From Bacteroidota bacterium (GTDB taxonomy: Bacteria > Bacteroidota > Bacteroidia > Chitinophagales > LD1): a DNA stretch of 64,000 nucleotides. The position numbers were made by a program, and so were the translations under genes. The DNA is taken from contig JAFDYN010000022.1 in NCBI GenBank assembly GCA_018267385.1, forward strand, positions 1 through 64,000. Direction: 5' to 3'. Below, piece by piece: positions 1 through 64,000 of this stretch; position 1 is the stretch's first letter; the number at the start of each line of letters is the position of its first letter. The notes beneath the pieces were generated by a model, which was not told where the DNA came from, searched no databases, and was given only the letters and a program-made list of their open reading frames with translations.

Positions 1-1
1 T

Positions 2-961
2 AAAATAACATTACAAAAGTCTACTGATTTCGAAGGTACTTTCGAGTTCAAACCTCTCGAGCCGGGCTTTGGTGTGACAGTGGGCAACGCTCTCCGCCGT
101 GTACTGTTATCTTCTTTGGAAGGCTATGCTATCTCTGGTATCAAGGTATCAGGTGTGGACCATGAGTTCTCTACCATCAAGGGGGTGATCGAAGACGTGA
201 CTGAGATCGTACTGAACCTGAAGCAGGTGCGCCTCAAGAGGGTGATGGATGACGACAACAACAATGATAAGATATACATATCGCTGAAGGGTGTGGAGCA
301 GTTTAAGGCTGAGCACATCGAGAAGCACACTAACGTATATCAGGTGATGAATCCAGACCTCGTGATCTGCAATATGAATAGCAGCGTGCACGTAGAGATG
401 GAGCTCACTATCAGCAAGGGCCGCGGCTATGTACCGGCAGACGAGAACGCAGGTGGTGGCCAGCCAGGCTTCATCGCTATCGACTCTATCTTCACACCTA
501 TCAAGAATGTGAAGTATGCAGTAGAAAACTTCCGTGTAGACCAGCGTGTAGACTTCGAGAAACTGATCCTCGATGTGACTACCGATGGTACTATCAACCC
601 TGAGGAGGCAGTAAAGGAGGCATCACGCATCCTGATCCAGCACCTCATGCTGATCACTGACGAGCACATCACTTTCGACGCTCCTGCAGCGGTAGAAAAT
701 GAGATGGTAGATGAGCACATCCTCCACATGAGGAAGCTCCTCAAGACGCCTCTCGAGGATCTCGACCTGTCAGTGCGTGCATTCAACTGCCTCAAGGCGG
801 CTAAGATCAACTCTCTGGAGGAGCTGGTATCTTTCAATACAAACGACCTCCTGAAGTTCCGCAACTTTGGTAAGAAGTCTCTCGTAGAGATCGAAGCCCT
901 GCTGCATGAGAAAGGCCTGCACTTTGGCATGGAGCTCAGCAAATACAAGCTGGACGAGTGA
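2..961 (+). CDS. rpoA: RNA polymerase alpha subunit (5' end outside window)
   Basis: Alpha subunit of RNA polymerase, the assembly platform for beta/beta' and a promoter UP-element contact. The frame is open from base 2, so the first few residues lie before the window; 319 residues are visible against about 330 expected. The N-terminal assembly domain carries the conserved [13 protein letters not shown] segment. The C-terminal domain (last 75 residues) has the helix-hairpin-helix region around [14 protein letters not shown] and [16 protein letters not shown]. An internal GTG at 74 would remove conserved residues and is not the start. rplQ follows after 66 bases, the usual end of the alpha operon; rpsM-rpsK-rpsD are expected just upstream, outside the window. 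Confidence 0.97.
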
Positions 962-966
962 TCCTT

Positions 967-1013
967 TTAGACAAAAGATATTAGACAATAGACATTAGAC
1001 AAAGAAAGACAAG
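967..1013. repeat. TTAGACA-type degenerate spacer repeat between rpoA and rplQ
   Basis: The intercistronic spacer is built from imperfect 7-8 base units of the form TTAGACA, ATAGACA and TTAGACAA. The same unit type recurs on the other strand directly after gyrB (26125-26156). No reading frame or stable hairpin explains it. It is probably a slippage-derived spacer. Confidence 0.5.
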
Positions 1014-1027
1014 AAAATCTATAAGAA

Positions 1028-1537
1028 ATGAGACACGGAGATAAAGTAAATAACCTCGGACGTACTACAGCTCACAGGCATGCCCTCATGAGGAACCTCG
1101 CCATAGCGCTGTTCACTCACAAGAGGATCTTCACTACACTGGCCAAGGCTAAGGCTCTCCGCGGTTTCGCAGAGCAGCTGATCACCAAGAGCAAGACTGA
1201 CTCTACACACAGCCGCCGTACTGTATTCAGCTATCTGAATGACAAGGATGCCGTGAAGGAGCTTTTCGGTGTGATCGCTGCCAAGGTAGGTGAGCGTCCG
1301 GGTGGCTACACACGCGTGATCAAGACCGGTTTCCGTGCAGGTGATGCTGCCGAAATGGCCATGATCGAGCTGGTAGATTTCAACGAGATCTATACTCAGA
1401 ATAAGAACGCTGCGAAGTCTGCAGAGCCTAAGAAGAAGACCCGCCGTAGCGGTGGCGCTACCAAGGCTGCCGGTACAGCTAAGAAGGCTCCTGCCAAGAA
1501 AGCTGCCGCTGCTGAAGAAACAGCTACAGAAGAATAA
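1028..1537 (+). CDS. rplQ: 50S ribosomal protein L17
   Basis: Large-subunit protein L17, 169 aa. The N-terminal [20 protein letters not shown] segment and the following helix are diagnostic. The core ends near residue 125; the last 35-45 residues form a Lys/Ala-rich basic tail, a common extension in Bacteroidota that likely contacts rRNA. It follows rpoA in the canonical order and is closed by a strong terminator, so it ends the alpha operon. Confidence 0.97.
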
Positions 1538-1564
1538 TTATAATCTTCCAGGTGTCGATATTAC

Positions 1565-1591
1565 AAAGCCCTCCAATGGAGGGCTTTTTTT
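1565..1591 (+). terminator. Rho-independent terminator after rplQ
   Basis: Perfect 10-bp stem AAAGCCCTCC / GGAGGGCTTT with an AAT loop, followed by a T-run. It closes the rpoA-rplQ transcript. Confidence 0.9.
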
Positions 1592-1699
1592 ATGATACGG
1601 CTCAGCGCGAGCCGTGACTTGTATCTATACTGTGATAGAGAATATCTATTTATCCCATTATAGTTATTGCGTAAATTCGCATCTGTAAAAATCAGAACA

Positions 1700-2020
1700 A
1701 TGGCAGTAAACACCCTCACAGACGCAGACTTTCAGAATAATATACAGCAACATGACAAGGTCATAGTAAAATACTATGCAGATTGGTGCGGCTCGTGCAA
1801 GCTTTTTGCACCTAAATTTAAAAGGTTGTCCGGAGATGAGCGCTTCGCAGGTGTCGAGTTTGTAGAAGTAAATGCCGAAGAAAATCCCGAAGCACGCAAA
1901 GCCGCTAATGTAGACAACCTGCCGTTTATAGCTACCTTCAGAAATGGCCAGCTGATAAAGGGTGAAGCTACCTCGAAGGAGGATTTCGTTGTAGGCATGC
2001 TTAGCGAACTTGCTTCTTAA
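1700..2020 (+). CDS. Thioredoxin-fold protein (WCGSC)
   Basis: Single-domain thioredoxin-like protein of 106 aa. The active site is WCGSC (Cys30, Cys33) instead of the classical WCGPC, with the cis-proline loop at LPFI (Pro75). No signal peptide, so a cytoplasmic dithiol/disulfide role is expected. The ATG at 1700 was chosen because the fold begins there; a TTG at 1667 would only add a non-conserved tail. A TAAATTCG box (1672-1679) may be its -7 element. The next small gene starts 33 bases downstream and is probably cotranscribed. The Ser in place of Pro would be expected to raise the redox potential (inference). Confidence 0.88.
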   Translation: MAVNTLTDADFQNNIQQHDKVIVKYYADWCGSCKLFAPKFKRLSGDERFAGVEFVEVNAEENPEARKAANVDNLPFIATFRNGQLIKGEATSKEDFVVGMLSELAS

Positions 2021-2053
2021 TTCAGTTTTTCCTCTCACTCAAAAACCAATCAA

Positions 2054-2296
2054 ATGCAGATCCCTGTGATCAAACAACTGGCCGAAACGCACACGATAGA
2101 TGTACTCCGCGCTGCCGAAGACGCTATCATCAATGAGCAAAAGCCCGCTATAGAGATACAAGGCAAGGATGAAGGTGAGCAGCTCACCCATGTACTCGCT
2201 GCCATAGAGATATTGAATGATATGGAGAAGGGCAGCATCGATTTTCGCACCGCTCTGCGCAACTACACTCAGCGCGTGCGCAACTCTATCAGCTAG
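2054..2296 (+). CDS. Small conserved-looking cytoplasmic protein
   Basis: 80-aa acidic, helix-rich protein with no signal peptide or membrane segment; no function recognised. It starts with MQIPVIKQL and has a central acidic stretch (EIQGKDEGEQLTH). It lies 33 bases downstream of the thioredoxin-like gene on the same strand, so the two are probably one transcript and may act in the same redox step (inference from position only). It ends two bases before the convergent gene at 2299-2892, with no visible terminator between. Confidence 0.7.
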   Translation: MQIPVIKQLAETHTIDVLRAAEDAIINEQKPAIEIQGKDEGEQLTHVLAAIEILNDMEKGSIDFRTALRNYTQRVRNSIS

Positions 2297-2298
2297 GA

Positions 2299-2892
2299 TT
2301 AGGGTTTAAAGTTGGGGTCTGCAGCGCTGCGGTTTTTCTTGATGTTATTATAGATAGCGCTGATAGGATTGTAAAATTTCGTCTTCTCTTTGTGGCTGTA
2401 TTTGGGGGCGTCTATCCCGGCTATCGTTACCGGTTTACCCATACCAGTTCCCTTTATAAATTGATCTGCAAATTCTTCCCTGTTGTGAAAAGGATAGATA
2501 GTCACCTGCTTCAGGGAGTAAATATCTTCTACCAATTGAATGGTGAAGGTGTATTTATCTTTATCAGATATAGCATTAGCCGGGATGGTCTTTGGGATAT
2601 ATCCCAGCGCGGAGAACCGTAGCGTATCAGTAGGATAGATATACATCGTAAACTTGCCATCCTGGTCTGCAGTCACCCCCTTCTTTTGGTTGGTGATCCA
2701 GACATTGGCAAATGGCACACTACCACTTGTCTTCAGATCGGCCACCTGGCCTTTGATCATGTATTTACCCTCGGTAAATTCAAAGTTGAGCTGGGCCCTT
2801 ACGACACCGCATACTAGTATCATAGTTGCGACTATCGCGAGCCGGCTCAGACTGCTGATAGGTGGCTGTATAGAGGGCTTACTGATTTTCAC
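2299..2892 (-). CDS. Secreted protein with carboxypeptidase-regulatory-like domain
   Basis: 197-aa exported protein. An N-terminal hydrophobic segment (about residues 18-32) ends in VRAQ, a likely signal peptidase I site. Residues about 45-125 form a carboxypeptidase D regulatory-like (CNA-B/transthyretin-like) beta-sandwich: MIKGQVADL, VPFANVWI, GVTADQDGKFTM and DTLRFSALGY are the usual landmarks. In Bacteroidota this domain heads TonB-dependent receptors and DUF5686-type proteins; here it is stand-alone with a basic Asn/Lys-rich C-terminal tail. Probably periplasmic or outer-membrane associated; exact role unknown. Confidence 0.85.
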   Translation of the reverse strand: MKISKPSIQPPISSLSRLAIVATMILVCGVVRAQLNFEFTEGKYMIKGQVADLKTSGSVPFANVWITNQKKGVTADQDGKFTMYIYPTDTLRFSALGYIPKTIPANAISDKDKYTFTIQLVEDIYSLKQVTIYPFHNREEFADQFIKGTGMGKPVTIAGIDAPKYSHKEKTKFYNPISAIYNNIKKNRSAADPNFKP

Positions 2893-2951
2893 TGTATCAA
2901 ATGTAGCAAAAACGGCTACACTCCCTGTCTGGTATGCCGGCCTTAAAGATA

Positions 2952-2982
2952 TTTGTGAGCTTGGCTAAAGCTTCTATATTCA
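2952..2982 (+). promoter_or_regulatory. Putative promoter of the lipoprotein gene at 2987
   Basis: TTTG (2952-2955), 19-nt spacer, TATATTCA (2975-2982), close to the Bacteroidota -33/-7 consensus. The start codon is only 4 bases further. Confidence 0.5.
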
Positions 2983-2986
2983 TGGT

Positions 2987-3451
2987 ATGAAGAAGTTCTC
3001 CATTCTAATATTGAGCATCGCCTTGACCGCCGCGATGCTTTCATCCTGCGCTAAAACTAAGACAGACCCTTTCGATCCATTTGTAGGTGATTTCAAGGGT
3101 ACTTTGTCAGACTCAGATATCGTGACGCATCAGGTAGTGACGCGGAGCGGCTATCCGGTCAATATAAACAAGCTGACCTCTACCCGTATAGGCCTGGGAT
3201 CTGACAGCGCTGGTTTGACAGATTTTTACGCAGATGTCACCATCAGTGGAGCGGATATGTCAGGATCTATCCCCGGCCAGACTGCTGATACGATCACCGT
3301 ACAGGGGATAGCCGTTTCCAGCCTGGGCCTGCCCTCCGGTACCACACTGGCATATACCGGTGCTACCAATGAGTTGGTTTTCGGCTACAGGCTAGGCTAT
3401 ACTACTGCTACCGGTGGTCGCGTGCTCGTATTTCGCGGCACAAAGCAATAA
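2987..3451 (+). CDS. Predicted lipoprotein, unknown function
   Basis: 154-aa protein with a lipoprotein signal: basic start MKKF, hydrophobic core, lipobox LSSC with lipidation Cys21. The mature part is rich in Thr, Gly and Asp and looks all-beta, a small lipocalin-like or Ig-like domain; no family recognised. The segment FVGDFKGTLSDSD just after the tether resembles the start of small Bacteroidota lipoprotein barrels. Stands alone, with a putative promoter immediately upstream. Confidence 0.8.
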   Translation: MKKFSILILSIALTAAMLSSCAKTKTDPFDPFVGDFKGTLSDSDIVTHQVVTRSGYPVNINKLTSTRIGLGSDSAGLTDFYADVTISGADMSGSIPGQTADTITVQGIAVSSLGLPSGTTLAYTGATNELVFGYRLGYTTATGGRVLVFRGTKQ

Positions 3452-3579
3452 GCCATTCTGGGCAATAAATATTGATTTTAAGGGCTCTTTTTTGTTAAAA
3501 TGAACGATTTTGGTCAAAAAACGCTTTCATACCCCTTTTTTCTTACCTTCGTCATCCATTCTGTTTAAACCTTTAAAAT

Positions 3580-4059
3580 ATGGATTTAAAGCAAATACAA
3601 GAACTCGTAAAGCTGGTCAATAAGTCCGGCATCAGCGAGCTGCAAGTGAAGGAAGGTGACTTTGAGGTCACGATCAAAACCGGCGGCGTGATCCAGCCGG
3701 TACAATATGCTCCGGCGTACGCTCAGCAGGCACCTCAGGTAGCTCAGCAGCCGGCCACGGAAGCCAGGAGCGAGGCACCTGCTCAATCAGCCTCTACGAC
3801 TCCTAAAGCGGAATCAGGTACAGCATTCAAGTCTCCTATGATCGGCACATTCTACCGCAAGTCGGGCCCTGACAAAGATCCTTTCGTCAAGGTAGGAGAT
3901 ACGCTGAAGAAGGGTGACGTGCTTTGTATCATCGAGGCCATGAAGCTCTTCAATGAGATAGAATATGACGGAGATGGAGGTAAGGTCGTCAAAATACTGG
4001 TAGACGACGCCTCGCCGGTGGAGTATGACCAGCCGCTATTCCTGATAGAGAAGGCCTGA
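3580..4059 (+). CDS. accB: Biotin carboxyl carrier protein of acetyl-CoA carboxylase
   Basis: 159-aa carrier that shuttles carboxybiotin between biotin carboxylase and carboxyltransferase in fatty-acid synthesis. Order: N-terminal helical segment (1-35), flexible Ala/Pro/Gln-rich linker (about 40-80), C-terminal biotinyl domain (82-159). The biotinylated residue is Lys122 in EAMKLFNEIE, with Phe where the usual motif has Met. The thumb region and the SPMIGTFYR start of the domain are conserved. accC lies 92 bases downstream. A TACCTTCG box at 3544-3551 may be the -7 element. Confidence 0.96.
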   Translation: MDLKQIQELVKLVNKSGISELQVKEGDFEVTIKTGGVIQPVQYAPAYAQQAPQVAQQPATEARSEAPAQSASTTPKAESGTAFKSPMIGTFYRKSGPDKDPFVKVGDTLKKGDVLCIIEAMKLFNEIEYDGDGGKVVKILVDDASPVEYDQPLFLIEKA

Positions 4060-4116
4060 TGATGAGCCGCAATATTTTCCAATCTTTAAATAATCACCCG
4101 TAATTGGGTTGTTAAA

Positions 4117-4148
4117 GCCCTTTCTTTTGGAGAGGGTTGGGAGAGGTC
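4117..4148. repeat. Palindromic interspersed repeat in front of accC
   Basis: 32-base element with an imperfect inverted repeat (GCCCTTTC...GGAGAGGG) and a GGGAGAGG tail. It matches 62521-62552 at 30 of 32 positions and resembles 58384-58418. It ends 3 bases before the accC ATG, so its purine-rich tail forms the translation initiation region. Confidence 0.75.
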
Positions 4149-4151
4149 GTT

Positions 4152-5522
4152 ATGTTCAAGAAAATACTGATAGCCAATAGGGGTGAGATAGCCCTGCGTA
4201 TCATCCGTACCTGCAAGGAGATGGGCATCAAGACTGTAGCCGTATACTCCACTGCAGACCGCGATAGCCTGCACGTACGTTTTGCTGATGAGGCAGTATG
4301 CATAGGCCCGCCGCGCAGCCGTGACAGCTACCTGAATATGGTGCATCTCATCGCTGCCGTAGAGCTGACAGGTGCCGATGCCGTGCATCCCGGGTATGGC
4401 TTCCTGGCAGAGAATGCAGAGTTTGCAGATCTGTGTATGAAGTACGGAGTGAAGTTTATCGGCCCGACAGGCGCGCAGATCCGCGCTATGGGTGATAAGA
4501 TCACCGCCAAAGAAACCATGATCAAGGCGGGTGTACCGTGTATACCCGGGTCCGGCGGTCTGGTAGAGACGCTGGACGATGCCAAAAAACTAGGCAAGCA
4601 GATAGGCTATCCCGTGATCATCAAGGCTACTGCCGGCGGCGGTGGCAAGGGTATGCGGGTGGTACACTCTGAGTCTGAGATAGAGAAAGCATACACTACC
4701 GCCCGTGCTGAGGCAGGTGCGTCATTCAATAATGACGGCGTGTACATGGAGAAGTTTATAGTAGAGCCACACCACATAGAGATACAGGTAGCCGGCGACC
4801 AAAATGGCCGCGCATGCCACCTGAGTGAGCGGGACTGCTCCGTGCAGCGCCGCCACCAGAAGCTCGTAGAGGAGGCACCCTCGCCATTCATCACAGAAGC
4901 CGTGCGCCGGAAAATGGGTGAGGCTGCTGTACGTGCCTGCGAGGCGATCAAGTATGAAGGCGTAGGTACCATAGAGTTTCTGGTAGATGTGAACCAGAAC
5001 TTCTACTTCATGGAGATGAATACACGTATCCAGGTAGAGCATCCGGTCACTGAGGAGGTCATGGACTTTGACCTGATCAAGGAGCAGATCCTCCTGGCTG
5101 CCGGCACACCGATATCCGGCGAGATGTATTTCCCGGAGAAAATGCATGCCATCGAGTGCCGTGTGAATGCAGAGGACCCGCTGAATGGTTTTGCGCCATC
5201 TCCGGGACGGATTACTGCACTGCACACACCAAAGGGCTATGGCGTGCGTGTGGACACGCACATCTATGCAGGGTATACTATCCCGCCATACTATGATTCA
5301 CTTTTGGCCAAGGTCATCTGTCGTGCGAAATCGCGTGAGGAGTGCATCGTCAAAATGGAGCGCGCTATGAAGGAATTTATTATCGAAGGTGTGAAGACCA
5401 CGATCCCATTTCACATAGCGCTGATGAATAATCCGGAATTCCGTGCAGGCAAGTATGATACCGGTCTGCTGGAGCGCTTTGACTACGCCGCTGCTATCCG
5501 TGAGATGGATTTTGTGCCGTGA
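4152..5522 (+). CDS. accC: Biotin carboxylase subunit of acetyl-CoA carboxylase
   Basis: 456-aa ATP-grasp enzyme that carboxylates biotin on AccB using ATP and bicarbonate. Landmarks in order: [18 protein letters not shown] at the N-terminus, [10 protein letters not shown], the glycine-rich ATP loop [10 protein letters not shown] (about residue 160), [19 protein letters not shown], and the metal/bicarbonate region [14 protein letters not shown]. Length is normal. The ATG at 4152 is chosen over a TTG at 4137 because the conserved [13 protein letters not shown] begins there and the upstream bases belong to a repeat. The interval to accB is filled by that repeat. A secreted-protein gene overlaps or follows at once. 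Confidence 0.97.
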
Positions 5523-5530
5523 GCCTTCGT

Positions 5531-6415
5531 ATGAGGTCCATCGCATTCCTAATTCTTATCTTCCTTTTTGCTAGCGGATCAAGCTATGGTCAGCAAAATT
5601 TATCCGATGTACTTGCAGCCTTTGACCAGATCGGTGCTGTGCCCCAAATCATCCGGCTAGCCAATAATGTCAAAACTCCATCCGGCGGTCATCTGCAGGG
5701 TATCCAGCCGCTAAATGATAGCCTCGTTGTGATCACAGCCAGCTCCGGTGACTACGCCTACTACCTGGTGGCTGATCAGCGCCGGGTACGGTCTATACAG
5801 AAGATAGCAGATTCACCCTTTCGTCATGCCGGAGGCTGCCAGATAGCAGGCCGTACTTTGCTGGTCGGTGTGGAGGATAATATCGCAAAAGACAGGTCAG
5901 ATATTTACAGTATCAGGCTGGATGATGCGGGCCGTGAGGCAGACAAAGCTATAGTGGCCAGCCGGCAAGGCATTTTCAAACGTTCTACCGCCGGAGCTAC
6001 GGGCTACGTAGAGTCGCGCGACAGCTGGCTCGCAGCCGTAGCAGACTGGGATTCGCGCAACATTGACTTTTATGCCTCAGTACAGGATAGTGTCGTACTG
6101 CTGGGCACAGCTATAGCTCCTGACTCACTGCACTGGTGCGCGTATCAATCTGTAAACCTGATCCTGGATAAGTCTGAGAAGCTCTACATGATCGGCCTGG
6201 GCCTGGATGGCACCCGCGACCGGGCAGATCTCTTTGAGGTGCAATTTGATCGCGGCAAAGCGGCTCTAAGGCTGGTCCGGACCCGCTATTTCAAATGCAA
6301 AGGGGCGAGCTTTCGCTATGGCGCTGGGATACATACCGCAGCAGACGGGCGACTAGAGATATATACCTGCGCCCGAAATCCGGCATCTGGTATCGCAGTC
6401 AACGTCTTTAAATAG
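5531..6415 (+). CDS. Secreted protein of unknown function
   Basis: 294-aa exported protein with a clear signal peptide (MRSIAFLILIFLFASGSSYG, cleavage before QQ). The mature part is beta-rich with repeated short strands and Asp turns, possibly a small beta-propeller-like fold; no family recognised. Cysteines occur in GGCQIAG, HWCAY, YFKCKG and YTCARN. A GTG at 5519 in the same frame would overlap the accC stop by 4 bases, but the ATG at 5531 gives a better signal peptide. Cotranscription with accC is likely from the spacing; a role in fatty-acid synthesis is not implied. Confidence 0.75.
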   Translation: MRSIAFLILIFLFASGSSYGQQNLSDVLAAFDQIGAVPQIIRLANNVKTPSGGHLQGIQPLNDSLVVITASSGDYAYYLVADQRRVRSIQKIADSPFRHAGGCQIAGRTLLVGVEDNIAKDRSDIYSIRLDDAGREADKAIVASRQGIFKRSTAGATGYVESRDSWLAAVADWDSRNIDFYASVQDSVVLLGTAIAPDSLHWCAYQSVNLILDKSEKLYMIGLGLDGTRDRADLFEVQFDRGKAALRLVRTRYFKCKGASFRYGAGIHTAADGRLEIYTCARNPASGIAVNVFK

Positions 6416-6433
6416 AATCCGTATCTTTATCCT

Positions 6434-6613
6434 ATGGAAAAGTTCCGCAAGCTCACCCCTCATGATCTCGCTTTTGGTATAGGCCGCAAGGCAACCAAGG
6501 AGGAACTGGAGGAATTATTCTCCAGGCCGCTGGGTAAACTGATGACAGGGGAAGAGCTTCTGCAGGAGTTGAAGGAGCGCAATGCCAGGAAAAATATAAA
6601 GAAGGCATCGTGA
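6434..6613 (+). CDS. Putative antitoxin of a ParE-like pair
   Basis: 59-aa highly charged protein running from ATG 6434 to TGA 6613. It is helix-rich, with the segment GRKATKEELEELFSRPLGK followed by a Lys/Arg-rich C-terminus. Its stop overlaps the start of the downstream toxin-like gene by 4 bases (GTGA), the coupling typical of type II toxin-antitoxin pairs. A TATCTTTA box (6422-6429) lies 4 bases before the ATG. The call rests on position, length and composition; no DNA-binding fold is evident, so it may act mainly by binding the toxin. Confidence 0.65.
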   Translation: MEKFRKLTPHDLAFGIGRKATKEELEELFSRPLGKLMTGEELLQELKERNARKNIKKAS

Positions 6614-6894
6614 CTGTACAGTACAGTGAGGAAGCAAGGGAAACGCTCTTTTCTATTTCAGACTTTATAGATGGACTCAATACTGAGGGATCTGGAGACA
6701 GATGGGTAACTAGATTTCACAGGTGGCTATCTGATTATGCGAAGTCTAATGTAGCATATGCTTTGTGCGCAAATGAAACTCTCGCGTCTTTAAACCTTAG
6801 TTGTATTACTTATAATGACTGGGTAATAGCGTTTAGTATTGACTCAACTTTCTTTATTGTCCATAAGATCCTACGCGGCAGCTATTTAATCTAA
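6610..6894 (+). CDS. RelE/ParE-superfamily toxin-like protein
   Basis: 94-aa protein starting at GTG 6610 inside the stop of the upstream small gene. The pattern fits ParE/RelE toxins: YSEEARETLFSISDFIDGL (two helices), then strands ending in CITYNDWVIAFSID and VHKILRGSYLI, matching the family's C-terminal W-x-I-x-F ... I-x-x-G-S pattern. ParE proteins poison gyrase and RelE proteins cleave mRNA; the sequence alone does not decide which applies. Sits between the acc group and the rplE operon. Confidence 0.7.
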   Translation: MTVQYSEEARETLFSISDFIDGLNTEGSGDRWVTRFHRWLSDYAKSNVAYALCANETLASLNLSCITYNDWVIAFSIDSTFFIVHKILRGSYLI

Positions 6895-6939
6895 GTTTCA
6901 GGCTCCATTTCTCCCTTTTGTACTTTATTTCAAAAAACA

Positions 6940-6970
6940 TTTGGATAAATGTGGATAAAGGGTATCTTTG
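6940..6970 (+). promoter_or_regulatory. Promoter of the rplE-secY operon
   Basis: Near-ideal Bacteroidota promoter: TTTG (6940-6943), 19-nt spacer, TATCTTTG (6963-6970), followed by CAGTCC. The 21 bases 6963-6983 are repeated exactly, in inverted orientation, at the rpsC promoter (56724-56744). Predicted leader is about 45 nt. Confidence 0.85.
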
Positions 6971-6988
6971 CAGTCCATTTTTCAGACG

Positions 6989-7006
6989 GGACGGTTGGAA
7001 TCGTCC
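6989..7006 (+). other. Small hairpin in the rplE leader
   Basis: GGACG / CGTCC stem with an 8-base loop, inside the predicted 5' leader and ending 15 bases before the rplE ATG. In E. coli S8 represses spc mRNA near the L5 start; whether this short stem has such a role is unknown. Confidence 0.35.
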
Positions 7007-7021
7007 ACATAAACATAGAAA

Positions 7022-7594
7022 ATGAGTCAGACTAAGTATACGCCGCGCTTAAAGCAGCGCTATGCGGAGCAGGTAGCTCCCGCCCTCAAGAAGAAGTTTA
7101 ACTACACTTCTGACATGCAGATCCCTCGCCTCGAGAAAATATGCCTGAATCAAGGTGTAAACGGAGCGACATCTGACAAGAAACTCGTAGACATCGCGGT
7201 ACAGGAAATGACGACCATCGCTGGTCAGAAGGCCGTAGCTGCTAAGTCTAAGAAGGATATCTCCAACTTCAAACTCCGTAAGAATTTCCCGATAGCTGCT
7301 CGCGTCACTCTTCGTCAGGACAAGATGTATGAGTTTCTCGACCGTCTCGTGTCTATCTCCCTCCCACGTGTACGTGACTTCAAGGGCGTGAATGGCAAGG
7401 GTTTCGATGGCCGTGGCAATTTCAACATGGGTATCAAGGAGCAGATCATCTTCCCGGAGATCGATATCGACAAGGTAACTAAGCTGAACGGTATGGATAT
7501 CACATTCGTAACGTCTGCCAAGACTGACGAAGAGGCTTACGCACTCCTCGAAGCACTCGGTATGCCTTTCACTAAAAAACAAGCACAACAATAA
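7022..7594 (+). CDS. rplE: 50S ribosomal protein L5
   Basis: 190-aa L5, which binds 5S rRNA in the central protuberance. Conserved parts: [13 protein letters not shown], the [19 protein letters not shown] region, [29 protein letters not shown], and the C-terminal [20 protein letters not shown]. It heads this operon with its own promoter, whereas it normally follows rplX; rplX is on the other strand at 54065. Confidence 0.97.
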
Positions 7595-7600
7595 TATACT

Positions 7601-7870
7601 ATGGCAAAGAAGTCAGTAGAAGCAAGACAAAGGAAGCGTGAGAAGCTTGTAGCTCAGTACGCTGAGAAGCGTCAGGCACTGAAAGACGCAGGAGAGTGGA
7701 CCGCCCTGGATAAGCTGCCTCGCAACTCATCAAAGGTACGCCTCCGCAACCGCTGCCAGCTCACAGGCCGTCCACGCGGATATGTGAGGATGTTTGGTAT
7801 CTCTCGTATCAAGTTCCGCGATCTGGCCAGCGAAGGCAAGATCCCTGGAGTGACCAAGGCAAGCTGGTAA
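7601..7870 (+). CDS. rpsN: 30S ribosomal protein S14 (zinc-free form)
   Basis: 89-aa S14 of the long type. The zinc-binding CxxC pair is absent: the region reads [12 protein letters not shown] with a single Cys, so this is the C-minus form. The C-terminus [24 protein letters not shown] is classic. It begins 6 bases after rplE. Confidence 0.96.
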
Positions 7871-7905
7871 TTATATTAAAGAATAATATCAAAAGATAAA
7901 CCAAG

Positions 7906-8307
7906 ATGGTAATCGATCCAATATCAGATTTTCTGACACGCATCAGAAACGCTCAGTCTGCCAACCACAGGATGGTGGAGATCCCTGCGTCAAACACGAA
8001 GAAGAAGATCACTGAGATACTGTACAATAAGGGCTATATCCTGAAGTACAAGTTTGAAGAAACTGAGAATAAGCAAGGTGTGATCAAGATAGCGCTCAAG
8101 TATGATGCAGCTACCAAGACCCCTGTGATCAAGAACCTGAGCCGTATCTCTACCCCGGGCCTGCGCCAGTACCGTGGTAGCAAAGAGCTGCCTAGGATCC
8201 TAAGCGGCCTCGGTATCGCGATCGTATCTACCAGCAAGGGTATCATGACAGACAAAGAAGCTAAGGCTCAAAACCTGGGCGGCGAAGTACTCTGCAGCGT
8301 ATATTAA
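7906..8307 (+). CDS. rpsH: 30S ribosomal protein S8
   Basis: 133-aa S8, a central-domain 16S rRNA binder and, in many bacteria, the feedback regulator of the spc operon. DPISDFLTRIRNA at the N-terminus and STSKGIMTDKEAKAQNLGGEVLCSVY at the C-terminus are conserved. Confidence 0.97.
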   Translation: MVIDPISDFLTRIRNAQSANHRMVEIPASNTKKKITEILYNKGYILKYKFEETENKQGVIKIALKYDAATKTPVIKNLSRISTPGLRQYRGSKELPRILSGLGIAIVSTSKGIMTDKEAKAQNLGGEVLCSVY

Positions 8308-8360
8308 TTAGAATTTTGATTTGGCGCGCGAGCGCAGTAATAAAAGAAAAAGAAAAGATC

Positions 8361-8918
8361 ATGTCACGTATAGGAAGAGCTCCCATCACTATCCCGGCCA
8401 AGGTGACCGTATCGGTATCATCTGGCAATGTAGTGACCGTGAAAGGCCCTAAGGGCGAACTGCACCAGGCTGTAGACCAGGACATCAAGGTAAAGGTAGA
8501 GGGTGATACCCTGACTGTAGAGAGGCCGACTGACCAGAAGCGTCACCGTGCACTGCACGGTACCTACCGCGCCCTCATCAATAATATGGTGAAAGGTGTA
8601 TCTGACGGCAATACTGCTGTACTGGAGCTGGTAGGTGTGGGCTATCGCGCCACCGTGACCGGTCAGGTACTCGAGCTGGCCCTGGGCTACTCTCACCCTG
8701 TGGTATTCCTCCTGCCTGCAGAGATCAAGGCTACTACAGAGCAGCTGAAGGGACAAAACCCTAAGGTGACACTGACATCTTCTGACAAGGACCTCCTCGG
8801 CCTCGTATGCGCCAAGATACGCATGCAGCGTAAGCCGGAGCCATATAAGGGTAAGGGTATCAAGTTTGAAGGCGAGCAGCTGCGTAGGAAGGCTGGTAAG
8901 TCTGCTGCTAAGAAGTAA
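8361..8918 (+). CDS. rplF: 50S ribosomal protein L6
   Basis: 185-aa L6. Start at ATG 8361 (MSRIGRAPI), preceded by an A-rich leader without Shine-Dalgarno; an earlier in-frame start at 8316 would add unrelated residues. Two L6 folds: the first includes VTVKGPKGEL, the second ends in the signature PEPYKGKGIKFEGEQLRRKAGK. Confidence 0.97.
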   Translation: MSRIGRAPITIPAKVTVSVSSGNVVTVKGPKGELHQAVDQDIKVKVEGDTLTVERPTDQKRHRALHGTYRALINNMVKGVSDGNTAVLELVGVGYRATVTGQVLELALGYSHPVVFLLPAEIKATTEQLKGQNPKVTLTSSDKDLLGLVCAKIRMQRKPEPYKGKGIKFEGEQLRRKAGKSAAKK

Positions 8919-8955
8919 TCATTAAGTAAGAAAGCTATTAAATCCAAGATAAATC

Positions 8956-9306
8956 ATGGTAACTAAAGAATCCAGAAGGGCAAAGATCCGCAAGAGGATC
9001 AGGGGCAAGATCAGCGGCACTGCACAAAGGCCACGCCTGTGTGTATTTCGCAGCAACGCTGAGATCTACGCGCAGCTCATAGATGACGCATCAGGTACTA
9101 CTATTGCTGCGGCTTCTACCAGGGATAAGAGCTTCAGCCGTACAGGCAATAAGTCTGAGCAGTCTAAGGCTGTAGGCGCTGCTATCGCAAAGCTCGCTGC
9201 CGACAAGGGTATCTCTGAGATCGTATTCGATCGCGGTGGCTACCTGTACCATGGCCGTATCAAGTCACTCGCAGAAGGTGCACGTGAGGCAGGACTGAAA
9301 TTTTAA
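8956..9306 (+). CDS. rplR: 50S ribosomal protein L18
   Basis: 116-aa L18, a 5S rRNA-binding protein. Basic N-terminus, [20 protein letters not shown], and the C-terminal [26 protein letters not shown] are family hallmarks. Fifth gene of the operon. Confidence 0.97.
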
Positions 9307-9335
9307 TTGATCACAAGCAATAGACAATAAAGAAC

Positions 9336-9854
9336 ATGCAAAAGGCAAACGTTCAGAAATTCAAAGCCAGCGAACTCGAACTCAAGGAGAAAGTGGTAAA
9401 TGTCCGCCGTGTCACCAAGGTGACTAAGGGTGGCCGTACATTCAGCTTCTCAGCTACAGTCGTACTGGGTAACGGTAACGGTATAGTAGGCGAAGGTCAG
9501 GGTAAGGCTAAGGAAGTGCAAGAGGCTATCCAGAAGGCGATAGACGACGCTAAGAAAAACCTCGTGAATGTGCCTGTATACAAAGGTACAGTACCTCACG
9601 TGCAGCATGGCAAGTTTGGCGCGGCTCGCGTCATGATCCAGCCGGCTTCTCACGGTACAGGTGTTATCGCAGGTGGTGCAATGCGTGCCGTACTGGAAAG
9701 CGCCGGCGTGAAGGACGTACTGGCAAAGTCTCTGGGCGGTGCCAACCCTGCAAACGTGATCAAGGCTACGATCAATGCCCTGACACAGCTGCGCGATCCA
9801 TATACTGTATCCCGCAACAGGACTGTATCTATGGACACAGTATTCAAAGGATAA
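9336..9854 (+). CDS. rpsE: 30S ribosomal protein S5
   Basis: 172-aa S5, involved in decoding fidelity. The double-stranded RNA-binding-like N-domain contains [19 protein letters not shown] and [17 protein letters not shown]; the C-domain has [19 protein letters not shown]. Start at ATG 9336 directly before the conserved region. Confidence 0.97.
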
Positions 9855-9880
9855 TCAAGAACTCAATAAACTAATCCGTC

Positions 9881-10060
9881 ATGGCAAAGGTAAAAGTGAC
9901 CAAGGTCAAGAGCACTATCGAGAAGGACGAGCGTGTAAAGAGGACTATGAAGGCCCTCGGTCTCAATAAGATCGGTGATACAAACACCATCGAAAATAAC
10001 GCGGCTGTAGCTGGCATGATCCGCAAGGTAGGCCACCTGCTCAAGGTAGAAAACGCGTAA
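9881..10060 (+). CDS. rpmD: 50S ribosomal protein L30
   Basis: 59-aa L30 from ATG 9881 to TAA 10060. Sequence pattern AKVKVTKVKSTI ... MKALGLNKIGDTN ... MIRKVGHLLKVE matches the short bacterial L30. Sits in its canonical place between rpsE and rplO. Confidence 0.95.
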   Translation: MAKVKVTKVKSTIEKDERVKRTMKALGLNKIGDTNTIENNAAVAGMIRKVGHLLKVENA

Positions 10061-10097
10061 TCAAACCAATTAAGCAAAAGCAAAAGAAAGTATAGCA

Positions 10098-10550
10098 ATG
10101 GAACTACATAATCTCAAACCTGCAGCAGGAGCTACTCACAAGGGTTCTAAGAGGCTCGGAAGGGGCCAGGCCAGCGGTCAGGGCGGTACAGCCGGACGTG
10201 GTCACAAAGGTGCAGGCTCAAGGTCTGGATACAAGTCTAAGAAGGGCTTCGAAGGTGGTCAGATGCCACTGCAGAGGCGTATACCTAAGACTGGTTTCAA
10301 GAACTTCAACCGTGTAGAGTTTGAACCACTGAATCTGGGCAAGATCCAGGAGCTGGTAGACTCTCTGAAGCTGTCTGAGATCACTGTAGAAAACCTCCGC
10401 GCAAACCGTGTGATAGGCAAATCTCACCTCGTGAAAGTACTCGGTACCGGCGAGCTGAAGACTAAGGTAAATGTCTCTGTACACGCGATCAGTGAGACTG
10501 CAAAGTCTAAGATCGAGAGCCTCGGTGGTACAGTGAATATCGTAAAGTAG
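10098..10550 (+). CDS. rplO: 50S ribosomal protein L15
   Basis: 150-aa L15. Gly/Arg/Lys-rich N-terminus (KRLGRGQASGQGGTAGRGHK, RSGYKSKKGFEGGQMPLQRR) and a globular C-terminal domain ending in GGTVNIVK. The 87-base gap to secY holds a hairpin. Confidence 0.97.
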   Translation: MELHNLKPAAGATHKGSKRLGRGQASGQGGTAGRGHKGAGSRSGYKSKKGFEGGQMPLQRRIPKTGFKNFNRVEFEPLNLGKIQELVDSLKLSEITVENLRANRVIGKSHLVKVLGTGELKTKVNVSVHAISETAKSKIESLGGTVNIVK

Positions 10551-10584
10551 TTTTTAGCCTAAGATATTATTGTATTATTGCAGG

Positions 10585-10610
10585 AAGGATTTCTCTCCAG
10601 GGAAATCCTT
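10585..10610 (+). other. Hairpin between rplO and secY
   Basis: 9-bp stem AAGGATTTC / GAAATCCTT with an 8-base loop, followed by TCTTG and not a long T-run. Possible attenuator or processing site lowering secY relative to the ribosomal genes; a weak terminator cannot be excluded. Confidence 0.5.
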
Positions 10611-10637
10611 TCTTGATATAAAGAACAAGAATTTTAA

Positions 10638-11978
10638 ATGAAAAAGTTTATCACCACTGTCCAGAATATCTGGGGTATACAGGAGCTTAGAGAGCGCATC
10701 CTGCTCACTCTGGGTCTGGTGCTGATCTACAGGATCGGTACATTTATCGCACTCCCAGGTCTGGATCCTCATTCGCTCACCAAACTCGGTAACGCAGGTA
10801 AGACTGGTATGCTGGGCCTCGTGAACCTCTTTGCAGGTGGCGCATTCTCACGTGCTTCTATATTTGCACTGGGTATCATGCCTTATATCTCCGCGTCTAT
10901 CGCTGTGCAGCTCCTGACTATGGTAGTGCCGCAATTCCAAAAAATGTCAAAGGAGGGTGAGAGTGGCCGCAGGCAGCTCAATCAGTGGACACGTATCCTG
11001 ACAGTGATCGTTACCGTATTTCAGGCATTCGCCTATGTACAGTACCTGGATAAAACAGGTAGCGGCCCTGTGATCCCTAAACTGCTCTTTACGATCTCTA
11101 CTGTGGTGATCCTCACAGCAGGTACACTGTTTGTCATGTGGATGGGCGAGCGTATCACTGACAAGGGTCTGGGCAACGGTGTTTCCATTCTGATCATGGT
11201 CGGTATCCTTGCGCGTTTCCCAGTGGCCGTGTCGCAGGAATTTTATACACGTTATACCATGGGCAATCTGATCGCTCCGGTCATAGAGGTTGCATTTCTG
11301 ATTTTTGTAGTGATGTGCGTGATCCTGCTGGTGCAGGGTACCCGCCGCATACCTATCCAGTATGCTAAGAGGAATGTGATACAAGGCGGACGCATGATGC
11401 AGGCCGGCGGTACACGTCAGTATCTGCCGCTGAAACTCAACGCATCAGGTGTGATGCCGATCATCTTTGCCCAGGCTATCATGTTTATCCCCGCTACAGT
11501 AGGGCAGATATCAGGTATGGAGAATATAGGTTTCATCCATGCGCTGAATGATATCCGTGGTTTCTGGTATAATCTGTTTGATTTCATCCTCATCGTAGCA
11601 TTTACTTACTTCTATACCGCTCTCATCGTAAACCCTACTCAGATAGGGGATGAGATGAAGAAGAATGGAGGTTTCATACCGGGTGTCAAGCCAGGTACCA
11701 AGACTGCAGAGTTTATCGATGCTGTGATCTCCCGTATCACGCTGCCAGGCGCTATCTTCCTGGGTATCGTCGCCATCATGCCTTCTATCGTGATGCAGTT
11801 TAATGTAGACCAGCAGTTTGCGCTCTTCTTTGGTGGCTCGTCACTTATCATCATGGTAGGTGTGATCCTCGATACACTGCAGACTGTAGAGACACACCTT
11901 CTGAACCGTCACTATGATGGTCTGACCTCTTCCGGCCGTATCAAAGGCCGTCAGGGTTTGGCTCAGGTGAGTATCTAA
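10638..11978 (+). CDS. secY: Preprotein translocase channel subunit SecY
   Basis: 446-aa polytopic inner-membrane protein, the pore of the Sec translocon. About ten transmembrane segments can be seen. Family features: RIGTFIALPGLD in the plug region, the ALGIMPYISASI helix, the QGGRMMQAGGTRQYLPLKLN cytoplasmic loop, and the C-terminal EGLTS-like end (DGLTSSGRIKGRQ). It is the last gene of the operon, followed by a terminator, so map is separate. Confidence 0.97.
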   Translation: MKKFITTVQNIWGIQELRERILLTLGLVLIYRIGTFIALPGLDPHSLTKLGNAGKTGMLGLVNLFAGGAFSRASIFALGIMPYISASIAVQLLTMVVPQFQKMSKEGESGRRQLNQWTRILTVIVTVFQAFAYVQYLDKTGSGPVIPKLLFTISTVVILTAGTLFVMWMGERITDKGLGNGVSILIMVGILARFPVAVSQEFYTRYTMGNLIAPVIEVAFLIFVVMCVILLVQGTRRIPIQYAKRNVIQGGRMMQAGGTRQYLPLKLNASGVMPIIFAQAIMFIPATVGQISGMENIGFIHALNDIRGFWYNLFDFILIVAFTYFYTALIVNPTQIGDEMKKNGGFIPGVKPGTKTAEFIDAVISRITLPGAIFLGIVAIMPSIVMQFNVDQQFALFFGGSSLIIMVGVILDTLQTVETHLLNRHYDGLTSSGRIKGRQGLAQVSI

Positions 11979-12003
11979 ATCAACCATTCAACCCAAAATA
12001 TCC

Positions 12004-12037
12004 TAAACCCTGATCTTACGATCGGGGTTTATTTTTT
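12004..12037 (+). terminator. Terminator after secY
   Basis: Stem TAAACCC-TGATC / GATC-GGGTTTA with loop TTAC and a single bulged G, followed by a run of Ts. It ends the rplE-secY transcript. Confidence 0.85.
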
Positions 12038-12132
12038 GTGGTCGGCAAGGATAGTTGCAATATTGTATATGTAATTTTTGTGTATTCAGCTATGCTACTC
12101 TTTTTTCATACATTCGTCCTCTCAATCGATAC

Positions 12133-12933
12133 ATGGCTATTAAGATCAAAACACCGGAGCAGATAGAGCTGATGCGCAAAAGTGCTCAGGTACTCGCCGC
12201 TACACTCGCTGAGGTCGCAAAAGAACTCAAGGCTGGTGCCAACGGACTGCATCTGGATAAACTCGCAGAAACTTTCATCCGTGACCACGGTGGTGTACCA
12301 TCTTTCAAAGGATTATATGGCTGCCCGTCTTCCCTGCTCATATCAGTGAATGAAGATGTGGTGCACGGCATACCCAATGCACGTGCCTATCGCGATGGCG
12401 ATATAGCCTCCATAGATGCAGGTGTATTTATGAATGGATATCACGCTGACAGCGCTTATACTTTTGCCATAGGCAATGTGAAAGAGCCTGTATTGCAATT
12501 GCTGCGCGTCACGAAGGAATCTCTCTATCTCGGCATAGACAAAGCTGTAGCGGGCAATCGCGTGGGGATGATATCTTCTACTATACAGGATTACTGCGAG
12601 CGTAAACATGGCTACCGCTGCGTGCGCGAACTGGTGGGCCACGGCCTCGGTCAGTCGCTACACGAGGACCCTCAGGTGCCTAACTACGGTAAACCCAACG
12701 ACGGTCCTCAGCTACCGGAGAATTGTGTGATAGCTATAGAGCCTATGGTCAATATGGGCCGCAAAGACGTCTACACCAAAAGCGACAAGTGGACAGTAGC
12801 TACTCAGGATCACAAACCATCGGCGCACTTTGAGCATACGGTATGGGTGCGCAAGGATAAGCCTGAGATACTGACTTCGTTTGACCTGATAGAAGCTGCT
12901 ATCAAAGCAAACAGTGATCTGACTTTTGTCTAA
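12133..12933 (+). CDS. map: Type I methionine aminopeptidase
   Basis: 266-aa dinuclear-metal peptidase that removes the initiator Met from nascent proteins. Metal ligands lie in the expected order: Asp in SIDAGVFMNGYHADSA (two Asp), His in GHGLGQSLHEDP, Glu in IAIEPMV and Glu in HFEHTVWV. ATG 12133 (MAIKIKTPEQIELMRKS) is chosen over an in-frame upstream start that would add hydrophobic, non-conserved residues. It lies after the secY terminator, with a possible TACATTCG box at 12109-12116. infA, its usual next gene, is absent here. Confidence 0.95.
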   Translation: MAIKIKTPEQIELMRKSAQVLAATLAEVAKELKAGANGLHLDKLAETFIRDHGGVPSFKGLYGCPSSLLISVNEDVVHGIPNARAYRDGDIASIDAGVFMNGYHADSAYTFAIGNVKEPVLQLLRVTKESLYLGIDKAVAGNRVGMISSTIQDYCERKHGYRCVRELVGHGLGQSLHEDPQVPNYGKPNDGPQLPENCVIAIEPMVNMGRKDVYTKSDKWTVATQDHKPSAHFEHTVWVRKDKPEILTSFDLIEAAIKANSDLTFV

Positions 12934-12986
12934 AGGGCTATCCCGATTAAGAGTCTCTCTCTGCGATTTTTATATTCCTTTGCACC

Positions 12987-14192
12987 ATGAGCAAAAAGGT
13001 GATCGTGATAGGCGGTGGCGCTGCAGGATTTTTCTTTGCGGTCAACTGTGCTGAGCAGCATCCTGACTATCGCATTACAATACTGGAGAAATCAGGCAAA
13101 CTGCTGGAGAAGGTCCGCATCTCAGGCGGTGGCCGATGCAATGTGACCCATGCCTGCCTTGAGCCCAGGGCCCTCACTAAATTTTATCCGCGTGGCGAGA
13201 AGGAGTTGCTCGGGGCTTTTCATCGTTTCATGACAGGAGATACCATCAGCTGGTATGATGCACATGGGGTGGAGCTGAAGACAGAAGATGATGGCCGTAT
13301 GTTCCCCGTCACAGATGACTCTGAGACTATAGCTCAGTGCCTGCTCAGCCTCGCGGATAGGCATCGCATCCGTATCCAGACGCATCAGGAGGTAGATACC
13401 CTGGAGCACAGGGACGGCCAGTGGCACGTCACCACCGGGCATGGAGAGCAGTATAGTGCGGATATCGTTTTCATCGCTTCCGGGTCAGCATTACGCATGT
13501 GGGATATGCTCAGGCGCATGGGCTATCGGGTAGCAGAGCCGGTACCATCCCTATTTACTTTTAATATCGAAGATCCACGTATCAAGGATCTGCAGGGATT
13601 ATCAGTCGAGCGGGCCACCGTTACCATACCAGGTGCTAAGCTCGAAGAGTCCGGCCCGCTGCTCATTACGCACTGGGGTATGAGTGGGCCTGCTATACTG
13701 AAGCTGTCTGCCTGGGGTGCGCGCATACTGAAGGATAGCAGGTATAGCTTTGATGTCACAGTCAATTGGACCGGGGCACTCACGACCAATGAATGCATAG
13801 ATCAACTGAAGGCTTACCGCACAGAATATCCCAAACGCACCATACTCAGCAAAGCACAGTTTAAATTACCCTCACGTCTCTGGGAGCGGCTATGCCTGCA
13901 CACTGGCTTGGCTGACAAAAACTGGGCGGATGCTACGAATAAAGAGATAGAGCAACTGGCATCAGAACTGACACGCTCTACCTATCACGTTACGGGCAAG
14001 AGCACTTTCAAAGATGAATTTGTGACCTGCGGAGGTGTAGAGCTGGATCAGATAGATCTCAAGACCTTCCGCAGCAAACTGCATCCTGATCTCTACTTTG
14101 CCGGAGAGGTATTGAATATAGATGCCATCACCGGAGGCTTCAATTTTCAGGCGGCATGGACCGGCGCATGGATAGCAGCACAGAATGTGTGA
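12987..14192 (+). CDS. NAD(P)/FAD-dependent oxidoreductase, YhiN/HI0933 family
   Basis: 401-aa flavoprotein. The N-terminal Rossmann motif GGGAAGFFFAV binds FAD; the family signature ISGGGRCNVTH follows near residue 50. The C-terminal GGV-LDQIDLKTFRSK...LYFAGEVLNIDAITGGFNFQAAWTG re-binds FAD and closes the domain. The physiological substrate of this family is not known in most bacteria. A TTCCTTTG box ends 4 bases before the ATG, implying a leaderless mRNA. Confidence 0.92.
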   Translation: MSKKVIVIGGGAAGFFFAVNCAEQHPDYRITILEKSGKLLEKVRISGGGRCNVTHACLEPRALTKFYPRGEKELLGAFHRFMTGDTISWYDAHGVELKTEDDGRMFPVTDDSETIAQCLLSLADRHRIRIQTHQEVDTLEHRDGQWHVTTGHGEQYSADIVFIASGSALRMWDMLRRMGYRVAEPVPSLFTFNIEDPRIKDLQGLSVERATVTIPGAKLEESGPLLITHWGMSGPAILKLSAWGARILKDSRYSFDVTVNWTGALTTNECIDQLKAYRTEYPKRTILSKAQFKLPSRLWERLCLHTGLADKNWADATNKEIEQLASELTRSTYHVTGKSTFKDEFVTCGGVELDQIDLKTFRSKLHPDLYFAGEVLNIDAITGGFNFQAAWTGAWIAAQNV

Positions 14193-14324
14193 TTGTATAT
14201 CAATGACTTAGTTTTCTCTCACAACTTTCATTAGCATTTAATGCGTCTCTCCATATAACTTTAAGAAGTCATTATGCAGCGATTATCCCTAAGTTAGCAG
14301 TGACGGTGATATATAATAAGCAAA

Positions 14325-17312
14325 ATGAATGTGAAAAATCTACTAACCCTTATTTTGTTTGCTACATGCCTGCTCTTTACCACAGTCTCACGGGCGCAAG
14401 CCATAGCTGTGGGGACCGTCACAAACGTGCACTGTCATGGAGATAGTACGGGTTCCATTTCTTATCACATATCCGGTGGCCCTGCACCGGTGCATTATGT
14501 ATGGAACACTGGTGATAGCGGAGTGTCTGTAGGCGGCTGTACCTATACAGTGCACATCAATAATCCCGGAGGCCCACTCACAAACTTTCAGGTGCGTGTA
14601 GATGTAGTATACCACTCCGGCATGACTGCCAATTTCAGCAATGTGGTTTTCACAGACAGCCTGAGCAATCCTATTCCTTTCTGGCTTCAGGATTTTCCTA
14701 CTGCTACCAACGCTACATTCTGGGTACGTGTACCATCTGTACCATCAGGAGGCTCTATTATCTATATGTCATTTTGCGGATCATCGGCTACCTCTGCCGG
14801 CAATCCTGCTACAACCTTTGAGTTCTTTGATAATTTTGATGCAGGCAGTTTCTCCAGCTGGACGCAGGCCTGCGTCACACCTATGGCAGGATCGTCTTGC
14901 GCTGCCTCTGCGAGCAATAGTGTTTACTATTCTCCCGGTTATAGCGCCTATCTGTCGGCAAACTCGACGTGCTTTACATCGCCATATAGCGGTGCAGGCT
15001 CTACTATCAGCCGAAACATCAATCCTATAGTAAATGATTCACTGGTCATAGACTACAATGACCGCTCTGCTACTACACTATACGGCTTCTGCAGCGGTGG
15101 GACCAGTTCTGCCAATAGCACCTTTGCGGATAATGTGAGCCTGGGTAACGGGCGCACCTCCTCTCAGGGAGGCTCCTGCTCTACCACTACGGCCAACTGG
15201 CAAAATGAAACTTCTTTGCCTTTTGCCGTCTCAGTAGGCCAGACTACCATCAAGCTGCAAACCTATGGCGGTGACTGTGACAACTCCCAGGGTTGGTTTG
15301 ACAATGTACGCATCCGCAAGTATCGTGCTCACCCGCCCACTGTGGTGATAGATACTACGCCGCAGCTCCTACTCGACCATCTGGCGGCGGGCACCTATAC
15401 TATCACTATGACAGCATCTAATAGTAACGTGACCACTACCAGCTTTGTAGTGACGCAGCCTAGCGCTGTAGCGCCGGTGCCAGACTCGGCTAATGTGGCC
15501 TGCTATGGCGGCGCGACTGGAGCCACATGGGTGGCCTCGGCCGGTGGTACCCCGCCATACAGCTATGCATGGAGCGGAGGGCAGACGGCAGATACCGTGA
15601 GAAACCTCCCTGCAGGTGTCTACCAGGTCACCGTCACAGATAGCTATGGCTGTCGAGATAGTGCTGCAGTGCAGGTCGCGCAGCCTCTCGCACCGCTATC
15701 CGCTATGATAGATTCGCAGAATGTATCTTGCTTTGGTCAGAGTACCGGTCAGGCCTGGGCGGTGACCGCGGGAGGTACACCCGGCTATACCTACTCATGG
15801 AGCACTGCACAGGCCACCGATACCATCTCTGCGCTGGCAGCCGGGCCATACAGCGTGACGGTGACAGATGCTGCAGCCTGCACGGTCAGTACATCTGTCA
15901 ATATCACTCAACCGTCCAGTGCTATCAGCCTCACAGCCTCCGAGAGCGATGTACCATGTCATGGTGATGCTACCGGAGTAGCCTGGGGTATAGCGAGCGG
16001 TGGTACACCGGGGTATCAGTACCTATGGGGTACCGCACAGACCACTGATACGATCACAAATCTCATAGCCGGCACCTATAATGTCACAGCTACAGACGCA
16101 CTCGGCTGTACAGCTACCACTTCTGTCACCATTGCTGAGCCTGCTACTTCCTTATCTCTCACTACGGCTGCTGACAATATTACCTGTAAGGGCTTCTCGG
16201 ATGGCAAGGCCTGGGCTACCCCTTCTGGTGGTACGGCGGGATACACTTTTGCCTGGAGCAACAGTGCTACCACCGATACGATCAGGAATCTCGCTGCGGG
16301 TCCATACACAGTACTGGCTACTGATGCACATGGCTGCACTGCTAGCGGATCTGTCAATATACTATCCTCTATGGATACCGTGATCATAGATACGATAGGG
16401 ACAGATGCTACTTGCGGCATGGCAAATGGCTCCGTGACACTCACGCCATCAGGAGGCACAGCGCCATACGACTACAACTGGTCTACAGGAGCCAATACCC
16501 AGTCACTGACAGCCGTGAATGGAGGCACCTATCAGGTCACTGTGACTGATGCAGCCGGCTGCTCTTCTGCACGGGCCGTATCTCTGAGGCAGTACCCCGC
16601 TGTCACAGGTACCACCTCGGTACAGAATGATACCTGCTCTCAGAGTGTCGGCACTGCCCGGCTGGCTGTGGCGACAGGTACGCCACCATATACCTATCTC
16701 TGGTCTACCAGCGCTACTACCATAGCCATCAGCGCTCTGCGGGCCGGAAACTATAATGCTACCATCACTGATAGCATAGGCTGCACCTATACTGCTGTGG
16801 CTACAGTAGGTAATATCGATATCGTGCCGCAGCCGACCTTTGGTGCGAGTGATACACCGATATGCGGTGATGCAGTGATAGTGCTGAACCCAGGTGACTT
16901 TGCGTCATACAGGTGGCAGGATTATTCTACAGCATCTACCTATAGAGTCACCGCTACCGGCACCTATGCGGTCACAGTGACCAATGCAGAAGGATGTACT
17001 GCCACGGCTACGATCATAGTCAATGATCACTGCGCCTCAGCCATGCTGCTGCCTACAGGCTTTTCTCCGAATAACGACGGAAGGAATGATGTCTTCCACG
17101 CAGTCTACACGCCGGATCTCAAGCGATTCCACCTTACTATCTACAATCGCTGGGGGGAGAAGATATTTGAGACTACCGATGTGACCCAAGGCTGGGATGG
17201 TACCTATCGCAACGTGCCGCAGCCTATCGGTACCTACATCTGGTATGCTGATTATGCTTTTGATAGCGGCACCTCAAAAAGCGAGAGTGGCAATATTACC
17301 CTGCTGCGATAA
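14325..17312 (+). CDS. T9SS cargo protein with DUF2341, SprB repeats and type B sorting domain
   Basis: 995-aa secreted surface protein. Order: signal peptide (1-25, ending SRAQA); the first half of a SprB repeat (VTNVHCHGDSTGSISYHISG); a DUF2341-like domain (about 85-170: FQVRVDVVYHSGM, PFWLQDF, FWVRVPSVPSGGS); a lectin-like jelly-roll region with several Cys (about 170-340); the second half of the interrupted repeat; six full SprB repeats of about 75 aa (each with a CxG-T/S-G start, GGTPPYSYxW, LPAGxYxVTVTDxxGC); and a gliding-motility-type C-terminal domain (FSPNNDGRNDVF, YNRWGEKIFE, GTYIWYADY). The last domain directs T9SS type B export. No porin-like PorP/SprF gene follows; recN converges two bases later. 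Confidence 0.92.
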   Translation: MNVKNLLTLILFATCLLFTTVSRAQAIAVGTVTNVHCHGDSTGSISYHISGGPAPVHYVWNTGDSGVSVGGCTYTVHINNPGGPLTNFQVRVDVVYHSGMTANFSNVVFTDSLSNPIPFWLQDFPTATNATFWVRVPSVPSGGSIIYMSFCGSSATSAGNPATTFEFFDNFDAGSFSSWTQACVTPMAGSSCAASASNSVYYSPGYSAYLSANSTCFTSPYSGAGSTISRNINPIVNDSLVIDYNDRSATTLYGFCSGGTSSANSTFADNVSLGNGRTSSQGGSCSTTTANWQNETSLPFAVSVGQTTIKLQTYGGDCDNSQGWFDNVRIRKYRAHPPTVVIDTTPQLLLDHLAAGTYTITMTASNSNVTTTSFVVTQPSAVAPVPDSANVACYGGATGATWVASAGGTPPYSYAWSGGQTADTVRNLPAGVYQVTVTDSYGCRDSAAVQVAQPLAPLSAMIDSQNVSCFGQSTGQAWAVTAGGTPGYTYSWSTAQATDTISALAAGPYSVTVTDAAACTVSTSVNITQPSSAISLTASESDVPCHGDATGVAWGIASGGTPGYQYLWGTAQTTDTITNLIAGTYNVTATDALGCTATTSVTIAEPATSLSLTTAADNITCKGFSDGKAWATPSGGTAGYTFAWSNSATTDTIRNLAAGPYTVLATDAHGCTASGSVNILSSMDTVIIDTIGTDATCGMANGSVTLTPSGGTAPYDYNWSTGANTQSLTAVNGGTYQVTVTDAAGCSSARAVSLRQYPAVTGTTSVQNDTCSQSVGTARLAVATGTPPYTYLWSTSATTIAISALRAGNYNATITDSIGCTYTAVATVGNIDIVPQPTFGASDTPICGDAVIVLNPGDFASYRWQDYSTASTYRVTATGTYAVTVTNAEGCTATATIIVNDHCASAMLLPTGFSPNNDGRNDVFHAVYTPDLKRFHLTIYNRWGEKIFETTDVTQGWDGTYRNVPQPIGTYIWYADYAFDSGTSKSESGNITLLR

Positions 17313-17314
17313 GG

Positions 17315-18976
17315 TCAAAGTGTATTGATCAGCTCCTGTGCACTGGCCAGTGCGGCCTCGCTGACTTTCTCACCCCCTATCATCTTAGCCAGTTCCTGAA
17401 TGCGCTCATCCTGATTGAGCGTGCGGATGCGGGTATGTGTTTTCCCTTTAGATACATCCTTGTAGATATACAGGTGCCTGTCTGCTATGCGGGCTATCTG
17501 AGGCAGGTGGGTGATGCAGATCAACTGGTGCCCCTGGCTCATGGTGCGCATGATCTCTCCTACACGCAGGGCTACCTCACCTGAGATACCGGTATCTATC
17601 TCATCAAAGATCAACGTAGGCAGATGATCTGCTGCAGCTACCTGAGATTTGATAGAGAGCATGAGGCGGGATAGTTCACCACCGGAGGCTACCTCTTTTA
17701 TTTCTTGCGGCGCAAAGCCTTTATTGGCGCTGAAGAGGAATTTCACCTCAGATAGGCCGGTATCTGACAGGGTATCGTTCTTTGATTTTTCTATACCGAC
17801 ATGAAAGGCAGCACTGGGCATACCCACTTTGTGCAGATTAGATTCTACATTTTTCTGAAAGGAAGGAATTGCCTTTTGCCTGTTTTGGTGAAGCTTCTCA
17901 GCCATCGTGCGAAGCTCCTTTTCCGATTGCAGCAGTTGCTTTTGCAAAAGCTCGATGGCCTCAGTACTGCTGCCATAGGAGGAAACCTTTTGCTCCAGCG
18001 CTGCCTGAATCCCGATCAGTTGTTCTGTATCGGTGACGTTATATTTTTTTTGCAGGCGGTACAGAACGCTAAGTCGCTGCTGTACCGTTTCCAGCCGCTC
18101 CGGGTCCAGCGCTGCTTTATCCTGTATATCTTCAAACTCTGCCGAGATATCTTTCAGCTCTACGATGGCTGTTTCTATGCGCTTATTGAGTTCTGCTATG
18201 CCGCCATGTATTTTGGCTACAGAGCGCAGCTGACCCTGTACCTCGTGCAGCAGGTCTATGGCCGAGGCCTCTCCCTGCTCTATGATCTGCATGGCAGCCT
18301 GGATAGCCACTTTGATACTCTCTACATTTTCCAAAGTTTTTTGCTCCGTCTCCAGAGTGGCCTGCTCACCGGTCTCTAGCTTTGCTTCGTTCAGTTCATT
18401 TAGCTGAAACTGTACATAGTCTGCTTCCGCCTTCGCCTTATTGTATTCGGCTATCATGGCGTCTAGTCGGGCATGGTCCTTTTTATAACCTGCGAAAGCC
18501 TTTCTGTAATCTGACAGCAGGTTTTGATTTCTGGCCAGTGCGTCGAGCACTTCGAGCTGAAATCCCGACTCTACCAGGTCTAGTGTCTCGTGCTGGCTGT
18601 GCATATTTACCAGCTTTTCACCCAGGGCCTTCAGCACTGTGAGATTGACAGGCGTATCATTGATAAATGCCCTTGACTTGCCACTCTGCGCTATTTCTCT
18701 GCGGATAATGGTGACGGTCTCATAGTCGAGGTCGTTTTCTTTGAAGAGTGCCTTCGTATCGCTTACCGAATCAAACTCTGCTTCTATCACGCACTTCTGG
18801 GCCTGATCGTAGAGTACCTTGCTATCGGCTCGCTCACCGAGCAGGAGCGAGAGTGCGCCGAGCAGGATAGACTTTCCGGCACCGGTCTCGCCCGTTATGA
18901 TATTGACCCCCGCGTCAAAATCTACCTGGAGGTCATCTATGATAGCATAGTTCTGTATAGAGAGGTGCCTGAGCAT
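17315..18976 (-). CDS. recN: DNA repair ATPase RecN
   Basis: 553-aa SMC-like protein acting in double-strand-break repair. Walker A GETGAGKS at residues 29-36; long coiled-coil arms across about residues 155-370; ABC signature VASGGELSRLML; Walker B LIFDEIDTGISGEVA; and the D/H-loop CITHLPQIARIADRH. Length is normal. A TATTTTAG box lies just before the start on this strand. The gene converges on the SprB-repeat gene with two bases between stops. Confidence 0.96.
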   Translation of the reverse strand: MLRHLSIQNYAIIDDLQVDFDAGVNIITGETGAGKSILLGALSLLLGERADSKVLYDQAQKCVIEAEFDSVSDTKALFKENDLDYETVTIIRREIAQSGKSRAFINDTPVNLTVLKALGEKLVNMHSQHETLDLVESGFQLEVLDALARNQNLLSDYRKAFAGYKKDHARLDAMIAEYNKAKAEADYVQFQLNELNEAKLETGEQATLETEQKTLENVESIKVAIQAAMQIIEQGEASAIDLLHEVQGQLRSVAKIHGGIAELNKRIETAIVELKDISAEFEDIQDKAALDPERLETVQQRLSVLYRLQKKYNVTDTEQLIGIQAALEQKVSSYGSSTEAIELLQKQLLQSEKELRTMAEKLHQNRQKAIPSFQKNVESNLHKVGMPSAAFHVGIEKSKNDTLSDTGLSEVKFLFSANKGFAPQEIKEVASGGELSRLMLSIKSQVAAADHLPTLIFDEIDTGISGEVALRVGEIMRTMSQGHQLICITHLPQIARIADRHLYIYKDVSKGKTHTRIRTLNQDERIQELAKMIGGEKVSEAALASAQELINTL

Positions 18977-19075
18977 GACAGCTAAAATAGGGCACTTTCC
19001 CTAATTGTTCTTTCTGAAAATCCCCTTGTGGATATGTCGGGCAGGTTTCTCATTTTTACAGACAGATCACAGCAG

Positions 19076-19564
19076 ATGAATATCACTTTTCGCACGGCTA
19101 CAGCAGACGATATACCGCTCATCAATGAGCTGGCGCATCGTATCTGGTGGCAGCACTATCCCGGCATCATTTCGGATGACCAGATCCGCTATATGCTGGA
19201 TAAAATGTACTCCCCCGCAGCCATAGCAGAGCAGATAGCTGCTTCACAAAAGTATACCCTAATCTATGACGAGGGCAAGCCCGTAGGCTACTATGCCATC
19301 AGCGAGAAAAGTCCCCGTCATTACTTCCTGCACAAATTCTATATCGATACTACAAAGCACCGTAAGGGTATCGGTGCATCAGCCTTCCAAAAGATACTGC
19401 AAGACTGCCAAGGCTATCAGGAGATCGCCCTGCAAGTCAACCGCCGCAACATCAAGGCAGTTAACTTCTATTTCAAGCAAGGCTTCACGATAGCTTTTGC
19501 CAAAGACTTTGACTTTGGCGGCGGCTACACGATGGATGACTTCTGGATGGTGAAGAAACCTTAG
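19076..19564 (+). CDS. GNAT-family N-acetyltransferase
   Basis: 162-aa single-domain acetyltransferase. Start at ATG 19076 (MNITFRTATADDIP), the usual beginning of the fold; an earlier in-frame start would add unrelated residues. Motif A, which binds acetyl-CoA, is KFYIDTTKHRKGIGASAFQKIL (with a G-x-G-A variant); motif B is LQVNRRNIKAVNFYFKQGFT. The WWQHYPGIIS segment near residue 28 is frequent in RimI-like members. Substrate unknown. Confidence 0.9.
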   Translation: MNITFRTATADDIPLINELAHRIWWQHYPGIISDDQIRYMLDKMYSPAAIAEQIAASQKYTLIYDEGKPVGYYAISEKSPRHYFLHKFYIDTTKHRKGIGASAFQKILQDCQGYQEIALQVNRRNIKAVNFYFKQGFTIAFAKDFDFGGGYTMDDFWMVKKP

Positions 19565-19620
19565 CTGTACTTCACTTTCAAACTTTCAAATCGGCACATT
19601 TTCAAATTGATTAGCTTCGC

Positions 19621-20274
19621 ATGATGTCTCACGACCATCAGCATAACCACGAGCACTCCCACTATCATCTCCACTCCAATCAGCGCAGCACACAGATCGT
19701 GGTGCTGATATCGGTGGCTACGATGCTGCTGGAGCTGTATTATGGCTATGCCTCTCAGTCGGTAGCGCTGATGATGGAGGGCTGGCACATGCTCTCACAC
19801 GTACTGGTGCTGGCGCTGGCCTGGGCAGCTTATGTTTACCTCAAGAGCCGCCACAAGGAGAATAACCATAAGCTACAGAAACGCGTTTTATCATTGAGCG
19901 CTTTTGCCAGTTCTATCGTGCTGCTGCTTGTGACCATCGTGATGGTGTATGAGTCTATTGAGAAATTTCTCCATGCTGATATAGATGTGACAGACGGTGC
20001 GCTGGCCGTGGCGGTGATCGGCCTCGTAGTCAATGCCATCAGTGCCTACTTTCTCCACCGCGAGGAGGAGCATCACGACCTCAATATGCGCGCTGCCTAT
20101 CTCCATGTGGTCAGCGATATTCTCATCAGTGTTTTTGCCATCATCTCCCTGCTGGCAGCCCGCTGGCTGGGTTGGAAACTGGTAGACCCGATTTGCGGCC
20201 TTCTGGGTGCTGTCATTATCCTTAAATGGGCCATCGAGCTGATCCGCAAAAGCTGGGTAGAGATAGTAGGGTAA
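19621..20274 (+). CDS. Short cation diffusion facilitator (CDF) protein
   Basis: 217-aa metal efflux protein with a His-rich N-terminus (about ten His in the first 22 residues), then six predicted membrane segments. Family metal-site positions: EGWHMLSHVLVLALAW in TM2 (with His where many members have Asp) and LHVVSDILISV in TM5, plus LVDPICGLLGAVIILKW. The protein stops after TM6; the C-terminal cytoplasmic dimer domain of typical CDFs (about 80 residues) is missing. This fits DmeF-like subfamilies. A TAGCTTCG box ends one base before the ATG. Confidence 0.88.
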   Translation: MMSHDHQHNHEHSHYHLHSNQRSTQIVVLISVATMLLELYYGYASQSVALMMEGWHMLSHVLVLALAWAAYVYLKSRHKENNHKLQKRVLSLSAFASSIVLLLVTIVMVYESIEKFLHADIDVTDGALAVAVIGLVVNAISAYFLHREEEHHDLNMRAAYLHVVSDILISVFAIISLLAARWLGWKLVDPICGLLGAVIILKWAIELIRKSWVEIVG

Positions 20275-20327
20275 TATTTGTATTCCCAGACCGCCACCAA
20301 CCCATCACCCGCCACCTGATTTTTCCG

Positions 20328-20335
20328 TACGTTTG
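20328..20335 (+). promoter_or_regulatory. -7 box of the FAD-linked oxidase gene
   Basis: TACGTTTG, a perfect TAnnTTTG, ends 4 bases before the ATG. No TTTG at the expected -33 spacing. Implies a leaderless transcript. Confidence 0.45.
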
Positions 20336-20339
20336 CCAT

Positions 20340-21740
20340 ATGGATTTCAAAAAGATAGACGAGCAGGATCTCGTGTTTTTCCGCTCTGTAGTAGGAGAGG
20401 AGTTCGTATTGACCACACCTGAGGGCCTGGCCAAATATGCTAAAGACGAAACAGAAGACCTGCGCTTCCCGCCGGAGGTGGTGCTGAAACCCGCCAATAC
20501 GGACGAGATCAGCCGCATCATGCGTTACTGCAATGAAAGGAATATTCCTGTTTCACCACGCGCAGCCGGTACCGGCCTCTCTGCCAATAGCCTCTGTATC
20601 TATGGCGGTGTAATGCTCACTATAGAGCGGCTCAATAAGATCATCAATATAGATGAGCAAAATCTGCAGGTCACTACCGAGCCGGGCGTGATCACTGAGC
20701 AGCTGCAAAATGCTGTGAAGGAAAAGGGCCTTTACTATCCGCCAGATCCATCCAGCCGGGGTAGCAGCTTCATAGGTGGCAACGTAGCCTGCAATAGCGG
20801 CGGCCCGCGTGCCGTGAAGTATGGCGTGGTGAAAGATTTTGTGCTCAATCTGGAGGTGGTCCTCGCTAATGGAGATGTGATCTGGACCGGCGCCAATGTT
20901 TTGAAGAATTCTACGGGTTATAATTTCACCCAGCTTTTTGTGGGTAGTGAAGGGACGCTCGGCATTGTGACCAGGATCGTACTGAAGCTCGTGCCCCATC
21001 CGCAGTACACGCTCGTCATGCTCGCACCATTCCCATCTATGGAGCAGGCCGCAGCGGCAGTAGCTGCTACCTTTCAGGCAGGCATCGTTCCTTCCTGCAT
21101 GGAGTTTATGGAGCGCGAGGCTATCGACTGGGTTTGCAGGTGGCTGGGAGATGTGACCATACCCATAGCAGATGATGTGCGCGCCAATCTGCTCATAGAG
21201 CTCGATGGCAATGATCTGGATGTGCTCTACAAAGAGAGCGAGCAACTGTACGAAGTATTGACACGTTTTGACTGTGGGGAGATACTCTTTGCCGACTCTG
21301 ATGCTCAGAAAGCGGATCTATGGCGCATGCGCCGCAATGTGGCTAACGCTGTGAAGACCACGGCTGTGACCATAGAGGAAGATACGGTGGTGCCGCGTTA
21401 TCGCCTGCCGGAGCTGCTCACACATATCAAGGCCGTTGGCCGGAAATACAACTTCCGCTCGGTCTGCTACGGCCATGCGGGCGATGGCAACGTACACGTA
21501 CGCATCATCAAGGATGAACTGACAGATGACCAATGGAAGAATGAGGTGCCCAAAGGCGTCCGTGAGATTTTCGAAAAGGTGGTAGAGCTGGGCGGCACTA
21601 TCAGCGGCGAGCACGGCATAGGCTGGGTGCAGCGCAGGTATATGGACGTCAAGTTTCCCGCTATGCAGCTGGACCTGATGCGCGGTGTCAAAGCCGTCTT
21701 TGATCCGAAAGGCATCCTGAATCCGGGCAAAATATTCTGA
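20340..21740 (+). CDS. FAD-linked oxidase (GlcD / D-lactate dehydrogenase type)
   Basis: 466-aa flavoprotein oxidising a 2-hydroxyacid (glycolate or D-lactate are the usual substrates). PCMH-type FAD domain (about 40-215) with PRAAGTGLSANSL, the YPPDPSS segment, and GGNVACNSGGPRAVKYG. C-terminal FAD-oxidase domain (about 220-466) with the metal-site CYGHAGDGNVHVR and SGEHGIGWVQRRY. The ATG at 20340 sits right before conserved sequence and fits the -7 box. It is a single-gene enzyme without GlcE/GlcF neighbours. Confidence 0.92.
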   Translation: MDFKKIDEQDLVFFRSVVGEEFVLTTPEGLAKYAKDETEDLRFPPEVVLKPANTDEISRIMRYCNERNIPVSPRAAGTGLSANSLCIYGGVMLTIERLNKIINIDEQNLQVTTEPGVITEQLQNAVKEKGLYYPPDPSSRGSSFIGGNVACNSGGPRAVKYGVVKDFVLNLEVVLANGDVIWTGANVLKNSTGYNFTQLFVGSEGTLGIVTRIVLKLVPHPQYTLVMLAPFPSMEQAAAAVAATFQAGIVPSCMEFMEREAIDWVCRWLGDVTIPIADDVRANLLIELDGNDLDVLYKESEQLYEVLTRFDCGEILFADSDAQKADLWRMRRNVANAVKTTAVTIEEDTVVPRYRLPELLTHIKAVGRKYNFRSVCYGHAGDGNVHVRIIKDELTDDQWKNEVPKGVREIFEKVVELGGTISGEHGIGWVQRRYMDVKFPAMQLDLMRGVKAVFDPKGILNPGKIF

Positions 21741-21845
21741 CCAGTCCGGCGTTTGAGTGTTTTGCCTGTAGAAAGCGCTGACTCAGAGTAAGTTTTTTTA
21801 ACATGACTATGACAGAGGCAGGCCACCCTTTACGTCTAATTGACG

Positions 21846-21853
21846 TATATTTG
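21846..21853 (+). promoter_or_regulatory. -7 box before the gene at 21863
   Basis: TATATTTG, a perfect TAnnTTTG, 9 bases before the ATG; no clear -33 TTTG. Confidence 0.45.
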
Positions 21854-21862
21854 TTAGGCTCA

Positions 21863-22576
21863 ATGAAGTTCAAACAGCACATCCACCGTTTCGCTCATTA
21901 TCTGGCATTTGCAGTACTGCTGCTATCAGTTGTATCAGTGCAGGCCCAGGATGATGATAAACCGGCACCATACAAGCGCCCGGAGCAATCTTACTCCAGA
22001 GATACGGTGAGTTCAGATCTGGGCAAGACCAGTTCTTTTTCCCCAAAGAAGAAGTTTGATATCGAGAAGCTGCTCATAGAGCCTAATATCCAGTTGTTTT
22101 TTGCCAATAACTATTACCAGTTCGGCCTTATGCCATCTCTGGGGTACAAGACATGGAAGAATCTCTATGTAGGGGGCAGTCTTAATTACAACCTGCAGTA
22201 TGTACCACATGTAGACGGTCCGGGCACCAACTCGCCTCACGCCTCTGTGCAGGTCTATGGTGGCGGTCCATTTGTGCATTACAAGATATGGAAGGGCTTC
22301 TTTACGCGGCTGCGGGTAGAGATGCTGGCGGTGCGCTATCCCACTTCCTATGCATACGGCAGCACAAATGAATTGGTATACAATACGCGAGGTATCCCAT
22401 ATCTCTGGATCGGCGGCGGCTATAACCTTACGGCCAGCAAAAATTTTTTTATACCAGTAGCGGTCTATATCAATCCGCTATATCCCGCCTATAGCGGAGG
22501 CCAGAAGTCGATCTCGCCGTATCCATCCATTGTGTACTTTCAGGTAGCTTTTTATATTTTCTCTCCGGGCCATTGA
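21863..22576 (+). CDS. Predicted outer-membrane beta-barrel protein
   Basis: 237-aa exported protein. Signal peptide MKFKQ...VVSVQAQ (cleavage near residue 29), a polar linker with Asp/Lys/Pro (DDDKPAPYKRPEQSYS), then alternating aromatic/glycine strands (NYYQFGLMPSLGYKTW, LYVGGSLNYNLQYV, FFTRLRVEMLAV, IPYLWIGGGYNL) ending in an aromatic-rich strand VYFQVAFYIF. This is the composition of a small outer-membrane barrel. ATG 21863 is preferred to an upstream frame start because the signal peptide begins there. The DNA glycosylase gene starts 1 base after its stop, so the two are probably cotranscribed. Confidence 0.75.
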   Translation: MKFKQHIHRFAHYLAFAVLLLSVVSVQAQDDDKPAPYKRPEQSYSRDTVSSDLGKTSSFSPKKKFDIEKLLIEPNIQLFFANNYYQFGLMPSLGYKTWKNLYVGGSLNYNLQYVPHVDGPGTNSPHASVQVYGGGPFVHYKIWKGFFTRLRVEMLAVRYPTSYAYGSTNELVYNTRGIPYLWIGGGYNLTASKNFFIPVAVYINPLYPAYSGGQKSISPYPSIVYFQVAFYIFSPGH

Positions 22577-22577
22577 T

Positions 22578-23180
22578 ATGGGCTCCAAACTGCCTTTATC
22601 ATTCTATCGTCGTGATGATGTGACTCTGATAGCTCGTGAGCTACTGGGTAAGGTTCTTTGTACCAACTTTGACGGTGTACTCACCAGCGGTATTATCGTA
22701 GAAACAGAAGCCTATTCACAAAGCGAAAAAGCTTGTCACGCCTTCGGAGGCAAACGTACTCCGCGCACAGAGGTTTTTTACAATGATGGCGGCCTCTCTT
22801 ATGTGTATCTCTGCTACGGCATCCACTATCTTTTCAATATCATCACAAACGCAGCCGATACTGCAGATGCCGTACTGATCCGCGCCATAGAGCCTGTAGA
22901 TGGAGTAGAGACCATGCTACGCCGCCGCAAGATGACCAAACTGGAGCACCGCATAGGTGCCGGCCCCGGCTCGGTGAGTCAGGCGCTTGGCCTCACTAAG
23001 CATCACAATGCCCTCGACCTTACCGAAGACCACGTCTGGCTGGAGCGGCGGGGCATCAAAGTGCCGGATGATCAGATCATCGCCTCGCCCCGTGTAGGTG
23101 TAGACTACGCCGGAGAGGATGCGCTGCTGCCCTGGCGGTACCGTATAGGAGGCAGTCCGTGGGTCAGCAAGGCGAAATAA
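22578..23180 (+). CDS. 3-methyladenine DNA glycosylase (AAG/MPG family)
   Basis: 200-aa base-excision repair enzyme removing alkylated purines. Landmarks: ARELLGKVLCTNFDG, the catalytic IVETEAYSQSEKACHAFGGKRTPRT, YVYLCYGIHYLFNI, VLIRAIEP, GAGPGSVSQALGL and the C-terminal SPRVGVDYAGEDALLPWRYRI. Normal length for the bacterial family. It begins 1 base after the preceding barrel gene. Confidence 0.94.
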   Translation: MGSKLPLSFYRRDDVTLIARELLGKVLCTNFDGVLTSGIIVETEAYSQSEKACHAFGGKRTPRTEVFYNDGGLSYVYLCYGIHYLFNIITNAADTADAVLIRAIEPVDGVETMLRRRKMTKLEHRIGAGPGSVSQALGLTKHHNALDLTEDHVWLERRGIKVPDDQIIASPRVGVDYAGEDALLPWRYRIGGSPWVSKAK

Positions 23181-23365
23181 TTTGTGTTGAAAATCAAATA
23201 GTTAAAAGAAAGTCTCGTTTTTCTCTTGACAAAGGCTAAGACGGCGTTTACCTTGTTTGTATAAGCTGAGAGTGATTTCAGTTTTTCAGGGTTAACAGGC
23301 CGGTAGCTTTAGAAGTGCCGGTCTTGTTATTTTAGGAGGTCCCGAACCCTGTAGCAGTTATACAT
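23181..23365. other. Gene-poor spacer
   Basis: AT-rich stretch after the glycosylase gene with one hairpin (23294-23328). No reading frame, RNA gene or mobile-element trace seen. Together with the doubtful small gene at 23366 it makes the longest weakly coding stretch of the window. Confidence 0.5.
23294..23333 (+). terminator. Possible weak terminator after the DNA glycosylase
   Basis: Imperfect stem AACAGGCCGG / CCGGTCTTGTT with a bulge, followed by ATTTT. Confidence 0.4.
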
Positions 23366-23611
23366 TCAATTTGTCTGACACAACCTCTGCCAGTAGCTGC
23401 TGCATATCGATATCCCAGCCTGAAAGGCTAGGAATGTCACTCGCCAGAGGATCGCATCGGGCTGACACACGCCGTCCGCGTCGGCCATATAGAGCGTCCC
23501 GTCTTTTAATACCCAGTTGCTGGACTGTATTGTCTTCTGCACTACTTCAGCTTCGCCGAAATAGTACGCCCAGTTCTTCTCTCGGTTTATGATCAGTATT
23601 GTTTTCATCAT
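23366..23611 (-). CDS. Small hypothetical protein (doubtful)
   Basis: 81-aa frame on the minus strand starting ATGATGAAAAC, no recognised family. The first half (KTILIINREKNWAYYFGEAEVV) looks protein-like; the end is Cys/Trp-rich without pattern. A TAAATTTC box (23615-23622) sits 3 bases upstream, the near-leaderless layout seen at other genes here, but directly behind a terminator. It could be a real small gene or a decayed fragment. Confidence 0.35.
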   Translation of the reverse strand: MMKTILIINREKNWAYYFGEAEVVQKTIQSSNWVLKDGTLYMADADGVCQPDAILWRVTFLAFQAGISICSSYWQRLCQTN

Positions 23612-23623
23612 CAGGAAATTTAT

Positions 23624-23653
23624 AAAAAAAGGCCGGTGTCATCACCGGCCTTT
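23624..23653 (-). terminator. Terminator of the GloVer-repeat gene
   Basis: Stem AAAGGCCGGTG / CACCGGCCTTT (loop TCAT) with a T-run on the minus strand. Same GGCCGGT core as the gyrB terminator. Confidence 0.88.
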
Positions 23654-23669
23654 GATCTCAGATCTATGC

Positions 23670-26045
23670 TTATTGCAAGATCAAAATTTTTCGTGACAAG
23701 CTATGACTGCTGTTTTCTATATGCAGCAGATAGGCACCTGAGGCGATGGCCGGGCTTGTTTGCCATACAGACCCTGATATGCCGTTCTGTTCTATTACCT
23801 TTCTGCCAGACATGTCATATAGACTGACCCTGGTAGGCGCCGCAAGTGCACTACTAAAATGGAAAGCCCCCTGATAGTAGGATATCTGTAGCTCATCGTT
23901 ATCTATATCTGCTATTCCCGTAGGGATCTGCATCACTACATCCAGCTCAACTGTGCCCCCTGCGTTCTTAGTCATATATACCGCTGTATCGCAGAAGGTA
24001 GCAGTGCAGCCCAGGCTGTCCGTCACTGTCACACAGATGTCGTAGTATCCGGCAGTGTCATAGATGTGTGTAGGAGTAGCTCCGGTACTCGTAGGCGTAC
24101 CATCGCCCCAGTTCCATACATAGGATAAAGAAGGACCTGCACATTGATTGAGTGCGTACCATAGCTGTGGTATGGCGGCTGGCTGTACGGAGAAGTAAGC
24201 TGTCGTATGATTGGGTACTACAGCCAGGACAAGGATAGAGAAACTATCACAGCCACTCACTGCTGCACCGGAGAGTGTATCGATGTAGATCCCTGAGAAG
24301 TCATATACCCCGCCGTGCCAGAGGTAGCCGCCGCTGCCGGCGCAGACACCAGCGAGTGTCGTATCTGCAGCGTATGGCAGCACAGTCAGTACCAGCCTGT
24401 CTACACTATCACAGCCACCTGCTGCTGTGATGGGCAGGGTAGTGTCATAGGTGCCTGTCGTGTCATAGGTCTGGCCTCCTGTGGTATAAGAGTGGCCTGC
24501 GCAGATCGTAGCAGAGACCATATGTACGCCCGATATCGTCAGCGTGGTCTCTATGATACTATCGCACTGGTGTGAGGAAATGCCCGATACCGTATCGCGA
24601 TAGACGCCTGCTGTACTATGCTGGTGGCCATATACAGAGATAGACTGACCGGCACAGATAGAGATGCTCTGGTGGCCCAGGACGTTGAATACTGTCAGGT
24701 CTGCACTCAAAGTCGTATCACGCTGAGTACCATGAGTAAATATAGCACGGTACTGTGAGCCGTTCTGCGCAGTAGTGGGGAGCAATCTCAGTATGGTGTC
24801 CGTAGCACCCGCTATATTGGAAAAGGTGGCGCCGCTATCAGCGCTGACCTGCCACTGCACTGTGGCAGACGCAGCGGTGTCAGATGCGGTAAAGTGTACA
24901 TGGTACCCTTCGCAGACATAGGTATTATAAGGTTGTGTATGGATGGCCTTTGGAAAGTATTCGTGAAGGGTACCATACTGAGGTCCTAGTGTACCTAGTG
25001 GCAAGCGTACCTGCTGCGTATAGGTGCCGGACACTACATCATAGCTGAAAATGGTTCCTCTATCGAGATCGCCTCCCATATAGGTGGTGCCATAAAGTTT
25101 GCCATCGGTGGCCAGCATCAGGCTGCCGTATGGACTTTTGCCATCTGATCCGCTACCGAAACTGTGCAGGCTATCGTAGGCCATAGTGACCGGATCAAAC
25201 CTGAATAACACTCCACCTCCGTAGCGGCCACCGCCCAGCGCAAGACCATAGAATTTTCTATCCGGGCCTGCGGTCAGGCTGCCGAATGGCACAGAGCCTG
25301 TAGGCTGGGCCATATTATAGAGCACACTGAGAGATCCACTGCTTATCACATACCTGAATATTGTACCAAATCTGTTGTTTGTCCCATTACCGGTGGTCAT
25401 GCCGTATAGCGTATCACGCCCCCACTCCAGAAGTTTGCCATGGGGTAAGCTATTGGACGGGAATGAATACAATCTGGTATAGGTATTGGTAAATTGATCA
25501 AAACGGTAAATAGTACCGGCACTGCTGTCTCCATCCTGACTGGTCATACCATACAGCCGCCCATCCGAAGCTAGCGTCATACCGCCATATGGCTGTGCTG
25601 CCTGCGGGAAATCAAAAAGAGATACCGCCTCAGTGGTGCCAATGGTATACTTGAAAATGATACCTGAGTTATGCGCTCCGCGGGAGGTGGTCACGCCATA
25701 GAATGTTTTGGGATCTGTGAGTGTGAGATCGCTGACAGAACTATAGCTGATATAGGGGATCACGCCATATACTATGACGCTGTCAGATATAGGATCATAG
25801 GCGGCGATATAGTTGCCATTATTATTGTTGTAGCATCCGTACATTCTGCCATCGGGAGCTTCTGTCAGGTCCACTGTATTAAAGTTTCCGGCAGGATGGT
25901 AGTACACCTTGTAAAGGCTGGTATCTCCGCCATGGTATGCTATGACGTTTCCGCTATAAGTACCACCAAATAAAACAGGAGCGTGCTGCGCAAAAGCAAC
26001 TGCGATCACAAAGGTCAATAGTACAACGACTAAGGTTTTTTTCAT
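23670..26045 (-). CDS. T9SS cargo with GloVer repeats, PKD domain and type A sorting domain
   Basis: 791-aa secreted protein. Signal peptide MKKTLVVVLLTFVIAVAFAQ; the ATG at 26045 is preferred to an in-frame start 13 codons upstream. N-terminal half (to about residue 370): tandem repeats of the GloVer type, each with a DG-LYGMT / GGxxxxGTIFRYD pattern, probably a beta-propeller. Then an Ig-like region, a repeated stretch with CAGHSYTTGGQTYDTTGTYD, and a PKD domain (WNWGDGTPTSTG...YDTAGYYDICVTVTDS). The C-terminal 75 residues (VSLYDMSGRKVIEQ, ASGAYLLHIENS) are a T9SS type A sorting domain, so the protein is likely exported and attached to the surface. No enzymatic domain seen. Confidence 0.9.
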   Translation of the reverse strand: MKKTLVVVLLTFVIAVAFAQHAPVLFGGTYSGNVIAYHGGDTSLYKVYYHPAGNFNTVDLTEAPDGRMYGCYNNNNGNYIAAYDPISDSVIVYGVIPYISYSSVSDLTLTDPKTFYGVTTSRGAHNSGIIFKYTIGTTEAVSLFDFPQAAQPYGGMTLASDGRLYGMTSQDGDSSAGTIYRFDQFTNTYTRLYSFPSNSLPHGKLLEWGRDTLYGMTTGNGTNNRFGTIFRYVISSGSLSVLYNMAQPTGSVPFGSLTAGPDRKFYGLALGGGRYGGGVLFRFDPVTMAYDSLHSFGSGSDGKSPYGSLMLATDGKLYGTTYMGGDLDRGTIFSYDVVSGTYTQQVRLPLGTLGPQYGTLHEYFPKAIHTQPYNTYVCEGYHVHFTASDTAASATVQWQVSADSGATFSNIAGATDTILRLLPTTAQNGSQYRAIFTHGTQRDTTLSADLTVFNVLGHQSISICAGQSISVYGHQHSTAGVYRDTVSGISSHQCDSIIETTLTISGVHMVSATICAGHSYTTGGQTYDTTGTYDTTLPITAAGGCDSVDRLVLTVLPYAADTTLAGVCAGSGGYLWHGGVYDFSGIYIDTLSGAAVSGCDSFSILVLAVVPNHTTAYFSVQPAAIPQLWYALNQCAGPSLSYVWNWGDGTPTSTGATPTHIYDTAGYYDICVTVTDSLGCTATFCDTAVYMTKNAGGTVELDVVMQIPTGIADIDNDELQISYYQGAFHFSSALAAPTRVSLYDMSGRKVIEQNGISGSVWQTSPAIASGAYLLHIENSSHSLSRKILILQ

Positions 26046-26085
26046 TTTCCAGATTTTGTATAAAGAAAGCAAACTTGACTGCATT

Positions 26086-26112
26086 AAAAAAGGCCGGTTT
26101 ATACCGGCCTTT
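26086..26112 (-). terminator. Terminator of gyrB
   Basis: 10-bp stem AAAGGCCGGT / ACCGGCCTTT with a 4-base loop and T-run on the minus strand, 45 bases after the gyrB stop. Confidence 0.88.
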
Positions 26113-26124
26113 GTATTAGCATTG

Positions 26125-26156
26125 CCTAATGTCTATCGTCTAATGTCTCTTGTCTA
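26125..26156. repeat. TTAGACA-type spacer repeat after gyrB
   Basis: On the minus strand reads as AGACAAG-AGACATT-AGACGAT-AGACATT units, directly abutting the gyrB stop codon. Same unit as 967-1013. Confidence 0.5.
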
Positions 26157-28169
<2,013 letters not shown>

Positions 28170-28364
28170 TCAAAACCTACGTAAAATCTATGTTTCAACC
28201 CTGCTAAAAACACTTAAAAGCGGGCCATTTTGTGGATAAATATTTAATAGAAAAATAGCACCAGAAATCTGCGGGGCAAAAGGCTGTGAAAGGTCAAAAA
28301 ATGATGGGAAAACAAGTGGAAAAGCCGCGGCTTTTACGAAATAAAACAGATCATATTTATCTAA

Positions 28365-28399
28365 AAAATAAAAAGGGCGGGAGATACACCCCCGCCCTT
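28365..28399 (-). terminator. Terminator of the SprB-repeat gene 28421-31471
   Basis: 9-bp stem AAGGGCGGG / CCCGCCCTT, 9-base loop, followed on the minus strand by TTTTT. Lies 21 bases past the stop codon. Confidence 0.88.
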
Positions 28400-28420
28400 G
28401 CGTTTTCACAGTCAGTATGT

Positions 28421-31400
28421 TTATTTATCGGTCTTCACCAGCTTCGCCACATAGCGGCTCTGGCCGGTCACTTCTATGGTATAGACGCCTGTAGACAGGC
28501 CAGAGGTAGGGATCAGCAGTTGCTTCCTGCCCTGCACATCGGCAGCAGGCATATCCAGTGCCAGCCTGCCCATCATATCGTAGGCGCGGACCTGTACCTT
28601 GTCCTCCGTGATACCGGAGAGGTCCAGTGTGGCATTGCCCTGTGTAGGGTTAGGATATAAATTCAGCGCACCAGCAGTGACCTCTTTGATGCCATTAGGA
28701 TCATAGATCGTATTGAGCGTCGTATTGGTAGCCACCGGCGTATTGAAGTCAAAATAGATATTAGCCTGCTCATTGATCACATTACCAGGTACCAGGTTCT
28801 TCTTTTGCTTGAGCGTAAAGGCAGCAAACCCCTGGCTACCTAGCCGGCTCACGCTGCTATCTACCAGATTGATATTGTCAAAACGGATAGTGAGCATTCG
28901 TGATGCATTGGCAGAGATATCAGTCACTGTGTGGCTGGCCCCGATAAACTGGAAAGTGGACAGGTCCAGATTGTTATCTATTGGCAGTTTCAGCGTCACG
29001 TAGGTGGCAGGATAGGTACCTGTATTCTGAAAGTGTACCACATACCTCAGCGTAGTGTCTGTCGTAGTAGTGATGTAGCCCGGACTGCCGGCGCCTTTCG
29101 GCAGCACATCTACATAGTTAGGGTCATATGACCCCACCACGAGGCCCTGTACATCTTCGTAGTTATTGAAGGTATCGATATCATTGACAATAGGGTAGAC
29201 GGTATCTGAGTTATTCAGGATGTGGCCTATAGGAAGCGGGGCCGGTATGTCAAAATACAGGTCTATCTGGTCGGTGCTCGTAGCGCTCAGCGAAGGGCGG
29301 CTCCAGCGGAGTGTGCCTGTCACAGGATCATAGCTGTCAGGAGCCGGAGAGGCCGAGTGCAAGTTGATATCCAGTGCGTGTTTGTACACTACATCCGGGC
29401 CCAGCATGATATTGCCCAGGTTGCGCACGATCAGCCTGCTGTGCTGTGTGAAGCCATGTACCGGCGGAGTGTATGGTATACACGTGAGTGTCAGGTCTCT
29501 GGCAGTATCGGGCTGGTTAAAGAAGTCATTGGAGGTGCTGCTCTGACCTGCTGCGAGGGTGAGTGTAGGAGGTGTAGCAGGACAAGCCAGCGTGAAATTG
29601 ACCGGGGGAGCCTCGTATACGGTATAGGTACCAGGAGGCAGGGTAAACTGGTAATGGCCGTTCTGACTCCACTGGTAGCCGCCGCCAGGCAGGCAGCTGA
29701 CCCACACATTGTTCAGGTATGTGAACTGGGTATTGCAGTTTCGCTGATCATCTTCTATGATGTCACCTGCTATGATCGCTGCACATGGTGCCGTAGAGGC
29801 ATAGCCTATGTGGAATGTGCGATAGGCGCTACAGCCATTGGCATCACTCACATAGACTGAGTAGTCACCTGTGAGCAGCCCCGTGGCCACACCACCGGTG
29901 CCGATAGAGTAGCTATACGGCGGCGTCCCTCCTGATGCCACAGCCGTCACACTACCATCTGCCGTATAGATACAGCTCGCAGAGACAGGCGATACAGAGA
30001 GCGATATCGGACTGATAGAGTGCACATAGGTGCTGGAGCTGCTGTGGCAGCCTGCGTTGTCAGTCACGCTGCAAGTGTAGTATCCCTCCTGTGTCAGATT
30101 GGAGATGCTACTGGCAGTAGCGCTATTATTCCACAAAAGTGTATAGGGGCCTGTACCGCCTGTCACTACAGCGCTGGCGCTGCCTGGCGTACCGCCACAG
30201 TGTGCATCCACGTGAGAGGTACTGATAGACAGGTTGGTATTGAATCCTACCTGTGCAGATTGGTTCTGAAAGCAGCCCTGGGCGTCTACCACATTTACTA
30301 CATAATAGCCGCCATTGAGGGCTGTGGCCGTGGCCGTGGTCTGTGGTGGGTAGGTAGTCCAGGAGTAGCTGTATGGTGCTGTGCCGCCTGTGGCCACTAC
30401 GGTAGCTGTACCGGTAGGCGAGGTGCAGGAGGTCAGTGTAGTACTGGTAGTCAATACAATAGGAGTGGACTTTTGTACCTGACCGGCACTAGACCCCGTA
30501 CATCCGTTGTGATCGGTAAATGTCACTCCATAATATCCCGCGTTCAAATTAGTAATATGAGCCGTGGTCTGACCGGAGGACCAGGTATAGGTGAATGGCG
30601 AAGTGCCATTCACGGGGCTGATGGTCAGCGTTCCGTTTCCATCGTTACAGTGCTCCGCCGTTGTATTGACCTGAGAGGTGAGGCTGATGGCCTGAGTGAT
30701 GTAGCCATACCCCTGTACAGTACAGCCTATCGCGTCTGTCACAGTCACAGTAGCGTATCCGGCAGAGAGGTTGCTGGCGGTAGCTGTGGTGCTGCCATTA
30801 CTCCAGAGGTAGGTGTAGGGGCTGGTGCCATTGCTGGGTGCTGCTGTCGCAGTACCATTGCGGCAGTTGGCGGGAGTGGTATTGATATTAGGATTGATAT
30901 TAGATACCTGATACATACTGCCTGAGTCAGAAGCCAGCGCAGTACAGCCGGTAGATACCTCAGTCACAGTACACTGATAGTGGCTACCTACCGGTACATT
31001 ATAGATACTGTCAGTGGTCTCTCCGGTACTCCAGAGGTAGGTCCAGCTGCCTGAGCTGCCGCCATTATTGTAGGCATATACTCTTTCAGAGCCTAGAGTG
31101 GAGGGGCATACAGCGGGTATCACATTGATATACCCACTGATCCTGCTATACACATAGGTCGTATAGGGTTGAGTGATATTGGTCAGACCACCGGCATCAC
31201 TCACCACTATCTGATAGTAGCCTTGCGACAGTCCCGTGAAGATATTGGAGGTCTGGGTCACAGGGCCATAGGTCGTGCCATAAGCGCCTGAGATAGTATA
31301 TGTGTAGGGCGCTGTGCCTCCGTATACATATACTTTGGAGATGCCATCGTGGGTACAGGATGCAGTCACAGAGTCCCACACCTGTAGTGTCTGGGCTCTG

Positions 31401-31471
31401 ACGCCTATGGCAGTATTGCTGATGATGGCTATCAGCAATATCCTGAGCAAGGGAGGCAAAAAGTTTTTCAT
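28421..31471 (-). CDS. T9SS cargo with SprB repeats and type A sorting domain
   Basis: 1016-aa secreted surface protein. Signal peptide (1-27, ending GVRAQ). About seven SprB-like repeats to residue 560, each with a Cys-Gly/Asn-rich start, GGTxPYxYxW and AGYYxVxVTDxxGC. Then a region (about 560-690) with CLPGGGYQWSQNGHYQFTLP and a tail domain with YDPNYVDVLPKG and LRYVVHFQNTGTYPATYV, typical of the conserved-repeat (DUF11/DUF7619-like) module that precedes sorting domains. The last 80 residues (LNLYPNPTQGNATLDL, YDMMGRLALDM, STGVYTIEV) are a T9SS type A sorting domain. Adhesion or matrix function is inferred from architecture only. Confidence 0.9.
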   Translation of the reverse strand: MKNFLPPLLRILLIAIISNTAIGVRAQTLQVWDSVTASCTHDGISKVYVYGGTAPYTYTISGAYGTTYGPVTQTSNIFTGLSQGYYQIVVSDAGGLTNITQPYTTYVYSRISGYINVIPAVCPSTLGSERVYAYNNGGSSGSWTYLWSTGETTDSIYNVPVGSHYQCTVTEVSTGCTALASDSGSMYQVSNINPNINTTPANCRNGTATAAPSNGTSPYTYLWSNGSTTATASNLSAGYATVTVTDAIGCTVQGYGYITQAISLTSQVNTTAEHCNDGNGTLTISPVNGTSPFTYTWSSGQTTAHITNLNAGYYGVTFTDHNGCTGSSAGQVQKSTPIVLTTSTTLTSCTSPTGTATVVATGGTAPYSYSWTTYPPQTTATATALNGGYYVVNVVDAQGCFQNQSAQVGFNTNLSISTSHVDAHCGGTPGSASAVVTGGTGPYTLLWNNSATASSISNLTQEGYYTCSVTDNAGCHSSSSTYVHSISPISLSVSPVSASCIYTADGSVTAVASGGTPPYSYSIGTGGVATGLLTGDYSVYVSDANGCSAYRTFHIGYASTAPCAAIIAGDIIEDDQRNCNTQFTYLNNVWVSCLPGGGYQWSQNGHYQFTLPPGTYTVYEAPPVNFTLACPATPPTLTLAAGQSSTSNDFFNQPDTARDLTLTCIPYTPPVHGFTQHSRLIVRNLGNIMLGPDVVYKHALDINLHSASPAPDSYDPVTGTLRWSRPSLSATSTDQIDLYFDIPAPLPIGHILNNSDTVYPIVNDIDTFNNYEDVQGLVVGSYDPNYVDVLPKGAGSPGYITTTTDTTLRYVVHFQNTGTYPATYVTLKLPIDNNLDLSTFQFIGASHTVTDISANASRMLTIRFDNINLVDSSVSRLGSQGFAAFTLKQKKNLVPGNVINEQANIYFDFNTPVATNTTLNTIYDPNGIKEVTAGALNLYPNPTQGNATLDLSGITEDKVQVRAYDMMGRLALDMPAADVQGRKQLLIPTSGLSTGVYTIEVTGQSRYVAKLVKTDK

Positions 31472-31790
31472 ATGCTTGGATTTAGTTAAGTAATTATTCT
31501 AATGATGATGCAAAGCTAGTATGCCGTTGCACCCGCCAGGATAAAATGCAAAATCACCTTACGCGTTCAGTGGCGTGAAAGAGAAGTTTTTTTACCGCGA
31601 AAAGGTGACGCGCAATAAAATATTTTCAATAAAATGATGGTACTAAAGTATCCCCTTCGGGCCGTGATAAATAGGGCTGACAGGGATGCGACTATTTAAT
31701 CCCGTTTGAAATGAATAATTCTCGCGACGTTTTTAACGCTTTTTTTTGATTATCCGCTTCTAAGTGTATATTTGAGACAAATCCTTATTT
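31472..31790. other. Divergent intergenic region between two T9SS cargo genes
   Basis: 319 bases without a gene. For the minus-strand gene a TAGCTTTG box (CAAAGCTA on plus, 31511-31518) lies about 40 bases upstream of its start. For the plus-strand gene the promoter is at 31745-31774. The middle, including an ACGCG-rich stretch near 31560-31610, has no recognised RNA or operator. Confidence 0.55.
31745..31774 (+). promoter_or_regulatory. Promoter of the 2142-aa surface protein gene
   Basis: TTTG (31745-31748), 18-nt spacer, TATATTTG (31767-31774). The box and following bases (TATATTTGAGACAAA) match the paralogous gene's box at 38337 except for one base. Confidence 0.7.
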
Positions 31791-34700
31791 ATGAAGTTGA
31801 AAAGTATACTCTTTTCTGCAATCTGCTTTTTTGCCCTATACTCAGCTGTCGCCCAGACAGTGAACCTACGTGTCAACATCACCGGAGTAGAGCGAACGAA
31901 CTACAATGACTGTAGCGCCTGTGGTAATCCAGATCCTACCTGGAAAATCACTGTCACAGACAATGCGCCGGGCTCTGTAGTAAACGGGCCCTATTGCTTT
32001 CACTATAACGAAGACCCCAATACTTTTGAGTCTTTGGGTACATTCAACGTATGGAACGTGACCAATAGCGCGGCTACCACATTCACCATGGGCCTGAATG
32101 ACGCCTTTGAAAAGAACTGTAGCAGCGGCAATGATTGTGATTATGAATCTTACAATTTCTTCCGTTGCTTCCCATCAGTATATGGTGACGCCAACCGCTG
32201 CAACAATACAAACCTAGCAGTGATCAACTTCATGGACTCCTCACCATGCCAGCTGCACTCAGGCGTGTCTCCATGGTGTGGCAACTATCGCTTCTACTAC
32301 AGCTTCACCTGGTCATTCAACTATGCTCCCACTATCACCACACAGCCTACTGCATTTCAGGGCTGTATAGGTACACCGACCACCCTGCAGGTAGCGGTGA
32401 ATAATGACCCGCACGGCTGGACCCTCGGCCAAAACTACCAGTGGCAGGTATCGAGCAATACTTCATGCCCGGGCTCAAACTGGACCAATGTAGTAGGCGC
32501 TAACAGCTCCAGCTTCACACCGCCTCAGACAGGCGGCACACGCCTCTACCGTGTACTGGTCACGAGCAACTGCAGCGCAAACTTCAATACCAATACTACC
32601 ACGTCAAACTGCGTAGCCGTGACCTACAATCCCGTGGGTGGCTCTGGAGACCCGGTACCACCTATAGTCTCTGGTATATGCGGATCTACCGTACTACCCG
32701 GCTCCACGCACACGCTCAATATCCTGACCCCTCCTACAGTAGGAGCGCTGGTCGGAGCCACGGGCTACAACTGGACCGCCACCGGCGGCTCACCGACCAC
32801 CGGTTCTACTTCTACCTTTACATGGACTGCACCTGTCAGCCCGGGTTCGTATAGTATCAACCTTACGTATCTGACAGCCTGCCCGCCCAATGTCTCTGCC
32901 AATACATGCGTGGTGATAGTCGGTTCGCCTACGTGCGACTTTGCATACATCGCTCCTACGGGCAAGGACTCAGTCTTTGCCGGTGGCCCGGATGTACCGT
33001 ATAAATCTATAGCCTATGCACTCACGCAGCTGGGTGGCCGTACCAAGATCCGGCTCGCAGTAGGTACATATAATGAAACAGTACCGCTCAATATCCAGAA
33101 TAACCTCGTTTTTGATGGCGGCTATGTGATCAATAGTGGCATCTGGACCAAGACAAACTCTGATAGCACTTATATCATCTGCTCAGGCAGTGAGGTGATC
33201 AATGGTGACGTGGCGCACCGTATAGGTTTCAAGTCAAACGGCTCGGACAACTGGGAGCTGCAGGACCTCGTGATCAAAACCACTGATATAAATCAAAGGA
33301 CTACCAATGGCGAAGGATACTCTAACTATGGTGTCCTGGCATACAACAACTCTACAAACTTTAAAATAGTACGTACCAAGGTATATGCGGGCGCAGCCTC
33401 TACAGGCACATCAGGTACGACTCCATCAGGCGCCGGTGGCGCAGGTGGCCACGGTAATGGCGGCGCAGGTGGCGCAGGTAGTACCAATCGGTGCGGATGC
33501 AGTGGCAATAGTCCCGGTACTGCGGGTGGGGCTGGCAATAACGGCGCTGGCGGCGGCGGCGGCGGCGGTACAGGATGCGGCGGTGGCTGCAATACTGTAG
33601 GCTGCAACGCCAGTTCGGGCACGGGCAGCGGAGGTAGCACCGGTACAGCTGGTGGCAATGCTGCCCTCAGCTATGTGGCAGGCGCCAGGCCAGCTTCACC
33701 ATCTTTCTCTGCTCCATATTATATACCATCTGGTCAGGCTGCCAATGGTAGCAATGGTTTCGGCGGCGGCGGTGGTGGTGGCGGCGGCGGCGGCGACATA
33801 GGCACCTGCTGTACTTGCGGTTGCGGCGGCGGATCTCCTGACGGTGGCCGTGGTGGCAATGGTGGTGATGGTGGTATAGGAGGTAGTGGTGGTTTCGGTG
33901 GTGGCGGCTCTTTTGCCATCTACGCCAGCGGAGCTTCTACTACAGGTACGATTATCACATCAGCTATACTGCCGGGCTCAGCCGGTCTCGGTGGCAACGG
34001 CGCTGCCGGTCAGCCGGGCTCTGCAGCTCAGGGTGGCTCGCCGGGTACTGACCACGGCGGCTGTGACGGTGGCCGTGGCGGTGACGGTGGCAACGGTGGT
34101 GCCGGTGGCTCAGGTGGCCGCGGTCAGGATGGTGCTAATGGACTTTCTCAGGACATCGTGACTGTCAATGGCGCTTTCATCAGCGGCTCGTCTACATCCG
34201 TACCAAACAACTATATCGTAGGTGTAAACTACAATAATGCCAAAGCTTGTATCTACTCTGAGATCACACTGACCAAAAACACCGGTGTGTGGTCCTTCCC
34301 GGGTGCGCTGAGCCTGGAGAATGATACCAGGGACCTGCCCGCAGGATCGCCGCTCTCGTCATACAGCGCCAGCTCCAGTCCGGTAGTAGTATATACTACT
34401 ACTCCCGATGCTGAGATAGACCTCACAGTGAATGGCCTGCAGTACGCCGCCTATCTCAAGATAGCGGCAGACAATCGTCAGAAGCCGGTCATCACTCCGT
34501 CCAGCCATACCATTTGTCTGGATGGTTCTGTTTCGCTCTCGGCTACGCATTGGGGCACAGAGCAGGAGTATGACTGGAGGGTATATCAGGGTGCAAACGT
34601 CAACAGCCCTCTGTATACATCTACGGTGGCCTCGCCTACAGTAGACTTCACCGGATATACGCCGGGTCTCTATATAGTACGCTACAAAGTGCGTGAGAGC

Positions 34701-37700
34701 TGCTGCGGCTGGTCTATACCTATCTATGATACGATCAGGATACTCCCACTGCCGGTACAATTCACTGTGCAGGGCGGAGGCAACTATTGCCCTGGCGGCT
34801 CAGGTGTACCTATCACACTGAGTGGCTCTGAGCCCGGTGTGAAATATGTGGTATACTACAATGGTGCGCCTGTAGATAGCGCTATCGGTACAGGCGCCTC
34901 GCCATTTGTGTTTGCAAACGAAACCCAGGTAGGTATCTATACAGTAGTAGGCTACCGTTTCACTGGCTGCGGTCAGAACATGCTCGGTTTTGTCAATGTG
35001 GGCCTTAGTCCTACACCTACACTCTTTACCGTGCAGGGTGGCGGCAATGCCTGCCCTGGGTCTTCATCCGGTCCGGCCATCTATCTGAGCGGATCACAGC
35101 TCGGTGTCAGCTATCAGCTCTATCTGAATAATACTACTCCGGTGGGCAACCCTGTGCAGGGTACGGGCAACCAGATCCCATTTGGCAATGCCGGTCAGCC
35201 GGGAGTATACACTGTGATCGGTACTTTTATCGCGTCGCCGTATTGCTCGTCTAAGATGACTGACTCTGCAGTGATCACCCTGGTGGTCCTGCCAAATGCT
35301 TATACAGTGACAGGCGGCGGCTCATACTGTACCGGAGACTCGGGCAGGGTGATCGGCCTGTCTAATTCTGACGTGGGCGTCACTTATTCACTCTATACAG
35401 GTGGCGTGCTTGTAGCCGGCCCTATAGCCGGTACCGGCGCTCCGCTCACATTTGGTACATTCACGCTCGCAGGCTCTTATAGTGCCATCGCTACCAATAT
35501 TGCCGGTTGCGATACAGCTATGAATAATTCAGTGATCATTAACCCGCTGCCGGTCCCTGTGATCAGCAGTGTGACATCCAGTGATGTGAGCTGCGTAGGG
35601 GGTACTAATGATACCATCTTGCTCTATGCTGCATCTGCCAATGGCAGCGTGTTTTACTCCATAGATAGCGGTACTTCCTATACCAATACTACAGGTCTCT
35701 TTACATCCTTGCCGGTAGGCAGTTACTATATCGCCGTGCGCGACGATAGTAGTTGCACAGCCAGATTTGCTGCAAATCCGGTGATACTTTCCCAGCCGGC
35801 TTCACCTCTGTCTGTGAGCGCCGTATCTTCGGACATTACCTGTCAGGGCAATGGTGATGGCGCGATCAACCTTCTGGTAGGTGGTGGATGGGGTGCCTAT
35901 ACTTACAGCTGGTCATCCGGACAGTCCGTTTCCTCAGTATCGGCACTGGCAGCCGGCCCGTATGTGGCTACCGTCACAGATGCCAAGGGTTGCCAGGTAG
36001 TAGTACATGATACCATCCATGAGCCTACACCTATATCCGTCGGATCTGTAGTGACTACCAATGTGACCTGTGCCGGTGCCCGCAACGGTAGCGTGCATCT
36101 GAATGGTGTGACCGGTGGCACAGCGCCATATACTTTCCTTTGGTCAAATTTCTCTATCACACAAAATCTCGACAGCCTGATAGGCGGGACTTATTATGTC
36201 ATCATCACTGATGCCAAGGGCTGCCAGCTGAGGGATAGCGGCATTGTACGTGAGGGTCTTCCTATAGCCGTGTCAGATACTTTTGTACCTATATCCTGCA
36301 ATGGAGCCAATGATGCCTCTATCCATATTATAGCATCGGGAGGCTCGGGCAGCTATTCTTATACATGGTCGCCATCGGGATCCAATTCACCTGATAACAC
36401 TAACCTCGGACCTAACACCTACAGTGTCACAGTGTCTGATGCCAATGGCTGCTCAGCAGCTACAGCTGTCACCATCGTAAATCCTCCTGCGCTTACGCTT
36501 TCACACGTCTTTACCAATCCGACCTGCAACTCTGCGGGCAATGGTTCGATCAGTATGATCCCGACGGGTGGCACACCGGGGTATACATACCAGTGGGCGG
36601 GCGGCACCTTCTCTGGCCCTATAGCCAATAACGTATCTGCAGGTACCTATTATATCACCGTGACAGATGCGCATGGATGTACTGCACGTGACTCAGTCAC
36701 GATCACTGATCCGCAGCCTATGTACATCAGCGGTACGCCAAAGAATGTGACCTGCAATGGTGACCAGGATGGCTATGTGATAGCTACCGGCTACGGCGGC
36801 ACATTGCCATATAGCTACCAGTGGTACTATGACAGCCTGACGGGCAACCCGGGACCTATTACCAAGGATATCTTCCAGCTATCGGGTGGGGACTATTACC
36901 TCGTCATCACTGATGCCAATAACTGTACTGTATCTTATCATGCCGTGATCAAAGAAGCTGACACCCTCAGACTTTCTCTGGTCAAAACAGATGCTACATG
37001 CCAGAATGCAAACTCAGGCTCTGTAGCGGCTATCGTGACAGGTGGCGTAAAACCTTATGAATTCCTCTGGAGCAACTTTGTCACTGATTCTCTCCAGGTA
37101 GGTATACCGGGCGGATCGTACGGAGTGCAGGTCACAGACTCCAATGGATGCCATGTCACAAAGACGATATTGGTAGATGGTCAGGCTAGCCCGATGACTG
37201 TGAATACTGCTATCAACAATCCTACCTGCAACGACGGGACCAACGGATTTATATCCCTGGATGTACTGGGCGGTACGCAGCCGTACACCTACTCGTGGAG
37301 CACCTCACCGCCTCAGACCGGCAATGTCGCCTCCAATCTGATCGGGGGTACCTATTACGCTACCGTCACAGATAGCAAGGGCTGTCAGGTACTCGATACC
37401 GCTACACTCGTCACACCGGCGGCTATCTCAGCCAGTACTGCTATCGGCGGTGCTACCTGTGTGAGTGCAGCAGATGGCTATGTCGTGATCAGTGTGACAG
37501 GAGGCAATGCTCCATACAGCTATCAGTTGGGCAATTTTGTCCAGAGCAGCGATACCTTCCGCAACCTCACTGTGGGTCAATATACACTGATCATAAGGGA
37601 CGTAAATGGTTGTGAAGGATCTACAGCGCTTACTGTAGCTGCGCCGGGTTATTTCACAGTCGACCTGACTGCAGATCCATATTATATCCTGGCTGGTGAG

Positions 37701-38219
37701 CAGGTCCAGCTGACTGCTACAGCCGCTACAGATACGGCACCATCTCAGATCAGGTATATCTGGAATCCGCTTGATTCGCTCAACTTCCAGGGCTGCACAG
37801 ACTCCAGCAACTGTAATGATCCGATAGCCACGCCGCATGTGACACGCACCTATGTGGTCACTGCGGTCAATGCCCGCGGCTGCATTGTCACAGATACGGT
37901 GCTTGTCACCGTCAGTGACCATCCTTCGGCTTTCATCCCATCTGCCTTTACGCCAAATGGTGATGGACGCAATGACAATTTTGAATTTGATATCCTCGGT
38001 GCCAAATCCGCTAACGTCAATATATGGAACCGATGGGGTGAAAGGGTATTCAGCAACCCTACCCAGCTCAATGGTATAGGCGTGGCAGGTAATACTACGT
38101 GGGATGGCACATTCCGGGGCAAAAAGGCGCAATTTGACTCCTATATCTATCAGCTGGATGTGCTCTATTCTGACGGTCACAGAGAAACGATATCGGGTAC
38201 CGTCACTGTGATGCAATAG
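31791..38219 (+). CDS. Giant T9SS surface protein with Gly-rich segment and SprB repeats
   Basis: 2142-aa secreted protein. Order: signal peptide (1-22, YSAVAQ); a Cys-containing N-terminal domain (23-175); two Ig/PKD-like domains (about 180-380); a parallel-beta-helix-like stretch (about 385-540; RTKIRLAVGTYNETVPL); a Gly-rich segment (about 540-786) with runs up to 11 Gly and Cys clusters (NRCGCSG, TGCGGGCN, GTCCTCGCGGG); a linker; three Ig-like repeats starting TVQGGGNYCPG / TVQGGGNACPG / TVTGGGSYCTG (about 985-1255); nine SprB repeats; a PKD-like domain; and a C-terminal type B sorting domain (FIPSAFTPNGDGRNDNF, IWNRWGERVF). The C-terminal 900 residues are paralogous to the next gene. Likely an adhesin or filament, by analogy with SprB (inference). 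Confidence 0.9.
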   Translation: MKLKSILFSAICFFALYSAVAQTVNLRVNITGVERTNYNDCSACGNPDPTWKITVTDNAPGSVVNGPYCFHYNEDPNTFESLGTFNVWNVTNSAATTFTMGLNDAFEKNCSSGNDCDYESYNFFRCFPSVYGDANRCNNTNLAVINFMDSSPCQLHSGVSPWCGNYRFYYSFTWSFNYAPTITTQPTAFQGCIGTPTTLQVAVNNDPHGWTLGQNYQWQVSSNTSCPGSNWTNVVGANSSSFTPPQTGGTRLYRVLVTSNCSANFNTNTTTSNCVAVTYNPVGGSGDPVPPIVSGICGSTVLPGSTHTLNILTPPTVGALVGATGYNWTATGGSPTTGSTSTFTWTAPVSPGSYSINLTYLTACPPNVSANTCVVIVGSPTCDFAYIAPTGKDSVFAGGPDVPYKSIAYALTQLGGRTKIRLAVGTYNETVPLNIQNNLVFDGGYVINSGIWTKTNSDSTYIICSGSEVINGDVAHRIGFKSNGSDNWELQDLVIKTTDINQRTTNGEGYSNYGVLAYNNSTNFKIVRTKVYAGAASTGTSGTTPSGAGGAGGHGNGGAGGAGSTNRCGCSGNSPGTAGGAGNNGAGGGGGGGTGCGGGCNTVGCNASSGTGSGGSTGTAGGNAALSYVAGARPASPSFSAPYYIPSGQAANGSNGFGGGGGGGGGGGDIGTCCTCGCGGGSPDGGRGGNGGDGGIGGSGGFGGGGSFAIYASGASTTGTIITSAILPGSAGLGGNGAAGQPGSAAQGGSPGTDHGGCDGGRGGDGGNGGAGGSGGRGQDGANGLSQDIVTVNGAFISGSSTSVPNNYIVGVNYNNAKACIYSEITLTKNTGVWSFPGALSLENDTRDLPAGSPLSSYSASSSPVVVYTTTPDAEIDLTVNGLQYAAYLKIAADNRQKPVITPSSHTICLDGSVSLSATHWGTEQEYDWRVYQGANVNSPLYTSTVASPTVDFTGYTPGLYIVRYKVRESCCGWSIPIYDTIRILPLPVQFTVQGGGNYCPGGSGVPITLSGSEPGVKYVVYYNGAPVDSAIGTGASPFVFANETQVGIYTVVGYRFTGCGQNMLGFVNVGLSPTPTLFTVQGGGNACPGSSSGPAIYLSGSQLGVSYQLYLNNTTPVGNPVQGTGNQIPFGNAGQPGVYTVIGTFIASPYCSSKMTDSAVITLVVLPNAYTVTGGGSYCTGDSGRVIGLSNSDVGVTYSLYTGGVLVAGPIAGTGAPLTFGTFTLAGSYSAIATNIAGCDTAMNNSVIINPLPVPVISSVTSSDVSCVGGTNDTILLYAASANGSVFYSIDSGTSYTNTTGLFTSLPVGSYYIAVRDDSSCTARFAANPVILSQPASPLSVSAVSSDITCQGNGDGAINLLVGGGWGAYTYSWSSGQSVSSVSALAAGPYVATVTDAKGCQVVVHDTIHEPTPISVGSVVTTNVTCAGARNGSVHLNGVTGGTAPYTFLWSNFSITQNLDSLIGGTYYVIITDAKGCQLRDSGIVREGLPIAVSDTFVPISCNGANDASIHIIASGGSGSYSYTWSPSGSNSPDNTNLGPNTYSVTVSDANGCSAATAVTIVNPPALTLSHVFTNPTCNSAGNGSISMIPTGGTPGYTYQWAGGTFSGPIANNVSAGTYYITVTDAHGCTARDSVTITDPQPMYISGTPKNVTCNGDQDGYVIATGYGGTLPYSYQWYYDSLTGNPGPITKDIFQLSGGDYYLVITDANNCTVSYHAVIKEADTLRLSLVKTDATCQNANSGSVAAIVTGGVKPYEFLWSNFVTDSLQVGIPGGSYGVQVTDSNGCHVTKTILVDGQASPMTVNTAINNPTCNDGTNGFISLDVLGGTQPYTYSWSTSPPQTGNVASNLIGGTYYATVTDSKGCQVLDTATLVTPAAISASTAIGGATCVSAADGYVVISVTGGNAPYSYQLGNFVQSSDTFRNLTVGQYTLIIRDVNGCEGSTALTVAAPGYFTVDLTADPYYILAGEQVQLTATAATDTAPSQIRYIWNPLDSLNFQGCTDSSNCNDPIATPHVTRTYVVTAVNARGCIVTDTVLVTVSDHPSAFIPSAFTPNGDGRNDNFEFDILGAKSANVNIWNRWGERVFSNPTQLNGIGVAGNTTWDGTFRGKKAQFDSYIYQLDVLYSDGHRETISGTVTVMQ

Positions 38220-38267
38220 GATAGTAACCTTGGGCTGTCTTTGGGACGCGACACAACTTTAATCCTC

Positions 38268-38304
38268 ATACCCCTGATTTTCATTGAATCAGGGGTATTT
38301 TTTT
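38268..38304 (+). terminator. Terminator between the two giant surface protein genes
   Basis: 12-bp perfect stem ATACCCCTGATT / AATCAGGGGTAT, 7-base loop, T-run. The following gene therefore needs its own promoter. Confidence 0.9.
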
Positions 38305-38336
38305 GAGGAAAAAGTGATTATAAACAATCCAATGTT

Positions 38337-38344
38337 TATATTTG
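38337..38344 (+). promoter_or_regulatory. -7 box of the 2754-aa surface protein gene
   Basis: TATATTTG followed by AGGCAAA; matches the box of the upstream paralogue. No TTTG at normal spacing. Confidence 0.55.
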
Positions 38345-38362
38345 AGGCAAAACCCGATTTCA

Positions 38363-41300
38363 ATGAAGAAAATCTCAACCCATTTTCGTCAGGCACTTCT
38401 ATCTCTATTCCTTTCTGTTTCATTAGTCTCTATGGTATCCGCGCAGTGCGTACTGCAGGGTACTATCTCTGAGCCTGCATGCGGATCCTTTAATACTACA
38501 TCCAATGTAGGTGGCATGCAGGAGTGGAATATGAGTTCTACTATAGGTGGAGATTATACTGTGAGCATTTCCAGCGGATCCAACGCTAATGGTGCGTATA
38601 GTGTTTCCCCTGCATCATTTACGGCTACAGGCAGCAGTACTCCAGTAGATATACTCGCTGGCGGCACATGTAGCTGGTCAGCAGGGGGTACCTCCGCCGT
38701 GCTCACCTATACGCGTATAGGATATACCAATACGACCAGCAATGCTACCATGTGCCAGGGTACTACCCGGAGCCTCACAGTATCACCCGCACCTTTTACT
38801 GCCGGTACATGGAGTGTGATACCGGGTACAGGTAACGGATCTATCAGCGGCACTACTTTTACAGCTACTACACCGGGCACTGTCACTATCCGATATGCCA
38901 AAGGTGGTTGCAATTCGGATGTTTCTTTCTCCATAGATGCAGCTCCTACTACAGCTACCGTAGGTGGCACACAGTCTGTATGCGGTCTGGTCAGCAATGG
39001 TCTGGGCGGCAATACTCCTACCACAGGTACAGGTACATGGACCAAAACAAGCGGTCCGGGTACGGTCACTTTTAGCAATGCAAATACGGGCAATGCGACT
39101 GCTACGGTCTCAGCTTATGGTACCTACACCTTCCAGTGGAGTATAGCAAATGGTGTTTGCTCGCCTAGTACGGCATCAGTCACCGTCACCTACTACCAGG
39201 CGCCGACCACAGCTACTGTGGGTGCTACTCAGAATATTTGCGGCTCCCTCACCACGGCCTCACTCGGTGGCAATACCCCTGCTGTAGGTACGGGCACCTG
39301 GACACAACTGTCCGGTCCGGGTACTACCACATTCAGTGCGGTCAACTCGGGCTCCTCTACAGCTACAGCATCAGTCACCGGCACTTATGTCTATACCTGG
39401 ACGATCGCCAATGGCGTATGTACCCCTAGCTCGGCTAATGTCACAGTAAACTATTATGCTACACCTACCACTGCTACCGTAGGTGGCACACAAAACCTCT
39501 GCGGTACATTGACCAGTGGCAATCTGGGTGGTAACTCTCCGGCAGTAGGCACAGGCGCATGGAGCCAGACCTCCGGCCCTGGTACCACCACATTCAGCAA
39601 TCCGGCATCACCTTCGGCTTCTGCCACAGCATCAGTACCTGGCAGCTATACCTATACATGGACGATTTCAAACGGCTCTTGTACTCCTAGTACAGCCGAT
39701 GTGATAGTCAATTTCTATGCTACTCCTCCGGTAGCATCTGTAGCAGCCTCACCACTCAGTGCTTGCGGCTCTCTGACATCCCCTGCGCTGGGCGGCAATG
39801 CAGCGGCACCCGGCACGGGCACCTGGACTCAAACATCCGGTCCTGGCACTACCACTTTCAGCAATCCAAACTCTGAGTCTTCTACAGCCACTGCATCTGT
39901 GCTGGGTACATATGTATATACCTGGACCATCACAAATGGCAACTGTGCACCTACCTCAGCAAATGTCACCGTCACATATTACACGGCACCGACTACGGCT
40001 ACAGTAGGTCCAAATCAAGCCGTATGCTCCCTGACCAGCAATGCCCTCGGCGGCAATACCCCGTCCGTAGGCACGGGCACATGGACTCAGGCTGCAGGAC
40101 CAGGCGTGACCTTCTTTAGCAATGCAAACTCCGGTAGCTCTACAGCATCAGTGTCTGTGCAGGGTACCTACATATTTACGTGGACCATTGCAAACGGCCC
40201 ATGTACCAGCTCGGCCAATGATACGGTAAGCTTCTACTCAAATCCTACCATCGCTACTGTCGGTGCAGATCAGAAGCTTTGCGGCACGCTGACCAGCAAT
40301 GCCCTCGGTGGCAATACGCCAGCCATAGGCGCTGGTACCTGGTCTCAGATAGCTGGTCCCGGTACTACTACATTCAGCAATCCTAATGCCGGCTCCTCTA
40401 CCGCTACCGTCTCTGCTTATGGTGTATATACTTATGAGTGGACCATTTCAAATGGTACCTGTACACCTACTACTGCAGATGTATCTGTATACTACATTCC
40501 ATCTCCTACAGGCGGCAGTATAGCAAACGCTGCTTTCTGCTCGGCAGCAGGATCTGCCAGCATATCTGTGACAGGCGTGTCCAATGCCACACAATATAGC
40601 TGGGCCCTGCCTGCAGGCCTTACCGGGTCGTCTACTGCCAGTACGATCACTATCGGCGGCACCACGCCAGGCACCTATACTGTCACTGTCACGCCATCTG
40701 ATGTGCAGTACGGTGTGACATGTACCGGATCACCTATCACCGGTACTGTCCGGATACTGTCACAGCCGGTCATAGACTCTGTCAATGCAGGCACAGTATC
40801 GTGCTACGGCGGCAATGACGATACGATACGTATCTACGGTCATACTTCAAACGGAACCCTGTTCTACTCTATAGATAATGGTGTTACATTCTCTAATTCG
40901 ACAGGCGTGTTTACCGGCCAGATAGCGGGCAGCTACAATCTTCAGGTACGTGATGATAGCACATGTACCACATCATACACCGGCAATCCTGTCATCGTCA
41001 CTCAGCCTACTGCCCTTCAGATCACTATCGCTTCTTACAGCAATGTAAGGTGCAATGGAGACTCTACCGGGTTTATCAATATCTCTGTATCCGGTGCCAC
41101 ACCGCCATACACTTTTGCATGGAATAATGGTTCTACATCGCAGAATATCATTGATCTGGGCGCAGGATCTTATACCGTGACAGTCACAGATGCAAAGGGA
41201 TGCCAGCAGCAGCTCACGCAGGCCATCACATCGCCGCCGGTCATCACAGCCAGCGCCACAGGTACTAATATCAGCTGCTATGGTGCCAATGACGGCACAG

Positions 41301-44300
41301 CCTCTGTCACTGCCAGCGGTGGTGTAGGCACACTCACCTATACCTGGTCCAGTGGTAGCAGCTCGCCATCACTCACTGGCCTCGCAGCAGCGCTGTATTC
41401 TGTGACGGTAAAGGATGCTAACGGATGCCAGGTGGTCAGTTCATACACGGTGACTGAGCCGGCTCCGCTCCGCCTTTCCCTCTCCAGTACCAATGTGACT
41501 TGCTACGGCAATGGCAATGGTACCGTGACTGCAAACGTGACAGGTGGCACAGGAGCATATACATATACATGGTCTCCGGCAGTGAGCACTACAGCTACCG
41601 TGACCAATGCCGGTCCTGGCACATATGCGCTGACTGTATCTGATGTCAATAACTGTAGCGCAGTCGATAGTGCTGTAGTGACACAGCCTATATCCGGCCT
41701 GTCTGTATCATCTATAGTCACACCGGTGCGCTGCACAGGTGAGGCTAATGGAGCTATCCAGCTGCTGCCTAGCGGTGGTGTGGGTGGATACACTTATGCA
41801 TGGGCAGGCGGCCAGTCGCTGCAGATCATCAGCGGACTCGCAGCGGGTATCTATACCGCTACTGTCACTGACGGAAACGGATGCCAGGTGGTCGTATCTG
41901 ATACGCTGGTCAATCCTACTCCTATCACCTCCGGCGTGACCGGCACCAGTGCCAGCTGCGTAGGTGCAGGCGGTGGCTCTGCTACCCTCACAGTGAGCGG
42001 TGGTGCAGCACCATATACATTCCTTTGGTCTGATCTCGAGACGACTCAAAATATCAGCAACCTCAGCGGTGGCACTTACCGTGTCATCATCACCGATGCT
42101 AATGGCTGCCAGCATAGCGACAGCGTGATCATCACTCAGCCGCAGGCACTGGTCGCTACATTCAGCGTGACGAATGCTACCTGCAATGGCGCAGCAAATG
42201 GTACAGTGACAGTCAATGTAACAGGCGGCACTGGTGCCGGTACCTATACATATGCCTGGACACCATCAGGTAGCGTGACCAATAGCGTATCTCCGGCGTC
42301 ACCGGGCACCTATGTGGTGACAGTCACAGATGGTAATGGCTGCACGCTGGTAGACAGCGCTGCAGTGACACAGCCACAGGCGCTGTCCACTATTGTTTCC
42401 GTGACTAATGTGCAGTGCTACGGTGGCAATACAGGCTCCGCTACCGTGAGCGTACTCGGCGGTACTGGTTCTTACAGCTATACATGGTCACCAAATGTAA
42501 GTACCAGCGCTACAGCGCTCAATCTCACCAGTGGCATCTACAATGTCACTGTCACAGATGGCAATGGCTGTAATACTACGACATCTGTCACCATCACCCA
42601 GCCTGCCGCAGCGGTAGCGCTGAGCACTATCGTGACTGATATCACTTGTCATAATGCTAACGATGGAGCCATCTCTACGCAGGTAAGTGGCGGCTCTGGC
42701 TCTTATACTTATGCGTGGACGGGTGTGGTTGCTACCACTCCTTCAGTCAGCGGCCTCTCCGCAGGCACCTATACCGTGACCGTGACTGACGCAAGCGGCT
42801 GTACAGCTACCGGTACTGGCACTATCACAAATCCATCAGACATCAGCTCGACTACCAGCGGTACTAACCTGCTTTGCGCAGGTGCAGCTAACGGCACAGC
42901 CTCTGTGACTACCGTATCTGGCGGTACAGGTCCTTATACTTACCTCTGGTCAAACTTTGCAGCGACTCAGACCATCAGCGGCCTGAGCGGTGGCCTGTAT
43001 CGTGTGGTCATCACAGATGCACATGGCTGCCAGCACAGGGATAGCGTGTTTGTGACCGAGCCTCAGCCACTGTCTCTGTCTATGACCTTTACCAGCCCTG
43101 GCTGTGCCGGCGGCTCTAACGGCAGCATCAGCGCAGCAGTATCAGGCGGTACAGGTACATATACTTATACATGGTCTCCGAATGTCAGTTCCGGCCCTAC
43201 AGCTACAGGTCTGGGTGCAGGCACTTATCACCTGACGGTGGCCGATGCCAATGGCTGCTCTATCTCTGATAGTGTAGTGATACCACAGCCTGCCGCAGTA
43301 CTGACAGCCAGCGTACTGGTCACAGATATGACCTGCCATGATGCTGATAACGGCTCTATCACCACGCTGGTGAGCGGTGGCTCTGGATCATATACCTACG
43401 CATGGACAGGCTCAGCCGCTACTACGGCTACTATCAGTGGCCTCTCTGCCGGCACCTACACAGTGACCGTAAGTGATGTAGGTGGCTGTACGGCTACTGC
43501 CTCAGGCACTATCACAAATCCATCAGACATCAGCTCGACTACCAGCGGTACCAACCTGCTTTGCGCAGGTGCAGCTAACGGCACAGCCTCTGTGACTACC
43601 GTATCTGGCGGTACAGGTCCTTATACTTACCTCTGGTCAAACTTTGCAGCGACTCAGACCATCAGCGGCCTGAGCGGCGGCCTGTATCGCGTGGTCATCA
43701 CAGATGCACATGGCTGCCAGCACAGGGATAGCGTATTTGTGACCGAGCCTCAGCCCCTGTCTCTGTCTATGACCTTTACCAGTCCTGGCTGTGCCGGCGG
43801 CTCTAACGGCAGCATCAGTGCAGCGGTATCAGGCGGTACCGGTACATATACTTACACCTGGTCTCCGAATGTCAGCTCCGGCCCTACAGCTACAGGTCTG
43901 GGTGCAGGCACTTATCACCTGACCGTGGCCGATGCCAATGGCTGCTCTATCTCTGATAGTGTAGTGATACCACAGCCTGCCGCAGTACTGACAGCCAGCG
44001 TACTGGTCACAGACATGACCTGCCATGATGCTGATAACGGCTCTATCACCACGCTGGTGAGCGGTGGCTCAGGATCATATACCTACGCATGGACAGGCTC
44101 AGCCGCCACTACGGCTACTATCAGTGGCCTCTCTGCCGGCACCTACACAGTGACCGTAAGTGATGTAGGTGGCTGTACGGCTACTGCCTCAGGCACTATC
44201 ACAAATCCATCAGCTATCACATCTACTAATTCAGGTACTAATGTGACCTGCGCTGGTGCGGCTAACGGTACAGCCTCTGTGACTACTGTATCAGGTGGTA

Positions 44301-46627
44301 CAGGTCCTTATACTTACCTCTGGTCAAACTTTGCTGCTACGCAGTCGATCAGTGGCCTGAGTGGCGGCACCTACCGCGTGGTCATCACAGACGCACATGG
44401 CTGTGAGCACAGGGATAGCGTGATCGTCGCAGAGCCTCAGCCTCTGGTGGCCAGCCTCAGCGTGACTCAGATCACCTGCCACGGACAGAACAACGGCTCT
44501 ATCACAGTAGCTACTACAGGTGGTACCGGTACTGTCGCATTTGTCTGGACTCCGGGCGGCCAGACTACTCCTACTATATCAAACCTCTCTGCCGGTACGT
44601 ACAGCGTAGTAGCGACAGATGCTAATGGCTGCACAGCAAATGGATCTGCTACCATAGTGAATCCGGGTGTGCTTACTTCAGTCAGCGTCGTCACAAATCC
44701 TACTTGCAACACTACTACAGGTACGGTCGGCCTCATCGTGAATGGAGGTACGCAGCCATATACCTATACATGGTCAGGTGCCCTCGCAGGATCTGGTCAG
44801 ACCGCTACTAGCGTGTCACCCGGCAGCTACAATGTCACTATCACTGATGCCCATGGCTGTACCGCGCTGGACTCAGCTCAGGTCCTCGCTCCGGTACCTA
44901 TCTATATCAGTGGCATCATATCTGGCGTGAGCTGCCACGGCAATTCGGATGGATCTGCTATCATTACGGTATACGGTGGCAATCAGCCATACGCCTACCA
45001 GTGGCATTTTGATAGCCTGGCAGGAGCACTCGGCCCTATCACCAAAGATTGGATACAGCTCCCGGGTGGTGACTACTATCTGGCTGTGACAGATGCCAAT
45101 AACTGCTCGGCTTCTTTCCACGCTACGATACATGAGGCGGATTCGCTGAAGCTCACTCTCGCAGAGACAGATGTGACTTGCAATGGACAGAACAATGGTA
45201 CACTGCACGCTTCTCCGGCCGGAGGTACTACTCCATACCACTTCCTCTGGAATAATTTTGTGACCGACTCTGTACAGTCCGGTGTACCGGCAGGTAGCTA
45301 CGGTGTGGTGGTCACAGATTCTAATGGCTGCCAGCAGACTAAGACCATCACTGTGAGCCAGCCTACTGCACTCACAGGCAGGATCACTGCGGCCAACCCT
45401 GCATGTAGTGGCCAGGCCACCGGCACTGCGACCATAGCGGTCAGTGGTGGCACCGGTGCCTATAGCTACACATGGAGTACTGCGCCGGCGCAGAATACAG
45501 CTACGGCTACCGGCCTCCAGGCAGGAGCCTACTACGTGACAGTGAGTGATGGCAATGGCTGCTCACTCACAGACAGTACGACGCTCACAGCACCTCAGGC
45601 ACTGGCTGTCAATACGGCTATCAGCAATCCTACCTGTGCAGATGGTAGTAATGGTTTCGTATCTCTGGACGTACGCCAGGGTACGGCGCCATATACCTAC
45701 AGCTGGAATACCTCACCGGCACAAACCGGCAACGTAGCCTCCGGGCTCACCTCAGGTACGTATATAGCCACTATCACTGACGCAGGTGGCTGTCAGCTGC
45801 TCGATACTGCTGTGGTCGTGGCACCGGCTCCTATCACTATCACGCTGACCGGCCTGGGTAGCACTACCTGCCTCAACTCGGCGGATGGCTACGTGGTAGT
45901 GAGTGTCACAGGTGGCCTGGCGCCATATATCTATCAGATAGGCAGCGTCACTCAGACCTCAGATACATTCAGAAATCTGACGCCGGGTGCCTACAACCTG
46001 TCAGTAAGGGATGCTAACACATGCGAAGGAACTACTAACTGGACCATCGCTTCATCCAGCAACTTCACTGTAGACCTGACGGTAGATCACGATGTGATAC
46101 TGGCCGGTGAGACCATACAGCTGGCTGCTACACCTACATCTGACACTACGGTCACAGGCTATACCTGGTTTACGCAGGACTCATCGCTGAACTTCAGCGC
46201 CTGCGGCAATCCGGCCAACTGTCCGAATCCTACAGCTATACCACAGGCATCGTATACATACGTGGTGCAGGCTGCCAATGCCCGTGGCTGTCTCGCTACA
46301 GATACGGTCCATGTCACTGTGAGCAATCAGCCTTCTGCATTCATGCCATCTGCCTTTACGCCTAACGGCGACGGCAATAATGACCGGTTCCAGATGGATA
46401 TCCTCGGCGCCAAAGACCTGCATGTACAGGTATGGGATCGCTGGGGCGAAAAGGTATACGACAACCCTACCCAGAAGAATGGCGTAGACCAGTCTTCTAC
46501 AGAGGGATGGGATGGCTCATTCCGTGGCAAGAAGGTAGAGTTTGGCACCTATATCTATCAGATAGATGTCAACTATCTGAATGGTCAGACCAAAACGATG
46601 TCAGGCACTATCACGGTGATGCCATAG
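38363..46627 (+). CDS. Giant T9SS surface protein with Ig-like and about 23 SprB repeats
   Basis: 2754-aa secreted protein, the largest gene here. Signal peptide MKKISTHFRQALL...SMVSAQ; ATG 38363 preferred to a TTG at 38342. N-terminal region to about 190; six Ig-like repeats of about 85 aa (about 195-710), each PTTATVG..LCG...LGGN.PAVGTGTW...SGPGTTTFSN...YTWTI.NG; one PKD-like domain; then about 23 SprB repeats of 75-80 aa (CxGxxxG, GGTGxYTYxW, LSAGTYxVTVTDxxGC); a PKD-like domain; and a type B sorting domain (FMPSAFTPNGDGNNDRF, VWDRWGEKVYDNP). Three SprB repeats are duplicated as a 687-bp unit. Very rich in Thr, Ser and Gly, so a good candidate for O-glycosylation. No PorP/SprF-like partner follows. 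Confidence 0.92.
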   Translation: MKKISTHFRQALLSLFLSVSLVSMVSAQCVLQGTISEPACGSFNTTSNVGGMQEWNMSSTIGGDYTVSISSGSNANGAYSVSPASFTATGSSTPVDILAGGTCSWSAGGTSAVLTYTRIGYTNTTSNATMCQGTTRSLTVSPAPFTAGTWSVIPGTGNGSISGTTFTATTPGTVTIRYAKGGCNSDVSFSIDAAPTTATVGGTQSVCGLVSNGLGGNTPTTGTGTWTKTSGPGTVTFSNANTGNATATVSAYGTYTFQWSIANGVCSPSTASVTVTYYQAPTTATVGATQNICGSLTTASLGGNTPAVGTGTWTQLSGPGTTTFSAVNSGSSTATASVTGTYVYTWTIANGVCTPSSANVTVNYYATPTTATVGGTQNLCGTLTSGNLGGNSPAVGTGAWSQTSGPGTTTFSNPASPSASATASVPGSYTYTWTISNGSCTPSTADVIVNFYATPPVASVAASPLSACGSLTSPALGGNAAAPGTGTWTQTSGPGTTTFSNPNSESSTATASVLGTYVYTWTITNGNCAPTSANVTVTYYTAPTTATVGPNQAVCSLTSNALGGNTPSVGTGTWTQAAGPGVTFFSNANSGSSTASVSVQGTYIFTWTIANGPCTSSANDTVSFYSNPTIATVGADQKLCGTLTSNALGGNTPAIGAGTWSQIAGPGTTTFSNPNAGSSTATVSAYGVYTYEWTISNGTCTPTTADVSVYYIPSPTGGSIANAAFCSAAGSASISVTGVSNATQYSWALPAGLTGSSTASTITIGGTTPGTYTVTVTPSDVQYGVTCTGSPITGTVRILSQPVIDSVNAGTVSCYGGNDDTIRIYGHTSNGTLFYSIDNGVTFSNSTGVFTGQIAGSYNLQVRDDSTCTTSYTGNPVIVTQPTALQITIASYSNVRCNGDSTGFINISVSGATPPYTFAWNNGSTSQNIIDLGAGSYTVTVTDAKGCQQQLTQAITSPPVITASATGTNISCYGANDGTASVTASGGVGTLTYTWSSGSSSPSLTGLAAALYSVTVKDANGCQVVSSYTVTEPAPLRLSLSSTNVTCYGNGNGTVTANVTGGTGAYTYTWSPAVSTTATVTNAGPGTYALTVSDVNNCSAVDSAVVTQPISGLSVSSIVTPVRCTGEANGAIQLLPSGGVGGYTYAWAGGQSLQIISGLAAGIYTATVTDGNGCQVVVSDTLVNPTPITSGVTGTSASCVGAGGGSATLTVSGGAAPYTFLWSDLETTQNISNLSGGTYRVIITDANGCQHSDSVIITQPQALVATFSVTNATCNGAANGTVTVNVTGGTGAGTYTYAWTPSGSVTNSVSPASPGTYVVTVTDGNGCTLVDSAAVTQPQALSTIVSVTNVQCYGGNTGSATVSVLGGTGSYSYTWSPNVSTSATALNLTSGIYNVTVTDGNGCNTTTSVTITQPAAAVALSTIVTDITCHNANDGAISTQVSGGSGSYTYAWTGVVATTPSVSGLSAGTYTVTVTDASGCTATGTGTITNPSDISSTTSGTNLLCAGAANGTASVTTVSGGTGPYTYLWSNFAATQTISGLSGGLYRVVITDAHGCQHRDSVFVTEPQPLSLSMTFTSPGCAGGSNGSISAAVSGGTGTYTYTWSPNVSSGPTATGLGAGTYHLTVADANGCSISDSVVIPQPAAVLTASVLVTDMTCHDADNGSITTLVSGGSGSYTYAWTGSAATTATISGLSAGTYTVTVSDVGGCTATASGTITNPSDISSTTSGTNLLCAGAANGTASVTTVSGGTGPYTYLWSNFAATQTISGLSGGLYRVVITDAHGCQHRDSVFVTEPQPLSLSMTFTSPGCAGGSNGSISAAVSGGTGTYTYTWSPNVSSGPTATGLGAGTYHLTVADANGCSISDSVVIPQPAAVLTASVLVTDMTCHDADNGSITTLVSGGSGSYTYAWTGSAATTATISGLSAGTYTVTVSDVGGCTATASGTITNPSAITSTNSGTNVTCAGAANGTASVTTVSGGTGPYTYLWSNFAATQSISGLSGGTYRVVITDAHGCEHRDSVIVAEPQPLVASLSVTQITCHGQNNGSITVATTGGTGTVAFVWTPGGQTTPTISNLSAGTYSVVATDANGCTANGSATIVNPGVLTSVSVVTNPTCNTTTGTVGLIVNGGTQPYTYTWSGALAGSGQTATSVSPGSYNVTITDAHGCTALDSAQVLAPVPIYISGIISGVSCHGNSDGSAIITVYGGNQPYAYQWHFDSLAGALGPITKDWIQLPGGDYYLAVTDANNCSASFHATIHEADSLKLTLAETDVTCNGQNNGTLHASPAGGTTPYHFLWNNFVTDSVQSGVPAGSYGVVVTDSNGCQQTKTITVSQPTALTGRITAANPACSGQATGTATIAVSGGTGAYSYTWSTAPAQNTATATGLQAGAYYVTVSDGNGCSLTDSTTLTAPQALAVNTAISNPTCADGSNGFVSLDVRQGTAPYTYSWNTSPAQTGNVASGLTSGTYIATITDAGGCQLLDTAVVVAPAPITITLTGLGSTTCLNSADGYVVVSVTGGLAPYIYQIGSVTQTSDTFRNLTPGAYNLSVRDANTCEGTTNWTIASSSNFTVDLTVDHDVILAGETIQLAATPTSDTTVTGYTWFTQDSSLNFSACGNPANCPNPTAIPQASYTYVVQAANARGCLATDTVHVTVSNQPSAFMPSAFTPNGDGNNDRFQMDILGAKDLHVQVWDRWGEKVYDNPTQKNGVDQSSTEGWDGSFRGKKVEFGTYIYQIDVNYLNGQTKTMSGTITVMP
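42818..44191 (+). repeat. 687-bp in-frame tandem duplication (three SprB repeats)
   Basis: Copies 42818-43504 and 43505-44191. The copies encode the same 229 residues as far as I can read, while about a dozen third-position base differences are visible. A diverged start of a third copy follows at 44192. Confidence 0.9.
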
Positions 46628-46647
46628 GCCGCCCGGATATATATTAC

Positions 46648-46678
46648 AAAGCCCTCATGAGATCATGAGGGCTTTTTT
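46648..46678 (+). terminator. Terminator after the 2754-aa surface protein gene
   Basis: Stem AAAGCCCTCAT / ATGAGGGCTTT with loop GAGATC and T-run; 20 bases past the stop. Confidence 0.9.
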
Positions 46679-46698
46679 ATTTGGGCGGGTAGCGATTG

Positions 46699-47439
46699 CT
46701 ATTTGCCTTGCTCTACCTTATCTACTATCCCGGCTATGAAGGGCGAGGTTTTTATCATCCATATCATCAGGTCATTGACCAGGCTGACAGGCATCGGAAA
46801 TTTCCGTTTGAAGTCTACGAATAGTACCACCCTGATGGCGTCGCTATTATTCCACGCCTCGTGCGTCACTGTATCGTCAAAGATCAGGCTACGGCCCTCC
46901 TGCCAGTGGTATACCTCATGGCCTATGCGGATGCCACAGCTCTCTGCCGGTGTAGGTACACGTAGCGCCAGGTGGTAGCGCAGTACGCCCTTGTACGGTC
47001 CCCGATGCGGTGCTATACCGGTATGTGGCTCTATGATGGAGAAAAACGCCGTGACCATGCCGGGTATTTTCTGTAGCATCCTGTCTGTTTCAGGACATTG
47101 AGCAATATTGCCGGCAAAGCGCGCACCATAAGCGTATAGCATATGTGTTTTCCATCTGCGCTCGCCTGTCACCAGGCGTCGCTGCTCTGCAGACAGGTCA
47201 TCAAAATTTGGGATGGCCTCATAGTCCGCCAATATTCTATCCAGTTCCGATCTGATCGCATCATATCCACGCTCCATATCTCTGGTCCACGGATAGAGGC
47301 CTGGGTCCATTATTGCACCTTTCTCCCTGGCAAAGACGCTTAGCATTTTCTCTATGCCAAAGATCACCTGCTGGCCGGTAGCAGAGATGATCGTATATAG
47401 AGTGGATTGGTGCTGCATGAGATATTGTGCTGTCCTCAT
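46699..47439 (-). CDS. Aspartyl/asparaginyl beta-hydroxylase-like dioxygenase
   Basis: 246-aa Fe(II)/2-oxoglutarate oxygenase. The double-stranded beta-helix core has the family metal ligands His145 (HTGIAPHRGPYKGVLRYHLAL) and His193 (FDDTVTHEAWNNSD), with Arg in IRVVLFVDFKR for 2-oxoglutarate. N-terminal 120 residues are helical and include PGLYPWTRDME; a C-terminal amphipathic/hydrophobic stretch (LMIWMIKTSPFIAGIV) may contact the membrane. The same family includes peptide hydroxylases and the lipid A hydroxylase LpxO, so the substrate may be a protein or lipid A. A TAAATTTG box sits 2 bases before the ATG, in a divergent region shared with the lipoprotein gene. Confidence 0.9.
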   Translation of the reverse strand: MRTAQYLMQHQSTLYTIISATGQQVIFGIEKMLSVFAREKGAIMDPGLYPWTRDMERGYDAIRSELDRILADYEAIPNFDDLSAEQRRLVTGERRWKTHMLYAYGARFAGNIAQCPETDRMLQKIPGMVTAFFSIIEPHTGIAPHRGPYKGVLRYHLALRVPTPAESCGIRIGHEVYHWQEGRSLIFDDTVTHEAWNNSDAIRVVLFVDFKRKFPMPVSLVNDLMIWMIKTSPFIAGIVDKVEQGK

Positions 47440-47462
47440 TTCAAATTTATTAATACTTTTAT
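47440..47462 (+). promoter_or_regulatory. Shared 23-base promoter-region element, copy 1
   Basis: Matches 48067-48089 at 21 of 23 bases and contains TTTATTAATACTTTTAT; TACTTTTA is a plausible -7 box for the lipoprotein gene. It overlaps the minus-strand TAAATTTG box of the hydroxylase gene. Confidence 0.5.
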
Positions 47463-47482
47463 TCGGAAAGCATTAATCGATC

Positions 47483-48037
47483 ATGGCCACTATATCCAGC
47501 TACCTGCGTACATCTTTTTTCATAGCTATAGCCGGAGCCTCGCTGCTCACCGGGCTCTCCTCATGTACGAAGCATTATGCTGCTGCCACCACCGCTGCAC
47601 CTGCGGAGAAAAGACCGGAACCTGCAGCTGCGGTAGCGCCCGCTCATACCGATACCATAGCAGGTCCTACGCTGCGCGATAGCCTCATAGGCACCTGGCG
47701 CCTGCGCACTGTAGAGCTGGATGATGCAGTGAGCACGCTCAGCTCATATGGCTCTCAGGCAGAGCGCGATCAGATGGTGCAGAAGCAAAAGCAATTTCAG
47801 GATGCGCTGAAGGGCCTCACAGCTACCTTTAGTGCGGACAGTACCTATACCTCTGGCTATGGCGGACAGAAGGATAGCGGTACCTGGCGGGTCACCCGCA
47901 GGCGCGGCCTCGATACTATCAGCAAAACTGATGGCAACCCGTCATCCTATCAGGTGCGCACAGTCACCGCATCTACCCTCGTAGTGCTGCTCGACGCTAG
48001 TGATGTGAAACTCGTGCTCACACTGGACAGGCAGTAG
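47483..48037 (+). CDS. Predicted lipoprotein with lipocalin-like C-terminal domain
   Basis: 184-aa exported lipoprotein: signal with lipobox LSSC and lipidation Cys28, an Ala/Pro-rich linker (about 34-58), and a small beta-rich domain starting DSLIGTWRLRTVELDD, the GTW/GxW beginning typical of lipocalin-like lipoproteins in Bacteroidota. The end (ASTLVVLLDASDVKLVLTLDR) supports a strand-rich fold. Ligand unknown. No acidic export signal directly after the Cys, so side of the outer membrane is undecided. Confidence 0.82.
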   Translation: MATISSYLRTSFFIAIAGASLLTGLSSCTKHYAAATTAAPAEKRPEPAAAVAPAHTDTIAGPTLRDSLIGTWRLRTVELDDAVSTLSSYGSQAERDQMVQKQKQFQDALKGLTATFSADSTYTSGYGGQKDSGTWRVTRRRGLDTISKTDGNPSSYQVRTVTASTLVVLLDASDVKLVLTLDRQ

Positions 48038-48066
48038 CACAGGCGGCATCTTGGCTCAGATTTATA

Positions 48067-48089
48067 TTCAGATTTATTGATACTTTTAT
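48067..48089 (+). promoter_or_regulatory. Shared 23-base promoter-region element, copy 2
   Basis: Contains TTTATTGATACTTTTAT; TACTTTTA (48081-48088) ends 5 bases before the ATG at 48094. Near-identical to 47440-47462. Confidence 0.5.
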
Positions 48090-48093
48090 CTGT

Positions 48094-48840
48094 ATGATAG
48101 AGTTTTCTGCACGGGAGAGTGAGTTGTTTGGGGTCCGGTTTGGCAGGGCTACTATCACATCAGACTTCAAAGACTGGGAGCGGCTGCGTCGGCTCAGTGC
48201 TGATATGCAGCTGGACTACCTGCGGCTAAAAGTGGTCAATCCCGAAGATTCCTTCCTCGATCATTTTTGCCAGGCAGACTGGCATGCCGATCTGATGGGA
48301 GTGATACGCCTGTACAAGATCGTAGCCAGGGAAGCCCATGCACATTATGACGCGCCTGTGGCCAGGTTTCAAAAAGTAACCGAAACGGATAAGCAGCTTC
48401 TGAAAGACCTGCTGATAAAAACCTATACGGAAGTGCCCTTTGGCTTTTTTCAGTACAAGGCGCTGCTCGGAAAGTTTCCACTGGAAAAGCAGCTGGAAAA
48501 TATAGGCTCCTACATTGCAGACAATTTTTGCGGACAGTACCAGGACAAAGAGGCATACATAGGCTATGTGAATGGCAAACCTATAGAGTGCTTTGCTTCT
48601 GACTTCTCTGATGGTACTACTGCCGTCACGCTCTATGCAGGCATCCTGACGGAGCATCGCGATAATGATCTTTTCAAAGACATGATCCGGTTTTTCAAGC
48701 AGCTCTGCTGGCAGAAGGGGATGGCAAAATCTATCTGCGGTGCCCGCCTTGAGAATCTCTCCAGCCAGTACGCTATGGAGCGTGAGGGATCGGTATCCTA
48801 TGGCACAGAGTGGGTCTATATGATCAGCTTTGATAAATAA
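48094..48840 (+). CDS. Putative GNAT-type acyltransferase
   Basis: 248-aa soluble protein. The second half looks like a GNAT fold: FQKVTETDKQLLKDLLIKTY near residue 95, IGYVNGKPIECFASDFSDGTTAVTLYAGILTEHRDNDLFKDMIRFF as the CoA-binding strand-loop-helix, and ICGARLENLSSQYAMEREG as the last helix. The glycine loop is poorly conserved, so catalysis is uncertain. The layout, an N-terminal variable part plus a C-terminal GNAT, resembles WecD-like sugar N-acetyltransferases, which would fit the glycosyltransferase genes directly downstream (inference). Confidence 0.6.
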   Translation: MIEFSARESELFGVRFGRATITSDFKDWERLRRLSADMQLDYLRLKVVNPEDSFLDHFCQADWHADLMGVIRLYKIVAREAHAHYDAPVARFQKVTETDKQLLKDLLIKTYTEVPFGFFQYKALLGKFPLEKQLENIGSYIADNFCGQYQDKEAYIGYVNGKPIECFASDFSDGTTAVTLYAGILTEHRDNDLFKDMIRFFKQLCWQKGMAKSICGARLENLSSQYAMEREGSVSYGTEWVYMISFDK

Positions 48841-48847
48841 AAGTGCT

Positions 48848-50767
48848 GTGAAAGACCTCAAAGACATACTGGTACTGACCGGGCTCCGTGCCCGGATGCT
48901 ACTGATACTAGCCTGCCTCGTCTGCTATGGCATATCCCTGCGCAATGACTACTCTCTGGACGATGACTTTGCCATATACGCCAATCAGTATGTGCAGAAG
49001 GGGCTGAGCGGTATACCTGACATCCTCACGCATCCATATTATACCAGCAGTACGCTCACCTTTGACTATCGTCCCGTAGCATCTGTCACATTTGCAGTGG
49101 AGAAAGAGATCTTTGGCAATGAGCCGCATGTGGGCCACGCGGTCAATCTCGTTTTGTATATCGTAGCAGTGCTGCTGCTGCTCGGGGTGTTGAGCGATGT
49201 GATCGGCCTCGGCCTGGTACCTGCCTTTATCACAGCATTGATCTTTGCGGTGCATCCTGCCCACACAGAGGTAGTAGCTTCTATCAAAAACAGGGAAGAG
49301 CTGCTCAGCTTCATTTTCTGTATGCTGTCCTTCTTTGCGCTGCACAGGTTTTTTGATCAGAAGAAATTGTCGGGATGGTTGCTTTATGGCGCGCTGACCA
49401 TAGCCAGCTTGTTGCTTTCATTCGCATCCAAGCTGACGACCATACCGGTCATTGTGATCTTTGGCGCCATGCTGTATATGCAGGGCCGCTATCGCCAGGC
49501 CAGATTATTCTATCCGATACTCGCACTGATCGCCGTAGTAGCTATCACCTACCTGGTGGTTATTCTCCGTATGTCAAACCGGCCCATCTATGACCTGGAA
49601 AATCCCCTGGTTAACTACCCGGGAGATGTCTCCGCCCGCATCGGTACGACAGCTATGGCCTTGCTGTTTTATTTCAGGTTTATGTGGGTGCCCTATCCGT
49701 TCTCATTTTTCTACGGCTATGATACCATACCGGTAGTACATCTGGGCGAGCCCGCAGCCATGCTTTCTATCATGTTGCACCTTGGACTGTTTATCTATGG
49801 CCTGATCTTGTTTTTCCGGAGAGATCTGACAGGGCTTTTTATCCTTTCCTATTTCTTTGCTATCGCGCTATATAGCAATATCCTGATCCCATACACAGGT
49901 ATCGTATCAGAGCGCGCCTTATTCTTTCCATCTGTCTGGTTTACCGGCGGCTTTGTGCATTGGTTTTATCAGCGGCTCTCTGGCCGGCAGGCATCAGCTA
50001 CATGGCGCAACACAGTCTTAGGTTTGACTACAGTCATGATCATAGCCTACGGCGCGCTGGATATCCGCCGTGTGGATCAATGGCACGATACGATATCGCT
50101 CATGAGCAGCGACATTCCGCACCTCGGCAATTCTACTCTTGCCAACTACTTCTATGGCTGTGTAATGAAGAATGCCGCAGAAGCCCAGGCTGATACTGCA
50201 GGCTACAGGCGGTACATGCGCGCGTCTAAGGAAGCGCTCTATCTGGTTAATACCCTCAGCCCTACCTATCCATATGGCTACTTCCGCCTCGGGCTGATAT
50301 ACCGCTATGATGAGTACAACGGTGATTCTGCTTTCTACTATTTCAATAAAGCCTACGAGTACAATAAAGAGCAAACGGACATCCGCTATCAGTATGGCCG
50401 CACACAGTATGAGTTTGGAGATATGCGCCGGGCCGCAGATGTATTTGCGGCATTGTATAAAGAGCTGCCTACAGACACTTTCACCGTATTCTATCATGCG
50501 CTGCTACAGTTAAAGCTGCGCAATATGCAGGAGGGCAAACGAGCTGCAGATGAATTTATGCGCATGGCGCCGGGCTATTATCAGTCGCACTTCAATATGG
50601 GCATCTACTATGAGCTATCCGGAAATGCAGATAGCGCGGCCCGCGAGTACCAGCGCTCTGTAGATCTGGGCTGCACCGATCAGCTGGTATACAACTATCT
50701 CATAGACTACTATAGCGCCCATGGACGCGAGCAGGATGCAGACCGCTTCCGCCGCCTGCAGCACTAA
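48848..50767 (+). CDS. TMTC-like membrane O-glycosyltransferase with TPR domain
   Basis: About 639-aa protein; the start is uncertain (GTG 48848 chosen, an in-frame TTG lies at 48830). About 11 membrane segments in the first 420 residues, then a periplasmic TPR-like region (repeats near FRLGLIYRYDEYNGDSAFYYFNKAYEY, YQYGRTQYEFGDMRRAADVF, FNMGIYYELSGNADSAAREY). GT-C features: acidic SLDDDFAIYANQY in the first external loop, FDYRPVASVTFAVEKEIFG, and HPAHTEVVASIKNREELLSF, all shared with eukaryotic TMTC and bacterial homologues that transfer mannose from polyprenyl-phosphate-mannose to Ser/Thr. The GT2 gene 56 bases downstream could supply that donor. Substrate is not shown. Confidence 0.8.
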   Translation: MKDLKDILVLTGLRARMLLILACLVCYGISLRNDYSLDDDFAIYANQYVQKGLSGIPDILTHPYYTSSTLTFDYRPVASVTFAVEKEIFGNEPHVGHAVNLVLYIVAVLLLLGVLSDVIGLGLVPAFITALIFAVHPAHTEVVASIKNREELLSFIFCMLSFFALHRFFDQKKLSGWLLYGALTIASLLLSFASKLTTIPVIVIFGAMLYMQGRYRQARLFYPILALIAVVAITYLVVILRMSNRPIYDLENPLVNYPGDVSARIGTTAMALLFYFRFMWVPYPFSFFYGYDTIPVVHLGEPAAMLSIMLHLGLFIYGLILFFRRDLTGLFILSYFFAIALYSNILIPYTGIVSERALFFPSVWFTGGFVHWFYQRLSGRQASATWRNTVLGLTTVMIIAYGALDIRRVDQWHDTISLMSSDIPHLGNSTLANYFYGCVMKNAAEAQADTAGYRRYMRASKEALYLVNTLSPTYPYGYFRLGLIYRYDEYNGDSAFYYFNKAYEYNKEQTDIRYQYGRTQYEFGDMRRAADVFAALYKELPTDTFTVFYHALLQLKLRNMQEGKRAADEFMRMAPGYYQSHFNMGIYYELSGNADSAAREYQRSVDLGCTDQLVYNYLIDYYSAHGREQDADRFRRLQH

Positions 50768-50823
50768 AGGAGCCTTGACCAGCGTTACTCATGTATGTCT
50801 CATATTTCACTTAGTTTAGTCCG

Positions 50824-51513
50824 GTGAAGCTATCTATCATCATGCCCGTCTATAATGAAGCTGCCACGATCCGTGAGATCGTAGCACGGGTCATGGCTGT
50901 GCCTCTGGATAAGGAACTGGTCATAGTAGATGATGCATCTACAGATGCTACGGGCACCATCCTCGATCATGAGATTGCTGTACAGTATCCATCCGTCAGG
51001 ATATTTCATCACCCTGTCAACCGCGGCAAGGCCGCTGCTATCCGCACAGGTATACCACACACTACAGGAGACATCATCACCATACAGGATGGGGACCTGG
51101 AGACGGAGCCGCAGGACCTCATACACCTCACTGCGCCTATACGCGAGGGTAGGGCAGAGGTGGTCTATGGCTCGCGCTATCTTGCACCAAAGGAGCAGCA
51201 TCTCTACCGCAGCTATCAGCTCGGAGGCCGCGTCCTCTCCTGGACTGCCAATCTGCTCTACGGCCAGCACATCACAGACGAGCCCGCCTGCTATAAGGTC
51301 TTTCGCGCGGAGATACTCAAAAGTATAAAGCTGGACTACGACCGGTTTGAATTTTGCCCGGAGGTCACAGCCAAGGTGTCAAAGCTCGGCTACAAGATCA
51401 CAGAGCTGCCTATGAATTACTATCCGCGGGGATTTGATGAAGGCAAAAAACTGCACTGGCTCGATGGGCTGAAGGCGCTGTGGGTATTGCTGCGATACAG
51501 GTTTACCGACTGA
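50824..51513 (+). CDS. Family 2 glycosyltransferase, dolichyl/polyprenyl-phosphate hexose synthase type
   Basis: 229-aa GT-A glycosyltransferase starting at GTG 50824. LSIIMPVYNEAATI, VIVDDASTDATG, NRGKAAAIRTGI and the metal-binding QDGDLETEP (normally QDADLE-P; Gly replaces Ala) define the family, followed by VVYGSRYL and the acceptor-side ELPMNYYPRGFDEGKKLHW. No membrane segment, like soluble DPM1-type enzymes, which make polyprenyl-phosphate-mannose or -glucose. Position between two membrane GT-C genes supports a donor-supply role (inference). Confidence 0.9.
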   Translation: MKLSIIMPVYNEAATIREIVARVMAVPLDKELVIVDDASTDATGTILDHEIAVQYPSVRIFHHPVNRGKAAAIRTGIPHTTGDIITIQDGDLETEPQDLIHLTAPIREGRAEVVYGSRYLAPKEQHLYRSYQLGGRVLSWTANLLYGQHITDEPACYKVFRAEILKSIKLDYDRFEFCPEVTAKVSKLGYKITELPMNYYPRGFDEGKKLHWLDGLKALWVLLRYRFTD

Positions 51514-51564
51514 TGTAGAAAAGTGTGTTTTGAGACTGGTAAATAATTGTCAATTTTGACTGAG

Positions 51565-52191
51565 ATGGCCGAGGCGCAAAAAAATAAACCGTTCACAGAT
51601 ACACAGATCCTGCGCAGGAACCTGCTCGTAGCTTTTGTACTGGTCATACTGCTGGTAGCACTATATGCTACCATACCCGGCTACAACTTTGCTGTGAAGG
51701 ATGTGGCTGTGCGCAATAAAGAGCTGATGGACCACATCGAGACACGCCGGCTCAATGCCAACCTGCCTGAGCTGACCCTGCAGCAGAAGCGCCTCTTCAA
51801 AATAGAAAGCTACTGGTATATAGACTACCTGCGCGAGAGTACGCCCAGCGATGCTGTGATACTCCTGCCACCCCACTCAGCCATACCTGATACCTCAGAG
51901 TTCAACCTTGTCTACAGCTCCGAGTGGATGGAGTACTTCCTCTTCCCGCGTCTCTGTGTATCTGAGGATGAGAAAAGCACCAAGCCTGAGCTTTACGCAA
52001 AGGCCAACTATGTAGCCATAGTCAACGGCTGGGGCTATGACAAGCTGAAATACCAACCTTACAAGCGCGAGAGCGAGGCCGTACTGCCGATAGAAAAGCC
52101 TAAAGCTGACACCACCGCAGCCAATAGCGCGCTGAAACCGCAGATGCTGAATGATCCTTCTTTCAAACCTAAAACCAATACGCAGGACTGA
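51565..52191 (+). CDS. Bitopic protein with PPH/YFLFPR/VNGWG domain, copy 1
   Basis: 208-aa protein: cytoplasmic start, one membrane helix (about 20-37), and an extracytoplasmic domain. Key segments: TPSDAVILLPPHS, EWMEYFLFPRL, LYAKANYVAIVNGWGYDK; the Thr/Pro/Lys-rich tail is variable. It is paralogous to the protein at 58522, which keeps the same segments in the same order. I recognise no named family. The stop overlaps the start of the GT-C-like gene by one base (TGATG), so the two are translated together and probably act together. ATG 51565 preferred to a TTG six codons earlier. Confidence 0.8.
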   Translation: MAEAQKNKPFTDTQILRRNLLVAFVLVILLVALYATIPGYNFAVKDVAVRNKELMDHIETRRLNANLPELTLQQKRLFKIESYWYIDYLRESTPSDAVILLPPHSAIPDTSEFNLVYSSEWMEYFLFPRLCVSEDEKSTKPELYAKANYVAIVNGWGYDKLKYQPYKRESEAVLPIEKPKADTTAANSALKPQMLNDPSFKPKTNTQD

Positions 52192-53582
52192 TGTTGCTAT
52201 TCGTAGGCATATTGATGGTGTACCTGATAGGAGCGGGCATACTCACGCGCATCAGCCAGGCCTGGAGCTGGAAGGAGTTGATCGCCTCATCTTTTCTGAT
52301 CGGCATCGCGGCTGAGACTTTCTTCATGTTCGTGTTTGACATCATCGGCTTTCCCTTTTCGTATTATGCATTGTTCTTTGCCGGTTTTGCCGTCATCGTA
52401 TTGTGCTACGATAGCATGTACAGCTACTGGCAGGCAAAGAGGAAAGACATCAACCTTGGCTCATGGTCACTAAAGACGGCCAACTACCCGGCGGTTATCC
52501 TGGGTCTCGCCATCTTCTACATGCTGTACCTCATCACGCAGAAGAACCTCTTCTGGCCTACTACAGAGCATGATGCCATCGGCTCCTTTGACAAGCTGGG
52601 TATCGTGATGGCGCTGGAGGGCAGGATCAAGATCAGCCTCTTCCAGTGGGGACTGGAGGGTGCCGGTGGCGTATACCCGCCACTATTTCACGGGGGCATA
52701 GCCTATCTGTATCTCTACGGAGCGGCGCAGCCCAAGATCATTACCACGCTTTACTTTGTCTCATTGCTGCTCGGCTTCTATGCCATCCTCAGCAGGTATG
52801 TCACGACCATCACAGCCCTTTTCTTCACACTGCTGCTCGAGATGGTGCCGGAGATGTTTTCCCATGCCGCCCTGCTCCTGGGCAATCTTCCCACCACCGC
52901 CTATGTAGGTCTCGCCTCGCTCACACTCTTCGTCTGGATACAGTCAAAGGAGCAGCGCTACTTTGTGCTCAGCTGCATCCTCACAGGTCTCAGCCTCTGG
53001 ATCAGAAATGACACGATAGGCTTTGCGCTGGCCGGTACACTGATCATAGCTGCCTTTGTGCAGAGCGCAGACAAATGGAAGAAGGCGGCGATCTACTTTG
53101 GCTCAGGCATCCTGCCATTCATCCTTTGGACACTCTACCTCAAGCTGAAAATACATAGTACGCAGGGAGCGCGCTTTGTAGATCATGTTGGCTTTGACAC
53201 CGCCAAGATGAAACTCATGCTCGGCTATGTGCTCAGCTACTTCACCTGGATACAGGTGGGCAATATGCCACCGGGCATACAGCTATATGGTTTATCCTTC
53301 ATGCTGGTCTTCCTCATCGTGGCGCTGAATGCTAAGAACCTGACCAAAGACAAGCCATATATCCTCATCTTCTTCCTGGCTTCCTTTGCTGTGTACTTTG
53401 GCATCTTCTACCTGCTGGACGAGAGCAAGCAGAATGCGCCTATGTCGAGCCTGATGGAGAGCTCCTTCAAGCGGGGCATGTTCTGCTTTATCCCCGCGCT
53501 ATTCTACTATGCGGCTACCTCGCAGGTCATGCAGCGTTTATCAGCCTGGCTGGAGCGCTTCAGGACCAGCAAGCCTGCCTGA
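52191..53582 (+). CDS. Polytopic GT-C-like membrane protein, copy 1
   Basis: 463-aa inner-membrane protein with about 11-12 hydrophobic segments. An external loop after the first third has FWPTTEHDAIGSFDKLGIV, the place where GT-C glycosyltransferases carry catalytic acidic residues; YPPLFHGGIAYLY and VPEMFSHAALLLGNLPTTAY follow, then a conserved SFKRGMFCF(I)PAL near the end. Paralogue of 59122-60648 (FWPT-EHDA vs YWPPAEFDT, YPPL, VPEMF-HA, NLP, KRG-FC). Likely transfers a sugar from a lipid-phosphate donor at the outer face of the membrane; acceptor unknown. Coupled to the bitopic gene upstream. Confidence 0.72.
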   Translation: MLLFVGILMVYLIGAGILTRISQAWSWKELIASSFLIGIAAETFFMFVFDIIGFPFSYYALFFAGFAVIVLCYDSMYSYWQAKRKDINLGSWSLKTANYPAVILGLAIFYMLYLITQKNLFWPTTEHDAIGSFDKLGIVMALEGRIKISLFQWGLEGAGGVYPPLFHGGIAYLYLYGAAQPKIITTLYFVSLLLGFYAILSRYVTTITALFFTLLLEMVPEMFSHAALLLGNLPTTAYVGLASLTLFVWIQSKEQRYFVLSCILTGLSLWIRNDTIGFALAGTLIIAAFVQSADKWKKAAIYFGSGILPFILWTLYLKLKIHSTQGARFVDHVGFDTAKMKLMLGYVLSYFTWIQVGNMPPGIQLYGLSFMLVFLIVALNAKNLTKDKPYILIFFLASFAVYFGIFYLLDESKQNAPMSSLMESSFKRGMFCFIPALFYYAATSQVMQRLSAWLERFRTSKPA

Positions 53583-53656
53583 TATCGTGTTAAATAACCT
53601 GATCTTAACATTCCCTGCCTGTCTGATCATGCTGTGGGCATTATCTTTACGGTACT

Positions 53657-53923
53657 ATGGTCAATTTAAAACTTCTGAGTACACCACCCGCCAATGAACG
53701 GGAAAAGAAGGAGGCCGCTGCTCTGTTTCTGATGGTCATGCTGATTTGTCTCAAGGGCATAGTCCATAGTGTAGATCTTTTGTTCTGGCATCCTTCGCCG
53801 GTCTTGTATCAGATCCTGGCCAAGTATCTGGCTCTTGCGCTGACTAGTGCCGGTCTGGTAGTATGCATCTATCGCATGTACAGCTACAGGCTTTGGTCTC
53901 ATCTTTTGCGGCCATTGAGCTAG
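53657..53923 (+). CDS. Small two-TM membrane protein
   Basis: 88-aa protein with two hydrophobic segments (about residues 20-44 and 56-77) and a basic, short C-terminus. No family recognised. A TATCTTTA box at 53642-53649 lies 7 bases before the ATG. It sits between the first GT-C-like pair and the inverted ribosomal block; it may belong to either group or to none. Confidence 0.55.
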   Translation: MVNLKLLSTPPANEREKKEAAALFLMVMLICLKGIVHSVDLLFWHPSPVLYQILAKYLALALTSAGLVVCIYRMYSYRLWSHLLRPLS

Positions 53924-54003
53924 CGGTTACTACCCGATATACGCCTATTACATTTTATCTCTGCGCCTCTCTGCCCCAGCGGTTAAAAGACCTCTGTCCG
54001 GCA

Positions 54004-54036
54004 CAAAAACAGAAAACCCGCTCAGTGAGCGGGTTT
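54004..54036 (-). terminator. Terminator after rplX
   Basis: Stem AAACCCGCTCA / TGAGCGGGTTT, followed on the minus strand by TTTTCTGTTTTTG. It ends the rpsC-rplX transcript 29 bases past the rplX stop. Confidence 0.85.
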
Positions 54037-54064
54037 CAATATGATTAAGGGTTAAACCTTGGGA

Positions 54065-54373
54065 TTAGTCTATGTTCTTGCCTGTCTTCTTAGACACGCG
54101 TACAGTAGTACCCTTTACATCCTTGCGGCCTACGCGGGTAGGAGCGCCGTCAGAGAGCAGGGCCACGTTTGATACGTGTACACCACCTTCAGTCTTGATG
54201 ATACCGCCCTGAGGGTTTTGAGATGTAGGCTTGCTGTGCTTTGTCTTCACATTCACACCTTCTACTATCACGCGGCTTTTTTCACGCAGTATCTCTGTGA
54301 CACGGCCTTTCTTGCCCTTGTCCTCACCTGCGATCACTACCACTGTATCACCTTTCTTTATATTCCACTTCAT
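54065..54373 (-). CDS. rplX: 50S ribosomal protein L24
   Basis: 102-aa L24 with the KOW motif at the N-terminus (IKKGDTVVVIAGEDKGKKG) and the GVNVKTKHSKPTSQNPQGGI segment. It is the last gene of this block and is followed by a terminator; its normal downstream neighbour rplE is on the other strand at 7022. Confidence 0.97.
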   Translation of the reverse strand: MKWNIKKGDTVVVIAGEDKGKKGRVTEILREKSRVIVEGVNVKTKHSKPTSQNPQGGIIKTEGGVHVSNVALLSDGAPTRVGRKDVKGTTVRVSKKTGKNID

Positions 54374-54433
54374 GGCTTTTCTTTCTTTATTGTATTGACT
54401 GAATACTATCTTGTTATTACTTACTTCTTGAGA

Positions 54434-54802
54434 TTAAAGAACCTCTGGTGCCAGTGACACGATCTTCATGAAAGACTTATCACGCAGCTCACGGGCTACA
54501 GGTCCGAAGATACGCGTACCGCGTGGCTCGTCCTGGTTGTTCAGGAGTACTACCGCATTGTCGTCAAAACGGATATAAGATCCGTCTTTCCTGCGGATAG
54601 CCTTCTTAGTACGTACTACTACAGCCTTAGACACTGTTCCTTTCTTAGCGCCACCGGTCGGGAGAGCCTTCTTGATAGATACGACTACCTTGTCACCTAT
54701 GCCGGCATACCTCCTGCCTGATCCTCCGAGTACACGGATCACGAGTACTTCCCTCGCACCGCTATTGTCAGCTACATTTGCCCTTGATTCTTGCTGTAAC
54801 AT
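54434..54802 (-). CDS. rplN: 50S ribosomal protein L14
   Basis: 122-aa L14, very conserved: [75 protein letters not shown]. Confidence 0.98.
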
Positions 54803-54852
54803 TTCTTCTGTTTATAGTTTTGTCTTGTCCTATTACGATGTCGGTATCTGTA

Positions 54853-54890
54853 TTATCTCAATACGCAATACCCACTACTCAATACTAAAA
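54853..54890. repeat. TATTGAG-type spacer repeat between rpsQ and rplN
   Basis: On the minus strand reads as imperfect units TATTGAG-TAGTGGG-TATTGCG-TATTGAG. Comparable in style, not in sequence, to the TTAGACA spacers at 967-1013 and 26125-26156. Confidence 0.45.
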
Positions 54891-54891
54891 A

Positions 54892-55146
54892 TTACTTAGC
54901 CCTTTCTACTACCTCTACCAGCCTCCAGCGCTTGCTCTTGCTGAGTGGGCGGGTCTCCATGATACGCACGGTATCACCTGTCTTTGCGTTGTTAGTTTCA
55001 TCATGAGCCTTGTACGTCTTGGTACGCTTCATGAATTTGCCATAGATAGGGTGCATCACCTTAGTGACTTCAGATACAGTGATGGTTTTTTCCATCTTGT
55101 CGCTGACTACTACGCCTACACGCTCTTTCCTGAGATTTCTTTCCAT
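54892..55146 (-). CDS. rpsQ: 30S ribosomal protein S17
   Basis: 84-aa S17: [43 protein letters not shown], and the end [24 protein letters not shown]. Normal length and place after rpmC. Confidence 0.97.
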
Positions 55147-55175
55147 TTTATTATAGTTGATAGCTTTGGTCTAAA

Positions 55176-55397
55176 TTATTTAGCTGCTGTAGCCGCAGTC
55201 CTTGAGTTCAGGTTAGTGAGCATACGTGCTATATCCCTCCTCTTGGCACGGATAGCCATTGGATTCTCAGATGATGATACAGCGTGGCTGAATTCCAGCT
55301 TGCCCAGGGCAGCCTTCTCTTGCTTGATTTTCTCAGCGAGATCCTTATTGTTCAGCGCGTTGATGTCCTTGGTCTGTATGGCTTTATTAGCTCCCAT
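55176..55397 (-). CDS. rpmC: 50S ribosomal protein L29
   Basis: 73-aa L29, two helices packed near the exit tunnel. DINALNNKDLAEKIKQEKAALGKLEF and ENPMAIRAKRRDIARMLTNLNSR are diagnostic; the Ala/Thr tail is variable. Confidence 0.95.
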   Translation of the reverse strand: MGANKAIQTKDINALNNKDLAEKIKQEKAALGKLEFSHAVSSSENPMAIRAKRRDIARMLTNLNSRTAATAAK

Positions 55398-55430
55398 TGT
55401 CTTATTATTGACTTAGTCGTTTAAAAATGA

Positions 55431-55859
55431 TTAGGCGAGTATCTCTACAGCATCCCTGCGGGTTACAAACTTGGTCTTCACCGGCAGCTTCTGAGCAGCG
55501 AGGCGCATAGCCTCTTCAGCTACCGCACGTGGCACACCATCACACTCAAACAGGATCGCACCTGGACGAACCGGAGCGCCCCAGCCTTCCGGGTTACCCT
55601 TACCTTTACCCATACGTACCTCGAGAGGCTTGCGGGTGATTACTTTGTCAGGGAAGATACGGATCCACACCTTTCCTTCACGCTTCATAAAGCGGGTCAC
55701 CGCGATACGGGCAGATTCTATCTGCTTATTGGTGATCAGGTGAGTATCGAGGCTCTTCAGACCGTAGGTACCGAATGCGATCTCATGGCCACGGTTTGCG
55801 TTGCCCTTGATCCTGCCTTTTTGTGTCTTCCTGAACTTTGTTCTTTTAGGTAATAACAT
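55431..55859 (-). CDS. rplP: 50S ribosomal protein L16
   Basis: 142-aa L16: [66 protein letters not shown] and a normal C-terminus. Contacts the peptidyl-transferase centre. Confidence 0.98.
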
Positions 55860-55898
55860 GACCTAATCTTTTTATCTCTTATTATCTAATTCAATTTC

Positions 55899-56693
55899 TT
55901 ACTTCCTTGGTCCACCGCTGCGGCCCTGGCCTTCGCCAGCCCTTTTGCGCGGCGCGCGCCTTTCGCCATCACGGCCACCACCACGGCGGTCATCACCACC
56001 ACGACGGTTGTCTTCGCCACCTTGGTTCTCAGCCTGAGAGCCTGAGAGACCTGCAGTGAGGTCACGCTTGCCATATACTTCACCCTTGCAGATCCATACT
56101 TTCACGCCGATCTTGCCATATACGGTCAGAGCTTCGTAGAAAGCGTAGTCTATATCTGCCCTCCATGTGTGGAGTGGGGTACGTCCTTGCTTGTATTCTT
56201 CGGTACGGGCCATTTCTGCACCACCTATACGGCCTGATACGCGTACTTTGATACCCTCGGCACCCATCCTCATAGCTGAGGCGATAGCCATCTTGAGCGC
56301 ACGGCGGTAGTTGATACGGGCTTCGAGCTGCTTTGCGATGGTCTCAGCTACGATCATAGCCTCAGTCTCAGGGCGGCGGATCTCCGCGATATTGATCTGT
56401 ACATCCTTGCCGGTCAGCTTCTTGAGCTCCTCCTTCAGGCGGTCCACCTCATTGCCACCGCGACCGATGATGATACCCGGACGGCTGGTGTGGATGGTTA
56501 CGGTGATCCTTTTCAGGGTGCGCTCGATCACGATACGGGAGATACCTCCCTTATTGATACGTGCATTGATGTAGGTACGTATTTTTACGTCTTCTACCAG
56601 CTTCTGTGCGGCGTCTTTGCCACCGAACCAGTTGCTGTCCCATCCTCTGATGATGCCGAGCCTGTTGGCTATTGGACTTGTCTTCTGACCCAT
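55899..56693 (-). CDS. rpsC: 30S ribosomal protein S3
   Basis: 264-aa S3 starting [22 protein letters not shown] domain motif [27 protein letters not shown]-domain to about residue 210. The last 50 residues are an Arg/Gly/Asp-rich tail ([19 protein letters not shown]), longer than in E. coli and RGG-like, possibly RNA-binding. It heads this block with its own promoter; rplV, its usual upstream neighbour, is absent. Confidence 0.97.
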
Positions 56694-56736
56694 TCAGTTA
56701 TGTATTTTTTGAACCTTTTTTCCGAAAAATGGACTG

Positions 56737-56767
56737 CAAAGATAGCTTTTATCCACACTAACACAAA
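56737..56767 (-). promoter_or_regulatory. Promoter of the rpsC-rplX operon
   Basis: On the minus strand: TTTG (56764-56767), 19-nt spacer, TATCTTTG (56737-56744), then CAGTCC. Bases 56724-56744 repeat 6963-6983 exactly in inverted orientation. Leader about 35-40 nt, A-rich. Confidence 0.85.
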
Positions 56768-56889
56768 TATTTCGTAGAAAAAATTGACCGCGGTAGTCAG
56801 GGAGCAAAAATGATAATATACCGCTACACCAATCGGAAGCTGTCAACGCTCAAAATCAAGGGGAAACGACCTGCGGACGCGATGGCGGG

Positions 56890-57639
56890 TCAAAGTGATG
56901 CTATAGACCGCTCCCCGCCTGTCATGGTAAAGCGGGTCCAGATAGTTTTGACTCTTCTGCCTACCTTGGCCTCTATCCGTATATATGTGTAGAATGGCTC
57001 CCGCTGCCTGCGCATCTCAGAGATCACCTCCTGGGTCAGTTGGTTGCCTTTGATGTAGAAGCTCTTGCTGACATTAGCGTTGACCATAGAGATAGTCACT
57101 GACAGCACCTTCTTCTGGCTGGCAGAGATCGTATCGTGGGAGATGAAGTTGAATACCGCATTGGTATGAAAGTTTGCCTTGTTATAGCTCAGGTTGCGTT
57201 CCAGCACCATATTGTCCATGGCCACCTCATCCGGCTGCTTGCGTATCAGCTTCTGGTAGTCCTTTTTGGGGACCTTCACATATATATGCTTGTAGAATAG
57301 TATGCGGCTGCCATTGCCAAAGAGAATGATACGCAGGGTCATCGTATCCATGCCGCTCTCTTTCTGGCTGTTGGGCGTGATGCGGATGAAGTTGTCTGTG
57401 CGCACTGCCAGCCCCTTCTCGCAAAAGAGCTCTGAGAAAGTATACTGCGGGTCTATGGTCAGCTTATAGCTGTACTCCTCATTATTGGTCAGGGTGTCTA
57501 CCTTGGGTGCCAGGCGTATCTCGCGGCGGCCATCCATAGCTATATAGATGATATTGCCCGTCTGAGCATAGGATATACCCGCCCCCCAGGAGAGCAGGGT
57601 AGCCAGCAGCAAAGACCTATACAGCAATATGGTACGCAC
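56890..57639 (-). CDS. Exported protein of unknown function
   Basis: About 250-aa protein; the frame stays open to 57744, but GTG 57639 gives a signal peptide (VRTILLYRSLLLATLL...GISYAQ). The mature part has two beta-rich halves; the last 80 residues (KVLSVTISMVNANVSKSFYIKGNQLTQEVISEMRRQREPFYTYIRIEAK) faintly resemble the C-terminal domains of GldM, a T9SS motor component. That resemblance is weak and unverified. It lies divergent to the rpsC promoter's source strand order, between the ribosomal block and the second GT-C pair. Confidence 0.6.
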   Translation of the reverse strand: MRTILLYRSLLLATLLSWGAGISYAQTGNIIYIAMDGRREIRLAPKVDTLTNNEEYSYKLTIDPQYTFSELFCEKGLAVRTDNFIRITPNSQKESGMDTMTLRIILFGNGSRILFYKHIYVKVPKKDYQKLIRKQPDEVAMDNMVLERNLSYNKANFHTNAVFNFISHDTISASQKKVLSVTISMVNANVSKSFYIKGNQLTQEVISEMRRQREPFYTYIRIEAKVGRRVKTIWTRFTMTGGERSIASL

Positions 57640-57770
57640 AATCAGTTTATTGTAAGTACTAGATTCGTAATGCTGGGTAAAAAGTTTCAATATGAGGAAG
57701 AAAAGAGGGGAAACAGGCCCGGATTTCAGATCATTGGCCTTCAAACCTCCGATTTTCTCCCAAAACTGTA

Positions 57771-57802
57771 TTTGCCATTACACGCCGCTGCGGGTATGTT
57801 TG
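57771..57802 (+). promoter_or_regulatory. Promoter of the membrane protein gene at 57822
   Basis: TTTG (57771-57774), 20-nt spacer, TATGTTTG (57795-57802), 19 bases before the ATG. Confidence 0.65.
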
Positions 57803-57821
57803 CCCTAAATCCCTACATACC

Positions 57822-58364
57822 ATGACCATTCAGACCCACGAGATCACGCTACAGAAGCGCAAGTTCAAAGCCGTTCTGCTATTCGGCGCACTTATTTTTG
57901 TCACCCTCATGCTGATACCGGCGGGGCAGATGGCTGCCTCAGGAGCCTGGCAGGGTATCGCGCTATTTGCTTTACTTGTCTTTGCCGAGTGGCTCTTCAT
58001 CATGCGTGTGCGGGAGTACCTGTATAAAGATGTCCGGCTGGTCATAGAGTCAGACGGGCAGTCTGTGACCTTTTATAATGTGAACGAAACCGGCAATGTC
58101 TGGAACAAGAAAGAAATAAAAGAGCTAGCCAATCTCACTCGTTTCTACACGGTGCGCACCCGCACCCGCTATCTGATGTACAACTACTCATACGCCTTTG
58201 ACGGTACGGGCTGGCTATCCGGCGAGACGGTAGATCCGTTTCCCTCACTGTATGAGGCCACGGAGCAAGACCGCAATAGTGTCCTCGCTTTTGTACAGCA
58301 CATGCACCCCGACATCGCCCTCGGCTACGAGAGCGCCTGGTCCAAACTCACCAAAGGAAAATAA
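57822..58364 (+). CDS. Two-TM protein with PH-like C-terminal domain
   Basis: 180-aa membrane protein: two adjacent hydrophobic helices (about 18-40 and 44-62), then a cytoplasmic domain with VREYLYKDVRLVIESDGQSVTFYN and an ending helix QDRNSVLAFVQHMHPDIA. The layout (two helices, YREV-like strand, final helix) matches the two tandem proteins at 60700-61601, so these are probably distant paralogues. Function unknown; PH-like domains of this size often bind lipid or protein. Confidence 0.6.
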   Translation: MTIQTHEITLQKRKFKAVLLFGALIFVTLMLIPAGQMAASGAWQGIALFALLVFAEWLFIMRVREYLYKDVRLVIESDGQSVTFYNVNETGNVWNKKEIKELANLTRFYTVRTRTRYLMYNYSYAFDGTGWLSGETVDPFPSLYEATEQDRNSVLAFVQHMHPDIALGYESAWSKLTKGK

Positions 58365-58383
58365 GCCGCTAGTATTGGCTGTT

Positions 58384-58418
58384 ACCCTCTCCTGTTTTGG
58401 GAGAGGGCAGGGTGAGGT
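58384..58418. repeat. Palindromic interspersed repeat, GGGTGAGG variant
   Basis: ACCCTCTCC...GGGAGAGGG stem with GGGTGAGGT tail. Same family as 4117-4148 and 62521-62552. Confidence 0.65.
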
Positions 58419-58450
58419 AAGGCGTCGTTAATGCCCGCTATTTTCGCATT

Positions 58451-58486
58451 AAAGCCTTCCCCTTTGGGGAAGGTTTGGATGGGGCT
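58451..58486. repeat. Second palindromic repeat, diverged
   Basis: AAAGCCTTCCCC / GGGGAAGG stem with a TTTGGATGGGG tail, 33 bases after the previous element; it resembles the same repeat family at lower similarity. Confidence 0.5.
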
Positions 58487-58521
58487 CTTTTTCTCCCAAA
58501 ATCTCCCTATACTTGTCAGGT

Positions 58522-59112
58522 ATGAAGCCAGCTGACAAGCCAAAGAAAGCCACCCCCGCCGGAGCCAAACCCCGACCGGGCAAGCCCACCCCCGGAGGAG
58601 GTGCAGGATTCAAAGCCATCCTCTTCAATCTCGCAGGCGCAGCCGCTGCGGGTCTGCTCATCATGTTCCTCTTCCAGCATCATGAGCCTACCAGCCCTAC
58701 TGATACTTATGTCAACTCCGGCTATGACTGGCTGCTCAATACCATGCTGGAGAATAACCTCAAGACCATAGAGCAATATCCCGACAAGACCCTGCAGGAG
58801 CGCTACGTGCTAAAGTGGGGACCCGGCGAGATACTGTATATAGACTCTGTGCGCAAACTGACTCCTGAGAATGCTATCGTGATGATACCGCCACACACCG
58901 TGCTCAGCCAGGTGGGCTTCAAGAGCTGCGGGGACCTGCCGTGGGTCACCTACTTCCTATATCCGCGCCAGGTGGTCTATGGCGACTCTGTCAATAGCCC
59001 CCTCTATGCCAAGGCTGACTATGTGATGTCAGTGAACGGATGGGGCCTGGATAAATCCCCTACGCCGGTCACCGCTCCGCAACCTTTTATGGTATTGCCT
59101 CTCAAAAAATAA
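58522..59112 (+). CDS. Bitopic protein with PPH/YFLYPR/VNGWG domain, copy 2
   Basis: 196-aa protein with a Lys/Pro-rich cytoplasmic start, one membrane helix (about 31-51), and an extracytoplasmic domain with TPENAIVMIPPHT, WVTYFLYPRQ and LYAKADYVMSVNGWGLDK, the same segments as the protein at 51565. Outside them similarity is low, so the duplication is old. A short proline-rich tail follows. The GT-C-like gene begins 9 bases later. A TATACTTG box (58508-58515) lies 6 bases before the ATG, indicating its own promoter. Confidence 0.8.
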   Translation: MKPADKPKKATPAGAKPRPGKPTPGGGAGFKAILFNLAGAAAAGLLIMFLFQHHEPTSPTDTYVNSGYDWLLNTMLENNLKTIEQYPDKTLQERYVLKWGPGEILYIDSVRKLTPENAIVMIPPHTVLSQVGFKSCGDLPWVTYFLYPRQVVYGDSVNSPLYAKADYVMSVNGWGLDKSPTPVTAPQPFMVLPLKK

Positions 59113-59121
59113 CTGACGCCA

Positions 59122-60648
59122 ATGATCTTCATCCTTATATTTCTGCTGGGCCTCTCGCTGCTAGCCGCTATCTCGCGCGACTTCAAAGGCCGCGAACTGC
59201 TGGCCCTCGCTATGCCCATAGGCCTGGGTACTACTACGTTTATCATGTTTCTGCTGGATCGCCTCACGCACTCCATCACGCTGGGCGCTGTGACAGGCGC
59301 AGTGGCAGCGCTGGTCGTCGTATTTGGCCTGCTGAGGCTGTATAGTGACAAAAAGCATAACGACCTGCCGTGGCAGCGCAAGTTTACCAGGCCGGACATG
59401 AGCTGGCTCACGCTGGTATGGATCGTGCTGGCCGGGATGACCGCCTACCTGGCCTGGGGTATCACCGAGAAATGCCTCTACTGGCCTCCGGCAGAGTTTG
59501 ACACCATACTCGGCTATGACCTCCTCTCCAAGGCCGTAGCCCATGAGCATGTGATCACTAACTCTATGCTGACCAATCCTAATATCGTAAACGGCTGCGG
59601 CCCGCGCATGCTCTATCCGCCGCTGCTCACTCTGTGCAATGCGATCTGCTATATGGACGGCATGGAGAGCCCGCGCCTCATCAATAGCCTCTTCTTCATC
59701 TCCTGGATCTTTATCATGTACCAGCTCCTCAGGAGATTTGTAGGCTCTACGGGTGCCATGCTTTTCACCTTCCTCACGGTCATCGTGCCCGAGATGTTTG
59801 CTCATGCATCCTTCTCTCTCACCAACCTGCCCTGCGCCATCTATACTACCATAGCAGTATTGTCCTTTGTGATATGGTATGAGCAGCGGCGCGAAGGCTT
59901 CTTTTACCTGTCTTTTATAGCTGTCATCTTTGGCATCTGGACCAGGTCAGAGGCGGTACTTTTTGCCGGAGGGATCATGGCCGTCCTGCTCTATGTAGCT
60001 ATCCGCGAGCGCAAGTTCAAGTACCTTCTCATATACGCTACCAGCGTCGTGCCATTCCTGATATGGAATGCCTTCCTGAAGGCCTACGTACCGCGCGATC
60101 AGGCAGGGCCTTTTATCAAAGCCGCATTTTATGATCCGGGCAAAATGAAGCAGGTGATCACTACAGCCTGGGAGATCATGGGCAGCTACAATATCTATGG
60201 CCTGACTTTCTACCTCGGTATAGCAGGCCTGATCATTGTCTTTGCTTTGAATGTAGGGGTCAATTTCAGCAAGCAGAAAAACAAAGTACTCCTCGGTGCT
60301 TTCGTGCTCTGGCTGCTGGTATGGTTTGTAGCAGGAGCGAGTTTCTTTACCATCGGGCTGTTCATGCTGCTCATGCTCGCCGGCTCCTATCTGAATGATG
60401 ACAAATGGGAGTTTCTCCTCATTTTCTTTCTGGCCTACGGGGCGTACACGCTCGTATTTTATCAGATGAAAGAAGACGGGACACTATTCTCCTCAGGCGG
60501 CTGGATGCAGTCCGGCTACAAGCGTGGCCTCTTCTGCTATGCACCGCTCATACTCTTCATCTTCATCACCAGCAAGTGGGTATCATATGCCTTCAACGTA
60601 CTGGATGAGCAGATGGTGATATTCAAAAAGCCTGCCGGCGAAAAATAA
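59122..60648 (+). CDS. Polytopic GT-C-like membrane protein, copy 2
   Basis: 508-aa inner-membrane protein with about 12 hydrophobic segments. Landmarks shared with 52191-53582: YWPPAEFDTILGYDLLSKAVA (external acidic loop), YPPLLTLCNAI, VPEMFAHASFSLTNLPCAIY, WTRSEAVLFAGG, and the C-terminal SGYKRGLFCYAPLI. The acidic residues in the first large loop are where GT-C enzymes bind metal/catalyse. Interpreted as a lipid-phosphate-sugar-dependent glycosyltransferase or a related flippase/ligase. Nine bases after the bitopic gene. Confidence 0.72.
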   Translation: MIFILIFLLGLSLLAAISRDFKGRELLALAMPIGLGTTTFIMFLLDRLTHSITLGAVTGAVAALVVVFGLLRLYSDKKHNDLPWQRKFTRPDMSWLTLVWIVLAGMTAYLAWGITEKCLYWPPAEFDTILGYDLLSKAVAHEHVITNSMLTNPNIVNGCGPRMLYPPLLTLCNAICYMDGMESPRLINSLFFISWIFIMYQLLRRFVGSTGAMLFTFLTVIVPEMFAHASFSLTNLPCAIYTTIAVLSFVIWYEQRREGFFYLSFIAVIFGIWTRSEAVLFAGGIMAVLLYVAIRERKFKYLLIYATSVVPFLIWNAFLKAYVPRDQAGPFIKAAFYDPGKMKQVITTAWEIMGSYNIYGLTFYLGIAGLIIVFALNVGVNFSKQKNKVLLGAFVLWLLVWFVAGASFFTIGLFMLLMLAGSYLNDDKWEFLLIFFLAYGAYTLVFYQMKEDGTLFSSGGWMQSGYKRGLFCYAPLILFIFITSKWVSYAFNVLDEQMVIFKKPAGEK

Positions 60649-60699
60649 TGCTGCCAGGTATCCGTCTACTTATTTCATCCAAAGGAGAGACCCAACAGC

Positions 60700-61140
60700 A
60701 TGAACCCCGAAGCGACATACACCACTGATAAGACGCCTGCCTATGTGACAGGTATCGTAGCAATTTTGCTACTCATTCCTATAGGTTATTTTATCGCTAA
60801 AGGCCTGTATATTATTGCCGGCTTTTTAGCTTTTCTGATATTGGCAGCTATACGCTTTATTGTCACTGGCCGCCAGGATTACAGGGAGGTACATATCTAC
60901 AGTCAGTACCTGACCATAGGGGGAGATGAGGGCGGCGTCCAAACGATCTACTACACTGATATCACCAGCGTCGGTTTCCTGCACAGCGCTCAGTTTAGAA
61001 ACCGTATGGACAGGGGCCAGAAATTCCGGAGTGAGCAGCTGATCATACTCCTTCGTGGCAATGGCAAACTGGAGCTGCCGGGAGACCTTCGGAATGCGCA
61101 CGACCTATGTGCTATTATTCAATCCAGAATAGCTTCATAA
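60700..61140 (+). CDS. Two-TM PH-like membrane protein, tandem copy A
   Basis: 146-aa protein: two membrane helices (about 16-35 and 38-55), then DYREVHIYSQYLTIGG, a strand-rich domain, SEQLIILLRGNGKLELPGD and a final helix. Paralogue of the next gene, which keeps YREV-LY, SELIIL-HGGGRYEF and the final helix. An unusually good Shine-Dalgarno AAAGGAG (60681-60687) lies upstream, rare in this window. The stop overlaps the next start (TAATG). Unknown function. Confidence 0.7.
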   Translation: MNPEATYTTDKTPAYVTGIVAILLLIPIGYFIAKGLYIIAGFLAFLILAAIRFIVTGRQDYREVHIYSQYLTIGGDEGGVQTIYYTDITSVGFLHSAQFRNRMDRGQKFRSEQLIILLRGNGKLELPGDLRNAHDLCAIIQSRIAS

Positions 61141-61601
61141 TGCAAGATTACTATCAGTTCCGGTTCCAGACTGGGAAAAAAGGTATGGTGATATGCGGCG
61201 TCATAGCTGCCATATTTGGTATTGTTTTCATATTCTCATGGTCCTTGCCAGAGCTCTTTCCCATAGCAGTTATTGCATTTCTTTTTTCTATCGGCTGCGA
61301 GATTCATTTCCTACGCAAATACCGCGAAGTGCTTCTCTACACTGACCGCATGGAGATATCTACGTTATTTGACGGCACTGTTTTGACACTGCCATTTGCA
61401 GATGTCAAGCACCTGGGTTTTGTAAAGGCCCAGACAGATTATAGCTACCGGCAGCGCTTGTCACAGGGAGCAGTGGAGAGTGTAGAAGTCTCAGAGCTGA
61501 TCATCCTGACACATGGTGGTGGTCGCTATGAGTTTTGCGATGACGACTATGATCACCTCCCTGAGATCTGCGCTTTCATCCAGGAGCGCACCGGCCTTTA
61601 G
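61140..61601 (+). CDS. Two-TM PH-like membrane protein, tandem copy B
   Basis: 153-aa protein starting at ATG 61140, within the stop of copy A, so translationally coupled. Two helices (about 15-32 and 34-52), then KYREVLLYTDRMEIST and VSELIILTHGGGRYEF. The domain reads like the PH-like fold of small bacterial membrane proteins. No catalytic motif. Copy A and B likely form a hetero-pair. Confidence 0.7.
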   Translation: MQDYYQFRFQTGKKGMVICGVIAAIFGIVFIFSWSLPELFPIAVIAFLFSIGCEIHFLRKYREVLLYTDRMEISTLFDGTVLTLPFADVKHLGFVKAQTDYSYRQRLSQGAVESVEVSELIILTHGGGRYEFCDDDYDHLPEICAFIQERTGL

Positions 61602-61647
61602 CATTCGGCCACCACAATATTATCCGCACCAGACCGACTAAACTAAT

Positions 61648-62307
61648 ATGAAAGTAAAAGCCATCATCACAGGTGCCACAGGCATGGTAGGAGAGGGCGT
61701 GCTGAAAGAAGCATTGCGCCACCCTGATGTAGAGAGTGTCCTTATCATCAATCGCCAGCCGAGCGGTTTCACACATCCCAAGCTGAAAGAGATAGTGCAC
61801 AAGGATTTCTTTGACCTCACACCTGTAGAGGACCAGCTCGCTGGCTACAATGCCGTATTCTTCAACCTCGGCGTCTCATCTGTAGGTATGAAGGAAGATG
61901 AGTACCGCCGCATGACCTACGACCTCACCATGAATTTTGCCCGTACAGTGGCAAAGAAAAATGACGATGTCACTTTCATCTACATATCCGGTGCAGGTAC
62001 GGATAGCACGGAGCAGGGGTCTACTATGTGGGCCCGTGTGAAAGGCAAAACCGAAAATGACCTGATGAAACTTTTCAAAAAGGCCTATGCCTTCCGCCCG
62101 GGCATCATGCGTCCGGAGCCGGATTCCAAAAATATCCCATCGTGGTACAAATACCTGGGCTGGCTCTATAGCCCTGTCAAGCTCCTCGCGCCTAACGTAG
62201 CCTGTGAGCTGCCCGAGGTAGGCAGCGCCATGATCAATGCCGTGACCAAGGGCTATGACAAGCACGTCCTCGAGGTCCGAGACATCATAGAGCTATCTAA
62301 AAGATAG
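61648..62307 (+). CDS. NAD(P)-binding SDR-like protein (atypical epimerase type)
   Basis: 219-aa protein with an N-terminal Rossmann fold: KAIITGATGMVGEGVLKEAL binds NAD(P), IINRQPSG is the end of strand 2. The catalytic Tyr-x-x-x-Lys is not obvious; the region YISGAGTDSTEQGSTMWARVKGKTENDL has Ser and Lys positions as in atypical SDRs (NmrA/HTATIP2-like). Substrate unknown. Starts 47 bases after copy B. Confidence 0.88.
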   Translation: MKVKAIITGATGMVGEGVLKEALRHPDVESVLIINRQPSGFTHPKLKEIVHKDFFDLTPVEDQLAGYNAVFFNLGVSSVGMKEDEYRRMTYDLTMNFARTVAKKNDDVTFIYISGAGTDSTEQGSTMWARVKGKTENDLMKLFKKAYAFRPGIMRPEPDSKNIPSWYKYLGWLYSPVKLLAPNVACELPEVGSAMINAVTKGYDKHVLEVRDIIELSKR

Positions 62308-62337
62308 AGCAGAAACTGCCATTACTTTTTTTGTATT

Positions 62338-62520
62338 AAGCCTCCCATCAGGTCGCAGATCCCGAGGCAGTAGGGAGAGATTTGGAAGGCAGCTGTTTGT
62401 ATTATTCTGTCAATTCTCCAATTCTGAAAATTCTGATTCAGATACTTGTACTAAGCCTCCCTTTAGATTGCAGATCCCGATGCAGTCGGGAGTGGTTTGG
62501 AGGTCGGCTGTTCTGTATTA
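62338..62520. repeat. Two tandem degenerate copies of an AAGCCTCCC repeat
   Basis: Units 62338-62403 and 62453-62520 share AAGCCTCCC, GCAGATCCCGA-GCAGT-GGGAG, TTTGGA, and the ending GCTGTT...GTATTA. Each has an imperfect palindrome (CCCGA...TCGGG). They lie back-to-back with the element at 62521 and carry no gene. Confidence 0.6.
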
Positions 62521-62552
62521 GCCCTCTCCTTTGGAGAGGGTTGGGAGAGGTC
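62521..62552. repeat. Palindromic interspersed repeat abutting a stop codon
   Basis: GCCCTCTCC TTT GGAGAGGG with TTGGGAGAGGTC tail; 30 of 32 bases equal 4117-4148. It ends immediately before the stop codon of the DUF5686-like gene on the minus strand, so it may serve as that gene's 3' hairpin. Confidence 0.75.
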
Positions 62553-64000
62553 CTAGAATGCAATACTGATACTGCCCTTAGGGAGGAAGTTCTTCGCGTT
62601 ATGATTATCGCGATAGGTCACGCGCCAGATAAAGTCTACGCGCAGTACTTTTAGTATATTCTCAAAACCAAATCCAGCCTCTACGTACGGATATTTGCTC
62701 GGAGTATTAAAGTTGAATAGCGGACCGGGGTTGAGAAGGTTTTTATTCTTGTCACTATAGCTGCCCCACAGCGCCCGCACATAGATGATCTCGCGCAGCT
62801 GCAGGCGGTTTACATATGGTATCTTATTGAGAAAGAAGCCATCAAAGTGGTGCTCCAGATAGACAGATACATACTGGTCCGTCACAAATTCAAAAGAGCT
62901 GAGCATATTGTAGTCTACTGCATTCAGCAGGTAGCCAAATCCGCCCGGGGTCACATAGCTGAGCGGATATGGGCTGAGACCCAATATTTTGCCACCCTGT
63001 ATCTGGTACCAGGTGTGGCCCAGTGTCCATGAGAGGCGCTGGCGCACAGTGGCCTGTAGCTTGCCGTAGACGGACCGGTTGCCCGCCACATTCAGAAATC
63101 CCAGCTTGGCATTCAGCAGAAATACCGGATTCTTATTGGCTATGAAAAAGCGGTAGAAACCCTGCTTGTAATACTGATCCTTGTAGCAGTACCGGTTATC
63201 TATACCGATCTCAAAGGCATTAAACTGGGGCAGGTGTACCTGCGTATGGTCTTCTTTGCGCGTGTAGATGAATTCGTTTTTGCCGGGTATGGCATAGTAG
63301 GTCTGGTTGTGGATGGACATGGTACTGGTGAAGCCCTTCAGCCATTCATTCTCCAGGCTCACACCCCACTCGCGTATCTTCATCGCCTTTAGCACCGATC
63401 GGCCAAAGATGTTACTGAATATATTATCAAAGGTCAGGAGCTGATTGGTCTGGCCCAGCTCATTGATGTCATACTGGTAGTACATCTCCAGTTGCCGCCA
63501 CTTGTCGTTCTTGCTGGGCAGTACAAAGTGCGTGGTCAGGTTGTACTTAAAGACTTTATCGCGCGTGCCATAGGCAGCATACCCGAACAGGTGGACCTTC
63601 TTGCTAAAGTCATTATTGGTCTGGATACCCAGGCGTAGGCGCACTCCCTCTATATCATTCAGACTGACAAATTTATAGAAGCGGCCAAACTCTACCGGGC
63701 CGGCCTTGAAGTCTGCCGTAGTAGCCAGATGGATGATCCACATCCATGTCTTGTAGGCACGCATCTTAGGCAGCGTATCGTGTATCTCTATCAGGCGGTG
63801 CTCGGCATGGCTGAGGGGGTCGAGGCGCACAGTATCCCACCACTCGCGGGTGTGGTAGCGTGCATCATCCAGCATCATGGTCTGCTCGGCCGTATTGCTG
63901 ATAGAATCCGGTACATAGGGATTGAACTCCAGGTTCTGGCGTGTCAGGTGCTTCTTCACCATCACGGCCATAGAGAGTTTAGACTTTTTGAAAAGTGCCG
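62553..64000 (-). CDS. DUF5686-like outer-membrane protein (5' end outside window)
   Basis: The frame is open to the window edge; 482 residues of the C-terminal part are visible. Aromatic/charged alternating strands and the pattern VKKHLTRQNLEFNPYVPDSI, RYYKFVS-like strands, GKLQATVRQRLSWTLGHTWYQ, GGFGYLLNAVDYNMLSSFEFVTDQYVSVYLEHHFDGFFLNKIPYVNRLQLREI and the ending VDFIWRVTYRDNHNAKNFLPKGSISIAF match the barrel region of DUF5686 outer-membrane proteins. The N-terminal carboxypeptidase-like domain would lie outside the window. An internal ATG at 63971 is not the true start. Confidence 0.8.
   Translation of the reverse strand, partial: ALFKKSKLSMAVMVKKHLTRQNLEFNPYVPDSISNTAEQTMMLDDARYHTREWWDTVRLDPLSHAEHRLIEIHDTLPKMRAYKTWMWIIHLATTADFKAGPVEFGRFYKFVSLNDIEGVRLRLGIQTNNDFSKKVHLFGYAAYGTRDKVFKYNLTTHFVLPSKNDKWRQLEMYYQYDINELGQTNQLLTFDNIFSNIFGRSVLKAMKIREWGVSLENEWLKGFTSTMSIHNQTYYAIPGKNEFIYTRKEDHTQVHLPQFNAFEIGIDNRYCYKDQYYKQGFYRFFIANKNPVFLLNAKLGFLNVAGNRSVYGKLQATVRQRLSWTLGHTWYQIQGGKILGLSPYPLSYVTPGGFGYLLNAVDYNMLSSFEFVTDQYVSVYLEHHFDGFFLNKIPYVNRLQLREIIYVRALWGSYSDKNKNLLNPGPLFNFNTPSKYPYVEAGFGFENILKVLRVDFIWRVTYRDNHNAKNFLPKGSISIAF

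Follow-up and report, generated by a model that had tools for sequence, protein, structure and literature searches.

Tandem giant T9SS type-B surface proteins beside gyrB: evidence for a modular family of putative adhesins with recombining heads and stalks

In Bacteroidota, type-B proteins of the T9SS are adhesins, either known or predicted, whose C-terminal domain (CTD) can set the cell location. In Helicobacter pylori, the Bab outer-membrane adhesins form a group of paralogues that swap sequence by gene conversion. Laboratory exchange of the CTD in Flavobacterium johnsoniae (F. johnsoniae) sends a substrate to the destination of the new CTD, and orphan type-B substrates of that organism can share one shuttle (PMC12618676). 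SprF is known to bind SprB (PMC9143113). Shuffling of modules between adhesin paralogues has already been described for badA (PMC8859334) and for the gingipain/HagA group (PMC5266723), while no report of head/stalk exchange in giant proteins of the SprB or T9SS type-B kind was found in the open literature. The pair of genes described here is, in our judgement, best explained overall by a modular family of T9SS adhesins in which heads recombine with units of stalk and anchor, a reading that we consider probable.

The window, i.e. the whole stretch of DNA analysed, comprises 64,000 nt (G000:C13:1-64000) of a 4.5-Mb genome in 27 contigs. Its genus is denoted g1, with g2, g3 and g4 as other genera. 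Bacteroidetes bacterium UBA1941, SZAS-58 and SZAS-59, the sister records with names, are assemblies from metagenomes, and many of the genomes are fragmented. Two giant genes, A and B, follow each other on the + strand downstream of gyrB (Table 1). The initial annotation of this DNA had read them as tandem giant genes with a common C-terminal block and unlike heads, which agrees with the presence of two + strand open reading frames whose tails are collinear and 60% identical over the C-terminal ~340 aa (342 aa aligned). Both A and B show the domain anatomy of T9SS type-B CTD substrates and of SprB-repeat proteins. Pfam PF13573 marks, with several repeats above its gathering score, eight SprB stretches in A (E 1.4e-70) and 22 in B (E 3e-174), and a custom profile marks nine and 23, respectively. 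The sorting domains of A and B score 43.1 and 52.4 bits for CHU_C and 38.9 and 43.4 bits for TIGR04131 (Bac_Flav_CTERM), above the curated cut-offs of 27 bits and 35 bits.

Table 1 Features of the gyrB-side locus in window coordinates
Feature	Position	Strand	Basis
gyrB, syntenic landmark of the array	26157..28136	-	GyrB recognised from translated sequence
Shared leader/-7 element of A, TATATTTGAGACAAA	31767..31781	+	Genome-wide pattern search
Gene A, giant T9SS type-B surface protein, 2142 aa	31791..38219	+	SprB, CHU_C and TIGR04131 matches
A head, aa 23-1226: N-terminal and Ig-like part, then Gly-rich region	31857..35468	+	55-60% identical relatives in g2/g3
A head/stalk junction (inferred)	35469..35546	+	Segment scan
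A stalk, nine SprB repeats	35547..37655	+	Pfam and custom profile
A CHU_C/type-B T9SS sorting domain	37935..38207	+	Pfam, NCBIfam
Shared leader/-7 element of B, TATATTTGAGGCAAA	38337..38351	+	Genome-wide pattern search
Gene B, giant T9SS type-B surface protein, 2754 aa, ATG start 38363	38363..46627	+	SprB, CHU_C and TIGR04131 matches
B head, six ~87-aa Ig/PKD-like repeats (K319L-like PKD)	38432..40750	+	Domain search
B stalk, 23 SprB repeats	40751..46066	+	Pfam and custom profile
Tandem of a 687-bp unit of three repeats, ~2.9 copies	42458..44446	+	DNA identity in 100-nt windows, repeat pairing
B CHU_C/type-B T9SS sorting domain	46343..46618	+	Pfam, NCBIfam

The N-terminal halves are as unlike as first described. 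Glycine makes up 41% of A residues 538-790, with 10 Cys in the Gly-rich part of the head, as compared to the six Ig/PKD-like repeats of B. No Pfam family was found in the window's own copy of the A head. A PDB profile search with this head returned no more than two weak matches at E 0.03, in each case to a subunit named NDUCA; these are attributed to chance, and no convincing solved relative emerged. Structure prediction for A aa 375-1000 gave a pLDDT of 29 on a shallow alignment of four sequences. The same residues (window 32913-34790) constitute a Gly- and Cys-rich head module that Pfam does not recognise, and relatives of this module sit in many otherwise unlike giant proteins throughout the order. 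Among the proteins compared, clear relatives of the B head are confined to g1.

The tandem A-B pair beside gyrB is kept in G005 and also, across a contig break, in G004. In G001 the A head is ~99% identical and the starts of A and B are unchanged, with B interrupted by contig ends. An assembly chimera is unlikely, as this architecture recurs in G001, G004 and G005, and in pieces in G002. The pair seems to be missing in at least one species of g1, because G006 (same genus, 91% complete) yielded neither an A-head match nor a close g1-type tail match. In other genera of the family the gyrB locus holds arrays of three to four giant SprB genes (G014, G011). Between gyrB and A, the window encodes a third protein with SprB repeats (28421-31471, - strand), which combines DUF7619 with a type-A T9SS tail; it is divergent from A and present also in G004 and G005.

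Outside the pair, the next paralogues of the A and B tails in the genome reach 36-38% identity. The best monotone path of A repeats along B reached a score of 2110, which none of 2000 shuffles of the A repeat order attained (maximum 1997), and matched repeats share 55% identity as compared to 34% for other repeat pairs. A repeat tree including the sister-species copies groups A1 with B1, A2 with B5, A5 with B18, A6 with B19, A7 with B20, A8 with B22 and A9 with B23, where A6-A9 join their partners with 98-99 support. A3 and A4 are without a one-to-one partner, the former lying beside the expanded B6/B10/B13/B16 type and the latter near B3, and B21 has no partner in A. The initial annotation had aligned the last nine A repeats in order with the last repeats of B and had expected corresponding repeats to pair in a tree. 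Their order holds and the repeat and sorting-domain motifs quoted there are present; the placement on the end of the B stalk has to be given up, since A1 pairs with B1 and A2 with B5, and a common block restricted to the last nine repeats of B is ruled out by the repeat tree. Pairing was recovered for seven of the nine A repeats, with A3 and A4 as the exceptions. Judged by these pairings, the block common to A and B is the entire stalk from first to last repeat, in the middle of which B grew or, alternatively, A shrank. Repeat counts in sister species change by whole repeats (9, 9 and 11 in A; 23 and 26 in B). The 687-bp tandem in the B stalk shows 95-100% DNA identity in stretches, up to 100% per 100-nt window, and represents a recent stalk lengthening; repeat numbers differ in the sister species. 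At the DNA level the two tails agree at only 67%, so that no current exchange between A and B can be seen in the window's species.

The affinities of the A head are different from those of its stalk. The head (~1,200 aa) has relatives of 55-60% identity over its length in g2 and g3, and the tails of these A-headed genes share only 37-39% identity with the A tail, against 60% for B. IQ-TREE was used to build a tail tree from 70 proteins and 338 columns. In it, a single clade (100/98) unites the A with the B tails of g1, and its sister (97/99) is G009_17, a g4 protein that is not A-headed. The A-headed tails of g2 and g3 fall into a separate clade together with differently headed genes. In the head tree, g1 stays a clade. 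Forcing all A-headed tails into one clade resulted in a dlnL of 289 (AU p 1.8e-7), and a placement of the g1 A tails within the class-1 group cost 60 log units (p 6.6e-4), where the p-values are to be read as strong rather than exact because the tests were picked after the tail tree had been seen; the groups were named from head similarity and not from the tail tree. These two tests rule out plain vertical descent of A.

A segment scan located the head-to-stalk switch in A at aa ~1227-1252, just ahead of the first SprB repeat. Up to this point the match is to the A-headed genes of g2 and g3 (63 bits for aa 1180-1252, against 26 for B), and for all nine A repeats the B type is the best match among the groups compared. 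The CHU_C domain is conserved everywhere and is by itself without discriminating power. Repeat 1 belongs to a "cap" type that many of these proteins carry directly behind the head, irrespective of the kind of head, and is a plausible homology arm for recombination. At the level of sequence, A is a true chimera whose head and stalk have different phylogenetic affinities, and head/stalk recombination in this gene family is well supported by the comparisons above. The association of an A head with a B-type stalk could be older than the g1 stem, because a module in the N-terminal part of G009_17 is weakly A-like (29% over 236 aa).

Head and tail part company in further members of the family. In g2 and g3, class-2 heads are 43-49% identical, and their tails are not one clade (p 1.7e-6). 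Genes 2 and 3 of G008, which are adjacent, have heads of 79% identity over ~540 aa, falling to 17-35% at aa ~520, while the tails fall into separate clades (p 0.0046). The A-headed genes outside g1 are also not one tail clade (p 0.0016). Together with the A-headed set as a whole (p 1.8e-7), head and stalk trees are in significant conflict by AU test in each of these comparisons, with the same reservation on the exactness of the p-values. Other head classes of the family are decoupled from their stalks likewise, and A is not a single accident. The two G008 genes (L079:1916-18967) provide a case of an independent head copy between neighbours.

A match between the -7 regions of A and B, reported in the initial annotation, is real and stronger than claimed. 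The 15-nt pattern TATATTTGARRCAAA has exactly two occurrences in the 4.5-Mb genome, one at A and one at B (Table 1), which rules out a generic promoter as the source of the match; its core TANNTTTG by itself is common. Up to the start codon the two leaders are alike at 20 of 24 nt, and this leader is kept in sister species. Upstream of the -7 element, no clear similarity between A and B was found. The start of B is assigned to the ATG, as the TTG at 38342 falls within the -7 box. An element unique to A and B may point to a dedicated factor for their co-regulation, and the two genes could be co-expressed through the common leader.

Two explanations dispense with a past exchange or make it a continuous process. 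SprB repeats and CHU_C domains might be alike in A and B merely as common building blocks of the genome, in which more than 100 stretches match one or the other. The identity of the A and B tails (60%, against 36-38% for the next paralogues), the collinearity above all 2000 shuffles and the 98-99 support for the pairing of A6-A9 make this scarcely credible, and it is refuted by the repeat tree and the tail tree. Ongoing concerted evolution would have the A and B stalks repeatedly homogenised within each species. The A-type and B-type tails of G002 pair together (88/52), as such a process would predict; however, orthology of the A tails including that of G002 is not rejected (p 0.41), and A and B tails are cleanly apart in G000, G004 and G005. 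Repeated homogenisation is accordingly regarded as improbable.

The data prove chimerism and not its direction, and two histories fit, both of which make A a chimera. The initial annotation had proposed duplication followed by exchange of the tip. The exchange between head and stalk is upheld by the conflicting affinities of the two parts of A, whereas the proposed order and direction are those of one of the two histories. According to it, a whole gene (leader, head, stalk and CTD) was duplicated in tandem, and one head was then replaced by an A head from a class-1-tailed gene. In its favour, leader and stalk are both common and flank unlike heads. The leader pattern, unique to the two genes genome-wide and kept in sister species, points in the same direction, and the G008_3 gene demonstrates that copying of a head onto a neighbour's stalk is feasible. 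Still, the gyrB-side array of G011 likewise starts with an A head, so that a moved head must land back in the first slot, and with no clear similarity upstream of the -7 element the short leader could have stayed alike through co-regulation. Duplication with head replacement is thus seen as a real possibility, albeit short of an even chance. In the other history, the gyrB-adjacent gene A stayed in place and its stalk and CTD were overwritten from the downstream neighbour B, either by gene conversion or by unequal crossover at the first repeat. In favour of stalk capture, the A head in the gyrB slot of G011, where it belongs to the first gene of the array, sits on a class-1 tail, and the A-headed gene beside gyrB in g1 has a B-type tail. 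Class-1 tails are also found in the gyrB slot of G014, G024 and G009 (g4), and the B-type stalk repeats of A run up to the junction. The A head is an old element, and a single stalk replacement explains its placement in G011 more simply. The common leader, however, needs a second event or convergence. We rate stalk capture as being about as probable as all other courses combined.

Returning to the modular family as the preferred overall reading, A and B would belong to a group of adhesins exported by the T9SS, with several of the genes arranged in tandem next to gyrB. The exposed N-terminal head is the probable ligand-binding tip of a putative adhesin, which the SprB-repeat stalk would hold off the cell, and the type-B CTD would direct T9SS export followed by handover to a PorP/SprF-type shuttle or anchor. 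Recombination at the head/stalk junction, just before the conserved cap repeat, would place varied tips on one stalk and anchor, presumably through gene conversion or unequal crossing-over between neighbours. In g1, an old A head would have joined a stalk and sorting domain of the B type ahead of the divergence of the sampled species, and the A head would now be displayed on a stalk and anchor of the same kind as those of the B head. Stalk length was probably altered later by gain or loss of repeat units, as suggested by the 687-bp tandem in B.

The T9SS parts SprA and GldM are encoded in the genome, as are 18 PorP/SprF genes, none of them on the window's contig. Because of the latter, A and B resemble "orphan" type-B substrates, and a linked PorP/SprF-type gene, as expected of an SprB orthologue, is absent for both. 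A and B may use the same shuttle. The window also encodes a 995-aa SprB/CHU_C protein with a DUF2341 head (14325-17312), for which a PorP/SprF gene is likewise absent from the contig. A more speculative and rather unlikely proposal is that the gyrB-side array of this uncultured Bacteroidota family serves as a head-display cassette, in which tips are exchanged onto shared stalk and CTD units at a fixed junction before the cap repeat, so that many heads are served by one T9SS shuttle and one leader type. The chimeras suggest how bacteria may alter their adhesion targets without rebuilding export and anchoring, and they supply a junction and protein pairs that are open to testing.

In comparison with known systems, the Bartonella badA island (PMC8859334) is a repetitive gene island that likewise codes for giant adhesins of head, stalk and anchor, with arrays of homologous domains reshuffled. 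However, BadA is a trimeric autotransporter and not a T9SS substrate, and variation there is between strains and includes pseudogenes, whereas here it is between genera and involves intact genes. The rgpA/kgp/hagA group of Porphyromonas gingivalis (PMC5266723) shares with A and B the T9SS, the combinatorial adhesin modules and the recombination of paralogues, but its modules are those of proteases and haemagglutinins rather than of SprB-stalk giants, and the variation there is between strains of one species. The Bab proteins of H. pylori differ in being outer-membrane barrel proteins without a T9SS stalk. Also close are SprB and the other type-B CTD adhesins of F. johnsoniae with their PorP/SprF shuttles (PMC12618676, PMC9143113), which resemble A and B as giant repeat proteins with SprB repeats, a type-B CTD and the T9SS parts, and in having heads and CTDs that are separable modules. 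The locus described here differs from the F. johnsoniae SprB system in that there is no PorP/SprF gene on the same contig and in that the swaps are natural: the same head has met different stalk and CTD classes across genera, which amounts to a natural version of the laboratory CTD swap.
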